Shown in pieces: positions 1-63,321 of a stretch of 63,321 bases of DNA (position 1 is its first letter; each line of letters begins with the position of its first letter). A program made the position numbers and the translations under genes. The DNA is from Candidatus Proruminimicrobium quisquiliarum. GTDB lineage: Bacteria; Elusimicrobiota; Endomicrobiia; Endomicrobiales; Endomicrobiaceae. The stretch is from positions 1-63,321 of the forward strand of contig JAHDRN010000010.1 of assembly GCA_018433245.1 (NCBI GenBank), given 5' to 3'. The notes under the pieces are model-generated. The model worked only from the letters and a program-made list of their open reading frames with translations. It did no database searches and was not told the DNA's origin.

Positions 1-512
<512 letters not shown>

Positions 513-561
513 CATTCTCTAATCCAAGTGATTGAATGTTTAGTTGTTTTGCCTAATTAAG

Positions 562-590
562 TTGATTTGTTCTTTAAATCACAGTATAAT
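562..590 (+). promoter_or_regulatory. Sigma-70-type promoter between 23S and 5S
   Basis: A -35 box TTGATT (562-567) and a perfect -10 box TATAAT (585-590) are separated by 17 bp. The predicted start near 597 falls a few bases before the 5' end of 5S rRNA. It would let 5S and perhaps rplJ-rplL be transcribed separately from 23S. The boxes are seen directly; activity is inferred. Confidence 0.6.
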
Positions 591-602
591 AATTGAAAAA
601 TT

Positions 603-718
603 TCTGGTGGCTATACCGTTGGTGTCACACCCGATCCCATTCCGAACTCGGAAGTTAAGCCCTTCAGGGCCGATGGTACTTGCACCGCAGGGTGCCGGGA
701 GAGTAGGTCGCTGCCAGA
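603..718 (+). rRNA. rrf: 5S ribosomal RNA
   Basis: The terminal helix is formed by TCTGGTGGC at the 5' end and GCCAGA at the 3' end, giving about 116 nt. The conserved block CCGATCCCATTCCGAACTCGG lies near 631-651. It follows 23S by about 90 bp and is followed directly by a strong hairpin terminator. Confidence 0.96.
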
Positions 719-728
719 TTCAATATAG

Positions 729-767
729 ACTGCAAGCGTTATTAATTTAGCGCTTGCAGTCATAAGT
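729..767 (+). terminator. Intrinsic terminator after 5S rRNA
   Basis: A 10-bp perfect stem ACTGCAAGCG (729-738) / CGCTTGCAGT (751-760) with a 12-nt loop is followed shortly by a T-run. It closes the rRNA unit. The ribosomal leader begins within about 10 bp, leaving almost no room for a promoter between them. Confidence 0.75.
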
Positions 768-884
768 TTTTCTGTCAAAGACAGCAAGGACCGAAAGGTT
801 TAATACGAAAGTACTTGCCGAGACTGAGAATAATCGGATTGGTTAATTTTACAAACTTCTCATCTCGTGAGAAGTTTTTTTTAT
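768..884 (+). ncRNA. Ribosomal protein L10 leader (autoregulatory 5'-UTR) with attenuator
   Basis: The stretch from about 771 has the look of the L10 leader that binds the L10(L12)4 complex: GACAGCAAGGACCG, then TACTTGCCGAG, where AGCAAG pairs with CTTGC. A hairpin AAACTTCTCA (853-862) / TGAGAAGTTT (868-877) with a T-run follows, as in leaders that attenuate transcription before rplJ. L10 binding would then limit rplJ-rplL expression. The family call is by eye from sequence and position; a covariance-model search would settle it. Confidence 0.7.
853..884 (+). terminator. Attenuator hairpin of the L10 leader
   Basis: A 10-bp perfect stem with 5-nt loop TCTCG is followed by an eight-T run, about 80 bp before rplJ. 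It is placed to act as a conditional terminator controlled by the leader fold upstream. Confidence 0.7.
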
Positions 885-965
885 TTACAATAAAATTTTG
901 AAGTAAATATTGAGGAATGTTTAGTTTTAAATTTTGTTAAATATAATATTTTGAGGAGTACAAAA

Positions 966-1487
966 ATGCCAAATATTAAGAATCAGGAAGAAGTCAAAAG
1001 TTTAATCGCCAAATTTAAGGCGATGAAAGGCATGATAATGACTCAGTATCAGGGTCTTAACGTCAGCCAGATTTCGGAATTGAGAAATGAACTGAGAAAA
1101 TGCGGCTGCGAATATGTAGTCGTAAAAAATACGCTCGGTAAAGTAGCTTTAAAAGAAGTCGGTCTTGACATAGCAAGCGAATATTTTGAAGGTCCTATTG
1201 CTCTTGTTATGGAAGAAAGTAATGATCCTGTTTCTCCGGCAAAAATAGTTGCCGAATTTGCAAAAAAGAACGAAAAATTTGTTGTAAAAGCAGGTTTCTT
1301 GGATGGTAAAGTCTTACAGGCAAACGAAATAAAAGCATTGGCTGCGCTTCCTACAAAAGAAGTTCTTATCGCAAAGATGCTGGGCAGCATGCAGGCTCCT
1401 ATTTCAGGGCTTGTAAACGTAATGCAGGGTTCTATAAGAAATCTAGTTTATGTTATAAATGCAGTTAAAGAAAAACAAATAGCCTAA
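966..1487 (+). CDS. rplJ: 50S ribosomal protein L10
   Basis: 173-residue protein, the usual length for L10, which forms the base of the ribosomal stalk and carries L7/L12 dimers on its C-terminal helix. The N-terminal part (VKSLIAKFKAMKGMIMTQYQGL, then ELRNELRKCG and VVKNTL) is typical. The ATG at 966 is chosen because GAGGAG at 953-958 is a good ribosome-binding site; an in-frame TTG at 951 lies inside that site and is unlikely. It follows the 5S gene and L10 leader directly, without the usual rplK-rplA genes before it. It is probably repressed by its own product through the leader. Confidence 0.97.
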   Translation: MPNIKNQEEVKSLIAKFKAMKGMIMTQYQGLNVSQISELRNELRKCGCEYVVVKNTLGKVALKEVGLDIASEYFEGPIALVMEESNDPVSPAKIVAEFAKKNEKFVVKAGFLDGKVLQANEIKALAALPTKEVLIAKMLGSMQAPISGLVNVMQGSIRNLVYVINAVKEKQIA

Positions 1488-1598
1488 AGGCGGAAGCTTG
1501 GAAGATGAGAAGCTGAGCAAAGACAAAAACGAAACAAGAAAATAAAAAAGCAGTTAAAACAAAAATAAAATTAAAAATAAAAGTGGGGGATTAGTAAA

Positions 1599-1976
1599 AT
1601 GGCTATGACGAAAGATCAATTAATTGAAGCGATTTCATCAATGACAGTTTTGGAAATGGCAGAATTAGTAAAGGCTTTGGAAGAAAAGTTTGGCGTTTCA
1701 GCAGCGGCACCTGTAGCAGTAGCAGCGGCGGGAGCAGCTCCTGCGGCAGCAGCGGCAGAAGAAAAAACTGAATTCACGGTTGTTTTGGAAAATGCCGGCG
1801 CAAACAAAATCGGCGTAATCAAAGTTGTAAGAGAATTAACAGGTCTTGGACTTAAAGAAGCTAAGGATTTAGTTGACGGTGCACCAAAGAATGTTAAAGA
1901 AAATGTACCAAAAGCAGAAGCAGAAGATATGAAAAAGAAACTTGTTGAAGCAGGCGCAACAGCAGGTTTGAAATAG
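1599..1976 (+). CDS. rplL: 50S ribosomal protein L7/L12
   Basis: 125 residues, the normal size. An N-terminal dimerisation helix ([18 protein letters not shown]) is followed by an Ala/Pro-rich hinge and the C-terminal domain with [20 protein letters not shown] and VDGAP, which contacts translation factors. GGGGGA at 1585-1590 precedes the ATG. It lies 111 bp after rplJ and is presumably cotranscribed with it. No terminator is seen after it, but rpoB downstream has its own promoter. Confidence 0.98.
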
Positions 1977-2107
1977 TTTAATTTTTGAAAAAAAGTTGAA
2001 ATGTTTATATAACGATATTGAAAACGGGTAAAGTTTCTAAACCAGAACAATCAACGGCGGTAAGAGCAAAAACGTATAAAACAATTGTAAAATGAATCAA
2101 AAAACAG

Positions 2108-2137
2108 TTGACAAGAGATAAACATTAAGTGTATAAT
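2108..2137 (+). promoter_or_regulatory. Sigma-70 promoter for rpoB-rpoC
   Basis: Perfect TTGACA (2108-2113) and TATAAT (2132-2137) are spaced by 18 bp, about 55 bp before the rpoB start. This gives rpoBC a transcription start independent of rplJL. Confidence 0.75.
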
Positions 2138-2191
2138 ATATGCTTAATTTTATCTTTTTTGTCACAAAAATTTATATAAACGGATTAACTT

Positions 2192-5100
2192 ATGAAAAAA
2201 GTGAATTTTGGAAGAATAAGTTCCCCGATTGACCCGCCTTTATTGCTCGGGATGCAGAAAGATTCTTTTGCGGAATTTTTGCAGATTGAAACAGCCCCGG
2301 AAAAGAGAAAAATACACGGTCTTGAAGGCGCTTTTAGAGATGTATTTCCTCTGACAAATTCAGACGGAAGTTTAGTAATGGATTTTATTTCATACGATTT
2401 CGGCGAACCGAAATATTCTGTTGAAGAATCCATAGCCAGGGACGAGACTTTTGCAGCACCTTTAAAAATCAAATTAAGACTTTCACATAAAAAAGAAGAC
2501 GGCAAAATGAAAGAACTTTCCGAACAGGAAGTTTATTTCGGCGATATTCCTCTTATGACGCCTACCGCTACGTTTGTTATAAACGGAGCAGAAAGAGTCG
2601 TCGTCAGCCAGATACACCGTTCACCGGGCGTTATTTTCGAAGAAGATGAAGAAAAGAAAGTAACGATTTTCGGAAAACCTTTATACTTCGGAAGAATCAT
2701 TCCTTACAGAGGAGCATGGGTTGAATTTGAATTTGACCAGAACGGTATTCTCTATGTAAGAATCGACAGAAAAAGAAAAATATTGGCAACAACGCTTTTA
2801 AGAGCAATAGGTTTTGAAAGCGATGTTGAAATTTTAAATTTATTCAGAGATACAAAAGAAGTTTCGCTTGACGCGGCTCCTTCAACTCTTGCAAACGAAT
2901 GTCTTGCGGACGATATTTTTGACAAGGCGACAGGCGAAGTTCTTTTTGACGCGGGAAAAGAACTTACGGAAACCGTAATTGAAAAGATGAAAGCGAAAGG
3001 TCTTTCCACCGTTGTCGTATTTAAAGATACTACAATTCTTTTGACTCTTAAAAAAGATTCAATCAAAACACAAAAAGAAGCAGTAAATCATATTTATAAA
3101 GTTTTAAAAACACAGGAATTTATCGTTCAGGAAAGAGCGCAGGGATTTTTAGACGAGTTGTTGTTTAAATCGGTAAGAAGATACGATTTTACTACAATCG
3201 GAAGATATAAAATTCTTAAAAAACTCGGACCTATTTATCAGTATTACAAAGATAATTTTAATTTGACAATACCGGCGGAAAATAAAAGAACCGTTGCAAG
3301 AGAAGATATAGTTACAACGATAAAGTATCTTCTTATGATTTATAACGGCGACACAAGTTTTGAACATGCCGGCAAAAAAATAAAATTGGGGTTAGACGAT
3401 ATAGATCATTTGGGAAACAGAAGAGTAAGATCTGTCGGAGAACTTTTGGAAAATCAGGTTAGAATCGGATTAGTTCAGATGGCAAGACTTGTAAAAGAGT
3501 ATATGAACAATCAGGATAAAGCGACAGTTACTCCGAGATCTTTGATTAATATTACTCCTTTTGTCGCACAGATTAGAAAATTTTTCGGAACGTCCCAGCT
3601 TTCTCAGTTTATGGATCAGATTAATCCTCTGGCGGAACTTACGCATAAGAGAAGGCTTTCTGCATTAGGCCCGGGAGGTCTTAACAGAAAAAGAGCGGGA
3701 TTTGAAGTCAGAGACGTGCATTATACACATTATGGAAGAGTATGTCCGATTGAAACACCTGAAGGACCAAACATCGGTCTTATAACTTCATTGTCTGCTT
3801 ATGCAAGAGTCAACCAGTACGGTTTAATTGAAACGCCTTTCAAAAAAGTTGACTCCGGAAAAGTTACAAATAAAATTGAATATATGACAGCTGATACGGA
3901 AGATGATTTATTTGTCGCACAGGCAAATACTCCCATAGACGACAAAGGAAAATTTACTACTGATACGGTTCAGGGAAGATTTTATAATGATTTTTTGTTT
4001 AAAACTCCCGATAAAGTAGATTATATGGATATTTCTCCTATGCAGGTAGTTTCTGTATCTGCAGGTCTTATTCCTTTCTTGGAACATGATGACGCAAACA
4101 GAGCACTTATGGGCTGTAACATGCAAAGACAGGCGGTTCCGCTTCTTGTTACGGAAAGACCATTTGTTTGTACCGGCGTTGAAGATAAAGTTGCAAAAGA
4201 TTCAGGAGTATCAGTTGCGGCTCAGATAGACGGAGAAGTTGTTTCCGTTTCAGCTGATGAAATAATAGTATGGAACAGTAAAGACGGCGTCAAACAGCAT
4301 ACGTTAAGCAAATATTTGAGATCCAACCAGGATACATGCATTAATCATATTCCGATTGTAAAAGTCGGAGACAGCGTTAAAAAAGGCGATATTATAGCCG
4401 ATGGACAGGCGACTAAAGAAGGACAGCTTTCACTCGGACAAAATCTTTTGATAGCTTTTATGCCTTGGGACGGTTATAATTTTGAAGATGCAATTTTGTT
4501 GTCGGAAAAATTAGTTCAGGACGACAGATTTACGTCTGTTCATATAAGAGAATTTGAAACAGAAGCAAGAGAAACAACAAAAGGAAGACCGGAAGAAATA
4601 ACGAAAGATATTCCGAACGTCGGAGCAGAAGACTTGCTCAATCTTGATGAAGACGGAGTAATCAGAGTCGGAGCAAACGTACAGAGAGGGGATATTCTCG
4701 TAGGTAAAACAGCTCCTAAAGGCGAGCAGCAGTCTACGCCGGAAGAAAGACTTTTAAGAGTGTTGTTTGGTAAAAAAGCCGAAGACGTACAGGATGTTTC
4801 TTTAAGAGTTTCACCCGGAACGGCGGGAAAGATTTTAGCCGTAAGATCATTTGTAAGAAGAGAAAAACTTTCCGAAAAAGAAGTTAAGAAAAAACAGGAA
4901 GAAATGACTTCCATATATAAAGCCGCAAAAGCAAAACTTGAAAAAGAAAAGAAGGAAGTTCTTGCGCAGGTTTCAAAATCAGAGGCAAAGAAAATAGAAT
5001 CTTTGTATGAAGCAAAAGAAGAAATACTTAAACAAAATTATGAGAAAGAAAAAGAAAGATTTAAAAAAGGCGACGAATTGCCTGTTTCAGTAAATAAAAT

Positions 5101-5959
5101 TGTTAAAGTTTACATAGCGTCAAAATTGAAAGTTCAGGTCGGAGATAAACTTGCGGGAAGACACGGCAACAAGGGTATCGTTTCAAGAATACTTCCTGTT
5201 GAAGATATGCCTAGACTTCCCGACGGAACGCCGGTAGACTGTGTCCTTTCTCCTCTTGCTATACCGTCTCGTATGAACGTAGGACAGCTTTTGGAAGCTA
5301 TGCTCGGATGGGCAGGAAAAGTATTGAATACCCAGATGGTAACTCCTGTGTTTGACGGCGCAAGCGAAGATCAGGTTAAAGAACAGGTAAGAAAAGCAAA
5401 AGATATGCTTGTTGAACAAAAAGAAAAAGAATTTAAGCAGAGAGGTTTGAAAGGCGAGGAACTTAAGAAGGCTCTTGAAGATTACAGGTTGAATTATCTT
5501 CCCACAGATGACTGCAAAATAACGCTGTTCGACGGAAGAACCGGCGAAGCATTTATGGAAAAAGTTACGATCGGCGTTATGTATATGTTAAAACTTAACC
5601 ATTTGGTTGAAGACAAAATGCATGCAAGGTCAACCGGTCCGTATTCTCTGATTACAAGACAGCCTCTCGGCGGAAAAGCCCAGTTCGGCGGACAAAGATT
5701 CGGAGAAATGGAAGTATGGGCGATACAGGCCTACGGCGCATCGCATGTTTTACAGGAATTTTTGACTGTAAAATCGGACGATGTTGACGGAAGAGTCAAA
5801 ATGTACGATGCGATAATAAAAGGCGAAGCCATATCAGAGCCCGGAGTTCCGGAATCGTTTAAGGTTCTTGTAAACGAACTCAGAGCTTTAGGATTGAATG
5901 TAAGCCTTTTAAGCAATAAGAACGCCGCGGAAGAAACTGTCGTTGAAGAAAAAAAATAA
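2192..5959 (+). CDS. rpoB: DNA-directed RNA polymerase subunit beta
   Basis: 1255-residue beta subunit of RNA polymerase. The rifampicin-region core reads GTSQLSQFMDQINPLAELTHK at residues about 466-486, followed by RRLSALGPGGL. The GPNIGLI, GYNFEDAI and KLAGRHGNKG blocks of the catalytic face are all present. The C-terminal part has the GGKAQFGGQRFGEMEVWA block. A Lys/Glu-rich coiled insertion lies around residues 890-955, before the KVYIA segment. In the rifampicin region the positions equivalent to E. coli N518 and S522 are Ile477 and Ala481; D516, H526, R529 and S531 equivalents are kept. The ribosome-binding site is weak. rpoC follows after 42 bp. Confidence 0.99.
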   Translation: MKKVNFGRISSPIDPPLLLGMQKDSFAEFLQIETAPEKRKIHGLEGAFRDVFPLTNSDGSLVMDFISYDFGEPKYSVEESIARDETFAAPLKIKLRLSHKKEDGKMKELSEQEVYFGDIPLMTPTATFVINGAERVVVSQIHRSPGVIFEEDEEKKVTIFGKPLYFGRIIPYRGAWVEFEFDQNGILYVRIDRKRKILATTLLRAIGFESDVEILNLFRDTKEVSLDAAPSTLANECLADDIFDKATGEVLFDAGKELTETVIEKMKAKGLSTVVVFKDTTILLTLKKDSIKTQKEAVNHIYKVLKTQEFIVQERAQGFLDELLFKSVRRYDFTTIGRYKILKKLGPIYQYYKDNFNLTIPAENKRTVAREDIVTTIKYLLMIYNGDTSFEHAGKKIKLGLDDIDHLGNRRVRSVGELLENQVRIGLVQMARLVKEYMNNQDKATVTPRSLINITPFVAQIRKFFGTSQLSQFMDQINPLAELTHKRRLSALGPGGLNRKRAGFEVRDVHYTHYGRVCPIETPEGPNIGLITSLSAYARVNQYGLIETPFKKVDSGKVTNKIEYMTADTEDDLFVAQANTPIDDKGKFTTDTVQGRFYNDFLFKTPDKVDYMDISPMQVVSVSAGLIPFLEHDDANRALMGCNMQRQAVPLLVTERPFVCTGVEDKVAKDSGVSVAAQIDGEVVSVSADEIIVWNSKDGVKQHTLSKYLRSNQDTCINHIPIVKVGDSVKKGDIIADGQATKEGQLSLGQNLLIAFMPWDGYNFEDAILLSEKLVQDDRFTSVHIREFETEARETTKGRPEEITKDIPNVGAEDLLNLDEDGVIRVGANVQRGDILVGKTAPKGEQQSTPEERLLRVLFGKKAEDVQDVSLRVSPGTAGKILAVRSFVRREKLSEKEVKKKQEEMTSIYKAAKAKLEKEKKEVLAQVSKSEAKKIESLYEAKEEILKQNYEKEKERFKKGDELPVSVNKIVKVYIASKLKVQVGDKLAGRHGNKGIVSRILPVEDMPRLPDGTPVDCVLSPLAIPSRMNVGQLLEAMLGWAGKVLNTQMVTPVFDGASEDQVKEQVRKAKDMLVEQKEKEFKQRGLKGEELKKALEDYRLNYLPTDDCKITLFDGRTGEAFMEKVTIGVMYMLKLNHLVEDKMHARSTGPYSLITRQPLGGKAQFGGQRFGEMEVWAIQAYGASHVLQEFLTVKSDDVDGRVKMYDAIIKGEAISEPGVPESFKVLVNELRALGLNVSLLSNKNAAEETVVEEKK

Positions 5960-6001
5960 TCTCAAATTAAGCTATTTGAGAATAACGGAAGGACAATATA
6001 A

Positions 6002-9000
6002 ATGAGTATAAATAAAAAAAATTCAAAGAAAAAAACACAAAGTCTGAATTTCTTAGATTTTGATGCCGTGAAATTAACGGTTGCAAGCCCGGACGATATT
6101 AAGTCATGGTCTTACGGTGAAGTAAAGAAACCGGAAACTATTAATTACAGAACATTCAAACCCGAGAGAGACGGGTTGTTCTGCGACTGTATATTCGGTC
6201 CTACGAAAGACTGGGAATGCCACTGCGGAAAGTATAAATACATAAAACATAAAGGAACAGTATGCGACAGATGCGGAGTTGAAGTCGCCGAATCAAAAGT
6301 AAGAAGAGAAAGATTCGGACACATCAATTTGGCAGTACCTGTTGCTCATCCGTGGTTTTTGAAAAAACCGCCGTCAAGAATAGGCATTTTGCTCAATATG
6401 AAAATATCGGATCTTGAAAAAGTTATTTATTATACGAAGTATGTTGTCACAAATCCTTTGAGAGACGTTTCGGATACGATATCTTTTTTACATAAAGGAA
6501 CTTTGTTAAAAGAAGAAGAATTTAATTTATTTAATTACGGGATGAACAGCGCCGTAGTAAGAGAAGAACTTAAAAATGTTTTTGACGGCATTGCCGCAGA
6601 AGAATTTGAAATAAAAGACGAAAAAGAATTGAAAAAAATTCTTGAAAAAGAAGTTAAAACGATGGCCGATTTCAGCGGCGAGAAAAAAACGGAAATAGCA
6701 AATAAAATATTTGAAAACATAAAGAAAGGTTCAAAATATTACAGATGTTATTTTAAACCGCACAGCGTATATTTTTATGATGTTGAATCATCGCAAAAAT
6801 CAGAAATAAAGAAGATTTTGTCTTCTGCTTTTGAAAAATCGGAAACGATTTTAATATCCGAAGCCGACAGAAAAATAAAAATAGAATTTTTTGACCGCGA
6901 AAAAGAAAAACTTTTTACCGAACTGAGAAAAAATCCGGAAGGGTTGAAACAGTTTGAGGGTAAACTTAAAATAGAAATGTTCAGAATGGATATGCCTATT
7001 TTAAAAACTTTCTCAAAACCGGAAACACCTTTGATTCTTGAAGAATCCGATATTAAGAAATTTCAATCCGGATTCGGCACAAACCTTAAAGTTGATATCG
7101 GCGCTTCAGCCGTAAGAAAATTGCTTGAAGAACTTAATTTGGAAGAAGAACAAAAAGCGATTTCAAAAGAAATAGCAAAAACGACATCTGATGCCGAAAG
7201 AGCAAGACTTATAAGAAAACTCAGAGTTGTTGAAGGATTTAACAGATCAGATTCAAGACCGGAATGGATGATACTTACAGTATTGCCCGTAATTCCGCCT
7301 GATTTAAGACCATTGGTAGCTCTTGAAGGCGGCAGATTTGCGGCAAGTGATTTGAATGATTTATACAGAAGAATTATAAACAGAAACAACAGGTTAAGAC
7401 ATATTGAACAGTTAAAAGCTCCGACAGTTATGATAAATAACGAAAAGAGACTTTTACAGGAAGCCGTTGACGCTTTGATTGATAACGATTCTATGGCAAG
7501 ACCGGTAACGGGTGCAGGAAACAGAGTTTTGAAATCATTGTCCGATACACTTAAAGGAAAGCAGGGAAGATTCAGACAGAATTTGCTCGGCAAAAGAGTT
7601 GATTATTCGGGAAGAAGCGTTATCGTTGTCGGCCCTACGCTTAAACTGCACCAGTGCGGTATTCCTAAAGAAATGGCTCTTGAACTTTTTAAGCCTTTTA
7701 TAATAAGAGAACTCATTGCTCAGGAAGGAGCGACTCTCAAATCTGCAAGAAGAATTCTTGAAAGAGGCGACGTAAGAGTTTGGAGTATACTTGAAAAAGT
7801 AACGAAAGAACACCCCGTAATGCTTAACAGAGCTCCTACGCTTCACAGACTTGGTATTCAGGCATTTGAGCCTGTTTTAGTTGAAGGAAAATCAATACAG
7901 CTTCATCCGCTTACATGTACAGCATTTAACGCAGACTTTGACGGCGACCAAATGGCGGTTCATGTGCCGATTTCAATAGAAGCGCAGCTTGAAGCAAAAA
8001 TGCTTATGATGACTACAAAAAATATTTTGTCGCCTTCATCGGGAAAACCGATAACGGTTCCGGGACAGGATATAGTTTTGGGAAGCTGCTTTATAACGAA
8101 GGAAAAAATGGGCGTTCACGGCGAAGGAAGTATTTTTTCGTCAGTCGCAGAGGTTATAAGCGCATATCAGCAGAAAGAAGTTGATATTCATGCAAGAATA
8201 AAAGTTCTTGGTATTACAAACTTGAAAGATTCTAAACTTAAAGATAACGAACAGAAAGACTTATCAAAGTGGAAAAACTATAAAGGTGAAAATCCGAATT
8301 ATACAACAGTCGGAAGAGTGATATTTAACGACCATTTGCCGAAAAATGACGATGGTTCATACGCGCTCGGTTATGTAAACAGAGACGTAGGGAAAAAAGA
8401 TTTGGTTTCTCTTATAGACACTTGCTTTAAAACGTTAGGGCAGTATAAAACCGTTATATTGCTTGATGAAATAAAGAAACTCGGCTACAAATACGCAACG
8501 CTTGCCGGTATCTCAATTTCAATAGACGCTATGAAAGTTCCGCCTAAAAAAGACATAATGGTAAAAGAAGCGAAAGCATTGATCAAAGAAATTGAAAAGC
8601 AGGCTAAACTCGGTCTTATAACCGAAAGCGAAAGATATAATAAGATAATAGATATCTGGACAAAGGTTACAGACGGAGTTGCCGACATAATGTTTGACGA
8701 AATGAAAAAGGACGAAAAAGAGCCTTACAAACCTAATACGAACAGATTTAATTCAATATTTATGATGGCAGATTCAGGAGCCAGAGGTTCAAGACAGCAG
8801 GTAAGACAGCTTGCAGGTATGAGAGGTCTTATGGCAAAACCTCAGAAAAAACTTTCCGGAGGCATCGGAGAAATTATTGAAACACCTATTATTTCTAACT
8901 TCAGAGAAGGACTTACGATACTTGAATATTTCTTGTCAACTCACGGAGGAAGAAAAGGTTTGTCAGATACGGCTCTTAAAACTGCAGACGCGGGTTATCT

Positions 9001-10720
9001 TACAAGAAAACTCGTTGACGTTTCTCATGACGTAGTAGTAAGAGAACACGACTGTAAAACGCCTAACGGAGTATTTATCGGAAACCTTCAGGCAGGCGAT
9101 GAAGTTATTGAAGGAATAGAAGAAAGAATTTACGGAAGAGTCGCTCTTGATAACGTCATAGGTATCATACAGAAAGGCGATGAAATCAGAGAAGAACTTA
9201 TCGTCAAAAGAGGCGAAATGATTACTGCCGAACAGGCAAAGAAAATCGTTGAAGCCGGCATTGATAAAATAGGTATAAGAAGCGTTTTGACATGTGAAGC
9301 CGAACATGGCGTATGCGCAAAGTGCTACGGATTAAATCCGGGCTCGGGTAAACTTGCCGAAGTAGGAGACGCAGTCGGAGTAGTTGCGGCGCAGTCAATC
9401 GGAGAACCCGGCACTCAGCTTACGCTGAGAACGTTCCATATCGGAGGCGCAGCAAGCAGAGTTGTACAGAAATCCGAAGTATATGCAGAAAAAGACGGAA
9501 CAGTTGACTTTTATAATTTGAAATCAATTAAAAACAGAAATGGAGAAACGCTTGTAGTAAGCAGAAATACGGAACTCGTATTTACTGAAAATTCACCGAG
9601 AAGAAGACAAGTTCATAAAATACCTTACGGCGCGATTATTAACGTAAAAGACGGTCAGGAAGTTGCCGTAAAAGACGCAAATAAAGTGCTTCTTGCAAAA
9701 TGGGATCCGCATTCAAAATCAATTATCTCAGAATTTGACGGAAAACTTGAATTCTCAGGAATAAAAGAAGGTGTTACTTTACAGAAGGAAAAATCAAAGA
9801 TTACCGGACAAATAGAAAGAGTTATAATAGAAGACAGGACAAGAAAAAATAAACCGAGACTTGTCATTAAGAAAGACGGACAGTCGGTCGTTGAATATCC
9901 GCTGCCTGTTGATACAACTCTTGTCGCTCACAACGGCGCGGAAATAAAAGTAGGCGATATATTGGCAAAAATTCCGCAGGAATTTGCCAAGTCAAAAGAT
10001 ATTACCGGCGGTCTTCCCAGAGTTGCAGAGTTGTTTGAAGGAAGAAAACCGAAGAATGTTGCCGTTGTATCTGAAATTGACGGCATAGTTAAATTCGGCG
10101 AGGCAACTAAAAAAGGCGCCTTAAAAGTTAAAGTTATAGATTCCGAAACAAAGATGGAAAAAGAATATACTATTCCGCTGGGCAGACATTTGGTCGTTTA
10201 TGAAGGCGATAAAGTTGAAGCGGGAGAAGCGTTGTCTGACGGCGCGGTAAATCCGCACGATATTCTTAAAGTTAAAGGTCCGAAAATCGTTCAGGAATAT
10301 CTTGTTAACGAAATTCAGCAGGTTTACAGACTGCAGGGCGTTGCCATTAACGATAAACACATTGAAGTTATCGTAAGACAGATGCTTTCAAACGTAAGAA
10401 TTACGGAAGCAGGAGACAGTAAATTTTTAAGCGGCGAAATAGTTTTGAGATATAAGTATGAACATGAAAGAAAGATGATAAAGAAACAGGGCGGAAAAAT
10501 GCCGGTTGCTCAGCCGGTACTTTTAGGTATCACAAAGGCAGCTTTATCGTCTGATTCGTTTATATCGGCCGCAAGCTTTCAGGAAACAACAAGAATATTG
10601 ACGGAAGCGGCTGTTTCGGGACAGATAGACACACTCAGAGGATTAAAAGAAAACGTTGCTATAGGACATTTGATACCGGCAGGAACCGGTCTTAAACAGC
10701 AAATAGCAGAAGAAAAATAA
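6002..10720 (+). CDS. rpoC: DNA-directed RNA polymerase subunit beta'
   Basis: 1572-residue beta' subunit. The N-terminal zinc site is visible as ECHCGKYK followed by CDRCGVEV. The catalytic Mg-binding motif [12 protein letters not shown] is intact. The second zinc site is formed by the Cys of REHDC and the cluster [11 protein letters not shown]. The trigger-loop/bridge region ([19 protein letters not shown]) and the C-terminal block with [21 protein letters not shown] are normal. GGAAGGA precedes the ATG at 6002. It is transcribed with rpoB and followed 23 bp later by rpsL. Confidence 0.99.
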
Positions 10721-10743
10721 AATATAAAATTGAGGAAGGAAAA

Positions 10744-11130
10744 ATGCCAACAGTTAGTCAGCTTATTACAGACGGAAGAAGTAAAATTGTCAGTAAAACA
10801 AAATCTCCCGCTTTGAAGAGTTGCCCTCAGAGAAGAGGAGTATGTACCAGAGTTTATACAACTACTCCGAAAAAGCCTAATTCGGCTTTGAGAAAAGTAG
10901 CAAGAGTCAAATTGACTTCGGGTTATGAAGTTGCTTCATATATTCCGGGAGTAGGTCACAATTTGCAGGAGCATTCAATCGTGCTTATCAGAGGCGGAAG
11001 AGTAAAAGATCTTCCGGGCGTAAGGTATCACATTGTAAGAGGAGCTCTTGATGCTACGGGAGTTGAAGGAAGAAAACAGGCAAGAAGCAAATACGGAGCA
11101 AAAAGAGATAAAAAAGCGGCGGCTAAGTAA
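10744..11130 (+). CDS. rpsL: 30S ribosomal protein S12
   Basis: 128 residues, a decoding-centre protein. Blocks [16 protein letters not shown] and [13 protein letters not shown] are intact. Lys43 and the Lys of GRVKDLPG are the wild-type residues at positions where streptomycin-resistance mutations arise, so no such resistance is predicted. GAGGAAGG lies just before the ATG. It is only 23 bp after rpoC and so is probably in the same transcript. Confidence 0.98.
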
Positions 11131-11212
11131 AAAGCTAAGAAATTAGGGTTGAGAAACTGAACAACTCAGAATATAACAGATAAAGAAATTAAAAAACAGA
11201 GGGAAAGTTAAT

Positions 11213-11692
11213 ATGCCAAGAAAAGCATTAAAACCAAGAGAAAAAAGAGGGATGCCGAACGGAGATTCAAAATTTAATTCAGTTTTGATTGCAAGATTTA
11301 TAAATAAACTTGATCACAGCGGCAAAAAAAGCACGGCTGAAAAAATAATGTATACTGCGTTTGATATCGTTAAAGAAAAAATGGGAGAAGAACCATTGGA
11401 AGTATTTAACAGAGCTATAGAAAATGCAAGACCGCTTCTTGAAGTAAGACCGAGAAGAGTCGGCGGAGCAACATATCAGGTTCCGATGGAAGTTCCTATG
11501 GTAAGATCAACAACTCTTGCGATGAACTGGATAATGGAAGCAGCCAGATCAAAAACAGGCAGACCTATGGCAGACAGACTTGCTCAGGAATTTATGGATG
11601 CAAGCAAGAAAGAAGGGTCTGTTATGAAGAAGAGAGAAGATACGCATAAGATGGCGGAAGCTAATAAGGCTTTTGCTCATTATAAATGGTAA
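11213..11692 (+). CDS. rpsG: 30S ribosomal protein S7
   Basis: 159 residues, the primary 16S-binding assembly protein of the small-subunit head. Typical start MPRKALKPREKR, then RPLLEVRPRRVGGATYQVP and the C-terminal KREDTHKMAEANKAFAHYKW. GAGGGAAAG precedes the ATG. In the standard str operon fusA and tuf follow rpsG; here the operon ends in a structured element and a restriction-modification island instead. Confidence 0.98.
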   Translation: MPRKALKPREKRGMPNGDSKFNSVLIARFINKLDHSGKKSTAEKIMYTAFDIVKEKMGEEPLEVFNRAIENARPLLEVRPRRVGGATYQVPMEVPMVRSTTLAMNWIMEAARSKTGRPMADRLAQEFMDASKKEGSVMKKREDTHKMAEANKAFAHYKW

Positions 11693-11707
11693 GCTTTCTT
11701 TTATAGC

Positions 11708-11815
11708 GACCGAAATATTTTGGCTACAATTTCAAAACGCAAGCACTTATGTACCGTTTCACTTACGTACACCGCGTGCTTGCGTTTTTTTATTTCGCAC
11801 GAAATCTTTCTAGTC
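11708..11815 (+). repeat. Structured repeat element, copy 1 (double-stem hairpin)
   Basis: 108-bp element. The outer stem is GAAATATTTTG (712-722 of the 11 kb block) with CGAAATCTTTC (800-810), containing one T.C mismatch and one T.G wobble. The inner perfect 12-bp stem is AAACGCAAGCAC (11735-11746) with GTGCTTGCGTTT (11776-11787). The internal loops GCTACAATTT and ATTTCGC are shared exactly with the second copy at 57722-57834. A T-run directly after the inner stem suggests that this copy can also terminate rpsG transcription. The family is not recognised. Confidence 0.7.
11735..11791 (+). terminator. Probable terminator of the rpoB-rpsG operon
   Basis: The 12-bp GC-containing inner stem of the repeat element is followed by a seven-T run. 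It lies 43 bp past the rpsG stop and is the only candidate terminator before the convergent HNH gene. Confidence 0.6.
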
Positions 11816-11847
11816 TTTAACGACAACAGGAATTTTTTATTATGTAA

Positions 11848-12606
11848 TTAATATAATGATAATAATTCTTCAAATGTTAAATTAATTTGGAGATTTTTAT
11901 TTAAGAGTTCTTTTCTTATGTAAAATAACTTTTTCAAAATTTCATTTTTTGTTTTTTTGTCTCCAAAATGAACGGCTCTATGACAATTTGGGCAAAGAGA
12001 AATAATATTTTCTATAAGATCAAGATGTCTATCATATTTCTTACAGTTTTCATATATATGTGGTATTAAGTGATGAGCTTCCATATATTGTTTCCCTGAA
12101 GTATTAGAAATAAATGTCAGATGGGATGAATCTATTTCACATTTATATTTAGCTTGTTGCAAACATAACTTTCCCATTCTAGGATCTCTTAGTAACTTTT
12201 TTGTATTTGAATTTGAAAATTTAATGGATTTTTGATTATTATTAATGAGTAATAATCTGTCTTTTTCAGAAATAGTTATATCATTTACATCTCTATTATA
12301 TGCTTCATCATTTTCTTCATAAGTTTTATTATTTATTTTTAAAAATTTTAAATAGTAATCCGTAGAAGCTTTATGTTTGCCATTATCTCTATTATTAATT
12401 CTCTTAAATTCAAGATCTCTTGTTATAAAAGATAATGCTTTGTGAAAATCCTCAAATTTCTCATATTCAAAAATATTTTTGATTGAAGAATTTGTTTTTA
12501 AATGTTTTTTGAGATTTCTTAGAGAAGAAATATAAGTATTACGAGTACCCTCTCCTAATTTTGTTTTTGTTTCTAAGTATTGTCTAAATTTTATTTCTTG
12601 ATTCAT
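11848..12606 (-). CDS. HNH endonuclease with integrase-like N-terminal domain
   Basis: 252 residues. The C-terminal HNH nuclease (about residues 150-235) shows EAHHLIPH, ENIISLCPNCHRAVHFG and an upstream KCEID cysteine, the beta-beta-alpha-metal fold seen in McrA-like restriction enzymes and many mobile nucleases. The first about 50 residues (FRQYLETKTKLGEGTRNTYISS, then LRNLKKHL) resemble the SAM-like core-binding domain of tyrosine recombinases, with no recombinase catalytic domain. It is divergent from the cytosine methyltransferase gene across a 158-bp shared control region, so it probably belongs to the same defence island. It may be a second or modification-dependent restriction nuclease; the target is unknown. 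Very AT-rich, consistent with transfer. Confidence 0.75.
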   Translation of the reverse strand: MNQEIKFRQYLETKTKLGEGTRNTYISSLRNLKKHLKTNSSIKNIFEYEKFEDFHKALSFITRDLEFKRINNRDNGKHKASTDYYLKFLKINNKTYEENDEAYNRDVNDITISEKDRLLLINNNQKSIKFSNSNTKKLLRDPRMGKLCLQQAKYKCEIDSSHLTFISNTSGKQYMEAHHLIPHIYENCKKYDRHLDLIENIISLCPNCHRAVHFGDKKTKNEILKKLFYIRKELLNKNLQINLTFEELLSLY

Positions 12607-12621
12607 TCAATACTCCTTTTG

Positions 12622-12672
12622 TTAATGAATATAATGTTATTATAGTATAATTCAGTATTAATGAATATAATG
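12622..12672. promoter_or_regulatory. Direct repeats, candidate operator between HNH and methyltransferase genes
   Basis: The 15-bp sequence TTAATGAATATAATG occurs twice, at 12622-12636 and 12658-12672 (36 bp apart). On the minus strand a TATAAT (12644 down to 12639) lies between them, so the repeats would cover the start site and the -35 region of the HNH promoter. No controller-protein gene is present, so a repressor would have to be one of the three enzymes or a host factor. The repeats are seen; the role is inferred. Confidence 0.4.
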
Positions 12673-12719
12673 ATTTATATTATTGTTAATTTCAGATTTT
12701 GTATTTGTTGTTTATTTTG

Positions 12720-12725
12720 TATAAT
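12720..12725 (+). promoter_or_regulatory. Candidate -10 box for the methyltransferase gene
   Basis: TATAAT lies 40 bp before the ATG of the methyltransferase. Only a poor -35 (TTTGTA, 16-bp spacing) is visible, so the promoter is tentative. Confidence 0.35.
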
Positions 12726-12764
12726 CCTATCGTAGTTTAGATTGAAAAATATGGTGTTATAATT

Positions 12765-13730
12765 ATGAAACAGTTAAAATTTATGGATTTTTGTGCTGGT
12801 ATTGGTGGTGGACGATTAGGATTAGAAAAAGCCGGATGTGTTTGTATGGGTTTTTCTGAGATAATGGCATCATCTATAAAAACGTATAATGTTTTACACA
12901 ATACAAAAGACGAAAAGAATTTTGGGGATCTTACAAAAATTAATCCAAAAGAATTGCCAAATTTTGATATTATGCTTGCCGGATTTCCGTGTCAAGCTTT
13001 TTCAATTATTGGACAAAGAAAGGGTTTTGAAGACGAGAGAGGACAAATTATATATCATTTGATAAAAATTTTAAAACATCAAAAAGTTCCTTATTTTATT
13101 TTGGAAAATGTCAAAGGTTTAATAAATCATGATAAAGGAAAAACTCTTATAACTATAATTAAGGCATTAGAAGATGTAGGTTATTATGTTGGATGGAAGC
13201 CTCTTAATAGTGTTGATTATGGTGTTCCTCAAATGAGAGAAAGGATTTATTTTATAGGCATTAAAAAAGATAAAATCAATTCCGGTAAATATAAATGGCC
13301 TGAACAAGTGCCACTTCCGAAGATAGAAAGATATTTATCTGATGACAATTCAAGTATTTTAAACATAAACGATAAAGGTTTTCAAAAATATTTATCTAAT
13401 AAATATAATAAAAATAATCATGATTTGAATAAGATTTTATCTGAAGATTATCTTGTGATTGATACAAGGCAGTCTGATTTGCGAATATATCGTAATAAAG
13501 TGCCAACATTACGAACTGGACGACATGGCATTTTATATGTTAAAAGTGGCAAAATTAAAAAATTGTCTGGATTTGAAAGTTTGTTATTACAAGGGTTTGA
13601 TAAGGAAAGGGCAAAAAAAGCTTCAGAGAAAATAGTAGATAGCAAATTATTATCTCAAGCTGGCAATGCTATGACAGTAAATGTTATTGAATTATTAGGA
13701 AAATCGCTTATAGAATATATCGGGAGATAA
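12765..13730 (+). CDS. DNA (cytosine-5)-methyltransferase
   Basis: 321 residues, the size of small C5-methyltransferases such as M.HhaI. Motif I (DFCAGIGGGRLGLEKAG, residues 8-24) binds AdoMet; motif IV AGFPCQAFS supplies the catalytic Cys76; motif VI is ENVKGL near residue 119; motif VIII-type sequence follows QMRERIYFIGI; motif X is QAGNAMTVNV near the C-terminus. The target-recognition region between about 180 and 270 is short. The restriction gene follows after 4 bp, and the enzyme should protect the same site (GCGC if the nuclease call is right). Confidence 0.93.
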   Translation: MKQLKFMDFCAGIGGGRLGLEKAGCVCMGFSEIMASSIKTYNVLHNTKDEKNFGDLTKINPKELPNFDIMLAGFPCQAFSIIGQRKGFEDERGQIIYHLIKILKHQKVPYFILENVKGLINHDKGKTLITIIKALEDVGYYVGWKPLNSVDYGVPQMRERIYFIGIKKDKINSGKYKWPEQVPLPKIERYLSDDNSSILNINDKGFQKYLSNKYNKNNHDLNKILSEDYLVIDTRQSDLRIYRNKVPTLRTGRHGILYVKSGKIKKLSGFESLLLQGFDKERAKKASEKIVDSKLLSQAGNAMTVNVIELLGKSLIEYIGR

Positions 13731-13734
13731 AATT

Positions 13735-14484
13735 GTGGATAAGTCTCAGCTTTTAGGTTCTCAAACTGCGAAGAATGGATTTAATAATGAACATGACATA
13801 GCCAATAAATTTAATGATTGGGTGCGAGATGAAGATGCTCAAAAATGGCTTGTAATAATGGATTATAAATTAGAAAAAGTTGAGAGCGTTAAGGCAGTTG
13901 TGTTGAGCGGTTACAAAGCTGATGTTAATGTTCAGATTACAATTACCTTGAAGGAAGCAATAAATGTGGAAAATATACAGGTTAAACTGGTCAGCAATAA
14001 GGCTGGTTTTAATCAAATTGATAAGCGTTGGGTTGATAAATATGTTTCACTTTGGAATATTCCAGAAGATGTTACAAATATTTTAAAAAGATTTACAGGT
14101 GAATTGAAGCCCACAATTTCAAAAACAAGGGATAAGAAAAAGAGAAGAATGTTCATTGATGAATTTTTAATTGGTGAACGGACTAAATTGATTAAATTTT
14201 TGAATAAAAATCGCCCACTAATAGTAAATGATGTTTTGCGCGGTAGGGGAGAGTTTGCAGCAGAATGGGTAATTGTTGCACAGAAAATAAGTGAAAAAAC
14301 TCGTTGGATTTTAAAAAACATCAATGAAGTTGTAAATCATTATGATGGAAATATTGCAATAACAAAACAAGGAAATATAAAAATTGGCAGGATAACAATG
14401 CAACGAAAAGGTGGAGACAACGGAAGGGAAACTGCAAAAATGTTGCAGTTTAAAATAAATCCTGCAGAACTTTTTGAAATTTAA
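13735..14484 (+). CDS. Type II restriction endonuclease, HinP1I-like
   Basis: 249 residues, close to R.HinP1I (G^CGC) in length and, as I recall that protein, alike along its whole length: an early TAKNGF, AVVLSGYKADVNVQ, IQVKLVSNKAGFNQIDK, GELKP, RGRGEFAAEWV and a C-terminal RKGGDNGRETAKMLQFKI. The proposed catalytic residues are Asp63 and the Gln82-x-Lys84 pair, matching the D...QxK site of HinP1I/MspI-type enzymes. The start is GTG at 13735 with GGGAGA at 13722-13727, four bases after the methyltransferase stop, so the two are translated from one message. Confidence 0.85.
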   Translation: MDKSQLLGSQTAKNGFNNEHDIANKFNDWVRDEDAQKWLVIMDYKLEKVESVKAVVLSGYKADVNVQITITLKEAINVENIQVKLVSNKAGFNQIDKRWVDKYVSLWNIPEDVTNILKRFTGELKPTISKTRDKKKRRMFIDEFLIGERTKLIKFLNKNRPLIVNDVLRGRGEFAAEWVIVAQKISEKTRWILKNINEVVNHYDGNIAITKQGNIKIGRITMQRKGGDNGRETAKMLQFKINPAELFEI

Positions 14485-14679
14485 AAAACTATTATTATAT
14501 CCAGCGATATAAAAACTGCAATAAAATCATGTTATTGGGTGTTTTTAAAAGGAATAAATAAAAAGTCAATATTTCAAATGTGAAAAACTTGTAAAATAAT
14601 ATTTTTTTTGATACACTTCGGGCTGTAATTCAAGGCTTTCAAAATCTACAAAAATTTATAGATGTTTTTTGGGGGAAGA

Positions 14680-17600
14680 ATGAACTTCTTTTTAAAAGGT
14701 TCAGCAAGGCTTTCTGTGGTTTTATTTTTGTCAATGTTTTTGGGAATTTCGGCAGTTTTTGCTCAGATAAGCGGGGATAATGTATCAGAAAGTTATACTT
14801 ATTCATCCGATAATACGGCTGACACTATCTATACAAACATAATGGTAGGCTCTGGATATTGGAATTCTGTAAGCGGTTCGTCTGTAACGTTAAGTCCGGT
14901 AACGGCAACATCATTAACTGTTGACGGAACTGCAAGCGGTGGAGTTGTCAACTGGAATAATAATCTACCTCTTATTTTTGCGCTTCCTGCAAATATCAAT
15001 TTAAATTCAATATCTTTAACAAACGGTTACGGGTTGCGGGCTTCAACGATAACTTTGTCCAATACATCATATTTGCAAACCAATAGTGATTATATTGATA
15101 CATATACTTACGGCGGGGTTGTAAATAATAACGGAACGTTATCGCTTACAGGCGGAACAAACTATAATAATATAATCGGATCGGGATGGTTAGGGATATA
15201 TAATTCTGTTATAAATAATGCTGACATTGTTCAAGATTATATGGCTGTTACTATCGGTGCAAATTTAAGTAATATTGCAGGAAGTTCGATAGCAGCAAAT
15301 TATTTACAGATAAACAGCAGTGCTTTATTAGAAACGGATATAGATGATATATTTGCAGTAAATAATATAAACAATGCCGGTACATTACGAATAAATGCTG
15401 ATGGTACAAATAACAACACTATAATCGGAGTAGGTGTTCTAGAAATAACAAACAATGCAACGGTTATAAACTTTGCTTCTGCGCAGTTAAGCCAACTAAA
15501 TATAAGCAGTGGTTCTGTTTTAACGACCGATATTGATAATATAAATACATATACGACTGGCGGGAGTATAATCAATAACGGGCTTTTGTATATTTATGCA
15601 GACGGAGTAAACTATAACGATATAACCGGCACAGGCGAATTTAATGTTGGTTTCCCAAATACCGTATACAATGATATGACGGCGACAATATCACAAAGTA
15701 CAGTAACAATTTCAGGCGTATTTATAAATGATAATGGAACAGATGATGCAGTTACTGCCTCAAACGGTTTTTTTGTTAATGCAAATGCAACATTGCAAAG
15801 CAATGCCTCGGCATTAGCAGGAGACATTACAAATAACGGCGGATGGGTAGTTTTTACAGGCGGCACAAACGACAATGACGTTACCGGTACGGGCTGGCTG
15901 AGAGCAACAGACACAATGACAAACAACGCAAATATCAGCCAAGGCAGAGTGTATATAGACGGCGGAACAGTTACAAATAACGGTGTAATTACGGCAGATG
16001 ATATATATGTAGACTGGGATGCAATATTGTTGACAACAAATCTGCTTGATACAACCGCTGGCAGCGGAGGGATACATAATAACGGTCTTTTACAAGTTAA
16101 TGTCAGCAGTAGCGGTACAGTAAACAATCCAAATATTATAGACGGAACAGGTAATTTTCAACTATTAGGCAATACAATTTTTACACAACAAACAGATAGA
16201 ACAATAACTCAAAATGCGATATTGATTTCTTCTAATACTTTAATGACTGCAAATGCCGATGATTTGATTGTATCCGATAAAATATATAATGACGGAAGTT
16301 TAACACTTGAAGGTTTCAGCAACATCAATGACAATGAAATAACCGGAACAGGCGATTTGTTTATAAACGATTTGATACAAAATAGAAAAAATATAAATCA
16401 AGAAAATTTAACAATATACGATTCTATGAGTTTGTTTAATGTTGAAGGTTCAACTATAACGCTTACGGATAATCTTTTAATCGGTTCATTTGCCGGTTTA
16501 CAAAACGATGGAGTGTTAAATGTAGTAAACGGCGTAAACAACGGTTCAATAATATATGGCACAACATCAGAAGGAATTATAAATATATCCGGAGATTTTA
16601 TCAATAACGGGAATATGTCACAAGAACAGTTAAATATATCTAGTAGCGGTTCAGTAACAACAAATGCTTCTAACTCAAATATACATCAAGGCATATCAAA
16701 CGACGGCGCCTTGATATTTACAGGCGGAATAAGCGATGATAATATAACGGGTACCGGAACATTGACTTTCAACGGTGCAGAAGGCAATTTAGTAAATTAT
16801 GCGGATATAAATCAGTTTGCTGTTAATATAACAACCGGTATATTTAGTAATATTGAAGGCCGTTCAATAACTGCAACAAATATAGATATAACAAGCAACG
16901 GTGCTTTATGGACAGACATAGATGATATAGATACATATAATGCAGGCGGAAGAATTTTAAATGACGGTTTAATGTATTTTAATACTTCTGACAGTGGTGA
17001 AAACTTTAATTCAATAATAGGTTCAGGAAGAATTGAAATTTTTAACGGTTATACATTGTTTAACAGTTCTTCAATAGTTCAGGGCGAAATTGCAAATGCT
17101 TCAACATTTGTAAATAATGCAATAGGAACAGTTAATGCAGGTTTGTTTGAAAATTTTAATTTTGGACAGAATGACGGATTAATGAATATAGAAAATTTTA
17201 CAAATGATGGTCCTTTTGTAAATACGGTTGGCGGAATAATAAATGCCGAAACTCTTATTAATACTGATATTTTTGCAAATAACGGAACTACAAATGCCGA
17301 TTATTTGGTAAATACCGGCTTGTTTTCTAATGACAATGCTTTAAATGTTGAAGGCGGATTTAATTTTAATACAATCAGCAGACAGAACGGAGTAGGATTT
17401 GGAACAATGACGGTAACGAACGGCGTATTTGATAATTCAGGCGGAACTATTATTCAGTATACGGCAATCATAGAAAATGACGGTCACTTAATTACAGATG
17501 CCGATCATTTGATACTTGATACCGGTATTACAAATGATTCAATACTTGAATTTACAGGCGGAACAATTGTAAACGATATAATAGGAGATGGAACGCTTTT

Positions 17601-20600
17601 GATAACCGGTGTTGTCGGAAGTTCTAATACTGTTGATCAGGATCATTTAGGTGTTTACGGCAGTTTCAGAAATTCTTCACATACTTATGTAAACAGTGCT
17701 TTTGTTGACTCAGGAGCAAATGTAGTTAATGATGCGGGTTCAAATCTCTTTATAGATTCTCTTGTAAATAACGGAACGATTAATAATTCAGCAGTAAGAG
17801 GAAGCGGATTTGAAGTAGGCAATGTTTTAAATAACGGAGATATGATAGGAACAGGCGATATACAGATATACGGAACATTTATAAATGAATCAAGCGGAAC
17901 ACTTCAGCAGGCAAATATAAATGTAGCTTCAACAACGGCATCTTTAATAAGCAATGCTTCAAGTTTAACCGGCAATATAAACAATGCGGGAACTTTAGTG
18001 CTTACCGGCGGAACAAATAATAACACAATATCAGGTTTTGAAGGAATTTACGGTGACCTGGCAATAAACGGAAATGTAACAAGTACTGCCGATATATATC
18101 AGGAGAATTTAACGGTATCAGACGGCTCATCTTTTGCTAATGCACATGCAAATTTTAACAATACGATTTTTAATAACGGGGCAATAATAAATAATGCGTT
18201 TTTGTCTGCTTACAGACTGATAAATAATTCAGGAGCTGTTGTGATAAATAACTCAGATTTTGGTTTTGACGAAGGAATAAATAACGGAACAATAACCGGA
18301 ACCGGCATGTTATCTGTTTATAACGACTTCACAAACTTTGGGTCAATAAGTCAGAACGATGTTTACGTAAACGGCGGTTTGTTTCAAAATGACGGGTCAT
18401 TAGATGCAGGTAATTTGTATATCAGCAATAGTGTTGAATTCAGAACTAATATGAGTGATTTAAATGCAACTGTATATAACGATGGTATGATTGTAACAAA
18501 CGGTGGTGCAAATAGTAATACAATTGCAGGCAACGGATCATTATTGGTGTCTGGCGGAGCAATGGTTAATGACGGAACAATAACTCAGGATAATTTGGGA
18601 ATAAATTCAGATTCTACACTTAGAACATCAGCACAATCATTAACAATAGCTAACGGCATAGAAAATAACGGAACTTTATTTATTGATTATTCAATAGGTG
18701 CAGATATAAATTCAAATGATATCAGAGGGGACGGAATTATCCGTATAGTAAACGGAACAGATTTAACAAATACAGGCGAAATAAGACAAGAAGGTATGGC
18801 AATAACAAACGGTTCAACTCTTCATACCGATGCAAGTTTATTGTACATGGCAAACAGAATTTTAAATAACGGAACTCTTGATTTTAATGTAACGGGAGAT
18901 AACGCAAACAACATAACAGGTTCCGGAACTTTAAGTATAACTGACGCTCAGGTTGTAAATACAGGCGCAATAGGACAAAGTCTGCTTTATATAAATAATT
19001 CCAGCTTTACTACAGATGCAAGTTTGTTAAACGGGACAGCAGAAATAGCTAACGGATACGATTTGTATTTTACAGGCGGATTAAATACAAGCACTATAAC
19101 AAATCCTGATGACGGTTATTTGTATATAACGGGAGATGTTGAAAATGCCGACGGAGTAAGTATTGAACAGAATTTATTAGAAATATACAGCGGTGCCAGA
19201 TTTACCGTAAACGCAGACGATCTTGATATTGCTAATCAAGGAATATCAAATGAAGGAATCCTTGCATTAAAAGATGCGAATGATTCAACTTTAGAAGAAG
19301 ATGTTTACGGGGCTGGGCAGATTGTTAAAACAGGAGCAGGTATTGTAGAACTTGCAGGAGAAAATACTTATGACGGAACAACAATAATAACCGAAGGCGC
19401 ACTTCAGGTTTCAGATACATCTAATATCGGTGCAAATTCAATTATGTTTGACGGCGGTAATCTTATAGCAGACTCAAACTTCTTTACTCTCAGCAATGAA
19501 TTTACGGCCACGGAAGGAAACGATATAAATATAGATGTTATTAACAGCGGAGAGCTTACTCTTGACGGCGTTATAAACCAGCAGTCTACAACTCCTGCAA
19601 ATTTAGTAAAAGACGGAGACGGAACTCTTATTCTTGATATGGGTTCTAATGATTACCAAGGCGACACATACGTTAATAACGGAACTCTTATTGGAACTAC
19701 AGAAAACATAAACGGCAAACTTTACGGAACCGGTTCAAGCAATCTTGATACATATGAATTTACAGACGGCGTTCATTATAGTGACAGCGTTGTTGTCAGC
19801 GCTTTGTATCCGAAAGCCCCAAGCTCTTACGGATATGACGTTGTATTAAATGAAGTAGATAGCACTAACTATCTCGGAACTTTTAATAAAACAGGTTCGG
19901 CTTCAATGGAAGTTGTAAACTATTTCAGAGCACATTTGGCAAATATTACTGACGGGGCTTTGTATGTAAATAACATTGAAAGCGGAAACGATTTCATAGT
20001 TGACAGTACAATGACCTTTACAAACAGCTTGTTAGGCGGAAATTCCAATATAACGGCAACAACAGTTGTAATGGGAGACGGTTCAATATTAGCTCCGGGC
20101 AATTCAATAGGAACTACAAACATAACCGGCGATTTAGTTTTTGCAAGCAGTTCAACGTATGAAGTTGAATTTGAACAGGCGAGTATGCAAACCGGCGGCA
20201 TAAGCAATGATACAACAAACGTTTCGGGAACAACAACGATTGATAGTAATAATACATCACTTGACTTAATCAATTTGGACGGAAAATTTTATGTACATGA
20301 AACATTTGACATTATAACATCATCAGGAGCATTAACGGGCGAATTTGCAAATTCGTCGCTAACGGGATTTGACGTTGACAGTCCTGATTTGAGACTCGGT
20401 TCAAGAATAACATTCAGTACCGCTACGGTCGGAAATAATCTGCAGCTTATCGTAAGCAGAGAGGCTTCCGAGTATGAAAATTCAACAGAACTTACCGATA
20501 TGTCGCATAATGAAAGCGAAGTTGCAAGATCAATTGACGCGATATCAACCGGCAACGGCGGCGATATAACAAATTCATTAGATGTTTTGGAAAAATTTTA

Positions 20601-22161
20601 TTATTACACAAGCACATACGATTTGGACGCTCTTAAAGCCGGATTCAACGACATCGCCGGCGTAATATATTCAAATGCGGCTTTGCTTCCTTACTTTAAT
20701 TCAAAAATAGAGCATGTTTACGACAAAATACAGCCGAGAGAAAATGCAATCAGTTCATGCGGAAGATTCCATGATAAAATATGGGGAGAATATTACTATA
20801 ATAATTACAAAGTAGACAGAGATGATAATTCCCCTGAATATCAGACCTACACTAACGGATTTTTAGTAGGATTTGACATGATATCTTCAAACAAATGGTT
20901 CTTGGGAATAACGTCCGGATACGGAGAATCTACATTAAATCAGGAACATGACAAAACCAATATGAAAGATATCAATCTCGGATTATACGGCGGTTATGAA
21001 ACAAATAAATGGCAGTTTAAGAGTATGCTGCTTGGCGGATGGGAAAGATATAATACTGAAAGAGAAATAACATTTATGGACAGGACTGCAAAGAGTGATT
21101 ATCAGGGCTACAGCGCATCATTGGATGTAGAAGGCGCATATAAAATACTTTTAACAAAAAATGCAGATGCAAAACATAAATTAACGTTAAAGCCTTTCGC
21201 CGGAATGTTTGCTTCTTACATAAAACAGAACGGTTTTGAAGAAAAAGGAGCAGATTCTCTTAATTTAAAAGTTGAAGACAATAATATATTTATGGCGCAG
21301 GCGAGATTGGGAATAGGAATCAACGGCAAACTTAACAGATTCGGCTGGTATGCAAACGTCGGCGCAAGACAGCTTTTGACTAAAGACTACAATGAATTGT
21401 ATGTGTCATTGCTTGACTATCAGGATGATACAAATATGAAAATTAAGAGTGCAACGCTTTCACCTTTCTCAATAACGGGCGGCCTTGGAGCCGATTATAT
21501 ATTGTCTGAAGACTGGACGATATTTGCAAACGGTCAGACTAATTTTGCAAACAGATCAAAAGAGATATATGCAAATGTAGGTTTGACATATAAATTCGGA
21601 TGCCCCAAAAAAGAAAAACAGGATGTTGTTACCGTTGTTGACGAAGAATTGCAGTCAAAACTTGAAAATGAAAAGAAAGTTTCAGAAGGTCTCAGAAAAG
21701 AATTGAAACAATTGCAAAAAGAATACGACAGTATGAAATCAAAAATAGTAAGCGCGGAAGAAGCAAAGAAAATAAAGGAAAGAAAAATAACACAGGTTGA
21801 ATTAACAAGCAAACTGCAGTTTAAGTTTAATTCAACGGAATTAACGGAAAAAGGCAAAGCAAGCCTGCAGGAAGTTATAAAAGAATTGCAGAGATATCCT
21901 GACGCAGAATTGTTAATAGAAGGCCATTGTGATAATCTCGGAGCGCCTGCCTATAACCAGAAACTTTCTGAAGGAAGAGCAAATGCCGTTGCGGAATCTT
22001 TGGAGAAAGATTACGGAATTAAAAATAAAATTTCAGTAATCGGCAAAGGATCAACGGAAAATTTAGTTCCTAATGATTCTCCGGCAAACAGAGAGATAAA
22101 CCGCAGAGTTGAAGTGATAATTGTTCAGGAAGAGGAAGTTGTAACGGAAATAATCAAATAA
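14680..22161 (+). CDS. Giant autotransporter adhesin with C-terminal OmpA domain
   Basis: 2493 residues. The signal peptide ends near AVFAQ. The passenger is a long beta-helix built of 55-70-residue units with the pattern NNG-L-FTGG-N-N-I-GTG followed by I-Q--L-I. Autotransporter-associated repeats lie near residues 1543 and 1640, and the ILAPGNSIGT motif near 1798. A 12-strand-type barrel spans about 2025-2308. Unlike classical autotransporters the chain continues: a coiled coil (about 2320-2370), then an OmpA-C domain (about 2373-2487) with EGHCDNLG and NREINRRVEVI. The barrel would sit in the outer membrane, the passenger outside and the OmpA domain in the periplasm bound to peptidoglycan. 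The start at 14680 is chosen for GGGGGAAG at 14671-14678; an in-frame ATG at 14662 has no such site. A terminator follows. Confidence 0.88.
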   Translation: MNFFLKGSARLSVVLFLSMFLGISAVFAQISGDNVSESYTYSSDNTADTIYTNIMVGSGYWNSVSGSSVTLSPVTATSLTVDGTASGGVVNWNNNLPLIFALPANINLNSISLTNGYGLRASTITLSNTSYLQTNSDYIDTYTYGGVVNNNGTLSLTGGTNYNNIIGSGWLGIYNSVINNADIVQDYMAVTIGANLSNIAGSSIAANYLQINSSALLETDIDDIFAVNNINNAGTLRINADGTNNNTIIGVGVLEITNNATVINFASAQLSQLNISSGSVLTTDIDNINTYTTGGSIINNGLLYIYADGVNYNDITGTGEFNVGFPNTVYNDMTATISQSTVTISGVFINDNGTDDAVTASNGFFVNANATLQSNASALAGDITNNGGWVVFTGGTNDNDVTGTGWLRATDTMTNNANISQGRVYIDGGTVTNNGVITADDIYVDWDAILLTTNLLDTTAGSGGIHNNGLLQVNVSSSGTVNNPNIIDGTGNFQLLGNTIFTQQTDRTITQNAILISSNTLMTANADDLIVSDKIYNDGSLTLEGFSNINDNEITGTGDLFINDLIQNRKNINQENLTIYDSMSLFNVEGSTITLTDNLLIGSFAGLQNDGVLNVVNGVNNGSIIYGTTSEGIINISGDFINNGNMSQEQLNISSSGSVTTNASNSNIHQGISNDGALIFTGGISDDNITGTGTLTFNGAEGNLVNYADINQFAVNITTGIFSNIEGRSITATNIDITSNGALWTDIDDIDTYNAGGRILNDGLMYFNTSDSGENFNSIIGSGRIEIFNGYTLFNSSSIVQGEIANASTFVNNAIGTVNAGLFENFNFGQNDGLMNIENFTNDGPFVNTVGGIINAETLINTDIFANNGTTNADYLVNTGLFSNDNALNVEGGFNFNTISRQNGVGFGTMTVTNGVFDNSGGTIIQYTAIIENDGHLITDADHLILDTGITNDSILEFTGGTIVNDIIGDGTLLITGVVGSSNTVDQDHLGVYGSFRNSSHTYVNSAFVDSGANVVNDAGSNLFIDSLVNNGTINNSAVRGSGFEVGNVLNNGDMIGTGDIQIYGTFINESSGTLQQANINVASTTASLISNASSLTGNINNAGTLVLTGGTNNNTISGFEGIYGDLAINGNVTSTADIYQENLTVSDGSSFANAHANFNNTIFNNGAIINNAFLSAYRLINNSGAVVINNSDFGFDEGINNGTITGTGMLSVYNDFTNFGSISQNDVYVNGGLFQNDGSLDAGNLYISNSVEFRTNMSDLNATVYNDGMIVTNGGANSNTIAGNGSLLVSGGAMVNDGTITQDNLGINSDSTLRTSAQSLTIANGIENNGTLFIDYSIGADINSNDIRGDGIIRIVNGTDLTNTGEIRQEGMAITNGSTLHTDASLLYMANRILNNGTLDFNVTGDNANNITGSGTLSITDAQVVNTGAIGQSLLYINNSSFTTDASLLNGTAEIANGYDLYFTGGLNTSTITNPDDGYLYITGDVENADGVSIEQNLLEIYSGARFTVNADDLDIANQGISNEGILALKDANDSTLEEDVYGAGQIVKTGAGIVELAGENTYDGTTIITEGALQVSDTSNIGANSIMFDGGNLIADSNFFTLSNEFTATEGNDINIDVINSGELTLDGVINQQSTTPANLVKDGDGTLILDMGSNDYQGDTYVNNGTLIGTTENINGKLYGTGSSNLDTYEFTDGVHYSDSVVVSALYPKAPSSYGYDVVLNEVDSTNYLGTFNKTGSASMEVVNYFRAHLANITDGALYVNNIESGNDFIVDSTMTFTNSLLGGNSNITATTVVMGDGSILAPGNSIGTTNITGDLVFASSSTYEVEFEQASMQTGGISNDTTNVSGTTTIDSNNTSLDLINLDGKFYVHETFDIITSSGALTGEFANSSLTGFDVDSPDLRLGSRITFSTATVGNNLQLIVSREASEYENSTELTDMSHNESEVARSIDAISTGNGGDITNSLDVLEKFYYYTSTYDLDALKAGFNDIAGVIYSNAALLPYFNSKIEHVYDKIQPRENAISSCGRFHDKIWGEYYYNNYKVDRDDNSPEYQTYTNGFLVGFDMISSNKWFLGITSGYGESTLNQEHDKTNMKDINLGLYGGYETNKWQFKSMLLGGWERYNTEREITFMDRTAKSDYQGYSASLDVEGAYKILLTKNADAKHKLTLKPFAGMFASYIKQNGFEEKGADSLNLKVEDNNIFMAQARLGIGINGKLNRFGWYANVGARQLLTKDYNELYVSLLDYQDDTNMKIKSATLSPFSITGGLGADYILSEDWTIFANGQTNFANRSKEIYANVGLTYKFGCPKKEKQDVVTVVDEELQSKLENEKKVSEGLRKELKQLQKEYDSMKSKIVSAEEAKKIKERKITQVELTSKLQFKFNSTELTEKGKASLQEVIKELQRYPDAELLIEGHCDNLGAPAYNQKLSEGRANAVAESLEKDYGIKNKISVIGKGSTENLVPNDSPANREINRRVEVIIVQEEEVVTEIIK
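15100..19260 (+). repeat. Tandem degenerate beta-helix repeats in the autotransporter passenger
   Basis: More than a dozen imperfect units encode NNGTL-FTGGTN-N-ITGTG-L followed by a spacer with the I-Q--L-I pattern (for example near 15120, 15835, 16700, 17540, 17990, 18480, 18890). They are clearly related at protein level but have drifted at DNA level, which argues for an old expansion and against recent slippage. Confidence 0.75.
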
Positions 22162-22180
22162 TATAATGTTAAAAATAAAA

Positions 22181-22219
22181 AAACTCTTTGAATAATTTAA
22201 AGTTCAAAGAGTTTTTTTA
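22181..22219 (+). terminator. Intrinsic terminator after the giant autotransporter gene
   Basis: An 11-bp stem AACTCTTTGAA (22182-22192) / TTCAAAGAGTT (22203-22213) with a 10-nt loop is followed by a seven-T run. Confidence 0.8.
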
Positions 22220-22233
22220 TTTATTGTAAAAAA

Positions 22234-22264
22234 TGATATAATCTTTTGATTATATTTTCAGGAG
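22234..22264 (+). promoter_or_regulatory. Extended -10 promoter and RBS of the second autotransporter
   Basis: TGATATAAT (TG at 22234-22235, TATAAT at 22237-22242) is an extended -10 element; the -35 region is only a T-run. AGGAG (22260-22264) is the ribosome-binding site that selects the ATG at 22276 over an in-frame TTG at 22246. Confidence 0.5.
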
Positions 22265-22275
22265 ATTTTATTAAG

Positions 22276-25053
22276 ATGAAAAAAATCTTATTTTTATTTT
22301 GTTTACTTACAATAATAACAGCCGCTTACAGTAAAAGTTTTGCTCTAATTACAGGCGGCAACACGGATGAAAATTACACATATTCCGCGGATATTTCATC
22401 GGATACTGTATTTACAAGTACAATGACCGGGTCCGGTTATGTAAATTCAGTAAGCGGTTCTTCCGTAACTTTTTCAACAATAACAGCAAATTCCTTAACA
22501 GTTAGGGGAACAGATACAGCTTCAACTAACTGGATTAACGATCAGGAAATAGAACTTAATGTTTCAGGTTCAAGCATAACTGTCAATAATATAAATTTGA
22601 CGAATAACCAAGATTTAAAAGCTTATGATTTTATTGCAGGTTCAAGTTCAACTGTTACCAATAATGCACAACTTGATTTTTTAAATTGTATATATATAAG
22701 CACTAACGCAACCGTCCATACAAACGCATCGGATATAAAAGCTTCAAGCGCCGTAGTTAATAACGGAACTCTTGAATTTACGGGCGGAACAAATAATAAC
22801 AATATTTCCGGAGACGGCGTATTAAATATTCTTCCTGTTGCATTTGTTATAAATGCGGACGGTTTTTTAATTGACCAAAACACAATAAACATCGGATCAT
22901 TGGCTACTCTTATGACAAGTGCGGATGATGTTTTGGTTACAAACCAAATTAACAATGAAGGAAGCATCTTATTTACAGGCGGGATAAACTCAAATGTAAT
23001 AAATTCTTCAAGCGGTAATATAACGGCAGGAGCCGGTTTTGTAAATAACGGGTCCATCACTGTAGGTTTTGCAAATTTTAATAATATGGCTAATACCGAA
23101 CTGACAAATAACGGCGCTATTTATTTTATAGGCGTTGATGAAACAATATTGCAGAATGTTACGGGTACAGGAACATTCGGAATATCTTCAGGAACTTTTA
23201 CTAACAATGCTCTTATAACGCAGTCAACAATAACAGTCGCTTCTTTGGGGACTTTAAATACTTCTTTGGATAAGATAGATGTTAAATTCATAACAAATAA
23301 CGGCGTTGTCAATTTTACGTCCGGAACCGTAAATAATAATATAATTTTAGGAAACGGCGAACTTAATCTTTTTTCGGATTTAACAAATACGGCTACCATA
23401 AGACAGGGTAAAATAAATATCACTGACGGAAAAACTTTTTCAAGCGAAATGAATCTTGTTAATTCTTCATCAATTGCGATGATAAGTTCAAATACGGTAA
23501 ATCTCGCTGTATCAAGCACAAATACCGCGGTTGTTTTCGGCGGAACGATATCAAGCGCAAACGGGTCGGTTCTTAATATTGACGTCGCGCAGGACAGCAT
23601 AGCGGCTTTTTACGGCGCGATATCGTCAAGCGGAACGGGCAACATTATCAATATAAACGGTCTGTTGTATTCTACCGCAACAGTATTGATAAACAGTGAC
23701 GTAAGCGGTTTTTCCGGTTCAGGAAATACCGTAAATTTTTCAAGCGGAACTTTATGGATGGGATATAATTCCGTATTCTTTAATAATATTGAATTTAATA
23801 TGCATGGCAATACCACTTTAAGTCTTGTAAACGGCAAAATTGATGATATAGCCGTAAATTTAAATCTGCCCGACAGCGAAGCTTCGTATCTGGAACTCGG
23901 AGTTTCTTTGAAAAAAAAAGAGGCCGATAATTTTGTAGGGTCAACTCTGGGTACCGGTAACGGAAGTCTTGAAGTCAGCAGATTGTATATTTATGACGAT
24001 CTTAAAGACATACATGACACGGCCTCAATTACGATAGCCGAAGGCGCTTTAGCCGATAAAATAATATATACCCAGACGACGGCTATGGGGCCGGTATTTG
24101 AATATTTTACAAATTATGAAAACGGCGTCTTAACTTTTAACTATACGTACGATTACAATCCGATTGTATTTATTACGCCCATTCTTGTACAGGTCGGCGG
24201 CTATTTGGGACAGTTGGAATCTTACAGACAGGCGTTTGAGATAGTTGACAATACGGTTAACAATAATAACGCAAAAGGGTTATGGATAAGATATTACGGT
24301 TCTAAGGAAGATATAAAACTTGATAATTTATTGACATTAACAAATACGACAAGCGGCGCTTATTTCGGTTATGACACCGAAGCGATGGAAGCCGGCGGAA
24401 GTTTTTTCGGCAACTTCTCTTTCTACGGTTCTTATAATATTTCCGAACAAACATACGAAGGCGCAAAAATAACGCAGAACGGCGCAGTATTAGGCGTTAC
24501 GGGAGCTTTATATAAAAACAGATTTTTCTCGGCTCTAACTGTTAATTTCGGTTTCATAAACGGGCAGGGCGAAGGAGAATACGGACGCGAAAATGCAATG
24601 ATATATACAAGAGGCATAGCTTCAAAAACCGGATTTAATTTTGATCTTGACGATGAAAATAAATTTAAATTCCAGCCGACTCTTAACCTGTCTCTTTCAT
24701 ACATTAATATGGCAAGTTACGATTTTATAAGTCCTACTAATGCAAACGTAGAAGTAGATACGAATTTGCTTGCTCCGGTGCAAATTGAACCGGCTTTAAA
24801 AATAGTGGCAAATATGACTAAAACTTTTCAGACGCATGCCAATGCAAGCCTCGTATGGAATTTAATGGATGATTTGGATTTTAAGGCAAATGATACAAAG
24901 CTTCCGAATATGCCTATTGAAACATACGCGCAGTACGGAGTAGGGATCAGTAAATATTTCAGCGAAAAATTTACGATGAATGCCGATGTCTTCGGAAGGT
25001 CAATGGGCAGAACGGGTTTTGGCGGACAAATAAATTTGAGATATAATTTTTAA
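22276..25053 (+). CDS. Autotransporter, paralogue of the upstream giant adhesin
   Basis: 925 residues with signal peptide (MKKILFLFCLLTIITAAYS). The first about 120 residues of the mature part mirror the neighbour (ENYTYSADISSDTVFTS, MTGSGYVNSVSGSSVTFS), and the passenger has the same NNGTLEFTGGTNNNNISGDG units but fewer of them. The C-terminal about 270 residues form a predicted beta-barrel that ends in the canonical aromatic residue (NLRYNF), the signal recognised by the BAM machinery. No OmpA domain follows, so this is the classical arrangement. It has its own promoter and lies after the neighbour's terminator, so the two can be expressed differently. Confidence 0.82.
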   Translation: MKKILFLFCLLTIITAAYSKSFALITGGNTDENYTYSADISSDTVFTSTMTGSGYVNSVSGSSVTFSTITANSLTVRGTDTASTNWINDQEIELNVSGSSITVNNINLTNNQDLKAYDFIAGSSSTVTNNAQLDFLNCIYISTNATVHTNASDIKASSAVVNNGTLEFTGGTNNNNISGDGVLNILPVAFVINADGFLIDQNTINIGSLATLMTSADDVLVTNQINNEGSILFTGGINSNVINSSSGNITAGAGFVNNGSITVGFANFNNMANTELTNNGAIYFIGVDETILQNVTGTGTFGISSGTFTNNALITQSTITVASLGTLNTSLDKIDVKFITNNGVVNFTSGTVNNNIILGNGELNLFSDLTNTATIRQGKINITDGKTFSSEMNLVNSSSIAMISSNTVNLAVSSTNTAVVFGGTISSANGSVLNIDVAQDSIAAFYGAISSSGTGNIININGLLYSTATVLINSDVSGFSGSGNTVNFSSGTLWMGYNSVFFNNIEFNMHGNTTLSLVNGKIDDIAVNLNLPDSEASYLELGVSLKKKEADNFVGSTLGTGNGSLEVSRLYIYDDLKDIHDTASITIAEGALADKIIYTQTTAMGPVFEYFTNYENGVLTFNYTYDYNPIVFITPILVQVGGYLGQLESYRQAFEIVDNTVNNNNAKGLWIRYYGSKEDIKLDNLLTLTNTTSGAYFGYDTEAMEAGGSFFGNFSFYGSYNISEQTYEGAKITQNGAVLGVTGALYKNRFFSALTVNFGFINGQGEGEYGRENAMIYTRGIASKTGFNFDLDDENKFKFQPTLNLSLSYINMASYDFISPTNANVEVDTNLLAPVQIEPALKIVANMTKTFQTHANASLVWNLMDDLDFKANDTKLPNMPIETYAQYGVGISKYFSEKFTMNADVFGRSMGRTGFGGQINLRYNF

Positions 25054-25105
25054 TATATCGGCATAAAAATGTCTTGTGAAAAATATGTAAAAAGTAAAAA
25101 ATTGC

Positions 25106-25135
25106 TTGACATTCAAATATTATAAAAATTATAAT
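25106..25135 (+). promoter_or_regulatory. Sigma-70 promoter giving a probably leaderless mRNA
   Basis: Perfect TTGACA (25106-25111) and TATAAT (25130-25135), 18-bp spacing. The expected start point (about 25141-25143) falls at or 1-3 bases before the ATG at 25144, and no Shine-Dalgarno sequence is present. Confidence 0.7.
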
Positions 25136-25143
25136 AGGCTGGC

Positions 25144-27879
25144 ATGAAAATCAAAAACATACTTTCAACGGTATTATTTTTCAGCGTGTTTTGCGTCTCT
25201 GTATTGCATGCCGAATATTTCAGAAATGATTTCAGGCGTTCCGGTTCAATAGATGCCGAATCTTTGGGCGTACAGGATATTTCAATAAGAGCAGAACTTT
25301 TACTTGAAGGAATATTCAACAGGTTGGGCGACGGTTGGTATACCTCTTCAAACTATTCCACAAATCATTATCTTACAAATTATTTCAGATACGATTCCAC
25401 AAATCCAAAGTTAAAAGACCAGTCTTGGCGTGATAACTGGGGACAAACTTTATTTTTGGATGTGGCTTTCAAACCGACAAATTGGGTGTATGCTCAGTTC
25501 GGTTTTGATTTTTTAATGGGATATGCGGACAGATACTGGAATACCGTAAACAATGCACACAGAATGTACGAAAATTCGGTGATAATTCCTAAATATTTTT
25601 GGAATACGGCAAAAGTAGTAATGCATAACGACTGGGCAAGTTTGGGGTATTACCGCAATCAGTCGCATTACGATTGGCGCTATGACGGAGATATGTTTAA
25701 TATCTACCAGATTAGTCCGGATGCTTACAACGATTTGAGAGTTTCGGGCGAAACGGTTCCGGAATGGTTTCAGCTGGATATGAAGGGAACTGCGGGCGAG
25801 TTTACGGCGATATACGGAGAAGAACCGGTTCTTGATTATACAAGAGGCATTTATTTAAAATATAAAAATATTCTTCAAAGCAATATAAATTTTTTCTATG
25901 CCGATCATATTATACCTTACGGAACTCCCGATGAAAGAATGAGAACGGCAGAACTTAGCACGGATTTTAATGTCAAAGGAAATACTCTTCAGGTTGGAGC
26001 TATGTTCAGACCTTTCAGAATAGATAAAGAATACGATTATGTTGATGCGGAAGTTCCGGTTGGAACAGGAACGAACGGCACTCAATATGTAATAAAACAG
26101 GACAGAACAAAAATATCAGACGCTTTCGGCGGAGCCGTAAAATTTATAATGCCGAAAACACTTTTCGGAATTGATTTAACCACATTAAAATATACTTATC
26201 AGGGCTTATCGGCGGGAAACAAACAGCAGTTGGATGCTGAAGTACAGCAGGCCGTTACAAAAGATATAACTATGACGCTCGGTGCAATGCACAGAAAACC
26301 TTTGCTCAGAGCGGTTCCCGGCGTAGGAAGCACTTACGGGCCCGATTTAATAGAGGCGAGAGGACAGTCGCAGCCTTTTTGGGTATGGTGGAGAAAACCC
26401 GAAACAGGTTGGGATAACAGAGAGACGGACGAATTTTCTTTAACATTTGTTTATGATACTACACCGGAAACATGGTTCTTTAAATACGAGCCTAATAACT
26501 TTGACGAATGGAATTTGAACCCTGCTGAAGATGCTCTTGTAACATTTGCGACAAAAGTAAAGTTTACAAGGTATCTCGGAGGTACGGATAAACAGATATA
26601 TGTAAATGAAAATCATCAGACCGTATGGGAAGATTATTCGGGCAGTGCTGTTTCAGGAGCCCTTCCTACAAAAGGATATTTAGGTTCTTTGTATTTTATG
26701 ACAAGAATGTTTTTGGATAATGATGTAGAACTTTTATATGATTTTGAGGTCGGAGAAGATGTTGCCAGAATGAGTACGCCCTATACACATACAGAGGTAT
26801 TTTTAAAGGAAATAACCGGTTATTTTAAAACTAATTTGACAGTTAAAAAAGCGCCTTACAGATTTAAATTAGGATATGCAAGAGACGCATGGGGGCCGGA
26901 AGACTGGAATAAGGATTTTGGAGCAACTTACGACGAGTTATATTTGGCTCAGGTATCAAGAGATATTATGCCATGTATGAATGTCGGTGTTGATTATGTC
27001 GGCGGAAGAAAAACAAATTTAAATATATTACAGCTCATAGACGGAGATACGACTTCAAGAAATGAACTCGGCTATTTTGACGAAGTAAGAATATATGCAA
27101 GGCTTGTTTTCAACGCATTATTCAGCTTCGGCAAGAAAGAAAGAGTTGAACCTCCTACGGCCGCTTTGAGTTTGTCAACAGATGTCTTTATGCCTGAAAA
27201 AGGCGAAAAAGTAACGCTGTATCCTAAGGGTTACGCTAAAAACGGCGTAGCGACATGGCAAATAAAATTATCGGACGATAACAGAAGAATAGTTCATATA
27301 ATAGACGGAACGGGAGAAACTCCGGAAGCCGATTTATGGAACGGCAAAGATTTTATGAATAAGTATCTGCCTGACGCTTATTATAACGCTCAGCTATTTG
27401 TAACCGATACTTACGGAAACGTTGCTGAATCCGAAATTTGCAGAGTAAGACTTTTGACTCCTGATTTGAATATTGAAGAAACCGATGAAGGATTAAGAAT
27501 GAGATTCTCGGCTAAAGTTTTGTTTGACTTTGATAAATACAATTTAAGAGATAAGGCTACAAAAATATTAAATGAAGCTATAAGAGTATTAAAAGCATAT
27601 CCAAACCGCAACATAAGAGTTGAAGGTCATACGGATAATTATGGAACTAAAGAATATAATATAACTCTCTCAAACAGAAGAGCGCAGGCGGTTTCGGATT
27701 ATCTGGTTAAAAACGGTATCAGCGCAGAAAAAATTACCTCAGAAGGTTATTGGTTCTCAGTTCCTGTCGCGTCAAATGCGACAAGCGCAGGCAGACAGCA
27801 GAACAGAAGAGTTGAAATCGTCATTCTTAAAAAGGGAGACGACGGCAAACTCAAGAAAACAAGAAATCTTATGGAGTAA
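25144..27879 (+). CDS. Large outer-membrane protein with Ig-like and OmpA C-terminal domains
   Basis: 911 residues. The signal peptide ends at LHA|EYF. Residues about 25-660 are rich in alternating aromatic/polar strands (WVYAQFGFDFLMGYADRYW and similar), suggesting a large porin-like beta-barrel. Residues about 665-780 look like a FlgD-type Ig fold (YNAQLFVTDTYGNVAES). Residues about 785-905 are an OmpA-C domain (VEGHTDNYGT, NRRAQAV, GRQQNRRVEIV) that anchors to peptidoglycan. It heads the cluster of secreted glycan-binding-like genes and is probably cotranscribed with the next gene (51-bp gap). The message looks leaderless. The pore function is inferred only. Confidence 0.8.
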   Translation: MKIKNILSTVLFFSVFCVSVLHAEYFRNDFRRSGSIDAESLGVQDISIRAELLLEGIFNRLGDGWYTSSNYSTNHYLTNYFRYDSTNPKLKDQSWRDNWGQTLFLDVAFKPTNWVYAQFGFDFLMGYADRYWNTVNNAHRMYENSVIIPKYFWNTAKVVMHNDWASLGYYRNQSHYDWRYDGDMFNIYQISPDAYNDLRVSGETVPEWFQLDMKGTAGEFTAIYGEEPVLDYTRGIYLKYKNILQSNINFFYADHIIPYGTPDERMRTAELSTDFNVKGNTLQVGAMFRPFRIDKEYDYVDAEVPVGTGTNGTQYVIKQDRTKISDAFGGAVKFIMPKTLFGIDLTTLKYTYQGLSAGNKQQLDAEVQQAVTKDITMTLGAMHRKPLLRAVPGVGSTYGPDLIEARGQSQPFWVWWRKPETGWDNRETDEFSLTFVYDTTPETWFFKYEPNNFDEWNLNPAEDALVTFATKVKFTRYLGGTDKQIYVNENHQTVWEDYSGSAVSGALPTKGYLGSLYFMTRMFLDNDVELLYDFEVGEDVARMSTPYTHTEVFLKEITGYFKTNLTVKKAPYRFKLGYARDAWGPEDWNKDFGATYDELYLAQVSRDIMPCMNVGVDYVGGRKTNLNILQLIDGDTTSRNELGYFDEVRIYARLVFNALFSFGKKERVEPPTAALSLSTDVFMPEKGEKVTLYPKGYAKNGVATWQIKLSDDNRRIVHIIDGTGETPEADLWNGKDFMNKYLPDAYYNAQLFVTDTYGNVAESEICRVRLLTPDLNIEETDEGLRMRFSAKVLFDFDKYNLRDKATKILNEAIRVLKAYPNRNIRVEGHTDNYGTKEYNITLSNRRAQAVSDYLVKNGISAEKITSEGYWFSVPVASNATSAGRQQNRRVEIVILKKGDDGKLKKTRNLME

Positions 27880-27930
27880 ACAAATAAGGGTGTAGTATAA
27901 ACTACATAAAATAAAAAAGGAGAAAAAACC

Positions 27931-28572
27931 ATGAGGAAATTGTTAAGTTTATTGGCAGTAGCTGTTTTTGTAGCAAGTGTGACAACTGTGGCTTTTTCAG
28001 CGCCGGTTCAGCAGAGATCAAAAAGCGGTGCCGTTGAAAAGAAAGCAGCATCAAAATTTGCTCCGTTTGCCGTTTATGTTGAAAATGCTTCAAAAGACAA
28101 TCATTTTGCACCGTCGGGCTGGATGGGAGATTACGGAGATATCAAGCTTAATCTTGCATGCACAGAAATGCCCAGAAGCGGCAATACATGCATAAAGATT
28201 ACATACAGCGCTAAGATGTCACAGGGCGCAGGATGGATGGGTATATTTTGGCAGCAGCCTGCAAATAACTGGGGCGATAAAAAAGGCGGATATAATTTGA
28301 CCGGAGCAAAGAAATTGACGTTCTGGGCAAGAGGCGCTAACGGCGGAGAAAAGATAGCTGAATTCAAAGTCGGCGGAATTACGGGAGAATATCCTGATTC
28401 AGATTCACAGTCAATGGGTCCTGTTGAATTGACGAAAGAATGGAAACAGTATACGCTTGATTTGGAAGGAAAAGATCTTTCTTATATTATCGGCGGTTTC
28501 TGTTTTGCAGCATCCAAAGATGATAATCCTAACGGATTCATCATGTACATAGACGACGTTATATTTGAATAA
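27931..28572 (+). CDS. Secreted galactose-binding-like domain protein (SPI form)
   Basis: 213 residues. It has a cleavable SPI signal (ending near AFSA), a short basic linker, then one about 165-residue beta-sandwich domain resembling CBM11/CIA30-type carbohydrate-binding modules: SGWMGDYGDIKL, IFWQQPANNWGDKKGGYNL, KLTFWARG, FKVGGI and a terminal MYIDDVIFE. No catalytic motif is recognised. It is nearly identical in its domain to the lipoprotein at 30923-31561. AAAGGAG lies before the ATG. It probably binds a polysaccharide in the periplasm or outside; the ligand is unknown. Confidence 0.72.
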   Translation: MRKLLSLLAVAVFVASVTTVAFSAPVQQRSKSGAVEKKAASKFAPFAVYVENASKDNHFAPSGWMGDYGDIKLNLACTEMPRSGNTCIKITYSAKMSQGAGWMGIFWQQPANNWGDKKGGYNLTGAKKLTFWARGANGGEKIAEFKVGGITGEYPDSDSQSMGPVELTKEWKQYTLDLEGKDLSYIIGGFCFAASKDDNPNGFIMYIDDVIFE

Positions 28573-28582
28573 TTGAATTGTT

Positions 28583-28618
28583 TTTTTTGGAGGCAGTTTT
28601 TAAACTGCCTCCAAAAAA
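28583..28618 (+). other. Long perfect hairpin containing GGAGG/CCTCC
   Basis: A 17-bp perfect inverted repeat, TTTTTTGGAGGCAGTTT (28583-28599) / AAACTGCCTCCAAAAAA (28602-28618), with a 2-nt loop. The T-run precedes and the A-run follows the stem on both strands, so it is not a normal intrinsic terminator. It holds a Shine-Dalgarno GGAGG paired to CCTCC just before the next gene, which otherwise has no ribosome-binding site. It may protect the upstream message 3' end or control translation of the next gene. Confidence 0.7.
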
Positions 28619-28624
28619 TGATAA

Positions 28625-29245
28625 ATGAAGAATATAGTTATTTTTTTATCAGTTTTTGTTTGTGGTTTTATTTGTGCTTGTGCAAAACAAAGCGCAAGTG
28701 TTGATAAGATTATTGACATCGGTTCCGGATTTGAACCTTTTTACGTTTATGATGATTTCGGAACTCAAAATAATCATTATATTCCTACCGGTTGGATGGG
28801 CGATGTCGCAGATTTGAAAATGGATATGGTTTGTACGAGCATAAAATACAGAGGTAATTACTGTATAAAAATGGTTTATACTCCCAACCAGAAATCAATA
28901 AAGCAGTGGGTCGGAGTTTACTGGCAGAATCCTGCAAATAACTGGGGAGATAAGAAGGGCGGATATAATTTGACGGGCGCCAAAAAGATAATGTTCTTTG
29001 CAAAAGGCGAAAGAGGAAACGAAGTCCTTTCGGAAGTTAAAATAGGCGGAATATCGGGGCCGTTTGCCGATACAGATGTCGCATGGATAAAAAATATTAA
29101 GTTGACTAATGAATGGAAAGAATATAAAATAAATGTTTCCGAGGCGGATTTGAGTTCTATTTCAGGCGGTTTTTGCGTAGTTTTTTCAAAAAAAGATAAT
29201 CCGGGCGGATGTACGGTTTATCTTGATGAGATAAGATATGAATAA
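28625..29245 (+). CDS. Lipoprotein with galactose-binding-like domain
   Basis: 206 residues. The lipoprotein signal ends in ICAC (lipidated Cys near position 19). The following domain is a clear but more distant paralogue of the protein at 27931, keeping PTGWMGD, WQNPANNWGDKKGGYNLTGAKK and the final YLDEIRYE. Probably membrane-anchored glycan-binding protein. The ATG lies 7 bp after a long hairpin and lacks a visible Shine-Dalgarno sequence. Its stop overlaps the next start by 8 bases, so the two are translationally coupled. Confidence 0.7.
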   Translation: MKNIVIFLSVFVCGFICACAKQSASVDKIIDIGSGFEPFYVYDDFGTQNNHYIPTGWMGDVADLKMDMVCTSIKYRGNYCIKMVYTPNQKSIKQWVGVYWQNPANNWGDKKGGYNLTGAKKIMFFAKGERGNEVLSEVKIGGISGPFADTDVAWIKNIKLTNEWKEYKINVSEADLSSISGGFCVVFSKKDNPGGCTVYLDEIRYE

Positions 29246-29894
29246 AATAAAATTTTTTATTATTTCAATAAGCTTTATTTGTCTGGGAGTTTTGTCTTCC
29301 TGCGAAAGGTATCCTTTGGAATCTTTGACGGGTGTAGGAGACAGGCTTGATTCCTGGCCGGAAACTTTTACGATATATGACGATTTGGTAAAATCCAAAG
29401 GACTTCAGGATCCGATTGTATGGAGCGATTCCGAAAATATTGAGCCTTTTAATATGAAATATACCGACGGAGCTTTGGGTTATTATTGTATTCAGATGGG
29501 ATGGAGAGACAGTCAAAATACTTCAAACTATGCAGGTTTCGGTCTTGCTACAAGGGAAAATTATAACGTTGAAACAATAGATATGACCACAAGCGGATAT
29601 AATTATTTGGAATTTTGGGCAAAAGGCCAATTGGGATCGGATTGTATTTTGCGAGTAAATATTCCGGTTCCCGGCATTCCCAATCCTTCGCAAACGGATT
29701 TATGCGACATAACGTCAGACGATATATCGCCTACGACATGGAAGAAGTTCAGAGTTGAAATAACCAGCAAAACCAGAGACAACGGATGGAACGCGCTTGT
29801 TTATTACGTCGGTATAGCGCTTGCAAGAAAAGGATCAGCGCCGTCAACAGGCGGAGTTGTTTATATAGACAATATAAGGTTTACAAGAACTTAA
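29238..29894 (+). CDS. Lipoprotein, divergent member of the same beta-sandwich family
   Basis: 218 residues with a lipobox LSSC (Cys near position 22). The mature part begins FTIYDDL, has YLEFWAKG and ends GGVVYIDNIRF, the same framework as the neighbouring proteins, but the central NNWGD-GGYNL block is lost. It overlaps the upstream gene by 8 bp. Predicted to be a surface or periplasmic ligand-binding lipoprotein; specificity is probably different from its neighbours. Confidence 0.6.
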   Translation: MNKIKFFIISISFICLGVLSSCERYPLESLTGVGDRLDSWPETFTIYDDLVKSKGLQDPIVWSDSENIEPFNMKYTDGALGYYCIQMGWRDSQNTSNYAGFGLATRENYNVETIDMTTSGYNYLEFWAKGQLGSDCILRVNIPVPGIPNPSQTDLCDITSDDISPTTWKKFRVEITSKTRDNGWNALVYYVGIALARKGSAPSTGGVVYIDNIRFTRT

Positions 29895-29895
29895 T

Positions 29896-30384
29896 ATGAT
29901 AAAGAAAACAGCGGTACTCATTATTTGCTTAATATTTACGGTTTCAAATGTACATGCGAAACTTTGCAACCAAAAGTTTGATTTTTCGGATTATTCGGCT
30001 ACCAACGCCGCTATAAGATCTGCGATTCTTCCCGGCTGGGGACAGGGCTGGAACGAACAGGAAAAAAAAGGCTGGATACTTTTCGGTATATTTATGGCAA
30101 GCGCCTGCACGGCTTTTTATTTTAACAACGAAGCCGAAAAAAGTTACAGATTATATTCGGAAATAGGAGCGCCTGCAGGTTCGGAGTACGATAATTACAA
30201 GAGAAATTTTGATACGGCAAGAATTTTAGGCACTGTAGCCGTTTTAACATGGATTTACGCGGTTGTTGACGCTTATTTTGTTGCCAAAAAAGAAGAAAAA
30301 AAATACGTAAGCAACAAAATTAATTTTGCCGTTTATAATAACGACGGTTTTAAACTGGAATATAAAACCAAATTTTCTATTTAG
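29896..30384 (+). CDS. DUF5683-like membrane protein
   Basis: 162 residues. A signal peptide or first membrane segment (residues about 5-21) is followed by the typical AAIRSAILPGWGQGWNEQEKKGW block, a membrane segment (about 57-72), a soluble loop and another membrane segment (about 108-128). This family (DUF5683) is common in the envelope of Bacteroidota and relatives; its function is not known. It starts 2 bp after the upstream stop and so belongs to the same operon. Confidence 0.6.
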   Translation: MIKKTAVLIICLIFTVSNVHAKLCNQKFDFSDYSATNAAIRSAILPGWGQGWNEQEKKGWILFGIFMASACTAFYFNNEAEKSYRLYSEIGAPAGSEYDNYKRNFDTARILGTVAVLTWIYAVVDAYFVAKKEEKKYVSNKINFAVYNNDGFKLEYKTKFSI

Positions 30385-30392
30385 GAGTTGTC

Positions 30393-30737
30393 TTGAAAAA
30401 AGTTTTTTGTTTGGCATTATTTTGTTTTCTTATAGGGTTGGCGGGCTGCGCCGAAAAAAACAGGCTTACGACGCCTTTAATGACGGTGGCAATAGATCCT
30501 GTTGAAAAAATAGAAATAGCAGCAGGAACGGATAAAGAATTAACTGCCGTAGTAAGAGATGCATCCGGCAATATAATAGACCAGCCTGTCGTTTGGTCTA
30601 TAAATGATCCGGGCATAGGAGAATTTTCAAGCGAAACTTCAAAGAATACAACATTTACCGCCTTGGCGCCCGGCGATGCCGTTATAACTTTAACATGTTT
30701 CGGAATATCGGCGACCGTAGACGTTTCCGTATCATAA
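30393..30737 (+). CDS. Small lipoprotein with bacterial Ig-like (Big2) domain
   Basis: 114 residues: lipobox LAGC, then a single Big2-type Ig-like domain (IEIAAGTDKELTAVVRDASG, VVWSINDPGIG, FTALAPGDAVIT). Such domains are spacers or adhesion modules on cell surfaces. The start is TTG at 30393, supported by AGGAG at 30383-30387 and by the signal peptide starting right there; no ATG fits. It ends the operon; a terminator follows. Confidence 0.68.
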   Translation: MKKVFCLALFCFLIGLAGCAEKNRLTTPLMTVAIDPVEKIEIAAGTDKELTAVVRDASGNIIDQPVVWSINDPGIGEFSSETSKNTTFTALAPGDAVITLTCFGISATVDVSVS

Positions 30738-30759
30738 GATTTTTTGTAAACAGGATTTT

Positions 30760-30800
30760 AACACAATTTAAACGAATAGATTTAGGTTGTGTTTTTTTTT
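30760..30800 (+). terminator. Intrinsic terminator ending the glycan-binding operon
   Basis: AACACAA (30760-30766) pairs with TTGTGTT (30787-30793), extended by an inner TAAA/TTTA pairing, and is followed by a nine-T run. Confidence 0.65.
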
Positions 30801-30841
30801 GAAAAAATAATTAGTTTTATTTTATAAAATATAAAAAACAC

Positions 30842-30870
30842 TGGAAATTTAAAGATATAACACGTATAAT
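30842..30870 (+). promoter_or_regulatory. Promoter of the lipoprotein gene at 30923
   Basis: A perfect TATAAT (30865-30870) has a poor -35 (TGGAAA, 30842-30847) at 17-bp spacing. The predicted start is near 30877, giving a leader of about 46 nt. Confidence 0.5.
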
Positions 30871-30922
30871 ATAAGATATGCAGCAAAAGATAAATCAGGA
30901 AAATAACAAAAGGAGAAAGATT

Positions 30923-31561
30923 ATGAAAAAATTATCGGCTTTGTTATTGATGTCATTTTGTGTTTTATTTGTTTCATGTTCATCAATTCAGACAAAACCT
31001 CAAAATAGCGACGGCGTTCAAATCAATAAAGAAACAGTAAAAGAATTTGCTCCTTTAGCCGTTTATGTTGAAAATGCTTCAAAAGATAACCGTTTTGCGC
31101 CGTCAGGGTGGATGGGAGATTACGGCGATATCAAATTAAATACGGCATGTGCTGAAACTCCTAAAAACGGAAAAACATGCGTTAAAATTACGTATAATCC
31201 CATGATGTCGCAAGGCGCAGGATGGGTCGGTATTTTCTGGCAGCAGCCCGCAAACAACTGGGGAGATATGAAAGGCGGATATAATTTAACCGGAGCAAAA
31301 AAACTTACTTTCTGGGCGAGAGGAGCTGTCGGCGGAGAAAAAATATCGGAATTTAAAGTAGGCGGAATCACGGGAGAATATCCGGATTCGGATTCACAGT
31401 CAATGGGTCCCGTTGAATTAACGAAAGAATGGCAGCAGTATACATTGGATCTGGAAGGGAAAGATTTATCATATATTATAGGAGGCTTTGCTTTTTCAGC
31501 TTCCAAAGACGATAACCCTAACGGATTTGTAATATATTTTGACGATATAATATTTGAATAA
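30923..31561 (+). CDS. Lipoprotein form of the galactose-binding-like protein
   Basis: 212 residues. Its domain is almost the same as that at 27931 (SGWMGDYGDIKLN, IFWQQPANNWGDMKGGYNL, PDSDSQSMGPVELTKEW), but the export signal is of the lipoprotein type with lipobox VSCS and Cys near position 19. The start at 30923 is preferred to an in-frame ATG at 30878 because AGGAG at 30911-30915 fits and the upstream residues are charged and not signal-like. The gene has its own promoter and is followed 33 bp later by the six-hairpin protein gene, with which it is probably cotranscribed. Confidence 0.75.
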   Translation: MKKLSALLLMSFCVLFVSCSSIQTKPQNSDGVQINKETVKEFAPLAVYVENASKDNRFAPSGWMGDYGDIKLNTACAETPKNGKTCVKITYNPMMSQGAGWVGIFWQQPANNWGDMKGGYNLTGAKKLTFWARGAVGGEKISEFKVGGITGEYPDSDSQSMGPVELTKEWQQYTLDLEGKDLSYIIGGFAFSASKDDNPNGFVIYFDDIIFE

Positions 31562-31594
31562 ACTGTAAATATGCCGTAAAAATATTTTTTAAAT

Positions 31595-33070
31595 ATGAAA
31601 AAAATCTCAATACTTGTTATATTATTTTTATTTGTGCAGAATGTTTTCTGTATAGAAATTGTTTCAAAAGAATACAGGGAACAGTTTTCTCCCGAGGATT
31701 TAAAATCCGACTATTATAAATTGCAGATGAAGACGGCGAGTTTTTTTGACAGGCAGACATCGTCGGTAAACGGACTTGTTGAAAGTCACAGAGGAACATC
31801 CGTTTATTCTTATGATTTTTTTTCAAGATCTTTTATACTCGGCAGCGGAGGCGTTCTTGACGCTCAGGCGTTTATTTATGACAGCGCCATTGCTTCGCTT
31901 GCATATCTTCTTGCCGGACAAAACAATAAAGTCGTTAAAATTTTAAGAGTTTGCCAAAGAGAATTTTACAGCAAAAAAGGCGAAAGTAAATTGGGGCTAT
32001 ACAATGCTTATAAGACGGATGTTCCGAGAAAAAGATGGGGTTTAACGCCGGGTATAGACGGAAACAGAGTTCACTTAGGCCCGAATATATGGATAACAAT
32101 ATCGGCGTTTCAATACACGGCGTTAACCGGAAAACTTGATTTTTTACAATTCGGATTGGACTCATTGAAATGGGCAAGCGAAATAAAACATTATAAGTTC
32201 TCCGACGGAAAACTCGGAGCCGCCAGTATGGGATACGGCTGGACTCCTCCCGACTGGAGCAAAATTTATTCTACTGAAAATGTAGTGGACCATTATGCCG
32301 CTTTAAAAATGGCCAGAGAAATATATTACAATTCAAACGTTGACGTTAAGTCTTATTTTGAAAAAGCCAATTACGGCATAGAAGATATTGAAGCCGAAAT
32401 AGGAAATATAGAAAGATGGCTTGTTAAACTTATATACGATAAAAACAAACAAACATTTAATATGGGCTATAATGAAAGAGGCGTTGACAGAACCGACGCT
32501 CTGGATACGGTATCATGGGCGATAACGGCTTTGACTCCCGAGCGGTTAAACGAATTGGGGATAGACCCTTTTTATCTTATGGATTTTGCCGATGAGCAGT
32601 ATCTTGTTACAGACAGAATAGAAAATCAGGAAATTTCGGGATATGATTTTACGAACCAGCAGGGAAGAAGAAAAAATTACAGAATGATTTGGTTTGAAGG
32701 AACTTGTTTTCATATAACGACAATTCAGGTAATGGCTGACTATGCCGAAAAATTGGGCAAAAAAGAATTAACGGAAGAATACAGAAAACAGGCTGTTAAT
32801 CTTTTGGAAGAAGTTGAAAATGCTTCAAGATTGATAAATTTAATAGATCATTCGCTTCCTTATACGTCAAAAAAACCCACGGAAAAACAAATTTTTACGA
32901 CATTTGCCGATTATTGGGAAATCCCAAGAGGCAAAAACGGCTCATGGGTTGCCTCATCATCATCAACGGGATGGAGGCTTATCGCTTCATCTGCTTTTAA
33001 TCCCCTTCATTTTAATAAAGAGACGGTTGATTATAAATTATTCAGAAATAAAAAAGACTCTGTAAATTAA
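31595..33070 (+). CDS. Secreted six-hairpin (alpha/alpha-barrel) glycosidase-like protein
   Basis: 491 residues with an SPI signal (ends near FCIE). The repeated helical hairpins, WGLTPG, AASMGYGWTPPDWSK, DTVSWAITALTP and WFEGTCFH blocks suggest an (alpha/alpha)6 barrel like glucoamylase and related glycoside hydrolases or lyases. I cannot assign it to a GH family nor name the catalytic acids. Following the lipoprotein with the carbohydrate-binding-like domain, it is the best candidate enzyme of the cluster, acting on a polysaccharide outside the cytoplasm. No ribosome-binding site is obvious; the ATG is set by the signal peptide. Confidence 0.55.
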   Translation: MKKISILVILFLFVQNVFCIEIVSKEYREQFSPEDLKSDYYKLQMKTASFFDRQTSSVNGLVESHRGTSVYSYDFFSRSFILGSGGVLDAQAFIYDSAIASLAYLLAGQNNKVVKILRVCQREFYSKKGESKLGLYNAYKTDVPRKRWGLTPGIDGNRVHLGPNIWITISAFQYTALTGKLDFLQFGLDSLKWASEIKHYKFSDGKLGAASMGYGWTPPDWSKIYSTENVVDHYAALKMAREIYYNSNVDVKSYFEKANYGIEDIEAEIGNIERWLVKLIYDKNKQTFNMGYNERGVDRTDALDTVSWAITALTPERLNELGIDPFYLMDFADEQYLVTDRIENQEISGYDFTNQQGRRKNYRMIWFEGTCFHITTIQVMADYAEKLGKKELTEEYRKQAVNLLEEVENASRLINLIDHSLPYTSKKPTEKQIFTTFADYWEIPRGKNGSWVASSSSTGWRLIASSAFNPLHFNKETVDYKLFRNKKDSVN

Positions 33071-33080
33071 CAGCTTTTCA

Positions 33081-33109
33081 TTGACAAAGCGGGTGCTTTT
33101 ACATATAAT
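33081..33109 (+). promoter_or_regulatory. Consensus sigma-70 promoter of the type IV pilus operon
   Basis: Perfect TTGACA (33081-33086), 17-bp spacer, perfect TATAAT (33104-33109), 36 bp before pilB. A small AAAGC/GCTTT hairpin lies inside the spacer. Confidence 0.8.
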
Positions 33110-33144
33110 TATCATAGTCAAATATTTTTTTTACGGAGAGAGTA

Positions 33145-34836
33145 ATGGTTCTAGCCACGCTTAGAAAAAAGTATTTAGGTGAAGTCCTTCTTGAATCAAA
33201 AAAAATAACAAAAGAACAGCTTGAAGAATGCATCAAAGAATCCCTTGAAAGAAAAGTCCGAATAGGCGAAATTTTAGTTGAAAAAAAATATGTAACTGAG
33301 GAAGATTTATTAAAAGCGCTTTCCGTGTCGTTGGGAGTTGAACGCTGCAATTTAGCCGAAATACCTGAAGTAAACCAAACGGTTCTTGATTTAATCCCCG
33401 AGAAAATAGCAAGAAAATATTCCGCTGTTCCGATAAAAGTTAAAGACGACGCGTTGACTATAGCCATGGTTGATCCCGCCAACGTTATATTTAAAGACGA
33501 CATACAAAAGATGGTCGGCAAAAAACTTTCCGTATGCCTTGCTTCTGAAAAAGACGTTCAGGAATTTATTGAAAAATATTACGTAAGAACGTCAATGAGC
33601 ATTGACATAGAAGATGAAAGCGCAAAACAGCAGGCCGGAACAAGCGACGACGATATAGCAGATACAAACGCGGACTCGGCGCCGGTCGTCAAATATGTTA
33701 ACTCAATATTTTTTGACGCGATAACAAAAAGAGCCAGCGATATACATCTTGAACCTTTTGAAAAAGACATAAGCCTCAGAATGAGATTGGACGGCGACTT
33801 GGTGTCATTTCAGTCTCCTCAAAAAAAATATTATAACGCGATAGTTTCCAGAATAAAAATTATGTCAGAACTTGATATAGCGGAAAGAAGGCTGCCGCAG
33901 GACGGAAAATGCCGAGTAAATATAAACGGCGTAAAAACCGATATCCGTGTTTCAATTATTCCGACAATATGGGGCGAAAAAGTCGTTATGAGAATTTTGG
34001 CAAAAGAACTTTTTGCCAATTTGGGCATAGACAATATAGGATTTACTCCCAGAGAAATTACTCTTTTTAAAGACGCTATCGCCGCTCCTTACGGAATGAT
34101 TCTTGTTACCGGTCCTACAAGCAGCGGTAAAACTACAACGCTTTATTCCGCTCTTAAGCATATCAACAGCGAGGATTTAAATATATCAACGGTAGAAGAT
34201 CCGGTAGAATACGAACTTAAAGGCATAAACCAGTGTCACGTAAGGTCCGATATAGGTCTTGATTTTGCGAGATTTTTGAGAGCTTTTATGAGACAAGATC
34301 CTGATGTAATACTCGTCGGAGAAATCAGAGATAAGGAAACTGCCCAGATTGCAATACAGGCTGCGTTGACGGGGCATTTGGTTTTTTCAACGGTTCATAC
34401 CAACGATACCGTCAGTACGATTTCAAGAATGACATTTATGGGCGTGGAATCGTATTTGCTTGCCGATGCAGTTAATTTGATAGTAGCGCAAAGACTTGTA
34501 AGAATGATTTGCCCTTTCTGTAAAAAAGAAGTTAAAGATTTAAGCGATACGGTATATGAGAAACTCGGTATAGAAAAAACAGCAAAAATATATAAAGGAA
34601 CAGGATGCAAATCGTGCGATGATACCGGATATAAAGGAAGAACCGCGATTTTTGAATTATTACCGGTTACAAGCGCCATAAAAAAATTAATTACTTCAAA
34701 TGCAAATGATATTGAAATAAGAGAAACGGCTCATAAAGAAGGACTTGTAACTTTAAGACAGGCGGCGGTAGCCAAGATGTTGTCCGGAATAACGACCGTT
34801 GACGAAGTATTCTCGGTAACATCGGCCGTAAAATAA
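33145..34836 (+). CDS. pilB: Type IV pilus assembly ATPase PilB (GspE family)
   Basis: 563 residues. The N-terminal MshEN-type domain (about 1-150; GEVLLESKKITKEQLEE, RIGEILVEKKYVTEEDL) is of the kind that binds c-di-GMP in some homologues. The C-terminal motor has Walker A GPTSSGKTT (about 323-331), the Asp box, Walker B DPDVILVGEIRD, the HTNDT motif and a tetracysteine zinc site (CPFCKK, CKSCDD). It powers pilus extension at the inner membrane. GGAGAGAG precedes the ATG. First gene of the pil operon. Confidence 0.92.
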   Translation: MVLATLRKKYLGEVLLESKKITKEQLEECIKESLERKVRIGEILVEKKYVTEEDLLKALSVSLGVERCNLAEIPEVNQTVLDLIPEKIARKYSAVPIKVKDDALTIAMVDPANVIFKDDIQKMVGKKLSVCLASEKDVQEFIEKYYVRTSMSIDIEDESAKQQAGTSDDDIADTNADSAPVVKYVNSIFFDAITKRASDIHLEPFEKDISLRMRLDGDLVSFQSPQKKYYNAIVSRIKIMSELDIAERRLPQDGKCRVNINGVKTDIRVSIIPTIWGEKVVMRILAKELFANLGIDNIGFTPREITLFKDAIAAPYGMILVTGPTSSGKTTTLYSALKHINSEDLNISTVEDPVEYELKGINQCHVRSDIGLDFARFLRAFMRQDPDVILVGEIRDKETAQIAIQAALTGHLVFSTVHTNDTVSTISRMTFMGVESYLLADAVNLIVAQRLVRMICPFCKKEVKDLSDTVYEKLGIEKTAKIYKGTGCKSCDDTGYKGRTAIFELLPVTSAIKKLITSNANDIEIRETAHKEGLVTLRQAAVAKMLSGITTVDEVFSVTSAVK

Positions 34837-34854
34837 ATTTTAAGGATATAATTT

Positions 34855-36093
34855 ATGAGTAAATTTACTTACAAAGTAATGGATCAGACAGGTCAGGTTA
34901 TTACCGGCAAAGAGGAAGCTGATTCCAAAAACCAGATGATTGAAAAATTGAAAATAAGCGGATTTACAGTTTTGGAAGTAAAAGAAGAAATTGGTTTGTT
35001 TGCAAAATTAAATTCTATCAATCTATCCGGCGGCAAAAAAGCAAGCGGCAAAGTAAAAGGAGATGAAGTAGCAATATTCTGTCGTCAGATGGCTACACTT
35101 GTCAATGCCGGCGTAAACATATTGGATGCGGTAAGCGACATAGCTATAATGATGAGCAACCCATATTTTTCTCTTACTTTAAAGAAGGTCGGAGAGTCCG
35201 TAAAAGCCGGCAAAACTTTATCCGAATCATTAGCCGAATATCCTAAAATTTTTGACAATGCTTTTCTTTCGATGGTCTTGGTAGGTGAAAAATCCGGTAA
35301 ACTGTCCGAAGTTCTTGAAGATTTAGCGGCATACATGGAAAAAACGGTTAAACTGAGAAGAAAAATCAAATCAGCGGCATCGTATCCTGTTTTTGTCGGC
35401 TGTTTTTTTATTTTGGTTTTCTTCGGTTTGGTTCTAGGACTTATACCTAAATTTGAAGAAATGTTTGCATCATTCGGAGCTACGCTTCCGCTTCCTACCA
35501 GAATTGTTATGGGCTTCAGCAGATTTGTAATTGCCAAAATGCCGTTTTTGATTCTTGCGCTTATTATAGCTGTAATAGCGTTTAAAGTAATTACAAAAAG
35601 TCCGCAGGGCAAAATGGCATGGCATAAATTATTTTTTAAAGTTCCGATATTTTCCACAATATATACAAAAATGGTTTTTGCAAGATTTTTTCAGACGCTG
35701 TCAACTCTTATAAAAAGTGGTGTTGATATAGTTTCTTCAATTCAAATAGCTACCGGGACAGTTAATAATATGTATGTCAGAAGTTTACTTGTAGACATAA
35801 GAGAAGGGGTTATAGCCGGAGAAACTTTTTCAAGTAAAATGGACGAGCATGTATTGTTCCCAAAGATAATAGTCAGAATGACGGCGGTAGGTGAAAAATC
35901 GGGACAGCTTGACGAGATGTTTGAAAAAATAACCGATTATTATTCGGATGAAGTTGATGTCGCCGTTGCGACATTAAGCTCCGTTGTAGAACCGGTGTTA
36001 ATTATATTTTTAGGTTTTATAGTCGGTATTGCTGTTATAGCTCTGTATTTGCCTATATTTAATATGGCGGGGGCAATGTCAGGCGGAATGTAA
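34855..36093 (+). CDS. pilC: Type IV pilus inner-membrane platform protein PilC (GspF family)
   Basis: 412 residues with the duplicated T2SSF domain (FCRQMATLVNAGVNILDAV in the first half, FARFFQTLSTLIKSGVDIV in the second). Membrane segments lie near 173-195, 223-243 and 380-402. It couples the PilB motor to pilin assembly. It begins 18 bp after pilB. Confidence 0.92.
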   Translation: MSKFTYKVMDQTGQVITGKEEADSKNQMIEKLKISGFTVLEVKEEIGLFAKLNSINLSGGKKASGKVKGDEVAIFCRQMATLVNAGVNILDAVSDIAIMMSNPYFSLTLKKVGESVKAGKTLSESLAEYPKIFDNAFLSMVLVGEKSGKLSEVLEDLAAYMEKTVKLRRKIKSAASYPVFVGCFFILVFFGLVLGLIPKFEEMFASFGATLPLPTRIVMGFSRFVIAKMPFLILALIIAVIAFKVITKSPQGKMAWHKLFFKVPIFSTIYTKMVFARFFQTLSTLIKSGVDIVSSIQIATGTVNNMYVRSLLVDIREGVIAGETFSSKMDEHVLFPKIIVRMTAVGEKSGQLDEMFEKITDYYSDEVDVAVATLSSVVEPVLIIFLGFIVGIAVIALYLPIFNMAGAMSGGM

Positions 36094-36094
36094 A

Positions 36095-36508
36095 ATGAAA
36101 AATAACCTAGGATTTGGTCTTATTGAAACGATAGTCGTTATAATAATAGTGGCTGTCGTTATGGTTATTGCCGTTTCATTTAAACCGGTAATTTTTAAAA
36201 AAGCCGCCATGAAAGAAGGAATGCAGCTTATGGAGCAAATTGACGTGCAGACAAAGTTATACAGGGCGAAAAACGGGACAATTCCCTCTGTATCAAAAAC
36301 AGGGAGTTCTCCGGTAATAAATGTAACTGCGCTTCAAAATAAATATTTTAAAGAATTTGCTCTTTCTTATGCAAGCGGCAATAATTTTACCGTAAGCGTT
36401 TACGGCAGCGATTTGGCAAGCGGAGTGACTTTAAGAGCAGTTATAAATTCAACTACGTCAAATAAACAAAATTTGTCACAGGGACAAGTTGAAATATATG
36501 GTTTATAA
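36095..36508 (+). CDS. Type IV pilin-like protein
   Basis: 137 residues. The prepilin leader MKNNLG|FGLIE with Glu at +5 is followed by a hydrophobic helix. Starting 1 bp after pilC, with no separate strong promoter, it is more likely a minor pilin or pseudopilin than the major pilin, though the small size does not exclude the latter. Confidence 0.8.
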   Translation: MKNNLGFGLIETIVVIIIVAVVMVIAVSFKPVIFKKAAMKEGMQLMEQIDVQTKLYRAKNGTIPSVSKTGSSPVINVTALQNKYFKEFALSYASGNNFTVSVYGSDLASGVTLRAVINSTTSNKQNLSQGQVEIYGL

Positions 36509-36926
36509 AAAAACAGGCTTAACATTAATAGAAATACTGGTGTCTATAGTAATAACGGTTATGGTTATGGTTTACGGACTCGGTTTTTTTACGGCTGCAT
36601 GGAAATTTCAAACGGAAGCGATAGATTATAATATTGTTTTGAATAAAGTTCAAACAATGGTTGAAGAGATGAAATATAAAATACATGAAGCTTCTCCTGT
36701 TATAGCCGCAACGGAATTATATTATGTACAGACGCCTTCAAGCAAAACCGTAGAAATAACAAGAACAGTAGGGATAGACGCCACATTGGGAGGTACAAGT
36801 TACTGTCATCAGGTGGATGTATTGGCGACATGGCCTGTCAAAAATCCGGACGGGACTGAACTCGGAGTTAACAACAGGCATAAAATATCAATGAAAACTC
36901 ATATGACGGTGCCTTATGGTAAATAG
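36498..36926 (+). CDS. Minor pilin / pseudopilin (PilV/GspI-like)
   Basis: 142 residues with leader MVYKKTG|LTLIE and a hydrophobic N-terminal helix. The ATG at 36498 overlaps the previous gene by 11 bp. An in-frame TTG at 36489 is less likely, since the short leader before Gly is typical. It belongs to the set of minor pilins that prime pilus assembly. Confidence 0.75.
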   Translation: MVYKKTGLTLIEILVSIVITVMVMVYGLGFFTAAWKFQTEAIDYNIVLNKVQTMVEEMKYKIHEASPVIAATELYYVQTPSSKTVEITRTVGIDATLGGTSYCHQVDVLATWPVKNPDGTELGVNNRHKISMKTHMTVPYGK

Positions 36927-37599
36927 AAAAGGTTTTACTCTTATAGAAGTTTTGGTTTCAATAATTTTAGCGGGGATAATAGTGTATTTCTTATATATCC
37001 TGCTTTTGACTTCTTACCAAGCTTATAAAACTCTTTCGGGAGTCGCAAAAGAAACAAGCGATATAAGACTTTGCGAGACTTATCTGAGAAAATCAATTGA
37101 AAACGCATGTTATATAAATATAGAACCTACGGCGTCGGCTGCTCAGGCAACTGCGCTTAATTTCGGCAGGCAGGAACTTTACTGGGACAGCGCAACGGGA
37201 ACGATAAAAAACAGATATATTGTTGATAAATATATTGTTAAAGACAGTACGGATCCTGTTAAGCCCGGCAGGTTTTATCTGGACACTACGTACGAATGTA
37301 ATCAAATTTCTAATACAAGAGATACGACAAAAGAAGGTAATTACGAACTTTTGCTGCAGATATATTATACGGATGCAGATTACAATATTACGGGACATGC
37401 TCTTGTAAGCGAAGAACAACTGCTGACAGGTTTAAAACTGGCTTTTTATTTTATACCGTCAAATACCCTTGGCGGAGTCAGGAGATTTACGCTTGTAAAA
37501 ATTGGTTTGGATTTTGATGATACTTTGGCGACCGGCGAGGTTTACAGAAATACAAGATTATTTCATTTTGCCGCAAGAGGCTACGGATTACCGTCATGA
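36916..37599 (+). CDS. Minor pilin (PilW/GspJ-like)
   Basis: 227 residues, leader MVNRKG|FTLIE with Glu at +5, then a hydrophobic helix and a long C-terminal domain. The length and the position between a GspI-like and a GspK-like gene favour the PilW/GspJ type. It overlaps both neighbours (11 and 4 bp). Confidence 0.75.
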   Translation: MVNRKGFTLIEVLVSIILAGIIVYFLYILLLTSYQAYKTLSGVAKETSDIRLCETYLRKSIENACYINIEPTASAAQATALNFGRQELYWDSATGTIKNRYIVDKYIVKDSTDPVKPGRFYLDTTYECNQISNTRDTTKEGNYELLLQIYYTDADYNITGHALVSEEQLLTGLKLAFYFIPSNTLGGVRRFTLVKIGLDFDDTLATGEVYRNTRLFHFAARGYGLPS

Positions 37600-38177
37600 T
37601 AAAAAATAATAAAGGCGCAGTAATTATTATTACTATAGTGTCAATGTTTATACTGACTATAATAGGTTTTGTGTGTATTGAAATGTTTATAGCACAAAAT
37701 ATGTTAGTTGCCGCCGATGTTGCAAAAATAAGAACTTTTTATGCGGCAGACGGAGTCGCTGAAATGCTGAGAGGACAGATTAACAAAGTTTGTCCTGATT
37801 CAACAACAAATTACCTTGACGCTACTATCCCACCGTTAGGCAGCGGTACGCCTTGGAGCGGCGCAACAGTAATTAACAACGCAATAGCCGCCGGATATGA
37901 CACTACTCCGACATTTCCGGTTGTATGCGCGCGCGTAGAAATACGCAGAGTAAATTCCCCTCCTAGTTCCTACGTTGACTTTTCAACTACGACGGCAGTT
38001 CAGTATTACAGAATAATGGGAGTCTCTTCAGTAACGGTTAATTCCAATGTTATATATTCTACGGTATCATATTATTTTTATGTATCAAACATGACGCCCG
38101 GTAATGTGTGGCGAAAACGTTTTGCCGGATGGAGAGAGCACAAGACAATACAAAATGACACAGGCCTTATACAATAG
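37596..38177 (+). CDS. Tip-type minor pilin (PilX/GspK-like)
   Basis: 193 residues. The processing Gly is present (MIKNNKG|AVIIITIVSM), but position +5 is Ile in place of Glu, as in GspK/PilX proteins that cap the pilus tip. The residues YAADGVAEMLRGQ after the helix are typical of PilX. It overlaps the preceding gene by 4 bp (ATGA) and ends the first block of the cluster. Confidence 0.72.
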   Translation: MIKNNKGAVIIITIVSMFILTIIGFVCIEMFIAQNMLVAADVAKIRTFYAADGVAEMLRGQINKVCPDSTTNYLDATIPPLGSGTPWSGATVINNAIAAGYDTTPTFPVVCARVEIRRVNSPPSSYVDFSTTTAVQYYRIMGVSSVTVNSNVIYSTVSYYFYVSNMTPGNVWRKRFAGWREHKTIQNDTGLIQ

Positions 38178-38188
38178 CATCATTATTT

Positions 38189-38211
38189 AATTGAGTTGTT
38201 CAATTTTTTTT
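38189..38211 (+). terminator. Weak candidate terminator after the minor pilin genes
   Basis: A 6-bp AT-rich stem AATTGA/TCAATT (38189-38194, 38200-38205) is followed by a T-run. Being AT-rich it is probably leaky. Confidence 0.4.
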
Positions 38212-38214
38212 GCA

Positions 38215-38242
38215 TTGAAATAAAAACAAAATATAGTATAAT
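38215..38242 (+). promoter_or_regulatory. Promoter of the pilMNO-Q block
   Basis: TTGAAA (38215-38220), 16-bp spacer, perfect TATAAT (38237-38242), 47 bp before the pilM start. Confidence 0.6.
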
Positions 38243-38289
38243 CAGAGAGTATAATTTTTTAGAATTATAAAGGTTAAAGGGGGATTGGG

Positions 38290-39318
38290 TTGTTCGGAAT
38301 AGATTTAGGCTCAAAATATATAAAAGTATGTAAGTTTATCGGCCAGCAAAATGATTCCGCGCTGTCTCTTTTATGCGCGATGAAATATGTTAAAAATAAC
38401 ATAGACGAACAAAAAAAAGCTTTAACCGATATTATGAACGAATTAAACATAAGAGATAATTATTTTATTTCGGCTAACAGCACGGATACGGTTTCGCGCA
38501 ATATAATCCTGCCGAAATCAATAAAACAAAAAGATATGGATGCCGCGGTTTTAACCAATATTGAACAAAGCGTTCATGACGATTTAAATAAAATGTTTAA
38601 ATCTTATATGGTAACAAAAGAAGTGTCGGATAAAGAAAACAATATATTATTCATCGCAACGCCTAAGAAAAAAATAAATGAAAAAATTCAGGTTGTAAAT
38701 GAAATTACTACAGCACGGTTAGTAGGAGTATCAATAGATTCAATAGCTTTAACAAACGCTTTTAACGCATTTGGACCTCAATATAAATCGGAAGAGACAG
38801 TAATTCTTGTTAATGTCGGAGATTTATTTACAAATATAGTCGTTTTAAATAAACAGGAAATAGTTTTTATGAAAGATATTGCTTTCGGGGGAGCAGATAT
38901 TACTAAGGAGATAGCAAGTTTATACGCACAGCCGAAAGATTTGTCTGAACATTCAAAAAAACAGCCGATATCGGACGATTTGGCGGAATACCTGAAAAGA
39001 AACGATGATTTATGGGACAAAGTAGGATTAAGCATAAAAGGAGTTTTTAAAAAGAGTTCAGCCAATCTTTTGGAAACCATATTCAGAACGATAGAATATT
39101 GCATTACAAGGCAGGCAATAGTCGCCGTGGACAGGATTGTTTTAACCGGCGGCGGTTCTGTCGTTAAAGGATTTGATTCTTTTATAAAAGATACGCTGGG
39201 AATACCGACTGAGAAATGGAATCCTTTCGAAAATAATAAAGTTCAGGGAACAGTTAAAAAAGAATACGGTTTTTTTATACCGGTAGCTTTGGGGCTGGCA
39301 TTGGAAAAGGATAATTGA
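38290..39318 (+). CDS. pilM: Type IV pilus assembly protein PilM
   Basis: 342 residues, actin-like ATPase fold (FGIDLGSKYIKVC at the N-terminus, VGVSIDS, VNVGDLFTNIVV, VLTGGGSVVKG). PilM forms the cytoplasmic ring of the alignment subcomplex and binds the N-terminus of PilN. The start is TTG at 38290, with AAGGGGG at 38277-38283; no ATG is suitable. Confidence 0.85.
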   Translation: MFGIDLGSKYIKVCKFIGQQNDSALSLLCAMKYVKNNIDEQKKALTDIMNELNIRDNYFISANSTDTVSRNIILPKSIKQKDMDAAVLTNIEQSVHDDLNKMFKSYMVTKEVSDKENNILFIATPKKKINEKIQVVNEITTARLVGVSIDSIALTNAFNAFGPQYKSEETVILVNVGDLFTNIVVLNKQEIVFMKDIAFGGADITKEIASLYAQPKDLSEHSKKQPISDDLAEYLKRNDDLWDKVGLSIKGVFKKSSANLLETIFRTIEYCITRQAIVAVDRIVLTGGGSVVKGFDSFIKDTLGIPTEKWNPFENNKVQGTVKKEYGFFIPVALGLALEKDN

Positions 39319-39320
39319 TA

Positions 39321-39911
39321 ATGTACTATAAAGTAAATTTAGCTACTGAAATAATCAAAAGCAACCAATTAAAATTTAAAGTTTTTAAGGTTGTTAATTA
39401 TATTACTTTAGTTATCGGGATTGCCGTTTTAGGATTGATAGGGTATACAGTCTATAACAATGTCGCAATAGATAAATTGGAATCGCAGATTACGAATTTA
39501 ATCAATACGATTGACAATAAAAGAAGCGCCGAAGTGCTGCAGATGGAACAACTGTGGGGAGAATATGATTCAAAACTTTCCGCGGTTTCCGAGATTCTTT
39601 TAAATTCAACAAAATACGGATTAATACTTAAAGAGTTTGCAAATAATTTGCCTTCCGAAGCGATAGCAACCTCAATATCAGTATCAGGCGATAACATGAA
39701 TATTGCGATAAATGTACCTCAGAATGTAATGAGTAAGTTAAAAAGTTTTTATGATTATACAGATGAATTGAAATCGTCGTTTGAGAAATCATTTTTCATA
39801 AACGCAGGCAGTATAAAAATTGCATCATGGGTAACGGAACCCGATAAGAAAAAACCGGGTTTTGAAACTCTTAACGTTCAGTTTCAGATTTCTTCAAGGA
39901 AGAGAGTATGA
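39321..39911 (+). CDS. pilN: Type IV pilus assembly protein PilN-like
   Basis: 196 residues: a short cytoplasmic N-terminus (MYYKVNLATEI), one membrane helix (about 25-46), a coiled segment, then a periplasmic domain. The usual INLLP motif that docks in PilM is replaced by VNLAT. The ATG at 39321 is preferred; an in-frame TTG at 39315 would add two residues and overlap pilM. Confidence 0.72.
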   Translation: MYYKVNLATEIIKSNQLKFKVFKVVNYITLVIGIAVLGLIGYTVYNNVAIDKLESQITNLINTIDNKRSAEVLQMEQLWGEYDSKLSAVSEILLNSTKYGLILKEFANNLPSEAIATSISVSGDNMNIAINVPQNVMSKLKSFYDYTDELKSSFEKSFFINAGSIKIASWVTEPDKKKPGFETLNVQFQISSRKRV

Positions 39912-40837
39912 TATTAAAATTATCGGCAAAAGATATTAAATCAATAATAGCATGCTTTGGGTTATCATTGGTGATGGTATATGTATATGAAGTTCCGTTT
40001 AAAAAATACAGAGGGATTTTGAACGAAAAGGAAATTGTCGTAGACAGGCTTCAAAATATTGAAAAACAGCTTGATAATTTTCAGGAAACAAAACTCAGAT
40101 TATCCGAAAAAGAACAGAAGTTAAACGAAATAGTATCCGCGTATAAGGAATTTATCGTTTCAAACGACGAGCTTATCAATAATTATAAAGCAAAAATAAT
40201 TTCTGTGCTGAAGCAGTATGATATAACGGAATTTAAAGAATCAATAAAAAGTCTGCAGGATAATAACTCAAATATTGTTTTGGAATTTGATTTTAATATT
40301 ACATACGACAAGCTATACAGACTTTTGTTTGATATTGAAAAATTTTCGGTAATATCCAAAGTGGATTATGCAAATAATAATGTCGTTTTTGAATGCAGTC
40401 CTGTTTTATATTCTCCCGTGCTTAATGATTATTTTCTGGGCAGGCAGGCTCATAATGTAAACGACATATTAAAAAAAGGTTTGTTTTATGAGGTAGCCAA
40501 TAAAGTCATAGCGTCTGTTGACGGTATGGGCTATATTCCGACCTTAAAAGATTTACTGCCTACGCCGAGAAATCCTTTTTTAAAATCAGTCGAAAGAAAT
40601 GTTGTAAAACCAAAAACTGCCGTCAAACAGACAGTTGTTAAAGATGTGGTAAGAGCGCCTGAAATTACTTTGGACGGTATATTGTACGACGAGCAGAATC
40701 CGGTCGCTATTATTGACGGCAATTTATATCATGTCGGCAATTTATACAAAAAAAACGTAAAAATCAAAAAAATAAATCCGAGTTCTATTGAAGTTGAATA
40801 TTCGGGAAAAACTTTTAAAATAAAAATGTTAAATTAG
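39908..40837 (+). CDS. pilO: PilO-like protein with C-terminal PilP-like domain
   Basis: 309 residues. Residues 1-190 have the PilO plan: a membrane helix (about 12-28), a coiled coil (EKEIVVDRLQNIEKQLDN) and a ferredoxin-like periplasmic domain. A charged linker (about 230-255) leads to a C-terminal domain of about 55 residues (EITLDGILYDEQNPVAIIDG, GKTFKIKML) that resembles the HR domain of PilP/GspC, which contacts the secretin. No separate pilP is present, so this appears to be a fusion. It overlaps pilN by 4 bp. Confidence 0.65.
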   Translation: MILKLSAKDIKSIIACFGLSLVMVYVYEVPFKKYRGILNEKEIVVDRLQNIEKQLDNFQETKLRLSEKEQKLNEIVSAYKEFIVSNDELINNYKAKIISVLKQYDITEFKESIKSLQDNNSNIVLEFDFNITYDKLYRLLFDIEKFSVISKVDYANNNVVFECSPVLYSPVLNDYFLGRQAHNVNDILKKGLFYEVANKVIASVDGMGYIPTLKDLLPTPRNPFLKSVERNVVKPKTAVKQTVVKDVVRAPEITLDGILYDEQNPVAIIDGNLYHVGNLYKKNVKIKKINPSSIEVEYSGKTFKIKMLN

Positions 40838-40847
40838 AGGAGATAAA

Positions 40848-42128
40848 ATGAAAAAACAATTGGTTGTTTTAATTTTGTTTATTGCTTTGTTATTCAATCC
40901 TGTGGTTTCGTTTGGTGAAAAATCCAATGAAGTTACTTCAAGCGCGCTGATTTCAATTGATTTTCAGGGGACCACATTATATACGGTATTAAATGTTTTG
41001 AGTATGAAGACAGGCATGAAATTGATATCTGATACTACTCTGTATAATAAAAAAATAATGCTGTCGTTGAAAGATGTTACCGCGGAAGAAGCATTGAACG
41101 CTCTTCTTGATACGTATGATTTATATTACGTCAAGCAGGGAGATGCAAATATTTACGTTATAAAAAGTAAAGACGATAAAAATCATATAACGGTATCAAG
41201 AGTCATATTCTGCAATTACGCAAAGTCAGGCGATTTGGAGAAAATTTTGGAAACAAGATTGTCTACCGGCGGCAAAATTGTATCCGACGTTAGAACAAAT
41301 TCAATAATTATTACCGATTTGGCGGACAGCATAGATAAAATGGAAGGATTAATCAGATCTTTGGATATTCCTACCCAACAGGTTATGCTTGAGGCAAAAA
41401 TAGTAGATGTTAATATTTCAAAAGGGTTATCAATAGGGACGCAAATTAACCAGCTTTACAGAACAGGCACAGGCAATACTAATCCTTTAACAGGCAGTCC
41501 TAACTTTTTTTATAAAAATTCAAATTCTGACGGAGAATCAGGCAGTTTTCTTAGTCTAAATAAAAGTTTCGGGCAGGTAGGCGTTTCAATTCTTCAGGGA
41601 GATTGGAATATTGATGCCGTAATTGAAGCCGGTATTGAAAATAAAACCGCAAAAATACTTACGAATCCAAAACTTCTTGTTTTAAACAATCAGGAAGCAA
41701 GCATAGATATAGTTGAGGAAGTTCCTTATCTTGAAAGCAAGACCACGTCATCTTCAACAGGGGATGTTACCGGAACAATGGCATTTAAACAGGTAGGTAT
41801 AAAACTTAGAGTAAAACCTCAGATTAACAGAGACGGTTCCATAGTTCTTCAGGTTTCTCCCGAGCAAAGTTTTAGAACCGGCGAAATGGTCGGCGGCACG
41901 GACGGAACACCGGTTGTTAACACAAGCAAAACAACTACGACTCTTATGCTTAGAAGCGGAGAAACCGCTGCAATAGGAGGACTTATAAGAGAGACAGAAG
42001 ACGGTACAGAGAGAAAAGTTCCGCTTTTGGGAGATATTCCTCTTCTTGGATATTTATTCAAAGGTGTTGAACAAAACAAAACAAGGTATGAACTTACGAT
42101 TTTCATAACGGCAAAAATAGTAAACTAG
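40848..42128 (+). CDS. pilQ: Type IV pilus secretin (PilQ/GspD family), short form
   Basis: 426 residues with an SPI signal (ends near VSFG). One STN-type and one N1-type periplasmic domain (about 35-165) are followed by the secretin core (about 170-424): QQVMLEAKIVDVN, LTNPKLLVLNNQEASI, then GETAAIGGLIRE and VPLLGDIPLLGYLF. It forms the outer-membrane pore for the pilus. It is much shorter than usual PilQ, lacking AMIN domains that bind peptidoglycan and most N domains. GAGGAG precedes the ATG. Confidence 0.88.
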   Translation: MKKQLVVLILFIALLFNPVVSFGEKSNEVTSSALISIDFQGTTLYTVLNVLSMKTGMKLISDTTLYNKKIMLSLKDVTAEEALNALLDTYDLYYVKQGDANIYVIKSKDDKNHITVSRVIFCNYAKSGDLEKILETRLSTGGKIVSDVRTNSIIITDLADSIDKMEGLIRSLDIPTQQVMLEAKIVDVNISKGLSIGTQINQLYRTGTGNTNPLTGSPNFFYKNSNSDGESGSFLSLNKSFGQVGVSILQGDWNIDAVIEAGIENKTAKILTNPKLLVLNNQEASIDIVEEVPYLESKTTSSSTGDVTGTMAFKQVGIKLRVKPQINRDGSIVLQVSPEQSFRTGEMVGGTDGTPVVNTSKTTTTLMLRSGETAAIGGLIRETEDGTERKVPLLGDIPLLGYLFKGVEQNKTRYELTIFITAKIVN

Positions 42129-42137
42129 GGATATAAA

Positions 42138-42707
42138 ATGGCAGATAATCTTATAAAAGCGAAAGTTTTAATTGTTGAAGATGATGAAGTTGAAAGAATT
42201 TCGTTGCATTCGGCATTGGAACCTAACTTTCTTAAAGTATCATCAGTAGGAAGCGGAGCGGAAGCTGAAAATATGGCAAAGGAAGAAAATTACGATATTT
42301 TGGTGGTTGATTACGGATTGCCGGACGTTAACGGCATATCATTGATAAAAAGCATAAAAAATATACTGGAAGATATAGTTCCGATAGTGATAACCGGAAG
42401 CAGTTCAATTGAAATTGCGATAGAATCAATAAAAATCGGCGCATACGATTACGTAGTAAAACCGTTGGATATAGAATCTTTATTAAAAACCATCATTACA
42501 ATGCTTGACGAGAGAGATAAATTGTTTGAAGGAAGAAATAATTTGCAGACGATAATGACGGATATAAATAATATTGATCTTTTAGGCAGCGACTGGAATA
42601 TTAATATAATAGCCGATCCTAATGCAAACATATTAAAACCGCATAAAAAACAAATATTTAATTTGGTTGAAAAATGTAAAAATATAAAATTATTTAAAAG
42701 AGGCTGA
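42138..42707 (+). CDS. Response regulator receiver protein
   Basis: 189 residues. The receiver domain (about 8-125) has the acidic pair in IVEDDE, phosphoacceptor Asp58 (VVDYGLPD), a hydroxyl residue in ITGSSS and Lys in VVKPLD. After it come about 60 residues with no DNA-binding motif. It lies 9 bp after pilQ and probably regulates pilus activity through protein contact. No histidine kinase gene is nearby. Confidence 0.85.
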   Translation: MADNLIKAKVLIVEDDEVERISLHSALEPNFLKVSSVGSGAEAENMAKEENYDILVVDYGLPDVNGISLIKSIKNILEDIVPIVITGSSSIEIAIESIKIGAYDYVVKPLDIESLLKTIITMLDERDKLFEGRNNLQTIMTDINNIDLLGSDWNINIIADPNANILKPHKKQIFNLVEKCKNIKLFKRG

Positions 42708-42709
42708 TA

Positions 42710-43528
42710 ATGACAAATAAAAAGATAATTAGTTTTATAACTCTTGTTTTATTTATTGCGGTTAACGCATCGTTTGCCGATATCAGAAGCAAAGAATCAC
42801 AGCAGGAAGATATTCTGCTAAATAATGAATCAGTTAAAATTTCAATGAGCGCCGAAAAAATAGCAAAACAAAATGCAAAGCTAATGATAAAGGCGAGAAA
42901 AAATTATATTGACGGAAATTTTGACGAAGCTGAAAAATACGTTGATCAGATATTGGAAGTTTCTCCGGGCGATACTAAGGCCGGCGAATTAAAGAACAAA
43001 ATATTGATGTTAAACGAGAAAATTCTTGTTTTTAAAAAATCGATAGTAAATGATTATCTTATAGAATTAAGACGAACGGTTAAAGAAGGCAATTATTACG
43101 AAGGATTTTTATTTAACGACAGAATAGCCAAACTTATGCCGAGTTCAAAAGACAGCCTTGCTTTTGCCAGACTTTCAACAGAATGCAACATTGTTATGGC
43201 AAGTTTGGAAAATGCTCAGGACAGGAAAAATTTTTTGGAATCAATTGATTATTTTAAAAATGAAAAATTTAAAAAAGCAAGCAACTTAATATATGAACTT
43301 GCCCAGAAACATCCGAAATTTCAGGTTTTTGTCGGTATGGGCAGATATTACGCCCTTCAGGAAACAAGCAATAAAAGAGTAAATATGTATTATAAACAAG
43401 CCATGAAAAATATGAAACAGGGCCGTTTCGGCAAAGCAAAAGATTATATTGAACTCGGATTCAGTTTGCAGCCCGACAACGTAAAGCTTATTACATTGAT
43501 GGAACAAATTAACATGGAGTTGATGTAG
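42710..43528 (+). CDS. Exported TPR-repeat protein of the pilus operon
   Basis: 272 residues with an SPI signal (ends near SFAD). TPR-like helices appear near residues 55-95 (ARKNYIDGNFDEAEKYVDQ) and 215-265 (YKQAMKNMKQGRFGKAKDYIE). Periplasmic TPR proteins such as PilF/Tgl help secretin assembly; the position after pilQ suggests a comparable role here, but it lacks a lipobox and the link is inferred. Confidence 0.6.
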   Translation: MTNKKIISFITLVLFIAVNASFADIRSKESQQEDILLNNESVKISMSAEKIAKQNAKLMIKARKNYIDGNFDEAEKYVDQILEVSPGDTKAGELKNKILMLNEKILVFKKSIVNDYLIELRRTVKEGNYYEGFLFNDRIAKLMPSSKDSLAFARLSTECNIVMASLENAQDRKNFLESIDYFKNEKFKKASNLIYELAQKHPKFQVFVGMGRYYALQETSNKRVNMYYKQAMKNMKQGRFGKAKDYIELGFSLQPDNVKLITLMEQINMELM

Positions 43529-45121
43529 TTGGACGCATCATTATATAAAAAATACAGAACATTTTTTATTATTTTATTTTTGTTCCTGATTTCCGTTGCG
43601 ATAAGAATCAAATCCTTAAATAATTCATTCGTTTTAGATGATTACCGTTTAATAATAGATAATGCTTTTATTCACAGTATCGGTAATTTTTTTAAGATTA
43701 TAAATCCTGTAAATTTTTTTGACGTACTACCCGTAATCTGCGGCGCAAGACCTCTTACAGTAGTTTCTTTAATGTTTGATTATTTTGTTTTCGGCCAAGA
43801 CCCGGCAGGATTCCATTTTGTAAATTTAATTTTACACGGTTTTAACGTTGTATTATTGTTTTTATTTGTAAAGAATTTGATCGGGAACAGATTTGCGGGC
43901 GTTATTTCCGCATTATTCTTTTCGCTGCATCCGGTTCAAAGCGAGGTTGTAAACGTTGCGAGTTTCAGGGCGGATTTGCTTTGCGCTTTTTTTACGCTTA
44001 TTTTTTTGAATCTTATAATTTTATTTAAAAATTGCGAAAAAAATAAAAGAACAATAATTTTAATATTAATGTTTTTTATATTTGCCGGCGCTCTTTTTTC
44101 TAAAGAAAACGCGATTATCATACCGTTTTTATTATCGGGATATGTTATATTTTTTAACAAAGAAAGCCGCATTAAAAAACTTCTCGCTGCAACGGCGATA
44201 ACGGCGCTGATATTTTTTTTCTTTTTCTGGATAGAAAGATTTCCGGTCCCTTTGTACAACATAATATATCCGGGCATAGAAAATAATACATCTCCGTTAA
44301 ATAATCCGGGAACATATATAAGCGTAATAACAGCGTCATTTTATCATAATTTTATTAATATAATATATCCTGTAAACTTATCGGTTGATTATTTTGTAAA
44401 CTATTCAAAAGCAATGCCGCTTTCTGCATTATTTACGTTGTTTGCGGCTGCGGCATTTATAATATCCTCTTTAAAAATAAAAAATAAATATTTTAAATTT
44501 GCTTTGTTTTTTACCGCGGTATCTTATATACCGGTAAGCAATATAATTCCTCTTGTAAATACAATAGCCGACAGATATATGTATATGCCTATGATAGGAA
44601 TATCCATGATTTTTGCATATCTTATGCTCAAATCTTTTAAAGTCGTAAACACTAAGATGGCGTATGCTTTTTTTATTTTTTTATTTTTGATTTATTCGTT
44701 TGTTTCATATCAAAGAGGTCTTGTTTACGCAAACCAATATACATTATATAGAGACGCGGTTTTAAAAAATCCGCAGAATGTCAGAACGTCGTATAATATG
44801 GCGGTCGCCTATATAGCAAATCAAGAATATGAAAGTGCAATCAAACAATTTGATAATGTCGTTAAAATAAATCCTCTTTACAGAAGAGATCAGGTATGGT
44901 TTCTTACCGGACTTTCGCATGAGTCATTGGGAGAGCGTGATTTGGCGCGAAAATATTATCATAAAGCTTTTTTGTTAAACAACAGCGATAAAAACGTAAT
45001 AAAGAAATTTACGGAATCTTTTGGAAGCATTCAGGAAGCAAAACAATATCTTTTTTCAAACACATTCAAACTGGACAAACAGGCGCTTTTCAATTTTGAA
45101 GAAAATACTAAAAACAATTAG
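43529..45121 (+). CDS. GT-C-type membrane glycosyltransferase-like protein with TPRs (TMTC-like)
   Basis: 530 residues. About ten membrane helices occupy residues 10-395. The first large loop carries FVLDDYRLI, and SLHPVQSEVVNVASFRADL is typical of the TMTC/GT-39-like family, with TPRs at about 415-490 (SYNMAVAYIANQEYESAIKQF). Such enzymes use lipid-linked sugars to glycosylate exported proteins. The start is TTG at 43529, immediately after the preceding stop. Last gene of the pilus operon, so pilin glycosylation is a plausible but unproven role. Confidence 0.65.
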   Translation: MDASLYKKYRTFFIILFLFLISVAIRIKSLNNSFVLDDYRLIIDNAFIHSIGNFFKIINPVNFFDVLPVICGARPLTVVSLMFDYFVFGQDPAGFHFVNLILHGFNVVLLFLFVKNLIGNRFAGVISALFFSLHPVQSEVVNVASFRADLLCAFFTLIFLNLIILFKNCEKNKRTIILILMFFIFAGALFSKENAIIIPFLLSGYVIFFNKESRIKKLLAATAITALIFFFFFWIERFPVPLYNIIYPGIENNTSPLNNPGTYISVITASFYHNFINIIYPVNLSVDYFVNYSKAMPLSALFTLFAAAAFIISSLKIKNKYFKFALFFTAVSYIPVSNIIPLVNTIADRYMYMPMIGISMIFAYLMLKSFKVVNTKMAYAFFIFLFLIYSFVSYQRGLVYANQYTLYRDAVLKNPQNVRTSYNMAVAYIANQEYESAIKQFDNVVKINPLYRRDQVWFLTGLSHESLGERDLARKYYHKAFLLNNSDKNVIKKFTESFGSIQEAKQYLFSNTFKLDKQALFNFEENTKNN

Positions 45122-45147
45122 AATTATCTGAATTTTCTGTCAGACTA

Positions 45148-45202
45148 TTGATTTTTAACCTGTTAATTTTATATAATTGGCACAGTAGAGTGTCGAGTGC
45201 CA
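45148..45202 (+). promoter_or_regulatory. Promoter of the moxR-bat operon with downstream palindrome
   Basis: TTGATT (45148-45153), 18-bp spacer and TATAAT (45172-45177). Right after the -10 lies an inverted repeat TGGCAC (45178-45183) / GTGCCA (45197-45202) that spans the predicted start and could be an operator or a 5' hairpin. Confidence 0.55.
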
Positions 45203-45236
45203 GTTTATAATTTTTTACATAAAAAGAGGTACTAAA

Positions 45237-46232
45237 ATGGCTGAAAGTATTGATATCAAAGCGTTAAACGAAAAAGTAAAACAGCAGTCTTCGTCAATGA
45301 TGGGGCTTTTGAGCGAAGTATCAAGGGTTATTGTAGGACAAAGATATATTCTTGAGAGAATGCTGGTCGGTATTTTATCGGACGGACATATTCTTTTGGA
45401 AGGCGTTCCCGGTCTTGCAAAAACGCTTGCCGTAAATTCTCTTGCAAAAGCCGTTTCAGGCGATTTTAAAAGAATTCAGTTTACTCCGGATTTACTTCCT
45501 TCAGATTTAACAGGCACGTTAATATATGATTCAAAACAGTGTGATTTTTCCGTAAAAAAAGGACCGATATTTTCTAATTTTATACTTGCCGATGAAATAA
45601 ACAGAGCGCCGGCAAAAGTACAAAGCGCTTTTCTTGAAGCGATGCAGGAAAGGCAGGTTACACTCGGAGAAAAAACTTATAAACTTCCTAATCCTTTTTT
45701 GGTTCTTGCTACTCAAAATCCTATTGAGCAGGAAGGAACTTATCCTTTGGCGGAAGCGCAGGTTGACAGATTTATGCTTAAATTAAAATTGGATTATCCG
45801 ACCGAACAGGAAGAGAGAACCATTTTGGACAGATATTCGTCAAGACAAAGGATTGAGACAAACGCTGTTTTAACTTTGCAGGATTTGGAAGAAGCTAAAA
45901 AAGCCGTGGATGAAATATATGTTGACGAAAAAGTTAAAAATTATATAGTCAGTATTGTTTTTGCCACAAGAAAACCCGAGAAATATAATATGAAAGAACT
46001 TAAAAATCTTATAGCTTTCGGAGCGTCTCCGAGAGCGACTATTAATCTTAATCTTGCAGGAAAAGCGCTTGCATTCTTAAGAGGCAGAGGTTTTGTAACT
46101 CCCGAAGACATTAAAGATGTCGGTTATGATGTTTTAAGACACAGAGTTCTTACTACTTATGACGCCGATGCCCAAGGGCTTACAAGCGACGATATCATTA
46201 AGCAGGTATTTGACGGAGTTGAAGTTCCCTAA
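45237..46232 (+). CDS. moxR: MoxR-family AAA+ ATPase
   Basis: 331 residues: Walker A LEGVPGLAKT (about 61-70), Walker B ILADEINRAP, sensor 1 LATQNPIEQEGTYPLAEAQ and sensor 2 GASPRA. MoxR ATPases act as chaperones for VWA-domain proteins, which follow here. AGAGG lies 8 bp before the ATG. First gene of the Bat operon. Confidence 0.92.
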   Translation: MAESIDIKALNEKVKQQSSSMMGLLSEVSRVIVGQRYILERMLVGILSDGHILLEGVPGLAKTLAVNSLAKAVSGDFKRIQFTPDLLPSDLTGTLIYDSKQCDFSVKKGPIFSNFILADEINRAPAKVQSAFLEAMQERQVTLGEKTYKLPNPFLVLATQNPIEQEGTYPLAEAQVDRFMLKLKLDYPTEQEERTILDRYSSRQRIETNAVLTLQDLEEAKKAVDEIYVDEKVKNYIVSIVFATRKPEKYNMKELKNLIAFGASPRATINLNLAGKALAFLRGRGFVTPEDIKDVGYDVLRHRVLTTYDADAQGLTSDDIIKQVFDGVEVP

Positions 46233-46233
46233 A

Positions 46234-46338
46234 ATGCAGGCTGATAAAGTTGGGAATTTGAAGTTTTGGCGTTTTATAAATATTATTTCGCCGCGTATGT
46301 CCGGCTTTAATTCCAATTTTTATAACTTCAGTTTTTGA
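46234..46338 (+). CDS. Possible 34-residue small ORF between moxR and DUF58
   Basis: It starts 1 bp after the moxR stop (TAAAATG) and its stop lies 1 bp before the DUF58 start (TGAAATG), so it could carry ribosomes across this 107-bp gap. The peptide (MQADKVGNLKFWRFINI..., ending FNSNFYNFSF) matches nothing I know. No Shine-Dalgarno of its own. It may be chance, or a remnant. Confidence 0.3.
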   Translation: MQADKVGNLKFWRFINIISPRMSGFNSNFYNFSF

Positions 46339-46339
46339 A

Positions 46340-47233
46340 ATGGCTATGTTAAAATCCGAAATTTTATCAAAAATTAAAAAAATAGAACTCAGGTCAAAAA
46401 AGCTTGTGGATGACGTTTTTTCCGGCAAGTATCACAGCGTTTTTAAAGGACAGGGACTTGAATTCAGCGAAGTAAGAGAATATGTTCCGGGAGACGACGT
46501 AAGGCGCATATCGTGGAACGTTACGGCAAGAAGGAATAAGCCGTATATTAAAAAATATGACGAAGAAAGAGAACAGACCGTAATGTTTGTGGTTGATTTG
46601 AGCGCTTCGGGACAGTTTGGCAGCGTAAACACAACGAAAAACGAATTGACAGCCGAACTTACCTCGGTATTGGCTTTTTCGGCTTTAAAAAATAATGATA
46701 AAGCAGGTCTTCTGGCTTTTACCGATATAATTGAACAATACATACAGCCGAAAAAAAATAAAAAACATATATTAAGGCTTATTGACGTTATATTAAGCTA
46801 TAAACCTCGCAATAAACATACCAATATTGAAAATGCTTTAATATATCTTAATAAGTTATGCAAAAGAAAATCGCTTGTGTTTTTGATATCGGATTTTCAG
46901 GATAAAAATTTTGACAGGCTGATTAAAGCGACCGCAAATAAACACGATCTTGTCTGCATAAAAATATCGGATCCTAAAGAACAGTCAATACCTAAAAACG
47001 GAATATTTGCCCTTCAGGATGCGGAAACGGGTAAACTTATAAATATTGATTTTTCATCAAAAGAAGTGCAGAAAGAGTATTATAAAAATTTAAAACTGCA
47101 TAACGATTATCTTGATGAAATTTTCAAAACAGCAAAGCTTGACGTTATAGATATATCAACGGATAAACCGTATATACCGGAATTAATTAAATTCTTTAAA
47201 GCAAGAGAAATTAAAGTTTTGAAAAAATATTGA
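46340..47233 (+). CDS. DUF58 protein (VWA-like)
   Basis: 297 residues. The DUF58 signature GLEFSEVREYVPGDDVRRISWNVTARR lies at about 34-60, with a VWA-type domain after it (VMFVVDLSASGQFG). It is a usual partner of MoxR, probably membrane-associated. An ATG at 46340 or 46346 is possible; no good Shine-Dalgarno is seen, so it may depend on coupling to the preceding frame. Confidence 0.85.
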   Translation: MAMLKSEILSKIKKIELRSKKLVDDVFSGKYHSVFKGQGLEFSEVREYVPGDDVRRISWNVTARRNKPYIKKYDEEREQTVMFVVDLSASGQFGSVNTTKNELTAELTSVLAFSALKNNDKAGLLAFTDIIEQYIQPKKNKKHILRLIDVILSYKPRNKHTNIENALIYLNKLCKRKSLVFLISDFQDKNFDRLIKATANKHDLVCIKISDPKEQSIPKNGIFALQDAETGKLINIDFSSKEVQKEYYKNLKLHNDYLDEIFKTAKLDVIDISTDKPYIPELIKFFKAREIKVLKKY

Positions 47234-47236
47234 AAA

Positions 47237-48106
47237 ATGAAAAAAATAATAATTTTATTATCTCTTTTTATCGCAGCAACAAATGTTCTCGCATTTGAGC
47301 AGAGCTTTGAACCTCAGACGGGATTAACCGTAGGCGATAAGGCCGTTTTAAAAATCAAAGCGGACGGTTTAACGATTGACAGTCTTGAAAAAGATAAGTT
47401 AAATTCGCTTAATTTCGGCGATTTTGAGCTGCTTGACGCGAGGCAGGGACAAAACGGGGAAATTGATTTTGTTGTTTCGGCGTATAAAGCCGGGAAAGCA
47501 GAATTGTTATCCGTTGAGATACCTTATAACGTCGGCGGTGATTTAAAATTCGTAAAAACAAAAGCTCTTCCGGTTGAAATCAAAAGCGTGCTTGATCCAA
47601 AAAAACCGAGTCAGGATATTTACGATATTAAAGATATTTTTAAATTCGGGCGAGGCATATGGTGGTATATAAAAATCATACTTATAATTCTTGCTGTTTT
47701 TGCGCTGTTGTTTTTCGCATATAAATATTTTAAGCAAAAAAAATCAAAAAAAGCGTCGGCTGAAGAAATAATAAAAAACATTCCGCCGAAAGAATATGCT
47801 TTGTCTCAGCTTGAAAATTTAAAAACTCTGGGTCTTATAGAAAAAGGGCAGATAAAAGAATATTACGACAAATTGTCGGATATTTTAAGATTTTATGTTT
47901 CAAGAATTTATAATATTGACGGTATGGAAAAAACTACGGGAGAACTTTATTCTTTACTTAGAGAAAAAGCTCCGTCAGATTTTAACAGGCAGCTTAAAGA
48001 ATATCTTATAAACTGCGATTTTGTTAAATTTGCAAAAGTGATACCGTCGCCGCAGGATATAGACGATGATTATAATAAAGCAAAGGATTTTATAGAAAGA
48101 ACATGA
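47237..48106 (+). CDS. Bat-operon membrane protein, DUF4381-like
   Basis: 289 residues: SPI signal (ends VLAF), a beta-sandwich periplasmic domain (about 20-118), one membrane helix (about 140-162), then a cytoplasmic helical tail (KEYALSQLENLKTLGLIEKGQ, RFYVSRIYNIDGMEKTTGEL) typical of the small proteins between DUF58 and BatA. Same topology as the C-terminal half of BatD. It overlaps batA by 4 bp. Confidence 0.65.
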   Translation: MKKIIILLSLFIAATNVLAFEQSFEPQTGLTVGDKAVLKIKADGLTIDSLEKDKLNSLNFGDFELLDARQGQNGEIDFVVSAYKAGKAELLSVEIPYNVGGDLKFVKTKALPVEIKSVLDPKKPSQDIYDIKDIFKFGRGIWWYIKIILIILAVFALLFFAYKYFKQKKSKKASAEEIIKNIPPKEYALSQLENLKTLGLIEKGQIKEYYDKLSDILRFYVSRIYNIDGMEKTTGELYSLLREKAPSDFNRQLKEYLINCDFVKFAKVIPSPQDIDDDYNKAKDFIERT

Positions 48107-49086
48107 GATTTTTATATGTGTATATATTATCGCTGATCCCGTTTGTTTTAGCAGGTCTTTTTTTAAAAGGAAAATACTGCAAAAAGATTTCAATGAAATT
48201 TTCTTCAACCGGTTATTTTAATAATTCAACAGGGCTCAGAGTAAAATTACTCGTTATACCTGATATATTAATTATAATAGGCTTAAGCCTTGCAATATTT
48301 GCGCTTGCAAGACCGCAGAGTTCTTCAAAATATGAAACTTTTTTTGCCGAAGGCATAGATATAATGCTTGTTATGGATACGTCTACAAGCATGAATGCGG
48401 TTGATCCGACGGTAAATATTTCAAGAATAGATTCTTCCAAACAAAGAGCGAAAGAATTTGTATTAAAAAGAATAAATGACAGAATCGGAATAGTCGTTTT
48501 CAGCAGCATAGCGTTTACGCAGTGCCCTCTTACGCTTGATAAAGACGCTCTTATAAATTTTATAGATACCGTTAATACTTCAATAACGAAAGCCGACGGA
48601 ACGGCAATAGGAAGCGCCATAGCTACAGCCGTCAACAGGCTTTCAAAAGTTGAAGGAAAAAGTAAAGTTATCGTTTTGCTTACGGACGGCAATAATAATA
48701 CCGGAGAAATTGACCCTATGGTGGCATCCGATCTTGCAAAAAACAACAACGTCAAAATATATACGGTTGGAATAGGAAGCGGCGAAGATTTTTATGAAGT
48801 ACAGGATATGTTTTTCGGTACAAGAAAAGTCAAAGCACAGGACGACCTTAACGAAGGATTATTAATGGAAATCGCAAAAAAAACCGACGGCGAATATTTT
48901 TCAGCAAAAACTTCAAAAGATTTAGCCGATGCTTTTGCAGGTATTGATAAACTTGAAAAAACAAAACAGGAATATACAAAATCCGTAAATTACAACGAAC
49001 AGTATCTTAAATTTTTGATACCGTCTTTTTGGTTTTTGACGGCCGGGTTTATTTTAAAACAAACTGTTTTTAAGAGGTTGCCGTAA
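48103..49086 (+). CDS. batA: BatA-type von Willebrand factor A protein
   Basis: 327 residues. Membrane segments lie at about 2-20, 47-66 and 300-320. The VWA domain has an intact MIDAS (VMDTSTSMNAVD near residue 90, then DGTAIGSA and LLTDGNNN). Expected to be in the inner membrane with the VWA domain in the periplasm. Overlaps the previous gene by 4 bp; batB begins 2 bp later. Confidence 0.85.
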   Translation: MRFLYVYILSLIPFVLAGLFLKGKYCKKISMKFSSTGYFNNSTGLRVKLLVIPDILIIIGLSLAIFALARPQSSSKYETFFAEGIDIMLVMDTSTSMNAVDPTVNISRIDSSKQRAKEFVLKRINDRIGIVVFSSIAFTQCPLTLDKDALINFIDTVNTSITKADGTAIGSAIATAVNRLSKVEGKSKVIVLLTDGNNNTGEIDPMVASDLAKNNNVKIYTVGIGSGEDFYEVQDMFFGTRKVKAQDDLNEGLLMEIAKKTDGEYFSAKTSKDLADAFAGIDKLEKTKQEYTKSVNYNEQYLKFLIPSFWFLTAGFILKQTVFKRLP

Positions 49087-49087
49087 A

Positions 49088-50086
49088 ATGTTTGAAAATT
49101 TCGCATCCCTGCTTTATTTATCGGTTGTTATAATAGCATTGGCGGCGCTATATTTTATTTCTTATAAAATTTCCAAAAGGAATATCGGTAATTTTGCGGG
49201 TAATTCTCTCTGGGCGAATCTTATAAACATTGATTTTACCAAGGAAGTAATAAAAAATATTTGTTTTATTTTAGCGTTATTTTTTATAGCGGCCGCTATA
49301 GCAAGGCCTAAATGGGGATTAAAACAGGTTGAAGCAAAATCGCTGTCAAGCGATATTATTATTGCCGTAGACGTTTCAAAAAGCATGCTGGCTCAGGATT
49401 TAAAACCTGACAGACTGACAAGAGCCAAAATGGTTTTTAAAGATTTAACCGAAAAACTCAAAGGCCAAAGAGTAGGACTTATAGCTTTTGCGGGAGAAGC
49501 ATACTGGCAGTGTCCGCTGACTTCCGATATAAAAGTTTTTGAAATGTTTTTATCTCTTATTGATACCGATACGGTTCCGTTTGCCGGAACAAATATAGCC
49601 GAACCGATAAAACTTGCATGCGCAAGCCTTGAAAAAATTCCGACAAATACGAAAGCCGTAGTCATTATTACCGACGGAGAAAGTTTTGACGGAGATTTGG
49701 AAAAGTCTGTTAAGACGGCCGTTGACAGCCGGACGGCAATATTTTGCGTCGGCATAGGAACTCAAAAAGGAGAGCCGATCCCGACTTATGACGCAAAAGG
49801 CGGTTTTAAAGAATATTTAAAAGACGAAAAAGGAAAAACCGTCATAACAAAATTAGACGATAATACTTTAAAATATATCGCCTCTGCTACCGGCGGGAAA
49901 TATTATAATTTAAATGAAAATCCTTCCTTTGACGGACTTGCCGCGCAGCTTAACGGACTTGATAAACGGGAAGGAACCGGCAGTATTTTTAATAATATGG
50001 AAGACAGATTTTATTATCCGCTTTCCGCGGCGGTTTTACTTTTGATTATTTTTCTTTTTCTGCCTGTAGCAAAGAAAGAGAAATAA
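49088..50086 (+). CDS. batB: BatB-type von Willebrand factor A protein
   Basis: 332 residues, paralogous to BatA: membrane helices near 5-25, 58-76 and 310-328, MIDAS AVDVSKSMLAQD near residue 94, then AGTNIAEP and IITDGESFDGD. BatA and BatB are thought to form a membrane complex in Bacteroides and Leptospira. Confidence 0.87.
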   Translation: MFENFASLLYLSVVIIALAALYFISYKISKRNIGNFAGNSLWANLINIDFTKEVIKNICFILALFFIAAAIARPKWGLKQVEAKSLSSDIIIAVDVSKSMLAQDLKPDRLTRAKMVFKDLTEKLKGQRVGLIAFAGEAYWQCPLTSDIKVFEMFLSLIDTDTVPFAGTNIAEPIKLACASLEKIPTNTKAVVIITDGESFDGDLEKSVKTAVDSRTAIFCVGIGTQKGEPIPTYDAKGGFKEYLKDEKGKTVITKLDDNTLKYIASATGGKYYNLNENPSFDGLAAQLNGLDKREGTGSIFNNMEDRFYYPLSAAVLLLIIFLFLPVAKKEK

Positions 50087-50105
50087 TGTGAATACGGTGA
50101 AAATT

Positions 50106-50759
50106 ATGAACAGAAAAATAATTATTGTTATTCTATTGATTTTAAGCGTTTGGGGCGTTTCGTATTCCGGCGGAAATATGAACAAAGGAACAAGATTATA
50201 CGAAAAACAGGATTTTAATGGCGCCGTTGAAAATTTTCTCAAAGAGCATTCCAAAAAGCCGAAAGATCCGGTTGTAAATTATAATCTTGCATCTGCTTAT
50301 TATAAATCCGGAGATTTTGACAAAGCATTTGAAACATACGAAACCGTTTTAAATAATACCGAAGATATAAATTTTAAAAGCGCCGTATTGTATAATATGG
50401 GAAATTGCGCATACAGAAAGGGAGACTCCGATTTGGCGCTGCAGTATTATAAATCTTCTCTTAAACTTAACAGCAAAGATATGCAGGCAAAACATAATAT
50501 AGAGTTTTTGCAGAACGATAAAAACAAAAATAAAGATAATAAAAACGACAAAAATCAAAAGAATAATAAAGACGGCAAACAACAGCAAAAAGACAGACAA
50601 GACAAAGAACAAAAAGAACAGCAGCAAAAACAAAATAACCAACAGCGTGAAAAAGACCAGTATTTGCTTGAATATTTTGATAAACAGGATAAACAAAATC
50701 AAAATAAGCAGCAAAATGCCCAGTCAGTAAACAATAAAAGGAACGGAAAAACATGGTAA
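50106..50759 (+). CDS. batC: BatC-type TPR protein with Lys/Gln/Asn-rich tail
   Basis: 217 residues: signal peptide (MNRKIIIVILLILSVWGVSYSG), TPRs (YEKQDFNGAVENFLKEH, NLASAYYKSGDFDKAFETYE, GNCAYRKGDSDLALQYYKSSL), then a strongly charged low-complexity tail of about 80 residues rich in K, N, Q and D. A GTG at 50088 is an alternative start; ATG 50106 is preferred for the signal peptide. It overlaps batD by 7 bp. Confidence 0.75.
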   Translation: MNRKIIIVILLILSVWGVSYSGGNMNKGTRLYEKQDFNGAVENFLKEHSKKPKDPVVNYNLASAYYKSGDFDKAFETYETVLNNTEDINFKSAVLYNMGNCAYRKGDSDLALQYYKSSLKLNSKDMQAKHNIEFLQNDKNKNKDNKNDKNQKNNKDGKQQQKDRQDKEQKEQQQKQNNQQREKDQYLLEYFDKQDKQNQNKQQNAQSVNNKRNGKTW

Positions 50760-52537
50760 AAATTAATAAATATATATTAACGGGAATAATTTTTTTATTA
50801 TTTGCGTCTTATGCGTTCGCCGATAATTTGCAAATGGAAGCGTCGGTTGACCAAACGACTGTTCCTTTAAACGGCACAATACAGCTGACTGTTTCATTGA
50901 CAGCCGATTCAAAATCGCTGCCGGATTACGGAGTTCCGCAGTTAAATGATTTCAATATTTTTTCAACATCGCAGTCTAAAAGTATTTCAATTATAAACGG
51001 TAAAGTAAAAAATACGGTTTACTATGTTTATACTTTGGGTCCTAAAAAAATCGGGACATTTACAATACCGGCCTTTACTCTGGATTATAAGGGACAGATA
51101 TACAGTACAAATCCTATAGATATTACGGTTGAAAAAGCGCAGACTGTAAGTTCCATAGATGCTCCTGATGCGCAGAATACCCCTCAGCAAAATCAACATA
51201 ACAATTCTAAACAAGTTTATAATTATGATACATCAAAAGCAGTTTTTGTTGAAGCAAAAACGGATAAACAAAAAGCATATATCAACGAAAAAATAATCTA
51301 TACATTTTCATTTTTTACGTCCGTAAATCTATTGTCAAATCCTAATTACCGTGCGCCGAACTTTGCGGGATTTTTTAACGGAAAAACTACGCAAAGAAAT
51401 TACAGAACAAAAATTAAAGGAAGAGATTATGTTGTAAGTGAAGTCTCAACGGAATTGTTTCCGCAAAAAGACGGAACGGTTACAATCGGCAAAGCTACAG
51501 TACAGGTTTCAATAGAAGATTTTAATAAAATGCAGGACGATTTTTTCGCCAGTTTTTTTAAAAGCGCAAGAAACGTAGACCTTGCCACAGATGAAATAAA
51601 AATTAAAGTTTTGAAAGTTCCGGAAAATATTGATTTGGTCGGCAAGTTTACGATATCTGCCGATGTTGATAAAAAACAGAAGAAAGTTGATGAGCCTTTT
51701 GACTTAAAAATAACAATTGCCGGCAGCGGAAACGTTAAAACCATAAAAGAACCGCAGATTGTTTTATCAGATAATCTGAAAAAATACGAAACATCCGAAA
51801 AACTTTTGAAAAACGGCGAAGAAGAGACAGGAAAAGAATTTGCGACTCTTATAATGCCGCTGGAGAAAGGCGAAGGCGAAATTAAAATTTTACCCGTAAA
51901 ATATTTTGATATGGCGGCCAAGCAGATAAAAATTTTGCCGGAAAAAAGAATTAAAATTAATATAGCCGAAGGTACATTAAAAAAAGATGCGGTTCAAAAC
52001 GGCGTAATTTCAAATACGCAGCCGGTTTCAAATATACAGTCTTCTCAAATACCTCAAAACGCGGATTTGTCATTTATATTTAAAGCGTATGCTTTCATGC
52101 AGAAAAAAACGGTCTGGATAGTTATTGCAGCGCTGTTTGGAATATATCTATTGATTAAATTATTTTTTACATACAGAAATTATGTTAACAGAGACCAGCA
52201 GAAATTAAAAAACAGAAAAGCATACGGCCGTTCAAAAAAATATTTCCAAAAAGCAAAAAGAGCAAAGACGCCGAAAGATTTTTATTCGCTTATGTATAAA
52301 GGAATGCTTGAATATTTTGCTTCGGTTTTAGGCGAATCTGCCGAGGGGCTTACTACTTATACGATAAAACTGGATCTTGGAGCAAGAAATGTAAATCCCG
52401 ACCTTATAAAAGAAATAGAAAATATTTTGGAGGAATGCTCGGTTTATTTATATTCTCAGTCTCAGAATAACGACGCCGCGGACTTCAAAAAATTTTATAA
52501 CCGGGCGTTTGACATACTTAAAAAACTTGATATCTGA
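50753..52537 (+). CDS. batD: BatD-type membrane protein
   Basis: 594 residues: SPI signal (ends FADN), several beta-sandwich domains in the periplasm (EASVDQTTVPLNGTIQLTVSL; YTFSFFTSVNLLSNPNYRAPNF), one membrane helix near 458-475 and a cytoplasmic tail with KNRKAYGRSKKYFQKAKRAK. Matches the BatD/oxygen-tolerance family. Last gene of the operon. Confidence 0.85.
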   Translation: MVKINKYILTGIIFLLFASYAFADNLQMEASVDQTTVPLNGTIQLTVSLTADSKSLPDYGVPQLNDFNIFSTSQSKSISIINGKVKNTVYYVYTLGPKKIGTFTIPAFTLDYKGQIYSTNPIDITVEKAQTVSSIDAPDAQNTPQQNQHNNSKQVYNYDTSKAVFVEAKTDKQKAYINEKIIYTFSFFTSVNLLSNPNYRAPNFAGFFNGKTTQRNYRTKIKGRDYVVSEVSTELFPQKDGTVTIGKATVQVSIEDFNKMQDDFFASFFKSARNVDLATDEIKIKVLKVPENIDLVGKFTISADVDKKQKKVDEPFDLKITIAGSGNVKTIKEPQIVLSDNLKKYETSEKLLKNGEEETGKEFATLIMPLEKGEGEIKILPVKYFDMAAKQIKILPEKRIKINIAEGTLKKDAVQNGVISNTQPVSNIQSSQIPQNADLSFIFKAYAFMQKKTVWIVIAALFGIYLLIKLFFTYRNYVNRDQQKLKNRKAYGRSKKYFQKAKRAKTPKDFYSLMYKGMLEYFASVLGESAEGLTTYTIKLDLGARNVNPDLIKEIENILEECSVYLYSQSQNNDAADFKKFYNRAFDILKKLDI

Positions 52538-52593
52538 ATCTAAAATCACAAATATTTATAATATTCATAAAATGCGTTTCTTGCCGTTTTTAT

Positions 52594-52717
52594 TTGCAAA
52601 ACACGGTATATATAAGATAAAATACACAATTATCGGTATTGTACGTATTAACAAAAAAGAGCCGGAAGAGTGCGACGTATTTTAAATGAGTTATTCGGCC
52701 GGCAGAGGTAAGCATAT
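52594..52717 (+). promoter_or_regulatory. Tentative promoter and structured 5'-UTR before the small outer-membrane protein gene
   Basis: TTGCAA (52594-52599) and TAAAAT (52618-52623) at 18-bp spacing are a possible promoter. The leader contains GCCGGAA (52661-52667) that can pair with TTCGGC (52694-52699) with one bulge. AGAGG at 52704-52708 is the ribosome-binding site. I recognise no riboswitch class. Confidence 0.3.
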
Positions 52718-53311
52718 ATGAAAAAATACGTTGTATTTTTAATTTGTTTTTTTGCGGTTTCTCCTTTGACGGCAAAACCGCTTAAAGGATTGAACGAAGT
52801 TTCTTTTAAACTCGGAAAAGTCGCATCTTCTTCCGCCGATTTTGATTTGAGAAGAATAGACGGACTGCAAAGCACGGATTCGCAAAAAAGCAGCGATGGA
52901 TTTTCCGTTAAAATGGACTATGCTTATTATTTAAAAAATTATACGGCCGTAGGTCTCGGCGTAAACGCCAATCTTTGCATGAATGTCTGGCAGGAAAATT
53001 TTTCAATGCTTAATTATTATCTGCTTGTAAAACAGATTCTTCCTCTTAATTCTTATAAAGATTTTAATTTTTACGTAAGCGCGGGAGCCGGATACGGGCT
53101 TGTGGATTACTTTGCCGTTTATCAGGATTATGTGGAAAAAATGGCGGGCGGTTTTTGCTGGATTGCTTCATGCGGATTTGAATACGGACCTTATGTTATT
53201 GAAGCGTCTTATATCAATAACAACGCGAAATTTGAAAATAATAATTACTGGGAAGGCGACGTTAAATTTTCAACCGTATTAGTTACTATCGGTTATAAAT
53301 TTTTACTTTAA
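52718..53311 (+). CDS. Small outer-membrane beta-barrel-like protein
   Basis: 197 residues with SPI signal (ends LTAK). Alternating amphipathic strands such as FYVSAGAGYGLVDYFAVY and a C-terminal VLVTIGYKFLL suggest an eight-stranded barrel like the OmpA/OmpW fold. It lies 14 bp before argC, so the two share a transcript, an odd pairing. Function unknown. Confidence 0.6.
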   Translation: MKKYVVFLICFFAVSPLTAKPLKGLNEVSFKLGKVASSSADFDLRRIDGLQSTDSQKSSDGFSVKMDYAYYLKNYTAVGLGVNANLCMNVWQENFSMLNYYLLVKQILPLNSYKDFNFYVSAGAGYGLVDYFAVYQDYVEKMAGGFCWIASCGFEYGPYVIEASYINNNAKFENNNYWEGDVKFSTVLVTIGYKFLL

Positions 53312-53325
53312 AGGACATATAAAAA

Positions 53326-54357
53326 ATGATAAAAGCTGCGATTATAGGAATAACGGGATATACGGGGGAAGAACTTTTAAGAATACTTTCGAAGCATCCG
53401 GGCGTAAAATTGACAATGCTTGCCGGCCGGCAGACGTCTCCGGAAAGACTTCTGGCTGATATATATCCGAAATATAAAGATTTAAACATAAAATGCGAAC
53501 CTTTAAATATTGAAAAAATTAAGGAAAATGCTGATGTCGTTTTTCTCGCGCTTCCCCATGCGGTTGCTTTTGAAGTAGTGCCGAAACTTCTTAAAGCCGG
53601 CAAAAAAGTCATAGACTTATCGGCAGATTTCAGGCTGAAAGATTCCGATACTTATGAAAAATGGTATAAGGTAAATCATACGGGCAAAGATTATATAAAA
53701 GACGCGGTTTACGGATTAAGCGAACTTTACTGCGACAAAATTAAACCGGCAAAACTTATAGCCAACCCGGGATGCTATCCTACGACTATACTCCTTGGAA
53801 TAGCCCCTGCCGTAAAAAACGGTTTTATAACAAACGGCGATATAATAATAGATTCAAAAAGCGGAATATCCGGAGCAGGCAGGAAAGCCGTTGAAAAATA
53901 TTTTAAAGAAGAGCATCCTAACACAAGGGCTTATAATATAGCGGGCAAACACAGGCATATTCCCGAAATTGAACAGGAGATTTCAAATTTGTTCGGACAA
54001 AAGACCATAGTTACTTTTACTCCGCACGTTATACCGGTTGAAAGAGGAATGTTGTCGGTAATATACGCAAATCTGAATAAAAAAATTACGACCTCCGAAG
54101 CGATAGAAATATATAAGAATTTTTATAAAGGAAAAAATTTCGTAAAAGTTTTGGATGAGAACGTTTTGCCTAATATAAATAAAGTAGTCAATACGAATTT
54201 TTGTGAAATAGGATTAAGCGTAGACGCAAGAACAAATAGACTTGTGATAGTTTCGGCGATAGACAATCTTGTAAAAGGCGCATCGGGACAGGCTGTGCAG
54301 AATATGAACATTATGTTCGGCTTGAATGAAGAAACAGGACTTAAGGAGATAATTTAA
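53326..54357 (+). CDS. argC: N-acetyl-gamma-glutamyl-phosphate reductase
   Basis: 343 residues. It makes N-acetylglutamate semialdehyde with NADPH in arginine/ornithine synthesis. The Rossmann motif [12 protein letters not shown] is at 7-18; the catalytic Cys150 lies in [18 protein letters not shown] carries the catalytic His. Full length. AAAGGA precedes the ATG. Its stop overlaps the argJ start (TAATG). Confidence 0.96.
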
Positions 54358-55547
54358 TGCTTCCAAAAGGTTTTTATTGTAACGGTTTGCACAGCGGAAT
54401 CGCAAAACAAAACACTAAAAAAGATTTGGCGATATTCTATTCCGAAACGCCCGCAGCCGCAGCCGGGATGTTTACTTTCAGCCGCGTAAAGGCGGCGCCC
54501 GTTTTAATTGATATTGAAAGGCTTAAAAAATATAAATCTTTTCATGCGGTTGTCGCAAATTCAGGATGCGCAAACGCTTGTACCGGCTTAAAAGGCAGAA
54601 AAGACGCTGAAACGGTAGCCTGTGAAACTGCAAAATGCCTTGATAAGGCGCCGGAGTCGGTTCTTGTCGCTTCAACCGGAGTAATAGGCCGGTTTCTTCC
54701 TGTTGAAAAAATTAAAAAAGCAATGCCTGAACTTGTAAAGACGGCGAAAGAAAAAAATGAAAAAAAAGCCGTTGAAGCCATAATGACTACGGATACTTTT
54801 GCAAAATTTATTTCAAAAAAAATAAAAGTCGCAAAAGGAGAAATAATAATATGGGGCTGCGCAAAAGGCGCCGGAATGATACATCCCGAGCTCAAGGGCC
54901 TTCATGCGACTATGCTTTCTTTTATATTTACCGATGCCGGTATTGAAAAAAAACAGCTTCAAAAGCTTCTTGAAGAATCGGCGGAACAGTCTTTCAACTG
55001 CATTACAGTGGATGGTGATACTTCAACAAACGACACGCTGATTTTAATGGCAAACGGACAAAGTAAAACCGGAAAACTTTCAAAAAACGATATGGCAAAA
55101 TTTAAATCCGCTTTGGACGAAATTACTTTGTCTCTTGCGAAAATGATGGCAAAAGACGGCGAAGGCGCGACAAAGCTTGTTGAAATAGAAGTTAAAAATT
55201 TAAAAAAACGCGCTGATGCGAAAAAGATAGCTTCAACGATAGCCACGTCTCCGCTTGTAAAAACGGCTTTGTTCGGCTCAGACGCCAACTGGGGCAGGAT
55301 ACTGGCGGCGGCGGGAAGAGCCGGAGTTGATTTTGACCAGTCTAAAATAGACGTTTACATAGGAAATATTATGACGGCAAAAAACGGAATGGCGTTAAAT
55401 TTTGACGAATCAAAAGCAAAAAAAATACTTAATGCCAAAGAATGCAAAATAACCGTAGATTTTAAATCAGGCAAAGAGTCTTCAAAATATTATACGTGTG
55501 ATTTTTCTTACGATTACGTAAAAATTAACGGATCATACAGAAGCTGA
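54357..55547 (+). CDS. argJ: Glutamate N-acetyltransferase / amino-acid acetyltransferase (ArgJ)
   Basis: 396 residues. It recycles the acetyl group from N-acetylornithine to glutamate. KGAGMIHPELK is followed by the self-cleavage site HATML, with nucleophile Thr185 (cleavage before it yields alpha and beta chains). NCITVDGDTSTNDT and GRAGVDFDQ are intact, as is the C-terminal DYVKINGSYRS. Translationally coupled to argC. argB and argD are not in the window. Whether it also uses acetyl-CoA cannot be read from sequence here. Confidence 0.95.
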   Translation: MLPKGFYCNGLHSGIAKQNTKKDLAIFYSETPAAAAGMFTFSRVKAAPVLIDIERLKKYKSFHAVVANSGCANACTGLKGRKDAETVACETAKCLDKAPESVLVASTGVIGRFLPVEKIKKAMPELVKTAKEKNEKKAVEAIMTTDTFAKFISKKIKVAKGEIIIWGCAKGAGMIHPELKGLHATMLSFIFTDAGIEKKQLQKLLEESAEQSFNCITVDGDTSTNDTLILMANGQSKTGKLSKNDMAKFKSALDEITLSLAKMMAKDGEGATKLVEIEVKNLKKRADAKKIASTIATSPLVKTALFGSDANWGRILAAAGRAGVDFDQSKIDVYIGNIMTAKNGMALNFDESKAKKILNAKECKITVDFKSGKESSKYYTCDFSYDYVKINGSYRS

Positions 55548-55550
55548 AAA

Positions 55551-56024
55551 ATGGATATTTGCAGAAATTTTAGAAAAATAAACAAAGATAATTATAAAAA
55601 ATTTATTGACAAAAAAAATATGTCAATGCGCGGAGAGTTTGCCGGCGTTGCTTTTAGCGACAGAATGATTTTTATACCGCACTGTATGAGAAATACAAAA
55701 ATCTGTAAGGCAAAAGATGAAGGCGCTTATTATGTTTGCGCCATGTGCAAAGGATGCAAGATTTCCGAAATAGCGGCTCTTGCGAAAGAACTCGGCTACA
55801 AAAAAGTTTACGTAATGAAAGGCGGCAAGGCAATAGAAAATATTTTAAATGCCGAGAAACCGAAAGCTGTTATAGGAATAGCGTGTTATTTTGAGGGGGT
55901 TCAGGCGGTCAAAATGACAGAGAAAGGGAAAATAATTACACAGTTTATACCTCTTACAAAAGACGGATGCGCCGATACCGACGTTGATTTGGATGAAACA
56001 AAAAAAATAATTGCTCTTAAATAA
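55551..56024 (+). CDS. DUF116 family cysteine-rich protein
   Basis: 157 residues. Conserved cysteines are in IPHCMRNTKIC, CAMCKGCK, GIACYFEG and KDGCADTDVD, the pattern of DUF116 proteins, which probably bind a metal or Fe-S cluster; the function is unknown. It starts 3 bp after argJ and is thus in the arginine operon. Preferred over a later ATG at 55620 because the first residues look coding, but the start is not certain. Confidence 0.7.
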   Translation: MDICRNFRKINKDNYKKFIDKKNMSMRGEFAGVAFSDRMIFIPHCMRNTKICKAKDEGAYYVCAMCKGCKISEIAALAKELGYKKVYVMKGGKAIENILNAEKPKAVIGIACYFEGVQAVKMTEKGKIITQFIPLTKDGCADTDVDLDETKKIIALK

Positions 56025-56046
56025 AGCATTAAAACAAAGGAGATTT

Positions 56047-57708
56047 ATGGATAAATTAAAATTTACAGAGTTAAACTTATCAGCTGAGATATTAAAAGCT
56101 GTTACGGATATGGGATTTGAAGAAGCAACGCCGATACAGTCGCTTTCTATTCCAAAAATGATGGAGGGGAAAGATATTATCGGACAGGCTCAAACAGGTA
56201 CGGGAAAAACTGCGGCATTCGGCATTCCTATACTTGAAAAAATATCATCAAAAGTTAAGGCAACGCAGGCATTAATAATGTGCCCGACAAGAGAACTTGC
56301 GATTCAGGTCGCCGAGGAATTAAAACAGTTGTCTAAATACAAAAGAGGAATAAATATAGTTCCGGTTTACGGCGGACAGCCGATAGTAAGGCAGATGTCG
56401 GCTCTTTCAAGAGGAGCTCATATTGTAATAGGAACTCCGGGACGCGTTATAGACCATATAGAAAGAAGAACAATCGCGCTTAAAGATACTGCAACAGTTG
56501 TATTGGATGAAGCGGACGAAATGCTTGATATGGGGTTCAGAGACGATATAGAAAAAATCTTGAAAAGTCTTCCGGAAGAAAGGCAGACTGTATTTTTCTC
56601 TGCTACGATGCCTAAAGAATTCTTGGCGCTTACTAAAAGATATCAGGTGCATCCTGAAAATATAAAAGTAGTTCATGAAAAACTCACGGTTCCTTTAACG
56701 GAACAGTTATACTGCGAAGTAAGAGACAACCAGAAAATGGATGCTTTATCAAGATGTCTTGATATGTATGACCCTAAACTTGCTCTTGTTTTCTGCAATA
56801 CAAAAAGAAAAGTTGACGAAGTTTCATCTAATTTACAGGCAAGAGGATATTCAGCCGACGCAATTCACGGAGATATGAACCAGTCTCAAAGAGACAGAGT
56901 TATGGCAAAGTTTAGAACCTGCAGAATAGAAATACTTGTCGCAACGGATGTAGCCGCAAGAGGAATAGACGTTGATGACGTAGACGCTGTTTTTAATTAT
57001 GACATTCCTCAGGATATAGAAGCTTACGTTCACAGAATAGGCAGAACCGGAAGAGCAGGCAGAACCGGAAGAGCGTTCAGTTTTGTTTCGGGAAGAGATA
57101 TTTATAAACTGAGAGATATTCAGAGATATACAAAGGTAAACGTAAAAAGGATTCCGATTCCTTCAATGGCGGATGTTGAAAATATCAGAATATCTTCTTT
57201 TATGGAAAAAATAAAAGAAAATATTAAGAAAAACACATCAGAAAAATATATCAGCAAAATAGAATCTCTGATAAACGACGATATTACTTCAATAGACGTT
57301 GCCGCAGCTTTGTTTGAGATGATGCTGCATAATCAGGGTACTGCACAGGAAAACATTGAAACAGACTTATATGCAGGCGGACATAATGAAAGAGGCCATG
57401 ACGGCGGCTCAAGCAGAAGACAAAGAGGCAAAAGTTTCGGAGGCGGCAACGGCGGGTCAAGAGAACACGGTATGACAAGATTGTTTATCAGTATCGGCAA
57501 AAGCAAAAAAGTCAGACCGGGAGATTTTGTCGGAGCAATAGCCGGCGAAACAGGTCTTGACGGAAACGTAGTAGGAAGCATAGATATTTTGGACAAATAT
57601 TCTTTTGTTGAAGTTCCGACGGAACATGTTGATACGGTTATCAATGCATTAAATAACAGCAATATAAAGGGACACAGAGTTAGCGTTGAGATTGCTCAGG
57701 GGAAATAG
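56047..57708 (+). CDS. deaD: DEAD-box ATP-dependent RNA helicase (DeaD/CsdA type)
   Basis: 553 residues. Motifs in order: Q motif (ATPIQS), I AQTGTGKT, Ia PTRELA, Ib TPGR, II DEAD, III SAT, V ARGID, VI HRIGRTGRAGR. A Gly/Arg-rich linker (about 430-465) precedes a C-terminal DbpA/CsdA-type RNA-binding domain (TRLFISIGKSKKVRPGDFVGAI). Likely acts in ribosome assembly and mRNA turnover. The ATG at 56047 with AAAGGAG at 56036-56042 is chosen over an in-frame TTG at 56011. A structured repeat element follows 14 bp later. Confidence 0.95.
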   Translation: MDKLKFTELNLSAEILKAVTDMGFEEATPIQSLSIPKMMEGKDIIGQAQTGTGKTAAFGIPILEKISSKVKATQALIMCPTRELAIQVAEELKQLSKYKRGINIVPVYGGQPIVRQMSALSRGAHIVIGTPGRVIDHIERRTIALKDTATVVLDEADEMLDMGFRDDIEKILKSLPEERQTVFFSATMPKEFLALTKRYQVHPENIKVVHEKLTVPLTEQLYCEVRDNQKMDALSRCLDMYDPKLALVFCNTKRKVDEVSSNLQARGYSADAIHGDMNQSQRDRVMAKFRTCRIEILVATDVAARGIDVDDVDAVFNYDIPQDIEAYVHRIGRTGRAGRTGRAFSFVSGRDIYKLRDIQRYTKVNVKRIPIPSMADVENIRISSFMEKIKENIKKNTSEKYISKIESLINDDITSIDVAAALFEMMLHNQGTAQENIETDLYAGGHNERGHDGGSSRRQRGKSFGGGNGGSREHGMTRLFISIGKSKKVRPGDFVGAIAGETGLDGNVVGSIDILDKYSFVEVPTEHVDTVINALNNSNIKGHRVSVEIAQGK

Positions 57709-57721
57709 TTCTTTAAATAAA

Positions 57722-57834
57722 CTTTAATATTTTGGCTACAATTTTGTATTTTCAAAACTCATTTACACATAGCTTTGCTATTATTGCAGTAAACTTCGTT
57801 TTGAAAATATTTCATTTCGCTCAAAATCTTAAAG
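57722..57834 (+). repeat. Structured repeat element, copy 2 (double-stem hairpin)
   Basis: 113-bp relative of 11708-11815. The outer stem is CTTTAATATTTTG (57722-57734) with CAAAATCTTAAAG (57822-57834), keeping the same single T.C mismatch as copy 1. The inner 12-bp stem is TATTTTCAAAAC (57747-57758) with GTTTTGAAAATA (57798-57809), unrelated in sequence to that of copy 1 yet perfectly paired and at the same distances from the outer stem. Internal-loop blocks GCTACAATTT and ATTTCGC are conserved. The loop is 39 nt against 29 in copy 1. Confidence 0.7.
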
Positions 57835-57886
57835 TTTTTTGACAGCATAAATTTAATATTTACAATAATATTTTTGGAGATAAGAT

Positions 57887-58129
57887 ATGCCGTTGTTTGA
57901 ATATGTTTGTAAAAAGTGCGGGAAAGAGTTTGAAAAACTGATTTTTTCAATTGACGGCGAAAAAATAGAATGTCCGTCATGCAAAAGCGCCGATATTGAA
58001 AAAAAGTTTTCTGTTTTTTCGTCGAAAAGTTCAAAAAATGATTCGTGCGGATGCGAGGCGGCAGGCAGTTGCGCCGTAAAAAAACACGGCGGAGGATGCG
58101 GTTGCGGCGGCGGTTGTTGCGGAATATAA
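57887..58129 (+). CDS. FmdB-family zinc-ribbon protein
   Basis: 80 residues. The FmdB-type zinc ribbon starts MPLFEYVCKKCGKEFE with a second CxxC in CPSCKS. The tail is very Cys/Gly-rich (CGCGGGCC). Sometimes annotated as a regulatory protein of amidase/formamidase genes, but its role is unclear. GGAG precedes the ATG. Confidence 0.85.
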   Translation: MPLFEYVCKKCGKEFEKLIFSIDGEKIECPSCKSADIEKKFSVFSSKSSKNDSCGCEAAGSCAVKKHGGGCGCGGGCCGI

Positions 58130-58177
58130 TTTAAAGATAAAAGAAGTTTAATTATTATTTTTGCAGAGGCTTATATA

Positions 58178-58894
58178 ATGTCGGAATTACTGTCTTATTT
58201 CGGAATAGAAAGTAAAAACATAAAGAAAACGTGCGTAATTTGCCAGTCTTCGGATCAAACGTTATTTTCGGAACTCGGCCCGGCGGAAACATTTACCGGC
58301 CTTTTTGCCAAAGTGAACAATTATGAAAGCGCTACGATAATCTCTACAAAAAATAATTTTCTTGTAGGCGACATCGTATTGTATTTAAAAGATACGGCTT
58401 GTGAAAATATAGTACTGTTCGGAAGCTGCGGCGGAGCCGGAGAAGTTAAAATAGGCGACAAATTAATAGTCAAAAAAGTTTTTAACTTTGAAAGTTTCTC
58501 GGAAATGCTTGAAATGAAAAGAAATCCCGATTCATATTATCCGTCGGCTTCATTGGTTGGGGAATTTCTGTTAAAAAACAGCAAACTTGACATACAGCAC
58601 GTGAAATGCGCGACCACAAGCTCTTTGTTTCTTGAAAAAAAATACAAAGACTGGTTCAGTAAAAATAAAATCAACGCCGTTGACATGGAATGCTCTTCGG
58701 TTTTTTCCGCCTCATGCTCAATAAATAAAAAAGCAATAGCCTTATTTTATATAACAGATATTGTCGGTGTTAACGAACCATTCGGGAATGACGTTGAACA
58801 GTCTCAAAAATCGGCAATATTAAAGGCCAGGCAGGCTCTTGCAAAATCAATATGCAACTTTATAAACGATGGACAGCAACATTTCATATATTAA
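58178..58894 (+). CDS. Nucleoside phosphorylase / nucleosidase family protein
   Basis: 238 residues of the PNP/UDP phosphorylase superfamily. NIVLFGSCGGAGEVKIGD is the central Gly-rich loop, AVDMECSSVFSAS the ribose-binding Met-Glu motif and ITDIVG the catalytic Asp region. Whether it is a phosphorylase or a hydrolase of the MTA/SAH nucleosidase kind cannot be decided by eye. Its 3' end overlaps the radical SAM gene by 26 bp, so they are coupled. Confidence 0.72.
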   Translation: MSELLSYFGIESKNIKKTCVICQSSDQTLFSELGPAETFTGLFAKVNNYESATIISTKNNFLVGDIVLYLKDTACENIVLFGSCGGAGEVKIGDKLIVKKVFNFESFSEMLEMKRNPDSYYPSASLVGEFLLKNSKLDIQHVKCATTSSLFLEKKYKDWFSKNKINAVDMECSSVFSASCSINKKAIALFYITDIVGVNEPFGNDVEQSQKSAILKARQALAKSICNFINDGQQHFIY

Positions 58895-60200
58895 AAGTCT
58901 GCTTGAAAACAAATTCCCGTTTTTCGGCATAAATAAAATAAGAGAACTTTCAAGGCTTGTATTTGAAATAACAAAAAGAGACGGCATTGATCCGAAGTCT
59001 TTTATTGAAGGAATTGAATTTTCCGACTACCGCGGTGCAAAAACAAGTCTTTTAAAACTCAGATATCCTTCAACTTATTCTATTTCGTCAAAAGACAGTT
59101 TTTATTTGCCGGATATAGATATTAAAAATTCCGACAAAGCCTGTTTGGAACAGGGGGAATTTAATCCTGAAAATATTTATTATACCCGTGAAGTTGAAAA
59201 CACTTCTTTATATGAAAGAATCAAAACTCTTTTTCCGTCATCGGCGTTTAGGGAAATTTTATCTTTGAAGGAATTTTTAAAAGATAATAAATTTTCCTTG
59301 GAAAAGTATAATCAAAGAAGAGAAAATTTATTTTTGGTAAAAGAGAAATTTGATTTTTTTAAGGCCTGCCCGTGCACTAAAAATGTGGTATGCTGCAATT
59401 ATTCAATTTTAAATACCGGTTACGGATGCCCGTATGAATGCAGTTATTGTTTTTTGCAGGGATATCAAAATGTTTCAGGCATTATTCTTCCGTGCAATAT
59501 AAAAGATTTTCTTGATGTTGATAAAATAAAACCGTCACACGGCAGACTGTTTGACCTGCCAAGAGTAGGAAGCGGCGAATTTACGGATTCTCTCGTTTTT
59601 GACGATATTACTTTGTTTTCAGACGATATAGTAAAATTTTTTAAAGAAAACCGGAATATTTCATTTGAATTCAAAACAAAAAGCGTAAATATCGCAAATT
59701 TATTAAAAATCGGCGGAGCGGACAATATAACAGTTTCATGGTCGGTTAACACTGAAAAAATGATAGAAGAAAACGAACATCTTACTCCTAAACTTGAAGA
59801 AAGATTAAAAGCCGCTAAAAAATGCGCCGAAGCGGGCTACGGCGTAGGGTTTCATTTTGATCCGGTTATTTTTTATGAAAACTGGCGCAAAGATTATGAA
59901 AAAACAATTGAAAATATATTTGATTTTATAGATGGAAAATATATAAAATGGATAAGCGTAGGATCTTTAAGAATGCCGGCCGAACTGAAGAAAGTTATTG
60001 AAAGCAGGTTCCCGGATAATAAAATTCTTGATGAAGAACTTTTATTATGCGATGACAATAAGTTGAGATATACAAAAAGACTCAGAACCGAAATGTATGA
60101 GGCAATAATACATAAGATTAAAAAATACGATAAAAATGTTGTTGTCTATTTGTGTATGGAGACGGCTGAAGTGTGGAATAAATGCGGAGGTATCGAATGA
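58869..60200 (+). CDS. SPL-family radical SAM protein (spore photoproduct lyase-like)
   Basis: 443 residues. The radical SAM cluster motif is GCPYECSYCFLQGY (CxxxCxxC), preceded by the ACPCTKNVVCCNYSILNTG block seen in SPL-family proteins. FEFKTKS, ITVSWSVNTEKM and YGVGFHFDPVI follow the barrel pattern. Spore photoproduct lyase repairs UV-damaged DNA; in non-spore-formers the substrate of such homologues is not known. It overlaps the nucleosidase gene by 26 bp and the next TPR gene by 4 bp. Confidence 0.78.
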   Translation: MDSNISYIKSLLENKFPFFGINKIRELSRLVFEITKRDGIDPKSFIEGIEFSDYRGAKTSLLKLRYPSTYSISSKDSFYLPDIDIKNSDKACLEQGEFNPENIYYTREVENTSLYERIKTLFPSSAFREILSLKEFLKDNKFSLEKYNQRRENLFLVKEKFDFFKACPCTKNVVCCNYSILNTGYGCPYECSYCFLQGYQNVSGIILPCNIKDFLDVDKIKPSHGRLFDLPRVGSGEFTDSLVFDDITLFSDDIVKFFKENRNISFEFKTKSVNIANLLKIGGADNITVSWSVNTEKMIEENEHLTPKLEERLKAAKKCAEAGYGVGFHFDPVIFYENWRKDYEKTIENIFDFIDGKYIKWISVGSLRMPAELKKVIESRFPDNKILDEELLLCDDNKLRYTKRLRTEMYEAIIHKIKKYDKNVVVYLCMETAEVWNKCGGIE

Positions 60201-60763
60201 GAAAGATAATAGTTTTATTTATTGCGGTATTTTTTATTTTTACCGTAAAAGTTTCGGCTGAACAGCCAAAATTTGAATTTGACCAGAAAGGGCTTGAAAA
60301 AGCTTATAAACTTGTTGATCAGAAACAATACAAACAGGCACTGAAAGTTCTTGAAAAACTCGTTCCTTTTGACGAGGACAGCATAAACGAAGCGCAGAGA
60401 ATAGACAAGATCGTTTTATCCGACGTCTATTTTAATATGGGTTTTTGTTTCGGAAATATGGGTGATGACGCGAATATGCTTGAATTTTATAATAAAGCTT
60501 TGAACGTTTTTGGCGAACATCAGGCAACCATTTATGATTTGGCGAGATATTACAGAAGCAAAGGCGAAAACGACATAGCCGCAAATCTCCTTGAAAAACT
60601 TATAAACATAAACGTTACGCATGACTGGGCTTTTGTAATGCTCGGCGATATATATGACGAAAAAGGCGATTTTACCAAAGCCAAAGATTATTACAAAGAA
60701 GCGGCCCGGCTTGGCAACGAAGAAGCTGAGACAAAACTTAGCGGAGAAGAAAACCGTCAATAG
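60197..60763 (+). CDS. Exported TPR-repeat protein
   Basis: 188 residues with SPI signal (ends SAEQ). TPR units appear at about 35-55 (KLVDQKQYKQALKVLEKL), 85-115 and 145-180 (MLGDIYDEKGDFTKAKDYYKEA). The start at 60197 is supported by GGAGG at 60186-60190; an in-frame ATG at 60182 overlaps that site. It overlaps the radical SAM stop. Role unknown. Confidence 0.7.
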   Translation: MRKIIVLFIAVFFIFTVKVSAEQPKFEFDQKGLEKAYKLVDQKQYKQALKVLEKLVPFDEDSINEAQRIDKIVLSDVYFNMGFCFGNMGDDANMLEFYNKALNVFGEHQATIYDLARYYRSKGENDIAANLLEKLININVTHDWAFVMLGDIYDEKGDFTKAKDYYKEAARLGNEEAETKLSGEENRQ

Positions 60764-60779
60764 CAGTAATATTGAAATT

Positions 60780-60833
60780 TAAACGGTAATTTTTTTCAGA
60801 AAAAACACTGTTTTTGAATGTTTTTGCCGTTTA
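60780..60833 (+). terminator. Possible terminator-like nested hairpin before valS
   Basis: TAAACGG (60780-60786) can pair with CCGTTTA (60827-60833), enclosing AAAAAC/GTTTTT (60801-60806, 60810-60815). T-runs are scattered within. It may end the preceding operon or be a valS leader structure; no T-box signature was recognised. Confidence 0.3.
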
Positions 60834-60875
60834 TGTTTTCGTATAAAAAATAATTAAAATATAAAGGCAGAAATC

Positions 60876-63321
60876 ATGGAAATTGAAAAAATTTACGATG
60901 CGAAGAAAGTTGAAGAAAAATGGGTAAAATTCTGGATAGACGAAAAAATATTTTCGTCAAAACCGGATAAAAATAAAAAACCGTTCACTATAGTAATTCC
61001 TCCTCCGAATGTCACGGGCTCTCTTCACATGGGGCATGCTTTAAATAACGGTCTTCAGGATATAATCATAAGATTTAAAAAAATGCAGGGGTATAATACT
61101 CTCTGGGTTCCGGGAACTGACCACGGCGGAATAGCTACTCAAAACGTTGTTGAGAAACTTCTTAAAAAAGAAGGCAAAACAAAATACGATCTGGGCAGAG
61201 AAAAATTTCTTGAAACTATGTGGCAGTGGAGAAACGAAACGGGCGATACTATTCTTGACCAGCTTAAAAAACTCGGCTGCAGTCTTGACTGGGACAGAAC
61301 AAGATTTACGATGGATGAAGCTTGTTCAAAATCGGTAAAAAAAGCGTTTAAGAAACTTTATGATAAAGGTCTTATTTACAGAGGCAAAAGGCTTGTAAAT
61401 TACTGCACAAGATGTAATACGGCATTATCGGATATTGAAGTTGAATATAATTCCGAAAAAGGGAATTTGTGGTATATAAAATATCCTATAAAAGATTCCG
61501 ATGAATTTTTAACCGTCGCAACAACGCGTCCTGAGACGATGCTCGGCGATACTGCCGTTGCTGTAAACCCCAACGACGACAGATATAAGGCTCTTGTCGG
61601 AAAAACGGTAATTCTTCCATTAACAGGACGTGAAATAAAAATAGTAGCAGATTATATAGTTGATACGTCATTCGGAACCGGCGCCGTTAAAGTTACTCCC
61701 GCCCATGACAATACCGACTATGAAATAGCAAGAAGACATAATCTTGAAATAATAGAAGTTATAAACGCAGACGGTAAAATGATAAACGTCGCTGATAAGT
61801 ATGCAGACCTTCCGGTAATAAAAGCAAGAGAAGAAGTCGTAAACGATTTGACTGCTCAGGGCTATATTTTAAAAATTGAAGATTACAGCCACTCCGTCGG
61901 CAAATGTTACAGATGCTCAACCACGATAGAACCGATAATGTCGGAACAGTGGTTTTTAAAAGTTGAAGAAATGTCAAAAAGAGCTTCTCAGTCGGCAAAA
62001 GACGAGAAAGTAAAATTTTATCCTCCGTCATGGCAGAAACCTTATACATTATGGCTTGATAATTTAAGAGACTGGTGCATCAGCCGCCAGATATGGTGGG
62101 GACACAGAATACCTGTTTATTACTGCATTGACGAAAATAACAATAGAACTCAATGCCCTGAAATAGTTTCTGAAAATACTCCCGATAAATGTCCTCATTG
62201 CGGCAATACGAAAATAATGCAGGATAGCGATGTTCTTGATACTTGGTTTTCTTCGGCTTTGTGGCCGTTCAGCGTATTTCACTGGGGTGAAAATGAAAAT
62301 AATGAAGAATTGAAATATTATTATCCGACGTCCGTTCTTGCAACAGGCCACGAAATTCTTTATTTGTGGGTAGCAAGAATGGTTCAGATGGGTCTTGAAT
62401 TTTTAGACGATATTCCTTTTTCGGATGTTTTTATACACGGGATAGTCAGAGATAAATCAGGTAAAAAAATGTCAAAATCTCTCGGAAACGTAATAGATCC
62501 TCTTTTAATGATGGACAAATACGGAACGGACGCTTTGAGATTTTCGCTTGCCCACGTAGCCGCTCCCGGCAGAGATATGCAGATATCGGATGAATCGTTT
62601 TTAAGCGCAAGAAATTTTGCAAATAAAATATGGAATGCTTCAAGATTTATTCTTATGAATATGGAAGGGGTTGAAGTTCCCGAAAAACCTATAGTCAAAG
62701 AAATGTCCGATAAGTGGATTTTAACGGAGTATAATAAAACGATTGAAACAGTTACGAAATCTTTTGAAGTTTACGATATAGACGTAGCTTCAAGAGTTCT
62801 TTACGATTTTTTCTGGACTAAATTCTGTGACTGGTATATTGAACTTTCAAAAATAAGAATGACTTCAACCGATATAAACGAAAAGAAACAGGCGCTTTCG
62901 GTTTTGCTGTATGTTCTTAAAGGAACGATACAGATGCTCTCTCCTGTAATGCCGTTTATAACTGAAGAACTTTGGTCAATACTTTCAAAACATGATAAGA
63001 GCATAGTTTATTCAAATTTCCCGAAATACGAGAAAGAATTTGTTTTTGAAAAAGAAACAAACGAAATGCTTTTAATACAGGAAATCATAACTAAAATCAG
63101 AAATATCAGAAGCGAAATGAATATATCGCCGGCGGTATTTATAAACGCAAATTTTAACGTGCTTGACGATTCAAAAAAAACCGTTCTTGAAAATAATCAG
63201 GACTATGTAAAAGGAATCGCCAAAATACAAAATGTTACAATAGCAAAAGATATAAAAAGACAAAAAAACTCAGCTATGGCCGTTGCGACCGGTTTTGAAA
63301 TATTTATACCGCTTGAAGGCC
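60876..63321 (+). CDS. valS: Valyl-tRNA synthetase (5' part, truncated by window end)
   Basis: At least 815 residues of a class I aminoacyl-tRNA synthetase that charges tRNA-Val. PPPNVTGSLHMGHALNN holds the HIGH-type motif near residue 50. The editing domain shows TTRPETMLGDTAV and GTGAVKVTPAHD; the ISRQIWWGHRIP block and the KMSKS motif (GKKMSKSLGN near 529) follow, then the anticodon-binding region (FCDWYIELSK). The frame stays open to the window edge; only the C-terminal coiled coil is missing. Confidence 0.97.
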   Translation, partial: MEIEKIYDAKKVEEKWVKFWIDEKIFSSKPDKNKKPFTIVIPPPNVTGSLHMGHALNNGLQDIIIRFKKMQGYNTLWVPGTDHGGIATQNVVEKLLKKEGKTKYDLGREKFLETMWQWRNETGDTILDQLKKLGCSLDWDRTRFTMDEACSKSVKKAFKKLYDKGLIYRGKRLVNYCTRCNTALSDIEVEYNSEKGNLWYIKYPIKDSDEFLTVATTRPETMLGDTAVAVNPNDDRYKALVGKTVILPLTGREIKIVADYIVDTSFGTGAVKVTPAHDNTDYEIARRHNLEIIEVINADGKMINVADKYADLPVIKAREEVVNDLTAQGYILKIEDYSHSVGKCYRCSTTIEPIMSEQWFLKVEEMSKRASQSAKDEKVKFYPPSWQKPYTLWLDNLRDWCISRQIWWGHRIPVYYCIDENNNRTQCPEIVSENTPDKCPHCGNTKIMQDSDVLDTWFSSALWPFSVFHWGENENNEELKYYYPTSVLATGHEILYLWVARMVQMGLEFLDDIPFSDVFIHGIVRDKSGKKMSKSLGNVIDPLLMMDKYGTDALRFSLAHVAAPGRDMQISDESFLSARNFANKIWNASRFILMNMEGVEVPEKPIVKEMSDKWILTEYNKTIETVTKSFEVYDIDVASRVLYDFFWTKFCDWYIELSKIRMTSTDINEKKQALSVLLYVLKGTIQMLSPVMPFITEELWSILSKHDKSIVYSNFPKYEKEFVFEKETNEMLLIQEIITKIRNIRSEMNISPAVFINANFNVLDDSKKTVLENNQDYVKGIAKIQNVTIAKDIKRQKNSAMAVATGFEIFIPLEG

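Follow-up and report, generated by a model that had tools for sequence, protein, structure and literature searches.

A phylum-wide family of stacked, covarying hairpins in Elusimicrobiota genomes that may be mobile DNA recognised by its folded shape

We report a family of stacked hairpins that is real, spans the phylum Elusimicrobiota, has not been listed before and shows strict covariation in its stems; its members are folded elements of approximately 110 bases, scattered through the genomes in tens of copies each. Two copies lie in the window (the whole stretch of DNA that was analysed, 63,321 nt of contig JAHDRN010000010.1 from Candidatus Proruminimicrobium quisquiliarum). The stems differ wholly between copies yet remain Watson-Crick paired, and such free but complementary stems together with constant loops suggest mobile DNA that is recognised by its folded shape. 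Our first choice, held with no more than even confidence, is that the elements are non-autonomous, dispersed, MITE-like mobile DNA hairpins; function and mobility are both inferred, and neither movement nor transcription was observed.

The two window copies, their parts (all assigned to the minus strand) and the genes before them are as follows:
11213..11692, rpsG open reading frame with its stop at 11692; copy 1 lies directly 3' of it
11706..11817, minus strand, element copy 1, a nested hairpin (model R1, 105.9 bits)
11706..11722, minus strand, copy 1, outer stem P1, left arm as seen on the plus strand, with mismatch T11716.C11806 (from the sequence)
11723..11733, minus strand, copy 1, conserved internal-loop block, GCTACAATTTC on the plus and GAAATTGTAGC on the minus strand, holding one arm of P2
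11734..11746, minus strand, copy 1, arm of inner stem P3, 13 bp with 11776-11788
11749..11754, minus strand, copy 1, arm ATGTAC of apical helix P4, partner 11767-11772, including the near-fixed G.T (minus strand)
11767..11772, minus strand, copy 1, second arm of P4, GTACAC
11776..11788, minus strand, copy 1, second arm of P3
11789..11799, minus strand, copy 1, conserved internal-loop block, TTTATTTCGCA on the plus and TGCGAAATAAA on the minus strand, holding the other arm of P2
11800..11817, minus strand, copy 1, second arm of P1 (from the sequence)
56011..57708, deaD-like DEAD-box helicase gene; copy 2 starts 9 nt past its stop codon
57718..57838, minus strand, element copy 2 (model R1, 96.4 bits)
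57747..57758, minus strand, copy 2, arm of P3, partner 57798-57809
57762..57766, minus strand, copy 2, arm TTTAC of P4, partner GTAAA at 57789-57793
57789..57793, minus strand, copy 2, second arm of P4
57798..57809, minus strand, copy 2, second arm of P3

The original prediction, made from the window alone, described two hairpins of common geometry, and both copies were found as described: the outer stem P1 (with G11712-C11810 and A11713-T11809 paired in copy 1 and T11716.C11806 as the kept mismatch), the inner stem P3, unrelated in sequence between the copies yet fully paired in each, and the conserved plus-strand blocks GCTACAATTT and ATTTCGC. The description was incomplete in that it missed the minus-strand reading, the helices P2 and P4 and the further copies. 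Specifically, the loop segments given as 12 nt hold a further 3-bp helix, P2 (AAT/ATT or AAC/GTT), and the loop of the inner stem is not free; it holds the apical helix P4, where TGTAC/GTACA in copy 1 against TTTAC/GTAAA in copy 2 is a compensatory change. The minus strand gave the better fold in five of the first five copies, and at the window copies a kept A.C mismatch becomes G.T on this strand and the loops are purine-rich. The strand that equals the window's minus strand at both window copies is here called the A2 strand, and it was taken as the structured one because all conserved loops are purine-rich there. The fold is a rod in which the stems are stacked with conserved internal loops between them; on the A2 strand these loops are purine-rich (GA/GYA, RAA/RAA and GNR/RA), the G.T at the P4 foot is nearly fixed, and the tip of the rod is of the GTAC type.

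Directly past copy 1 there is an apparent restriction-modification island (11848-14484) composed of an HNH protein (11848-12606, minus strand), a C5 cytosine methylase (12765-13730) and a R.HinP1I-like restriction enzyme (13735-14484); in several relatives a fusA-like start follows rpsG at this place. The region 15000-24000 of the window contains many diverged repeats (TTTACAGGCGGAACAAA units) and is probably a large surface protein.

Searching with the 12-mer TGGCTACAATTT, exact or with one mismatch and without any use of structure, gave three further copies in the own genome (five in all). The covariance model and the search of the genome and its relatives that had been proposed for checking the prediction were carried out, with a positive outcome: the model (R1) found 38 copies at E < 1e-7 in the 1.94-Mb genome, and relatives were found across the phylum. 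The number of copies is about 46 to 59 in the genomes G001, G009, G018 and G031 (59 in G018), and carriers include rumen Ca. Ruminimicrobiellum species and Endomicrobiaceae STB_19, while many genera of the same family (Endomicrobiaceae) have zero copies by model count. With a second model (R2, built on 123 copies) the family was detected in at least 62 of the 341 genomes of Elusimicrobiota (the number is a minimum, as only a few candidates were scored in each genome), and several distant genomes have 8-25 copies each. Outside the phylum the search was limited to collections of viruses, phages and plasmids and to GTDB contigs, which were scanned once by pattern; no copy in viral contigs, phages or plasmids was matched by the patterns and sequences tried, and the GTDB scan returned Elusimicrobiota records together with a single Gastranaerophilales-labelled contig that shares their site name (Sandtown) and may have been binned wrongly. 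No Rfam family matched the window at the gathering threshold, in line with the earlier statement that no such family was known; a permissive search gave only chance-level E-values at the copies, and no description of the family was found in the literature on Endomicrobia and on palindromic repeats. The genomes compared are MAGs or have no stated kind, G001 has 9% contamination, genes were simple ORF calls, the model E-values are rough and the copies are not independent.

A covariance model by its nature selects copies that pair, and weight therefore falls on two observations that escape this bias: the five copies found by sequence and the stem P0 described below. With the five copies aligned by sequence, 92% of 200 cells were paired and 28 had changed on both sides, whereas shuffling gave 10 two-sided cells and sliding the partners no more than 11; a chance origin of the pairing in these copies is excluded. 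Covariation was also observed directly in an alignment of 70 copies, in 33 distinct distant copies and in the full set of 123, where two-sided changes occur at 36 of the 40 pairs (1154 such cells, compared to 340 after shuffling) and the covariation score was 0.618 (0.197 shuffled, ≤0.102 slid). The covariation across the 123 aligned copies supports selection on structure with conserved internal loops, as had been argued from two copies.

In distant copies there is a further outermost stem, P0, of 17-34 bp, which is nearly perfect and absent from every model. It occurs in two forms, as 17-25 bp around a loop (..TTCGTAGC[E]AGTAGAAA..), where E is the element, or as 28-34 bp round the element plus a second, inverted element, with the far arm 109-120 nt further on. 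The second form makes a T-shaped palindrome unit of about 270 bp that is common in distant relatives, and its TTA...TAA ends are a direct observation. The P0 sequence varies between genomes (e.g. TAGTGCTGCGACCGGATAATAATTCATGATT, TTAACCCTGCAACGTTAAGTAGGAATGCCATT) and the arms match almost perfectly; swapped controls scored at most 11 (median 7). In f24, paired ends AGGGTCTGTYAAGGAATTAA lie 271-274 bp apart with TTA...TAA ends, which corresponds in form to a DDE-type MITE (terminal inverted repeats of one sequence per genome, plus a TA duplication), and there are also shorter units, about 200 bp apart, and 43-47 bp hairpins of P0 only. Fixed terminal inverted repeats were not seen in Endomicrobiaceae, and for the f24 ends a duplication cannot be distinguished from the end of a palindrome. 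A parent element with a transposase was absent among the listed end pairs of G231, G232 and G234, where the longest facing pair on one contig spans approximately 274 bp. At L302, L300 and L292 (G231, G232, G234) the 43-46-bp hairpins of P0 alone (TTAGGGTCTGTTAAGGAATTAATG...) give the impression that the two arms have either been lost or are still to be acquired.

Wobble pairs are almost lacking in the stems. The inner-stem cells comprise 704 Watson-Crick pairs, 10 G.T and 3 A.C; inner and outer stems together have 36 G.T vs 31 A.C, and all pairs minus two with fixed wobble have 41 G.T and 50 A.C (the outer-stem alignment is loose at its ends). For tRNA stems in the same loci the numbers are 24 G.T and 0 A.C. 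Where copies share at least 85% identity, the one-sided stem differences that could be classed clearly were 25 G.T, 22 A.C and 35 mismatches, i.e. without G.T preference, and among more distant copies two-sided Watson-Crick changes dominate, suggesting that pairs are first broken and then re-formed with no wobble intermediate. From these counts we infer that the pairing may matter in DNA.

Elements also show a polarity relative to genes. For the 126 copies with a right-hand neighbour, the A2-right end lies at the 3' end of a gene in 99 and before a start codon in 27, and the distance from the stop codon has a median of 13 nt with a tight range of 6-26 nt. In 64% of cases this end has a gene 3' end no more than 30 nt away; the left end reaches only 7%, and placing elements at random in the same gaps gives 18%. 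Genes preceding many copies include the core genes rpsG, rpsI, dnaK, smc and serC. The tight spacing suggests a role in the 3'-UTR and speaks against mobile DNA. The main rival explanation, which we regard as possible but rather unlikely, is a structured RNA whose fold is under selection and which has multiplied by duplication and replacement, either a small RNA or a 3'-UTR module (acting in transcription end or in the protection or processing of mRNA). Such an RNA would account for the spacing, for elements at orthologous sites that are more conserved than their coding flanks (see below) and for the ordinary terminator-like hairpins that in G004 follow rpsG and etfB where others carry the element; purine-rich internal loops are typical of RNA motifs, and the large structured RNAs of Rfam likewise form helical rods that covary and keep their internal loops. 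However, since the A2-right end is mostly at gene 3' ends, the strand with the purine loops and the G.T is antisense to the adjacent mRNA in 79%, so that the mRNA would carry the poorer fold, and about 21% of the copies stand in the opposite relation to the nearest gene. Moreover, the near absence of wobble pairs and the lack of an Rfam match set the family apart from those RNAs, an intrinsic terminator (a GC-rich hairpin with a U tract immediately behind it) was called at neither window copy, and at serC the element lies past an ordinary terminator-like hairpin. Some g9 copies end in T runs. A sigma70-like TTGTAG-18-TATAAT was noticed at the A2 right end, and a promoter scan made no call at the window copies. 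We also noted copies right behind xerC/D-like recombinase genes (L075 3923-4042 and L101 6347-6459, in G000 and G001), and in G031 a copy about 50 nt behind a PF00589 match, as judged by coordinates.

Dispersal to unrelated loci was observed directly in the own genome, where pairs of copies are 93-96% identical at loci with flanks at background identity (0.48). Nested and broken copies are likewise seen: at L228 the left and right parts of one element enclose the left fragment of a second and the whole of a third, and L239, L225, L075 and L093 have half copies whose break lies at the tip, within the inner stem or shortly ahead of it. In the congeners G009 and G018 the elements at the rpsG site have unrelated stems and the rpsG ends are 95.6% identical, while at the orthologous site of L092 and L216 the outer stem is kept and the apical block exchanged on both sides. 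At other orthologous sites the element is 95-99% identical vs 77-86% in flanking coding DNA, and thus at least some copies are conserved, or have been homogenised recently; neighbouring untranslated DNA is sometimes conserved as much as the element. Clean empty sites were sought at 13 loci (G001, G004, G011), where the element-free sites were too diverged for base-exact junctions, and none with a target duplication was found in Endomicrobiaceae. An empty-target motif derived from the element ends, TATAACGRCA, was rejected (53 vs 44 control matches).

Mobile DNA is favoured by the covariation, P0, the Watson-Crick bias, the dispersal, the nested, half and exchanged copies, the T-shaped units and the identically scoring copies that sit at contig ends in G232; it is opposed by the lack of an empty site with target duplication and of an identified mobiliser, and by orthologous elements that outconserve coding flanks, as a conserved function would. 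Between the two possibilities raised initially, an RNA and a hairpin-forming mobile DNA, the evidence leans to the latter without proving it. In the mechanism that we propose, one strand, usually antisense to the neighbouring gene, would fold into a Watson-Crick rod with conserved loops, and an unidentified enzyme would read the loops and the shape and not the stem sequence, with the element being inserted next to the ends of genes and into copies already present. The arms of a stem would drift and then regain complementarity, through selection on folding and/or through one arm templating the other when folded. That copies moved as DNA, that a shape-reading enzyme exists and how arms are restored are inferred. 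In a bolder form, which we put forward only tentatively, the family would be a phylum-wide mobile DNA defined by its fold, in which any stem may change provided that it stays Watson-Crick paired, up to the 270-bp T-shaped palindrome, and an unknown recombinase or replication-coupled process reads the stacked loops and copies arm from arm. If this is true, a dispersed element family across a whole phylum inherits structure rather than sequence; we know of no clearer covariation record in a bacterial dispersed repeat. The hundreds of natural shape variants bear on whether an enzyme can recognise mobile DNA by folded loops, on how palindrome arms stay matched and on why elements settle at stop codons. 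If the elements are RNA, bacteria of gut, rumen and wetland contain an abundant class of RNA that has so far gone unlisted.

The family fails the tested criteria of REP/RAYT, integron attC, reverse-transcriptase elements and known Rfam families. Y1 transposases (PF01797) were found in none of G000, G001, G009, G018 and G028 and once in G031, reverse transcriptases (RVT_1) in none of G000, G009, G018 and G028, and in a search for an integron integrase G018 (59 copies) had two PF00589 tyrosine recombinases only, presumably XerC and XerD. Mobilisation of the REP/RAYT, integron or reverse-transcriptase kind is thus unsupported by gene presence in most copy-rich genomes. ERIC sequences, known from Enterobacteriaceae and Vibrio, have a 127-bp consensus. 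REP/BIME sequences are dispersed intergenic palindromes at gene 3' ends, with subfamilies that show complementary stem changes and with unpaired conserved tags; dispersal, complementary changes, conserved unpaired parts and the location at gene 3' ends are common to our elements. In contrast, a REP is one short stem of 5-13 bp and the present elements have four or five stacked stems over 110-270 nt, and GT pairs, common in the stems of GTAG- and CGTC-tagged REPs (Di Nocera 2013; PMC3733652), are almost missing here. GTAG REP families go with a RAYT transposase, whereas most copy-rich genomes lack a Y1 transposase, and a terminal tag of the REP type is absent, G[TC]AG being in an internal loop and not at the foot. 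Bacterial MITEs and long palindromic repeats such as ERIC (reviewed in PMC2229807) resemble the elements in size (about 100-270 bp), intergenic location, terminal inverted repeats and internal-deletion derivatives, with TTA...TAA in distant copies. MITEs conserve their end sequence, whereas our elements conserve internal loops, leave the stems free and have no parent transposon that we could find.

As proposed for REP/BIME, the copies could also be chromosomal cruciform or hairpin sites bound by a protein (gyrase, SMC, recombination), selected but not themselves mobile. The 3'-end location and polarity, the strict Watson-Crick symmetry, the conserved loops and the conservation at orthologous sites would all fit, but we consider this improbable: within one family some genomes have no copy and others up to about 59, unrelated loci hold near-identical copies, and there are nested and chimeric copies as well as the MITE-like composite units in f24. 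Integron attC sites have inverted 7-bp core sites at their ends (RYYYAAC ... GTTRRRY). Sites of the attC type, short imperfect palindromes past stop codons whose folded bottom strand is recognised and which delimit gene cassettes, are already weakened and very doubtful here: the variable palindrome of conserved structure, the placement behind stop codons, the antisense orientation of the structured strand relative to the gene, the copies round accessory genes (a toxin-antitoxin pair, a zeta toxin-like gene and an SNF2-helicase island at L078, L083 and L091) and the gene-plus-element tandem modules of L096 would fit, but core genes precede many of the copies, a third tyrosine recombinase is lacking in G018 and no integrase was found, the conserved boxes are others, and the end motifs are direct, not inverted (TTGTCGTTA ... 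CGYTATAA, with GTTA at both ends).

Several loci have unusual arrangements of copies. At L083 (4331-13667) two direct near-identical copies (91%) flank a 9-kb island with an SNF2-type helicase gene, which looks inserted between, or carried by, the flanking copies. L078 (4163-10940) has three copies, the outer two inverted, around a toxin-antitoxin pair (Gp49-like/HI1420-like) and a type III restriction-modification pair, and those at 5363 and 10819 seem to be chimeric, with parts from two subfamilies. Between dnaK and dnaJ at L093 (3155-3879) two inverted copies flank a 148-aa gene without Pfam match and are followed by half of a further element. L096 (4237-6953, in G018) carries tandem paralogous genes with signal peptides, most with an own element copy behind, and gene and element therefore seem to duplicate as a unit. 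Finally, another short repeat, with GGGCTGTTGGGYGGATT and AAGCTTGGAAGC units, occurs in intergenic DNA of G000 and G001 (e.g. L091 at about 17960 and L225 at about 1260), once inside an element.
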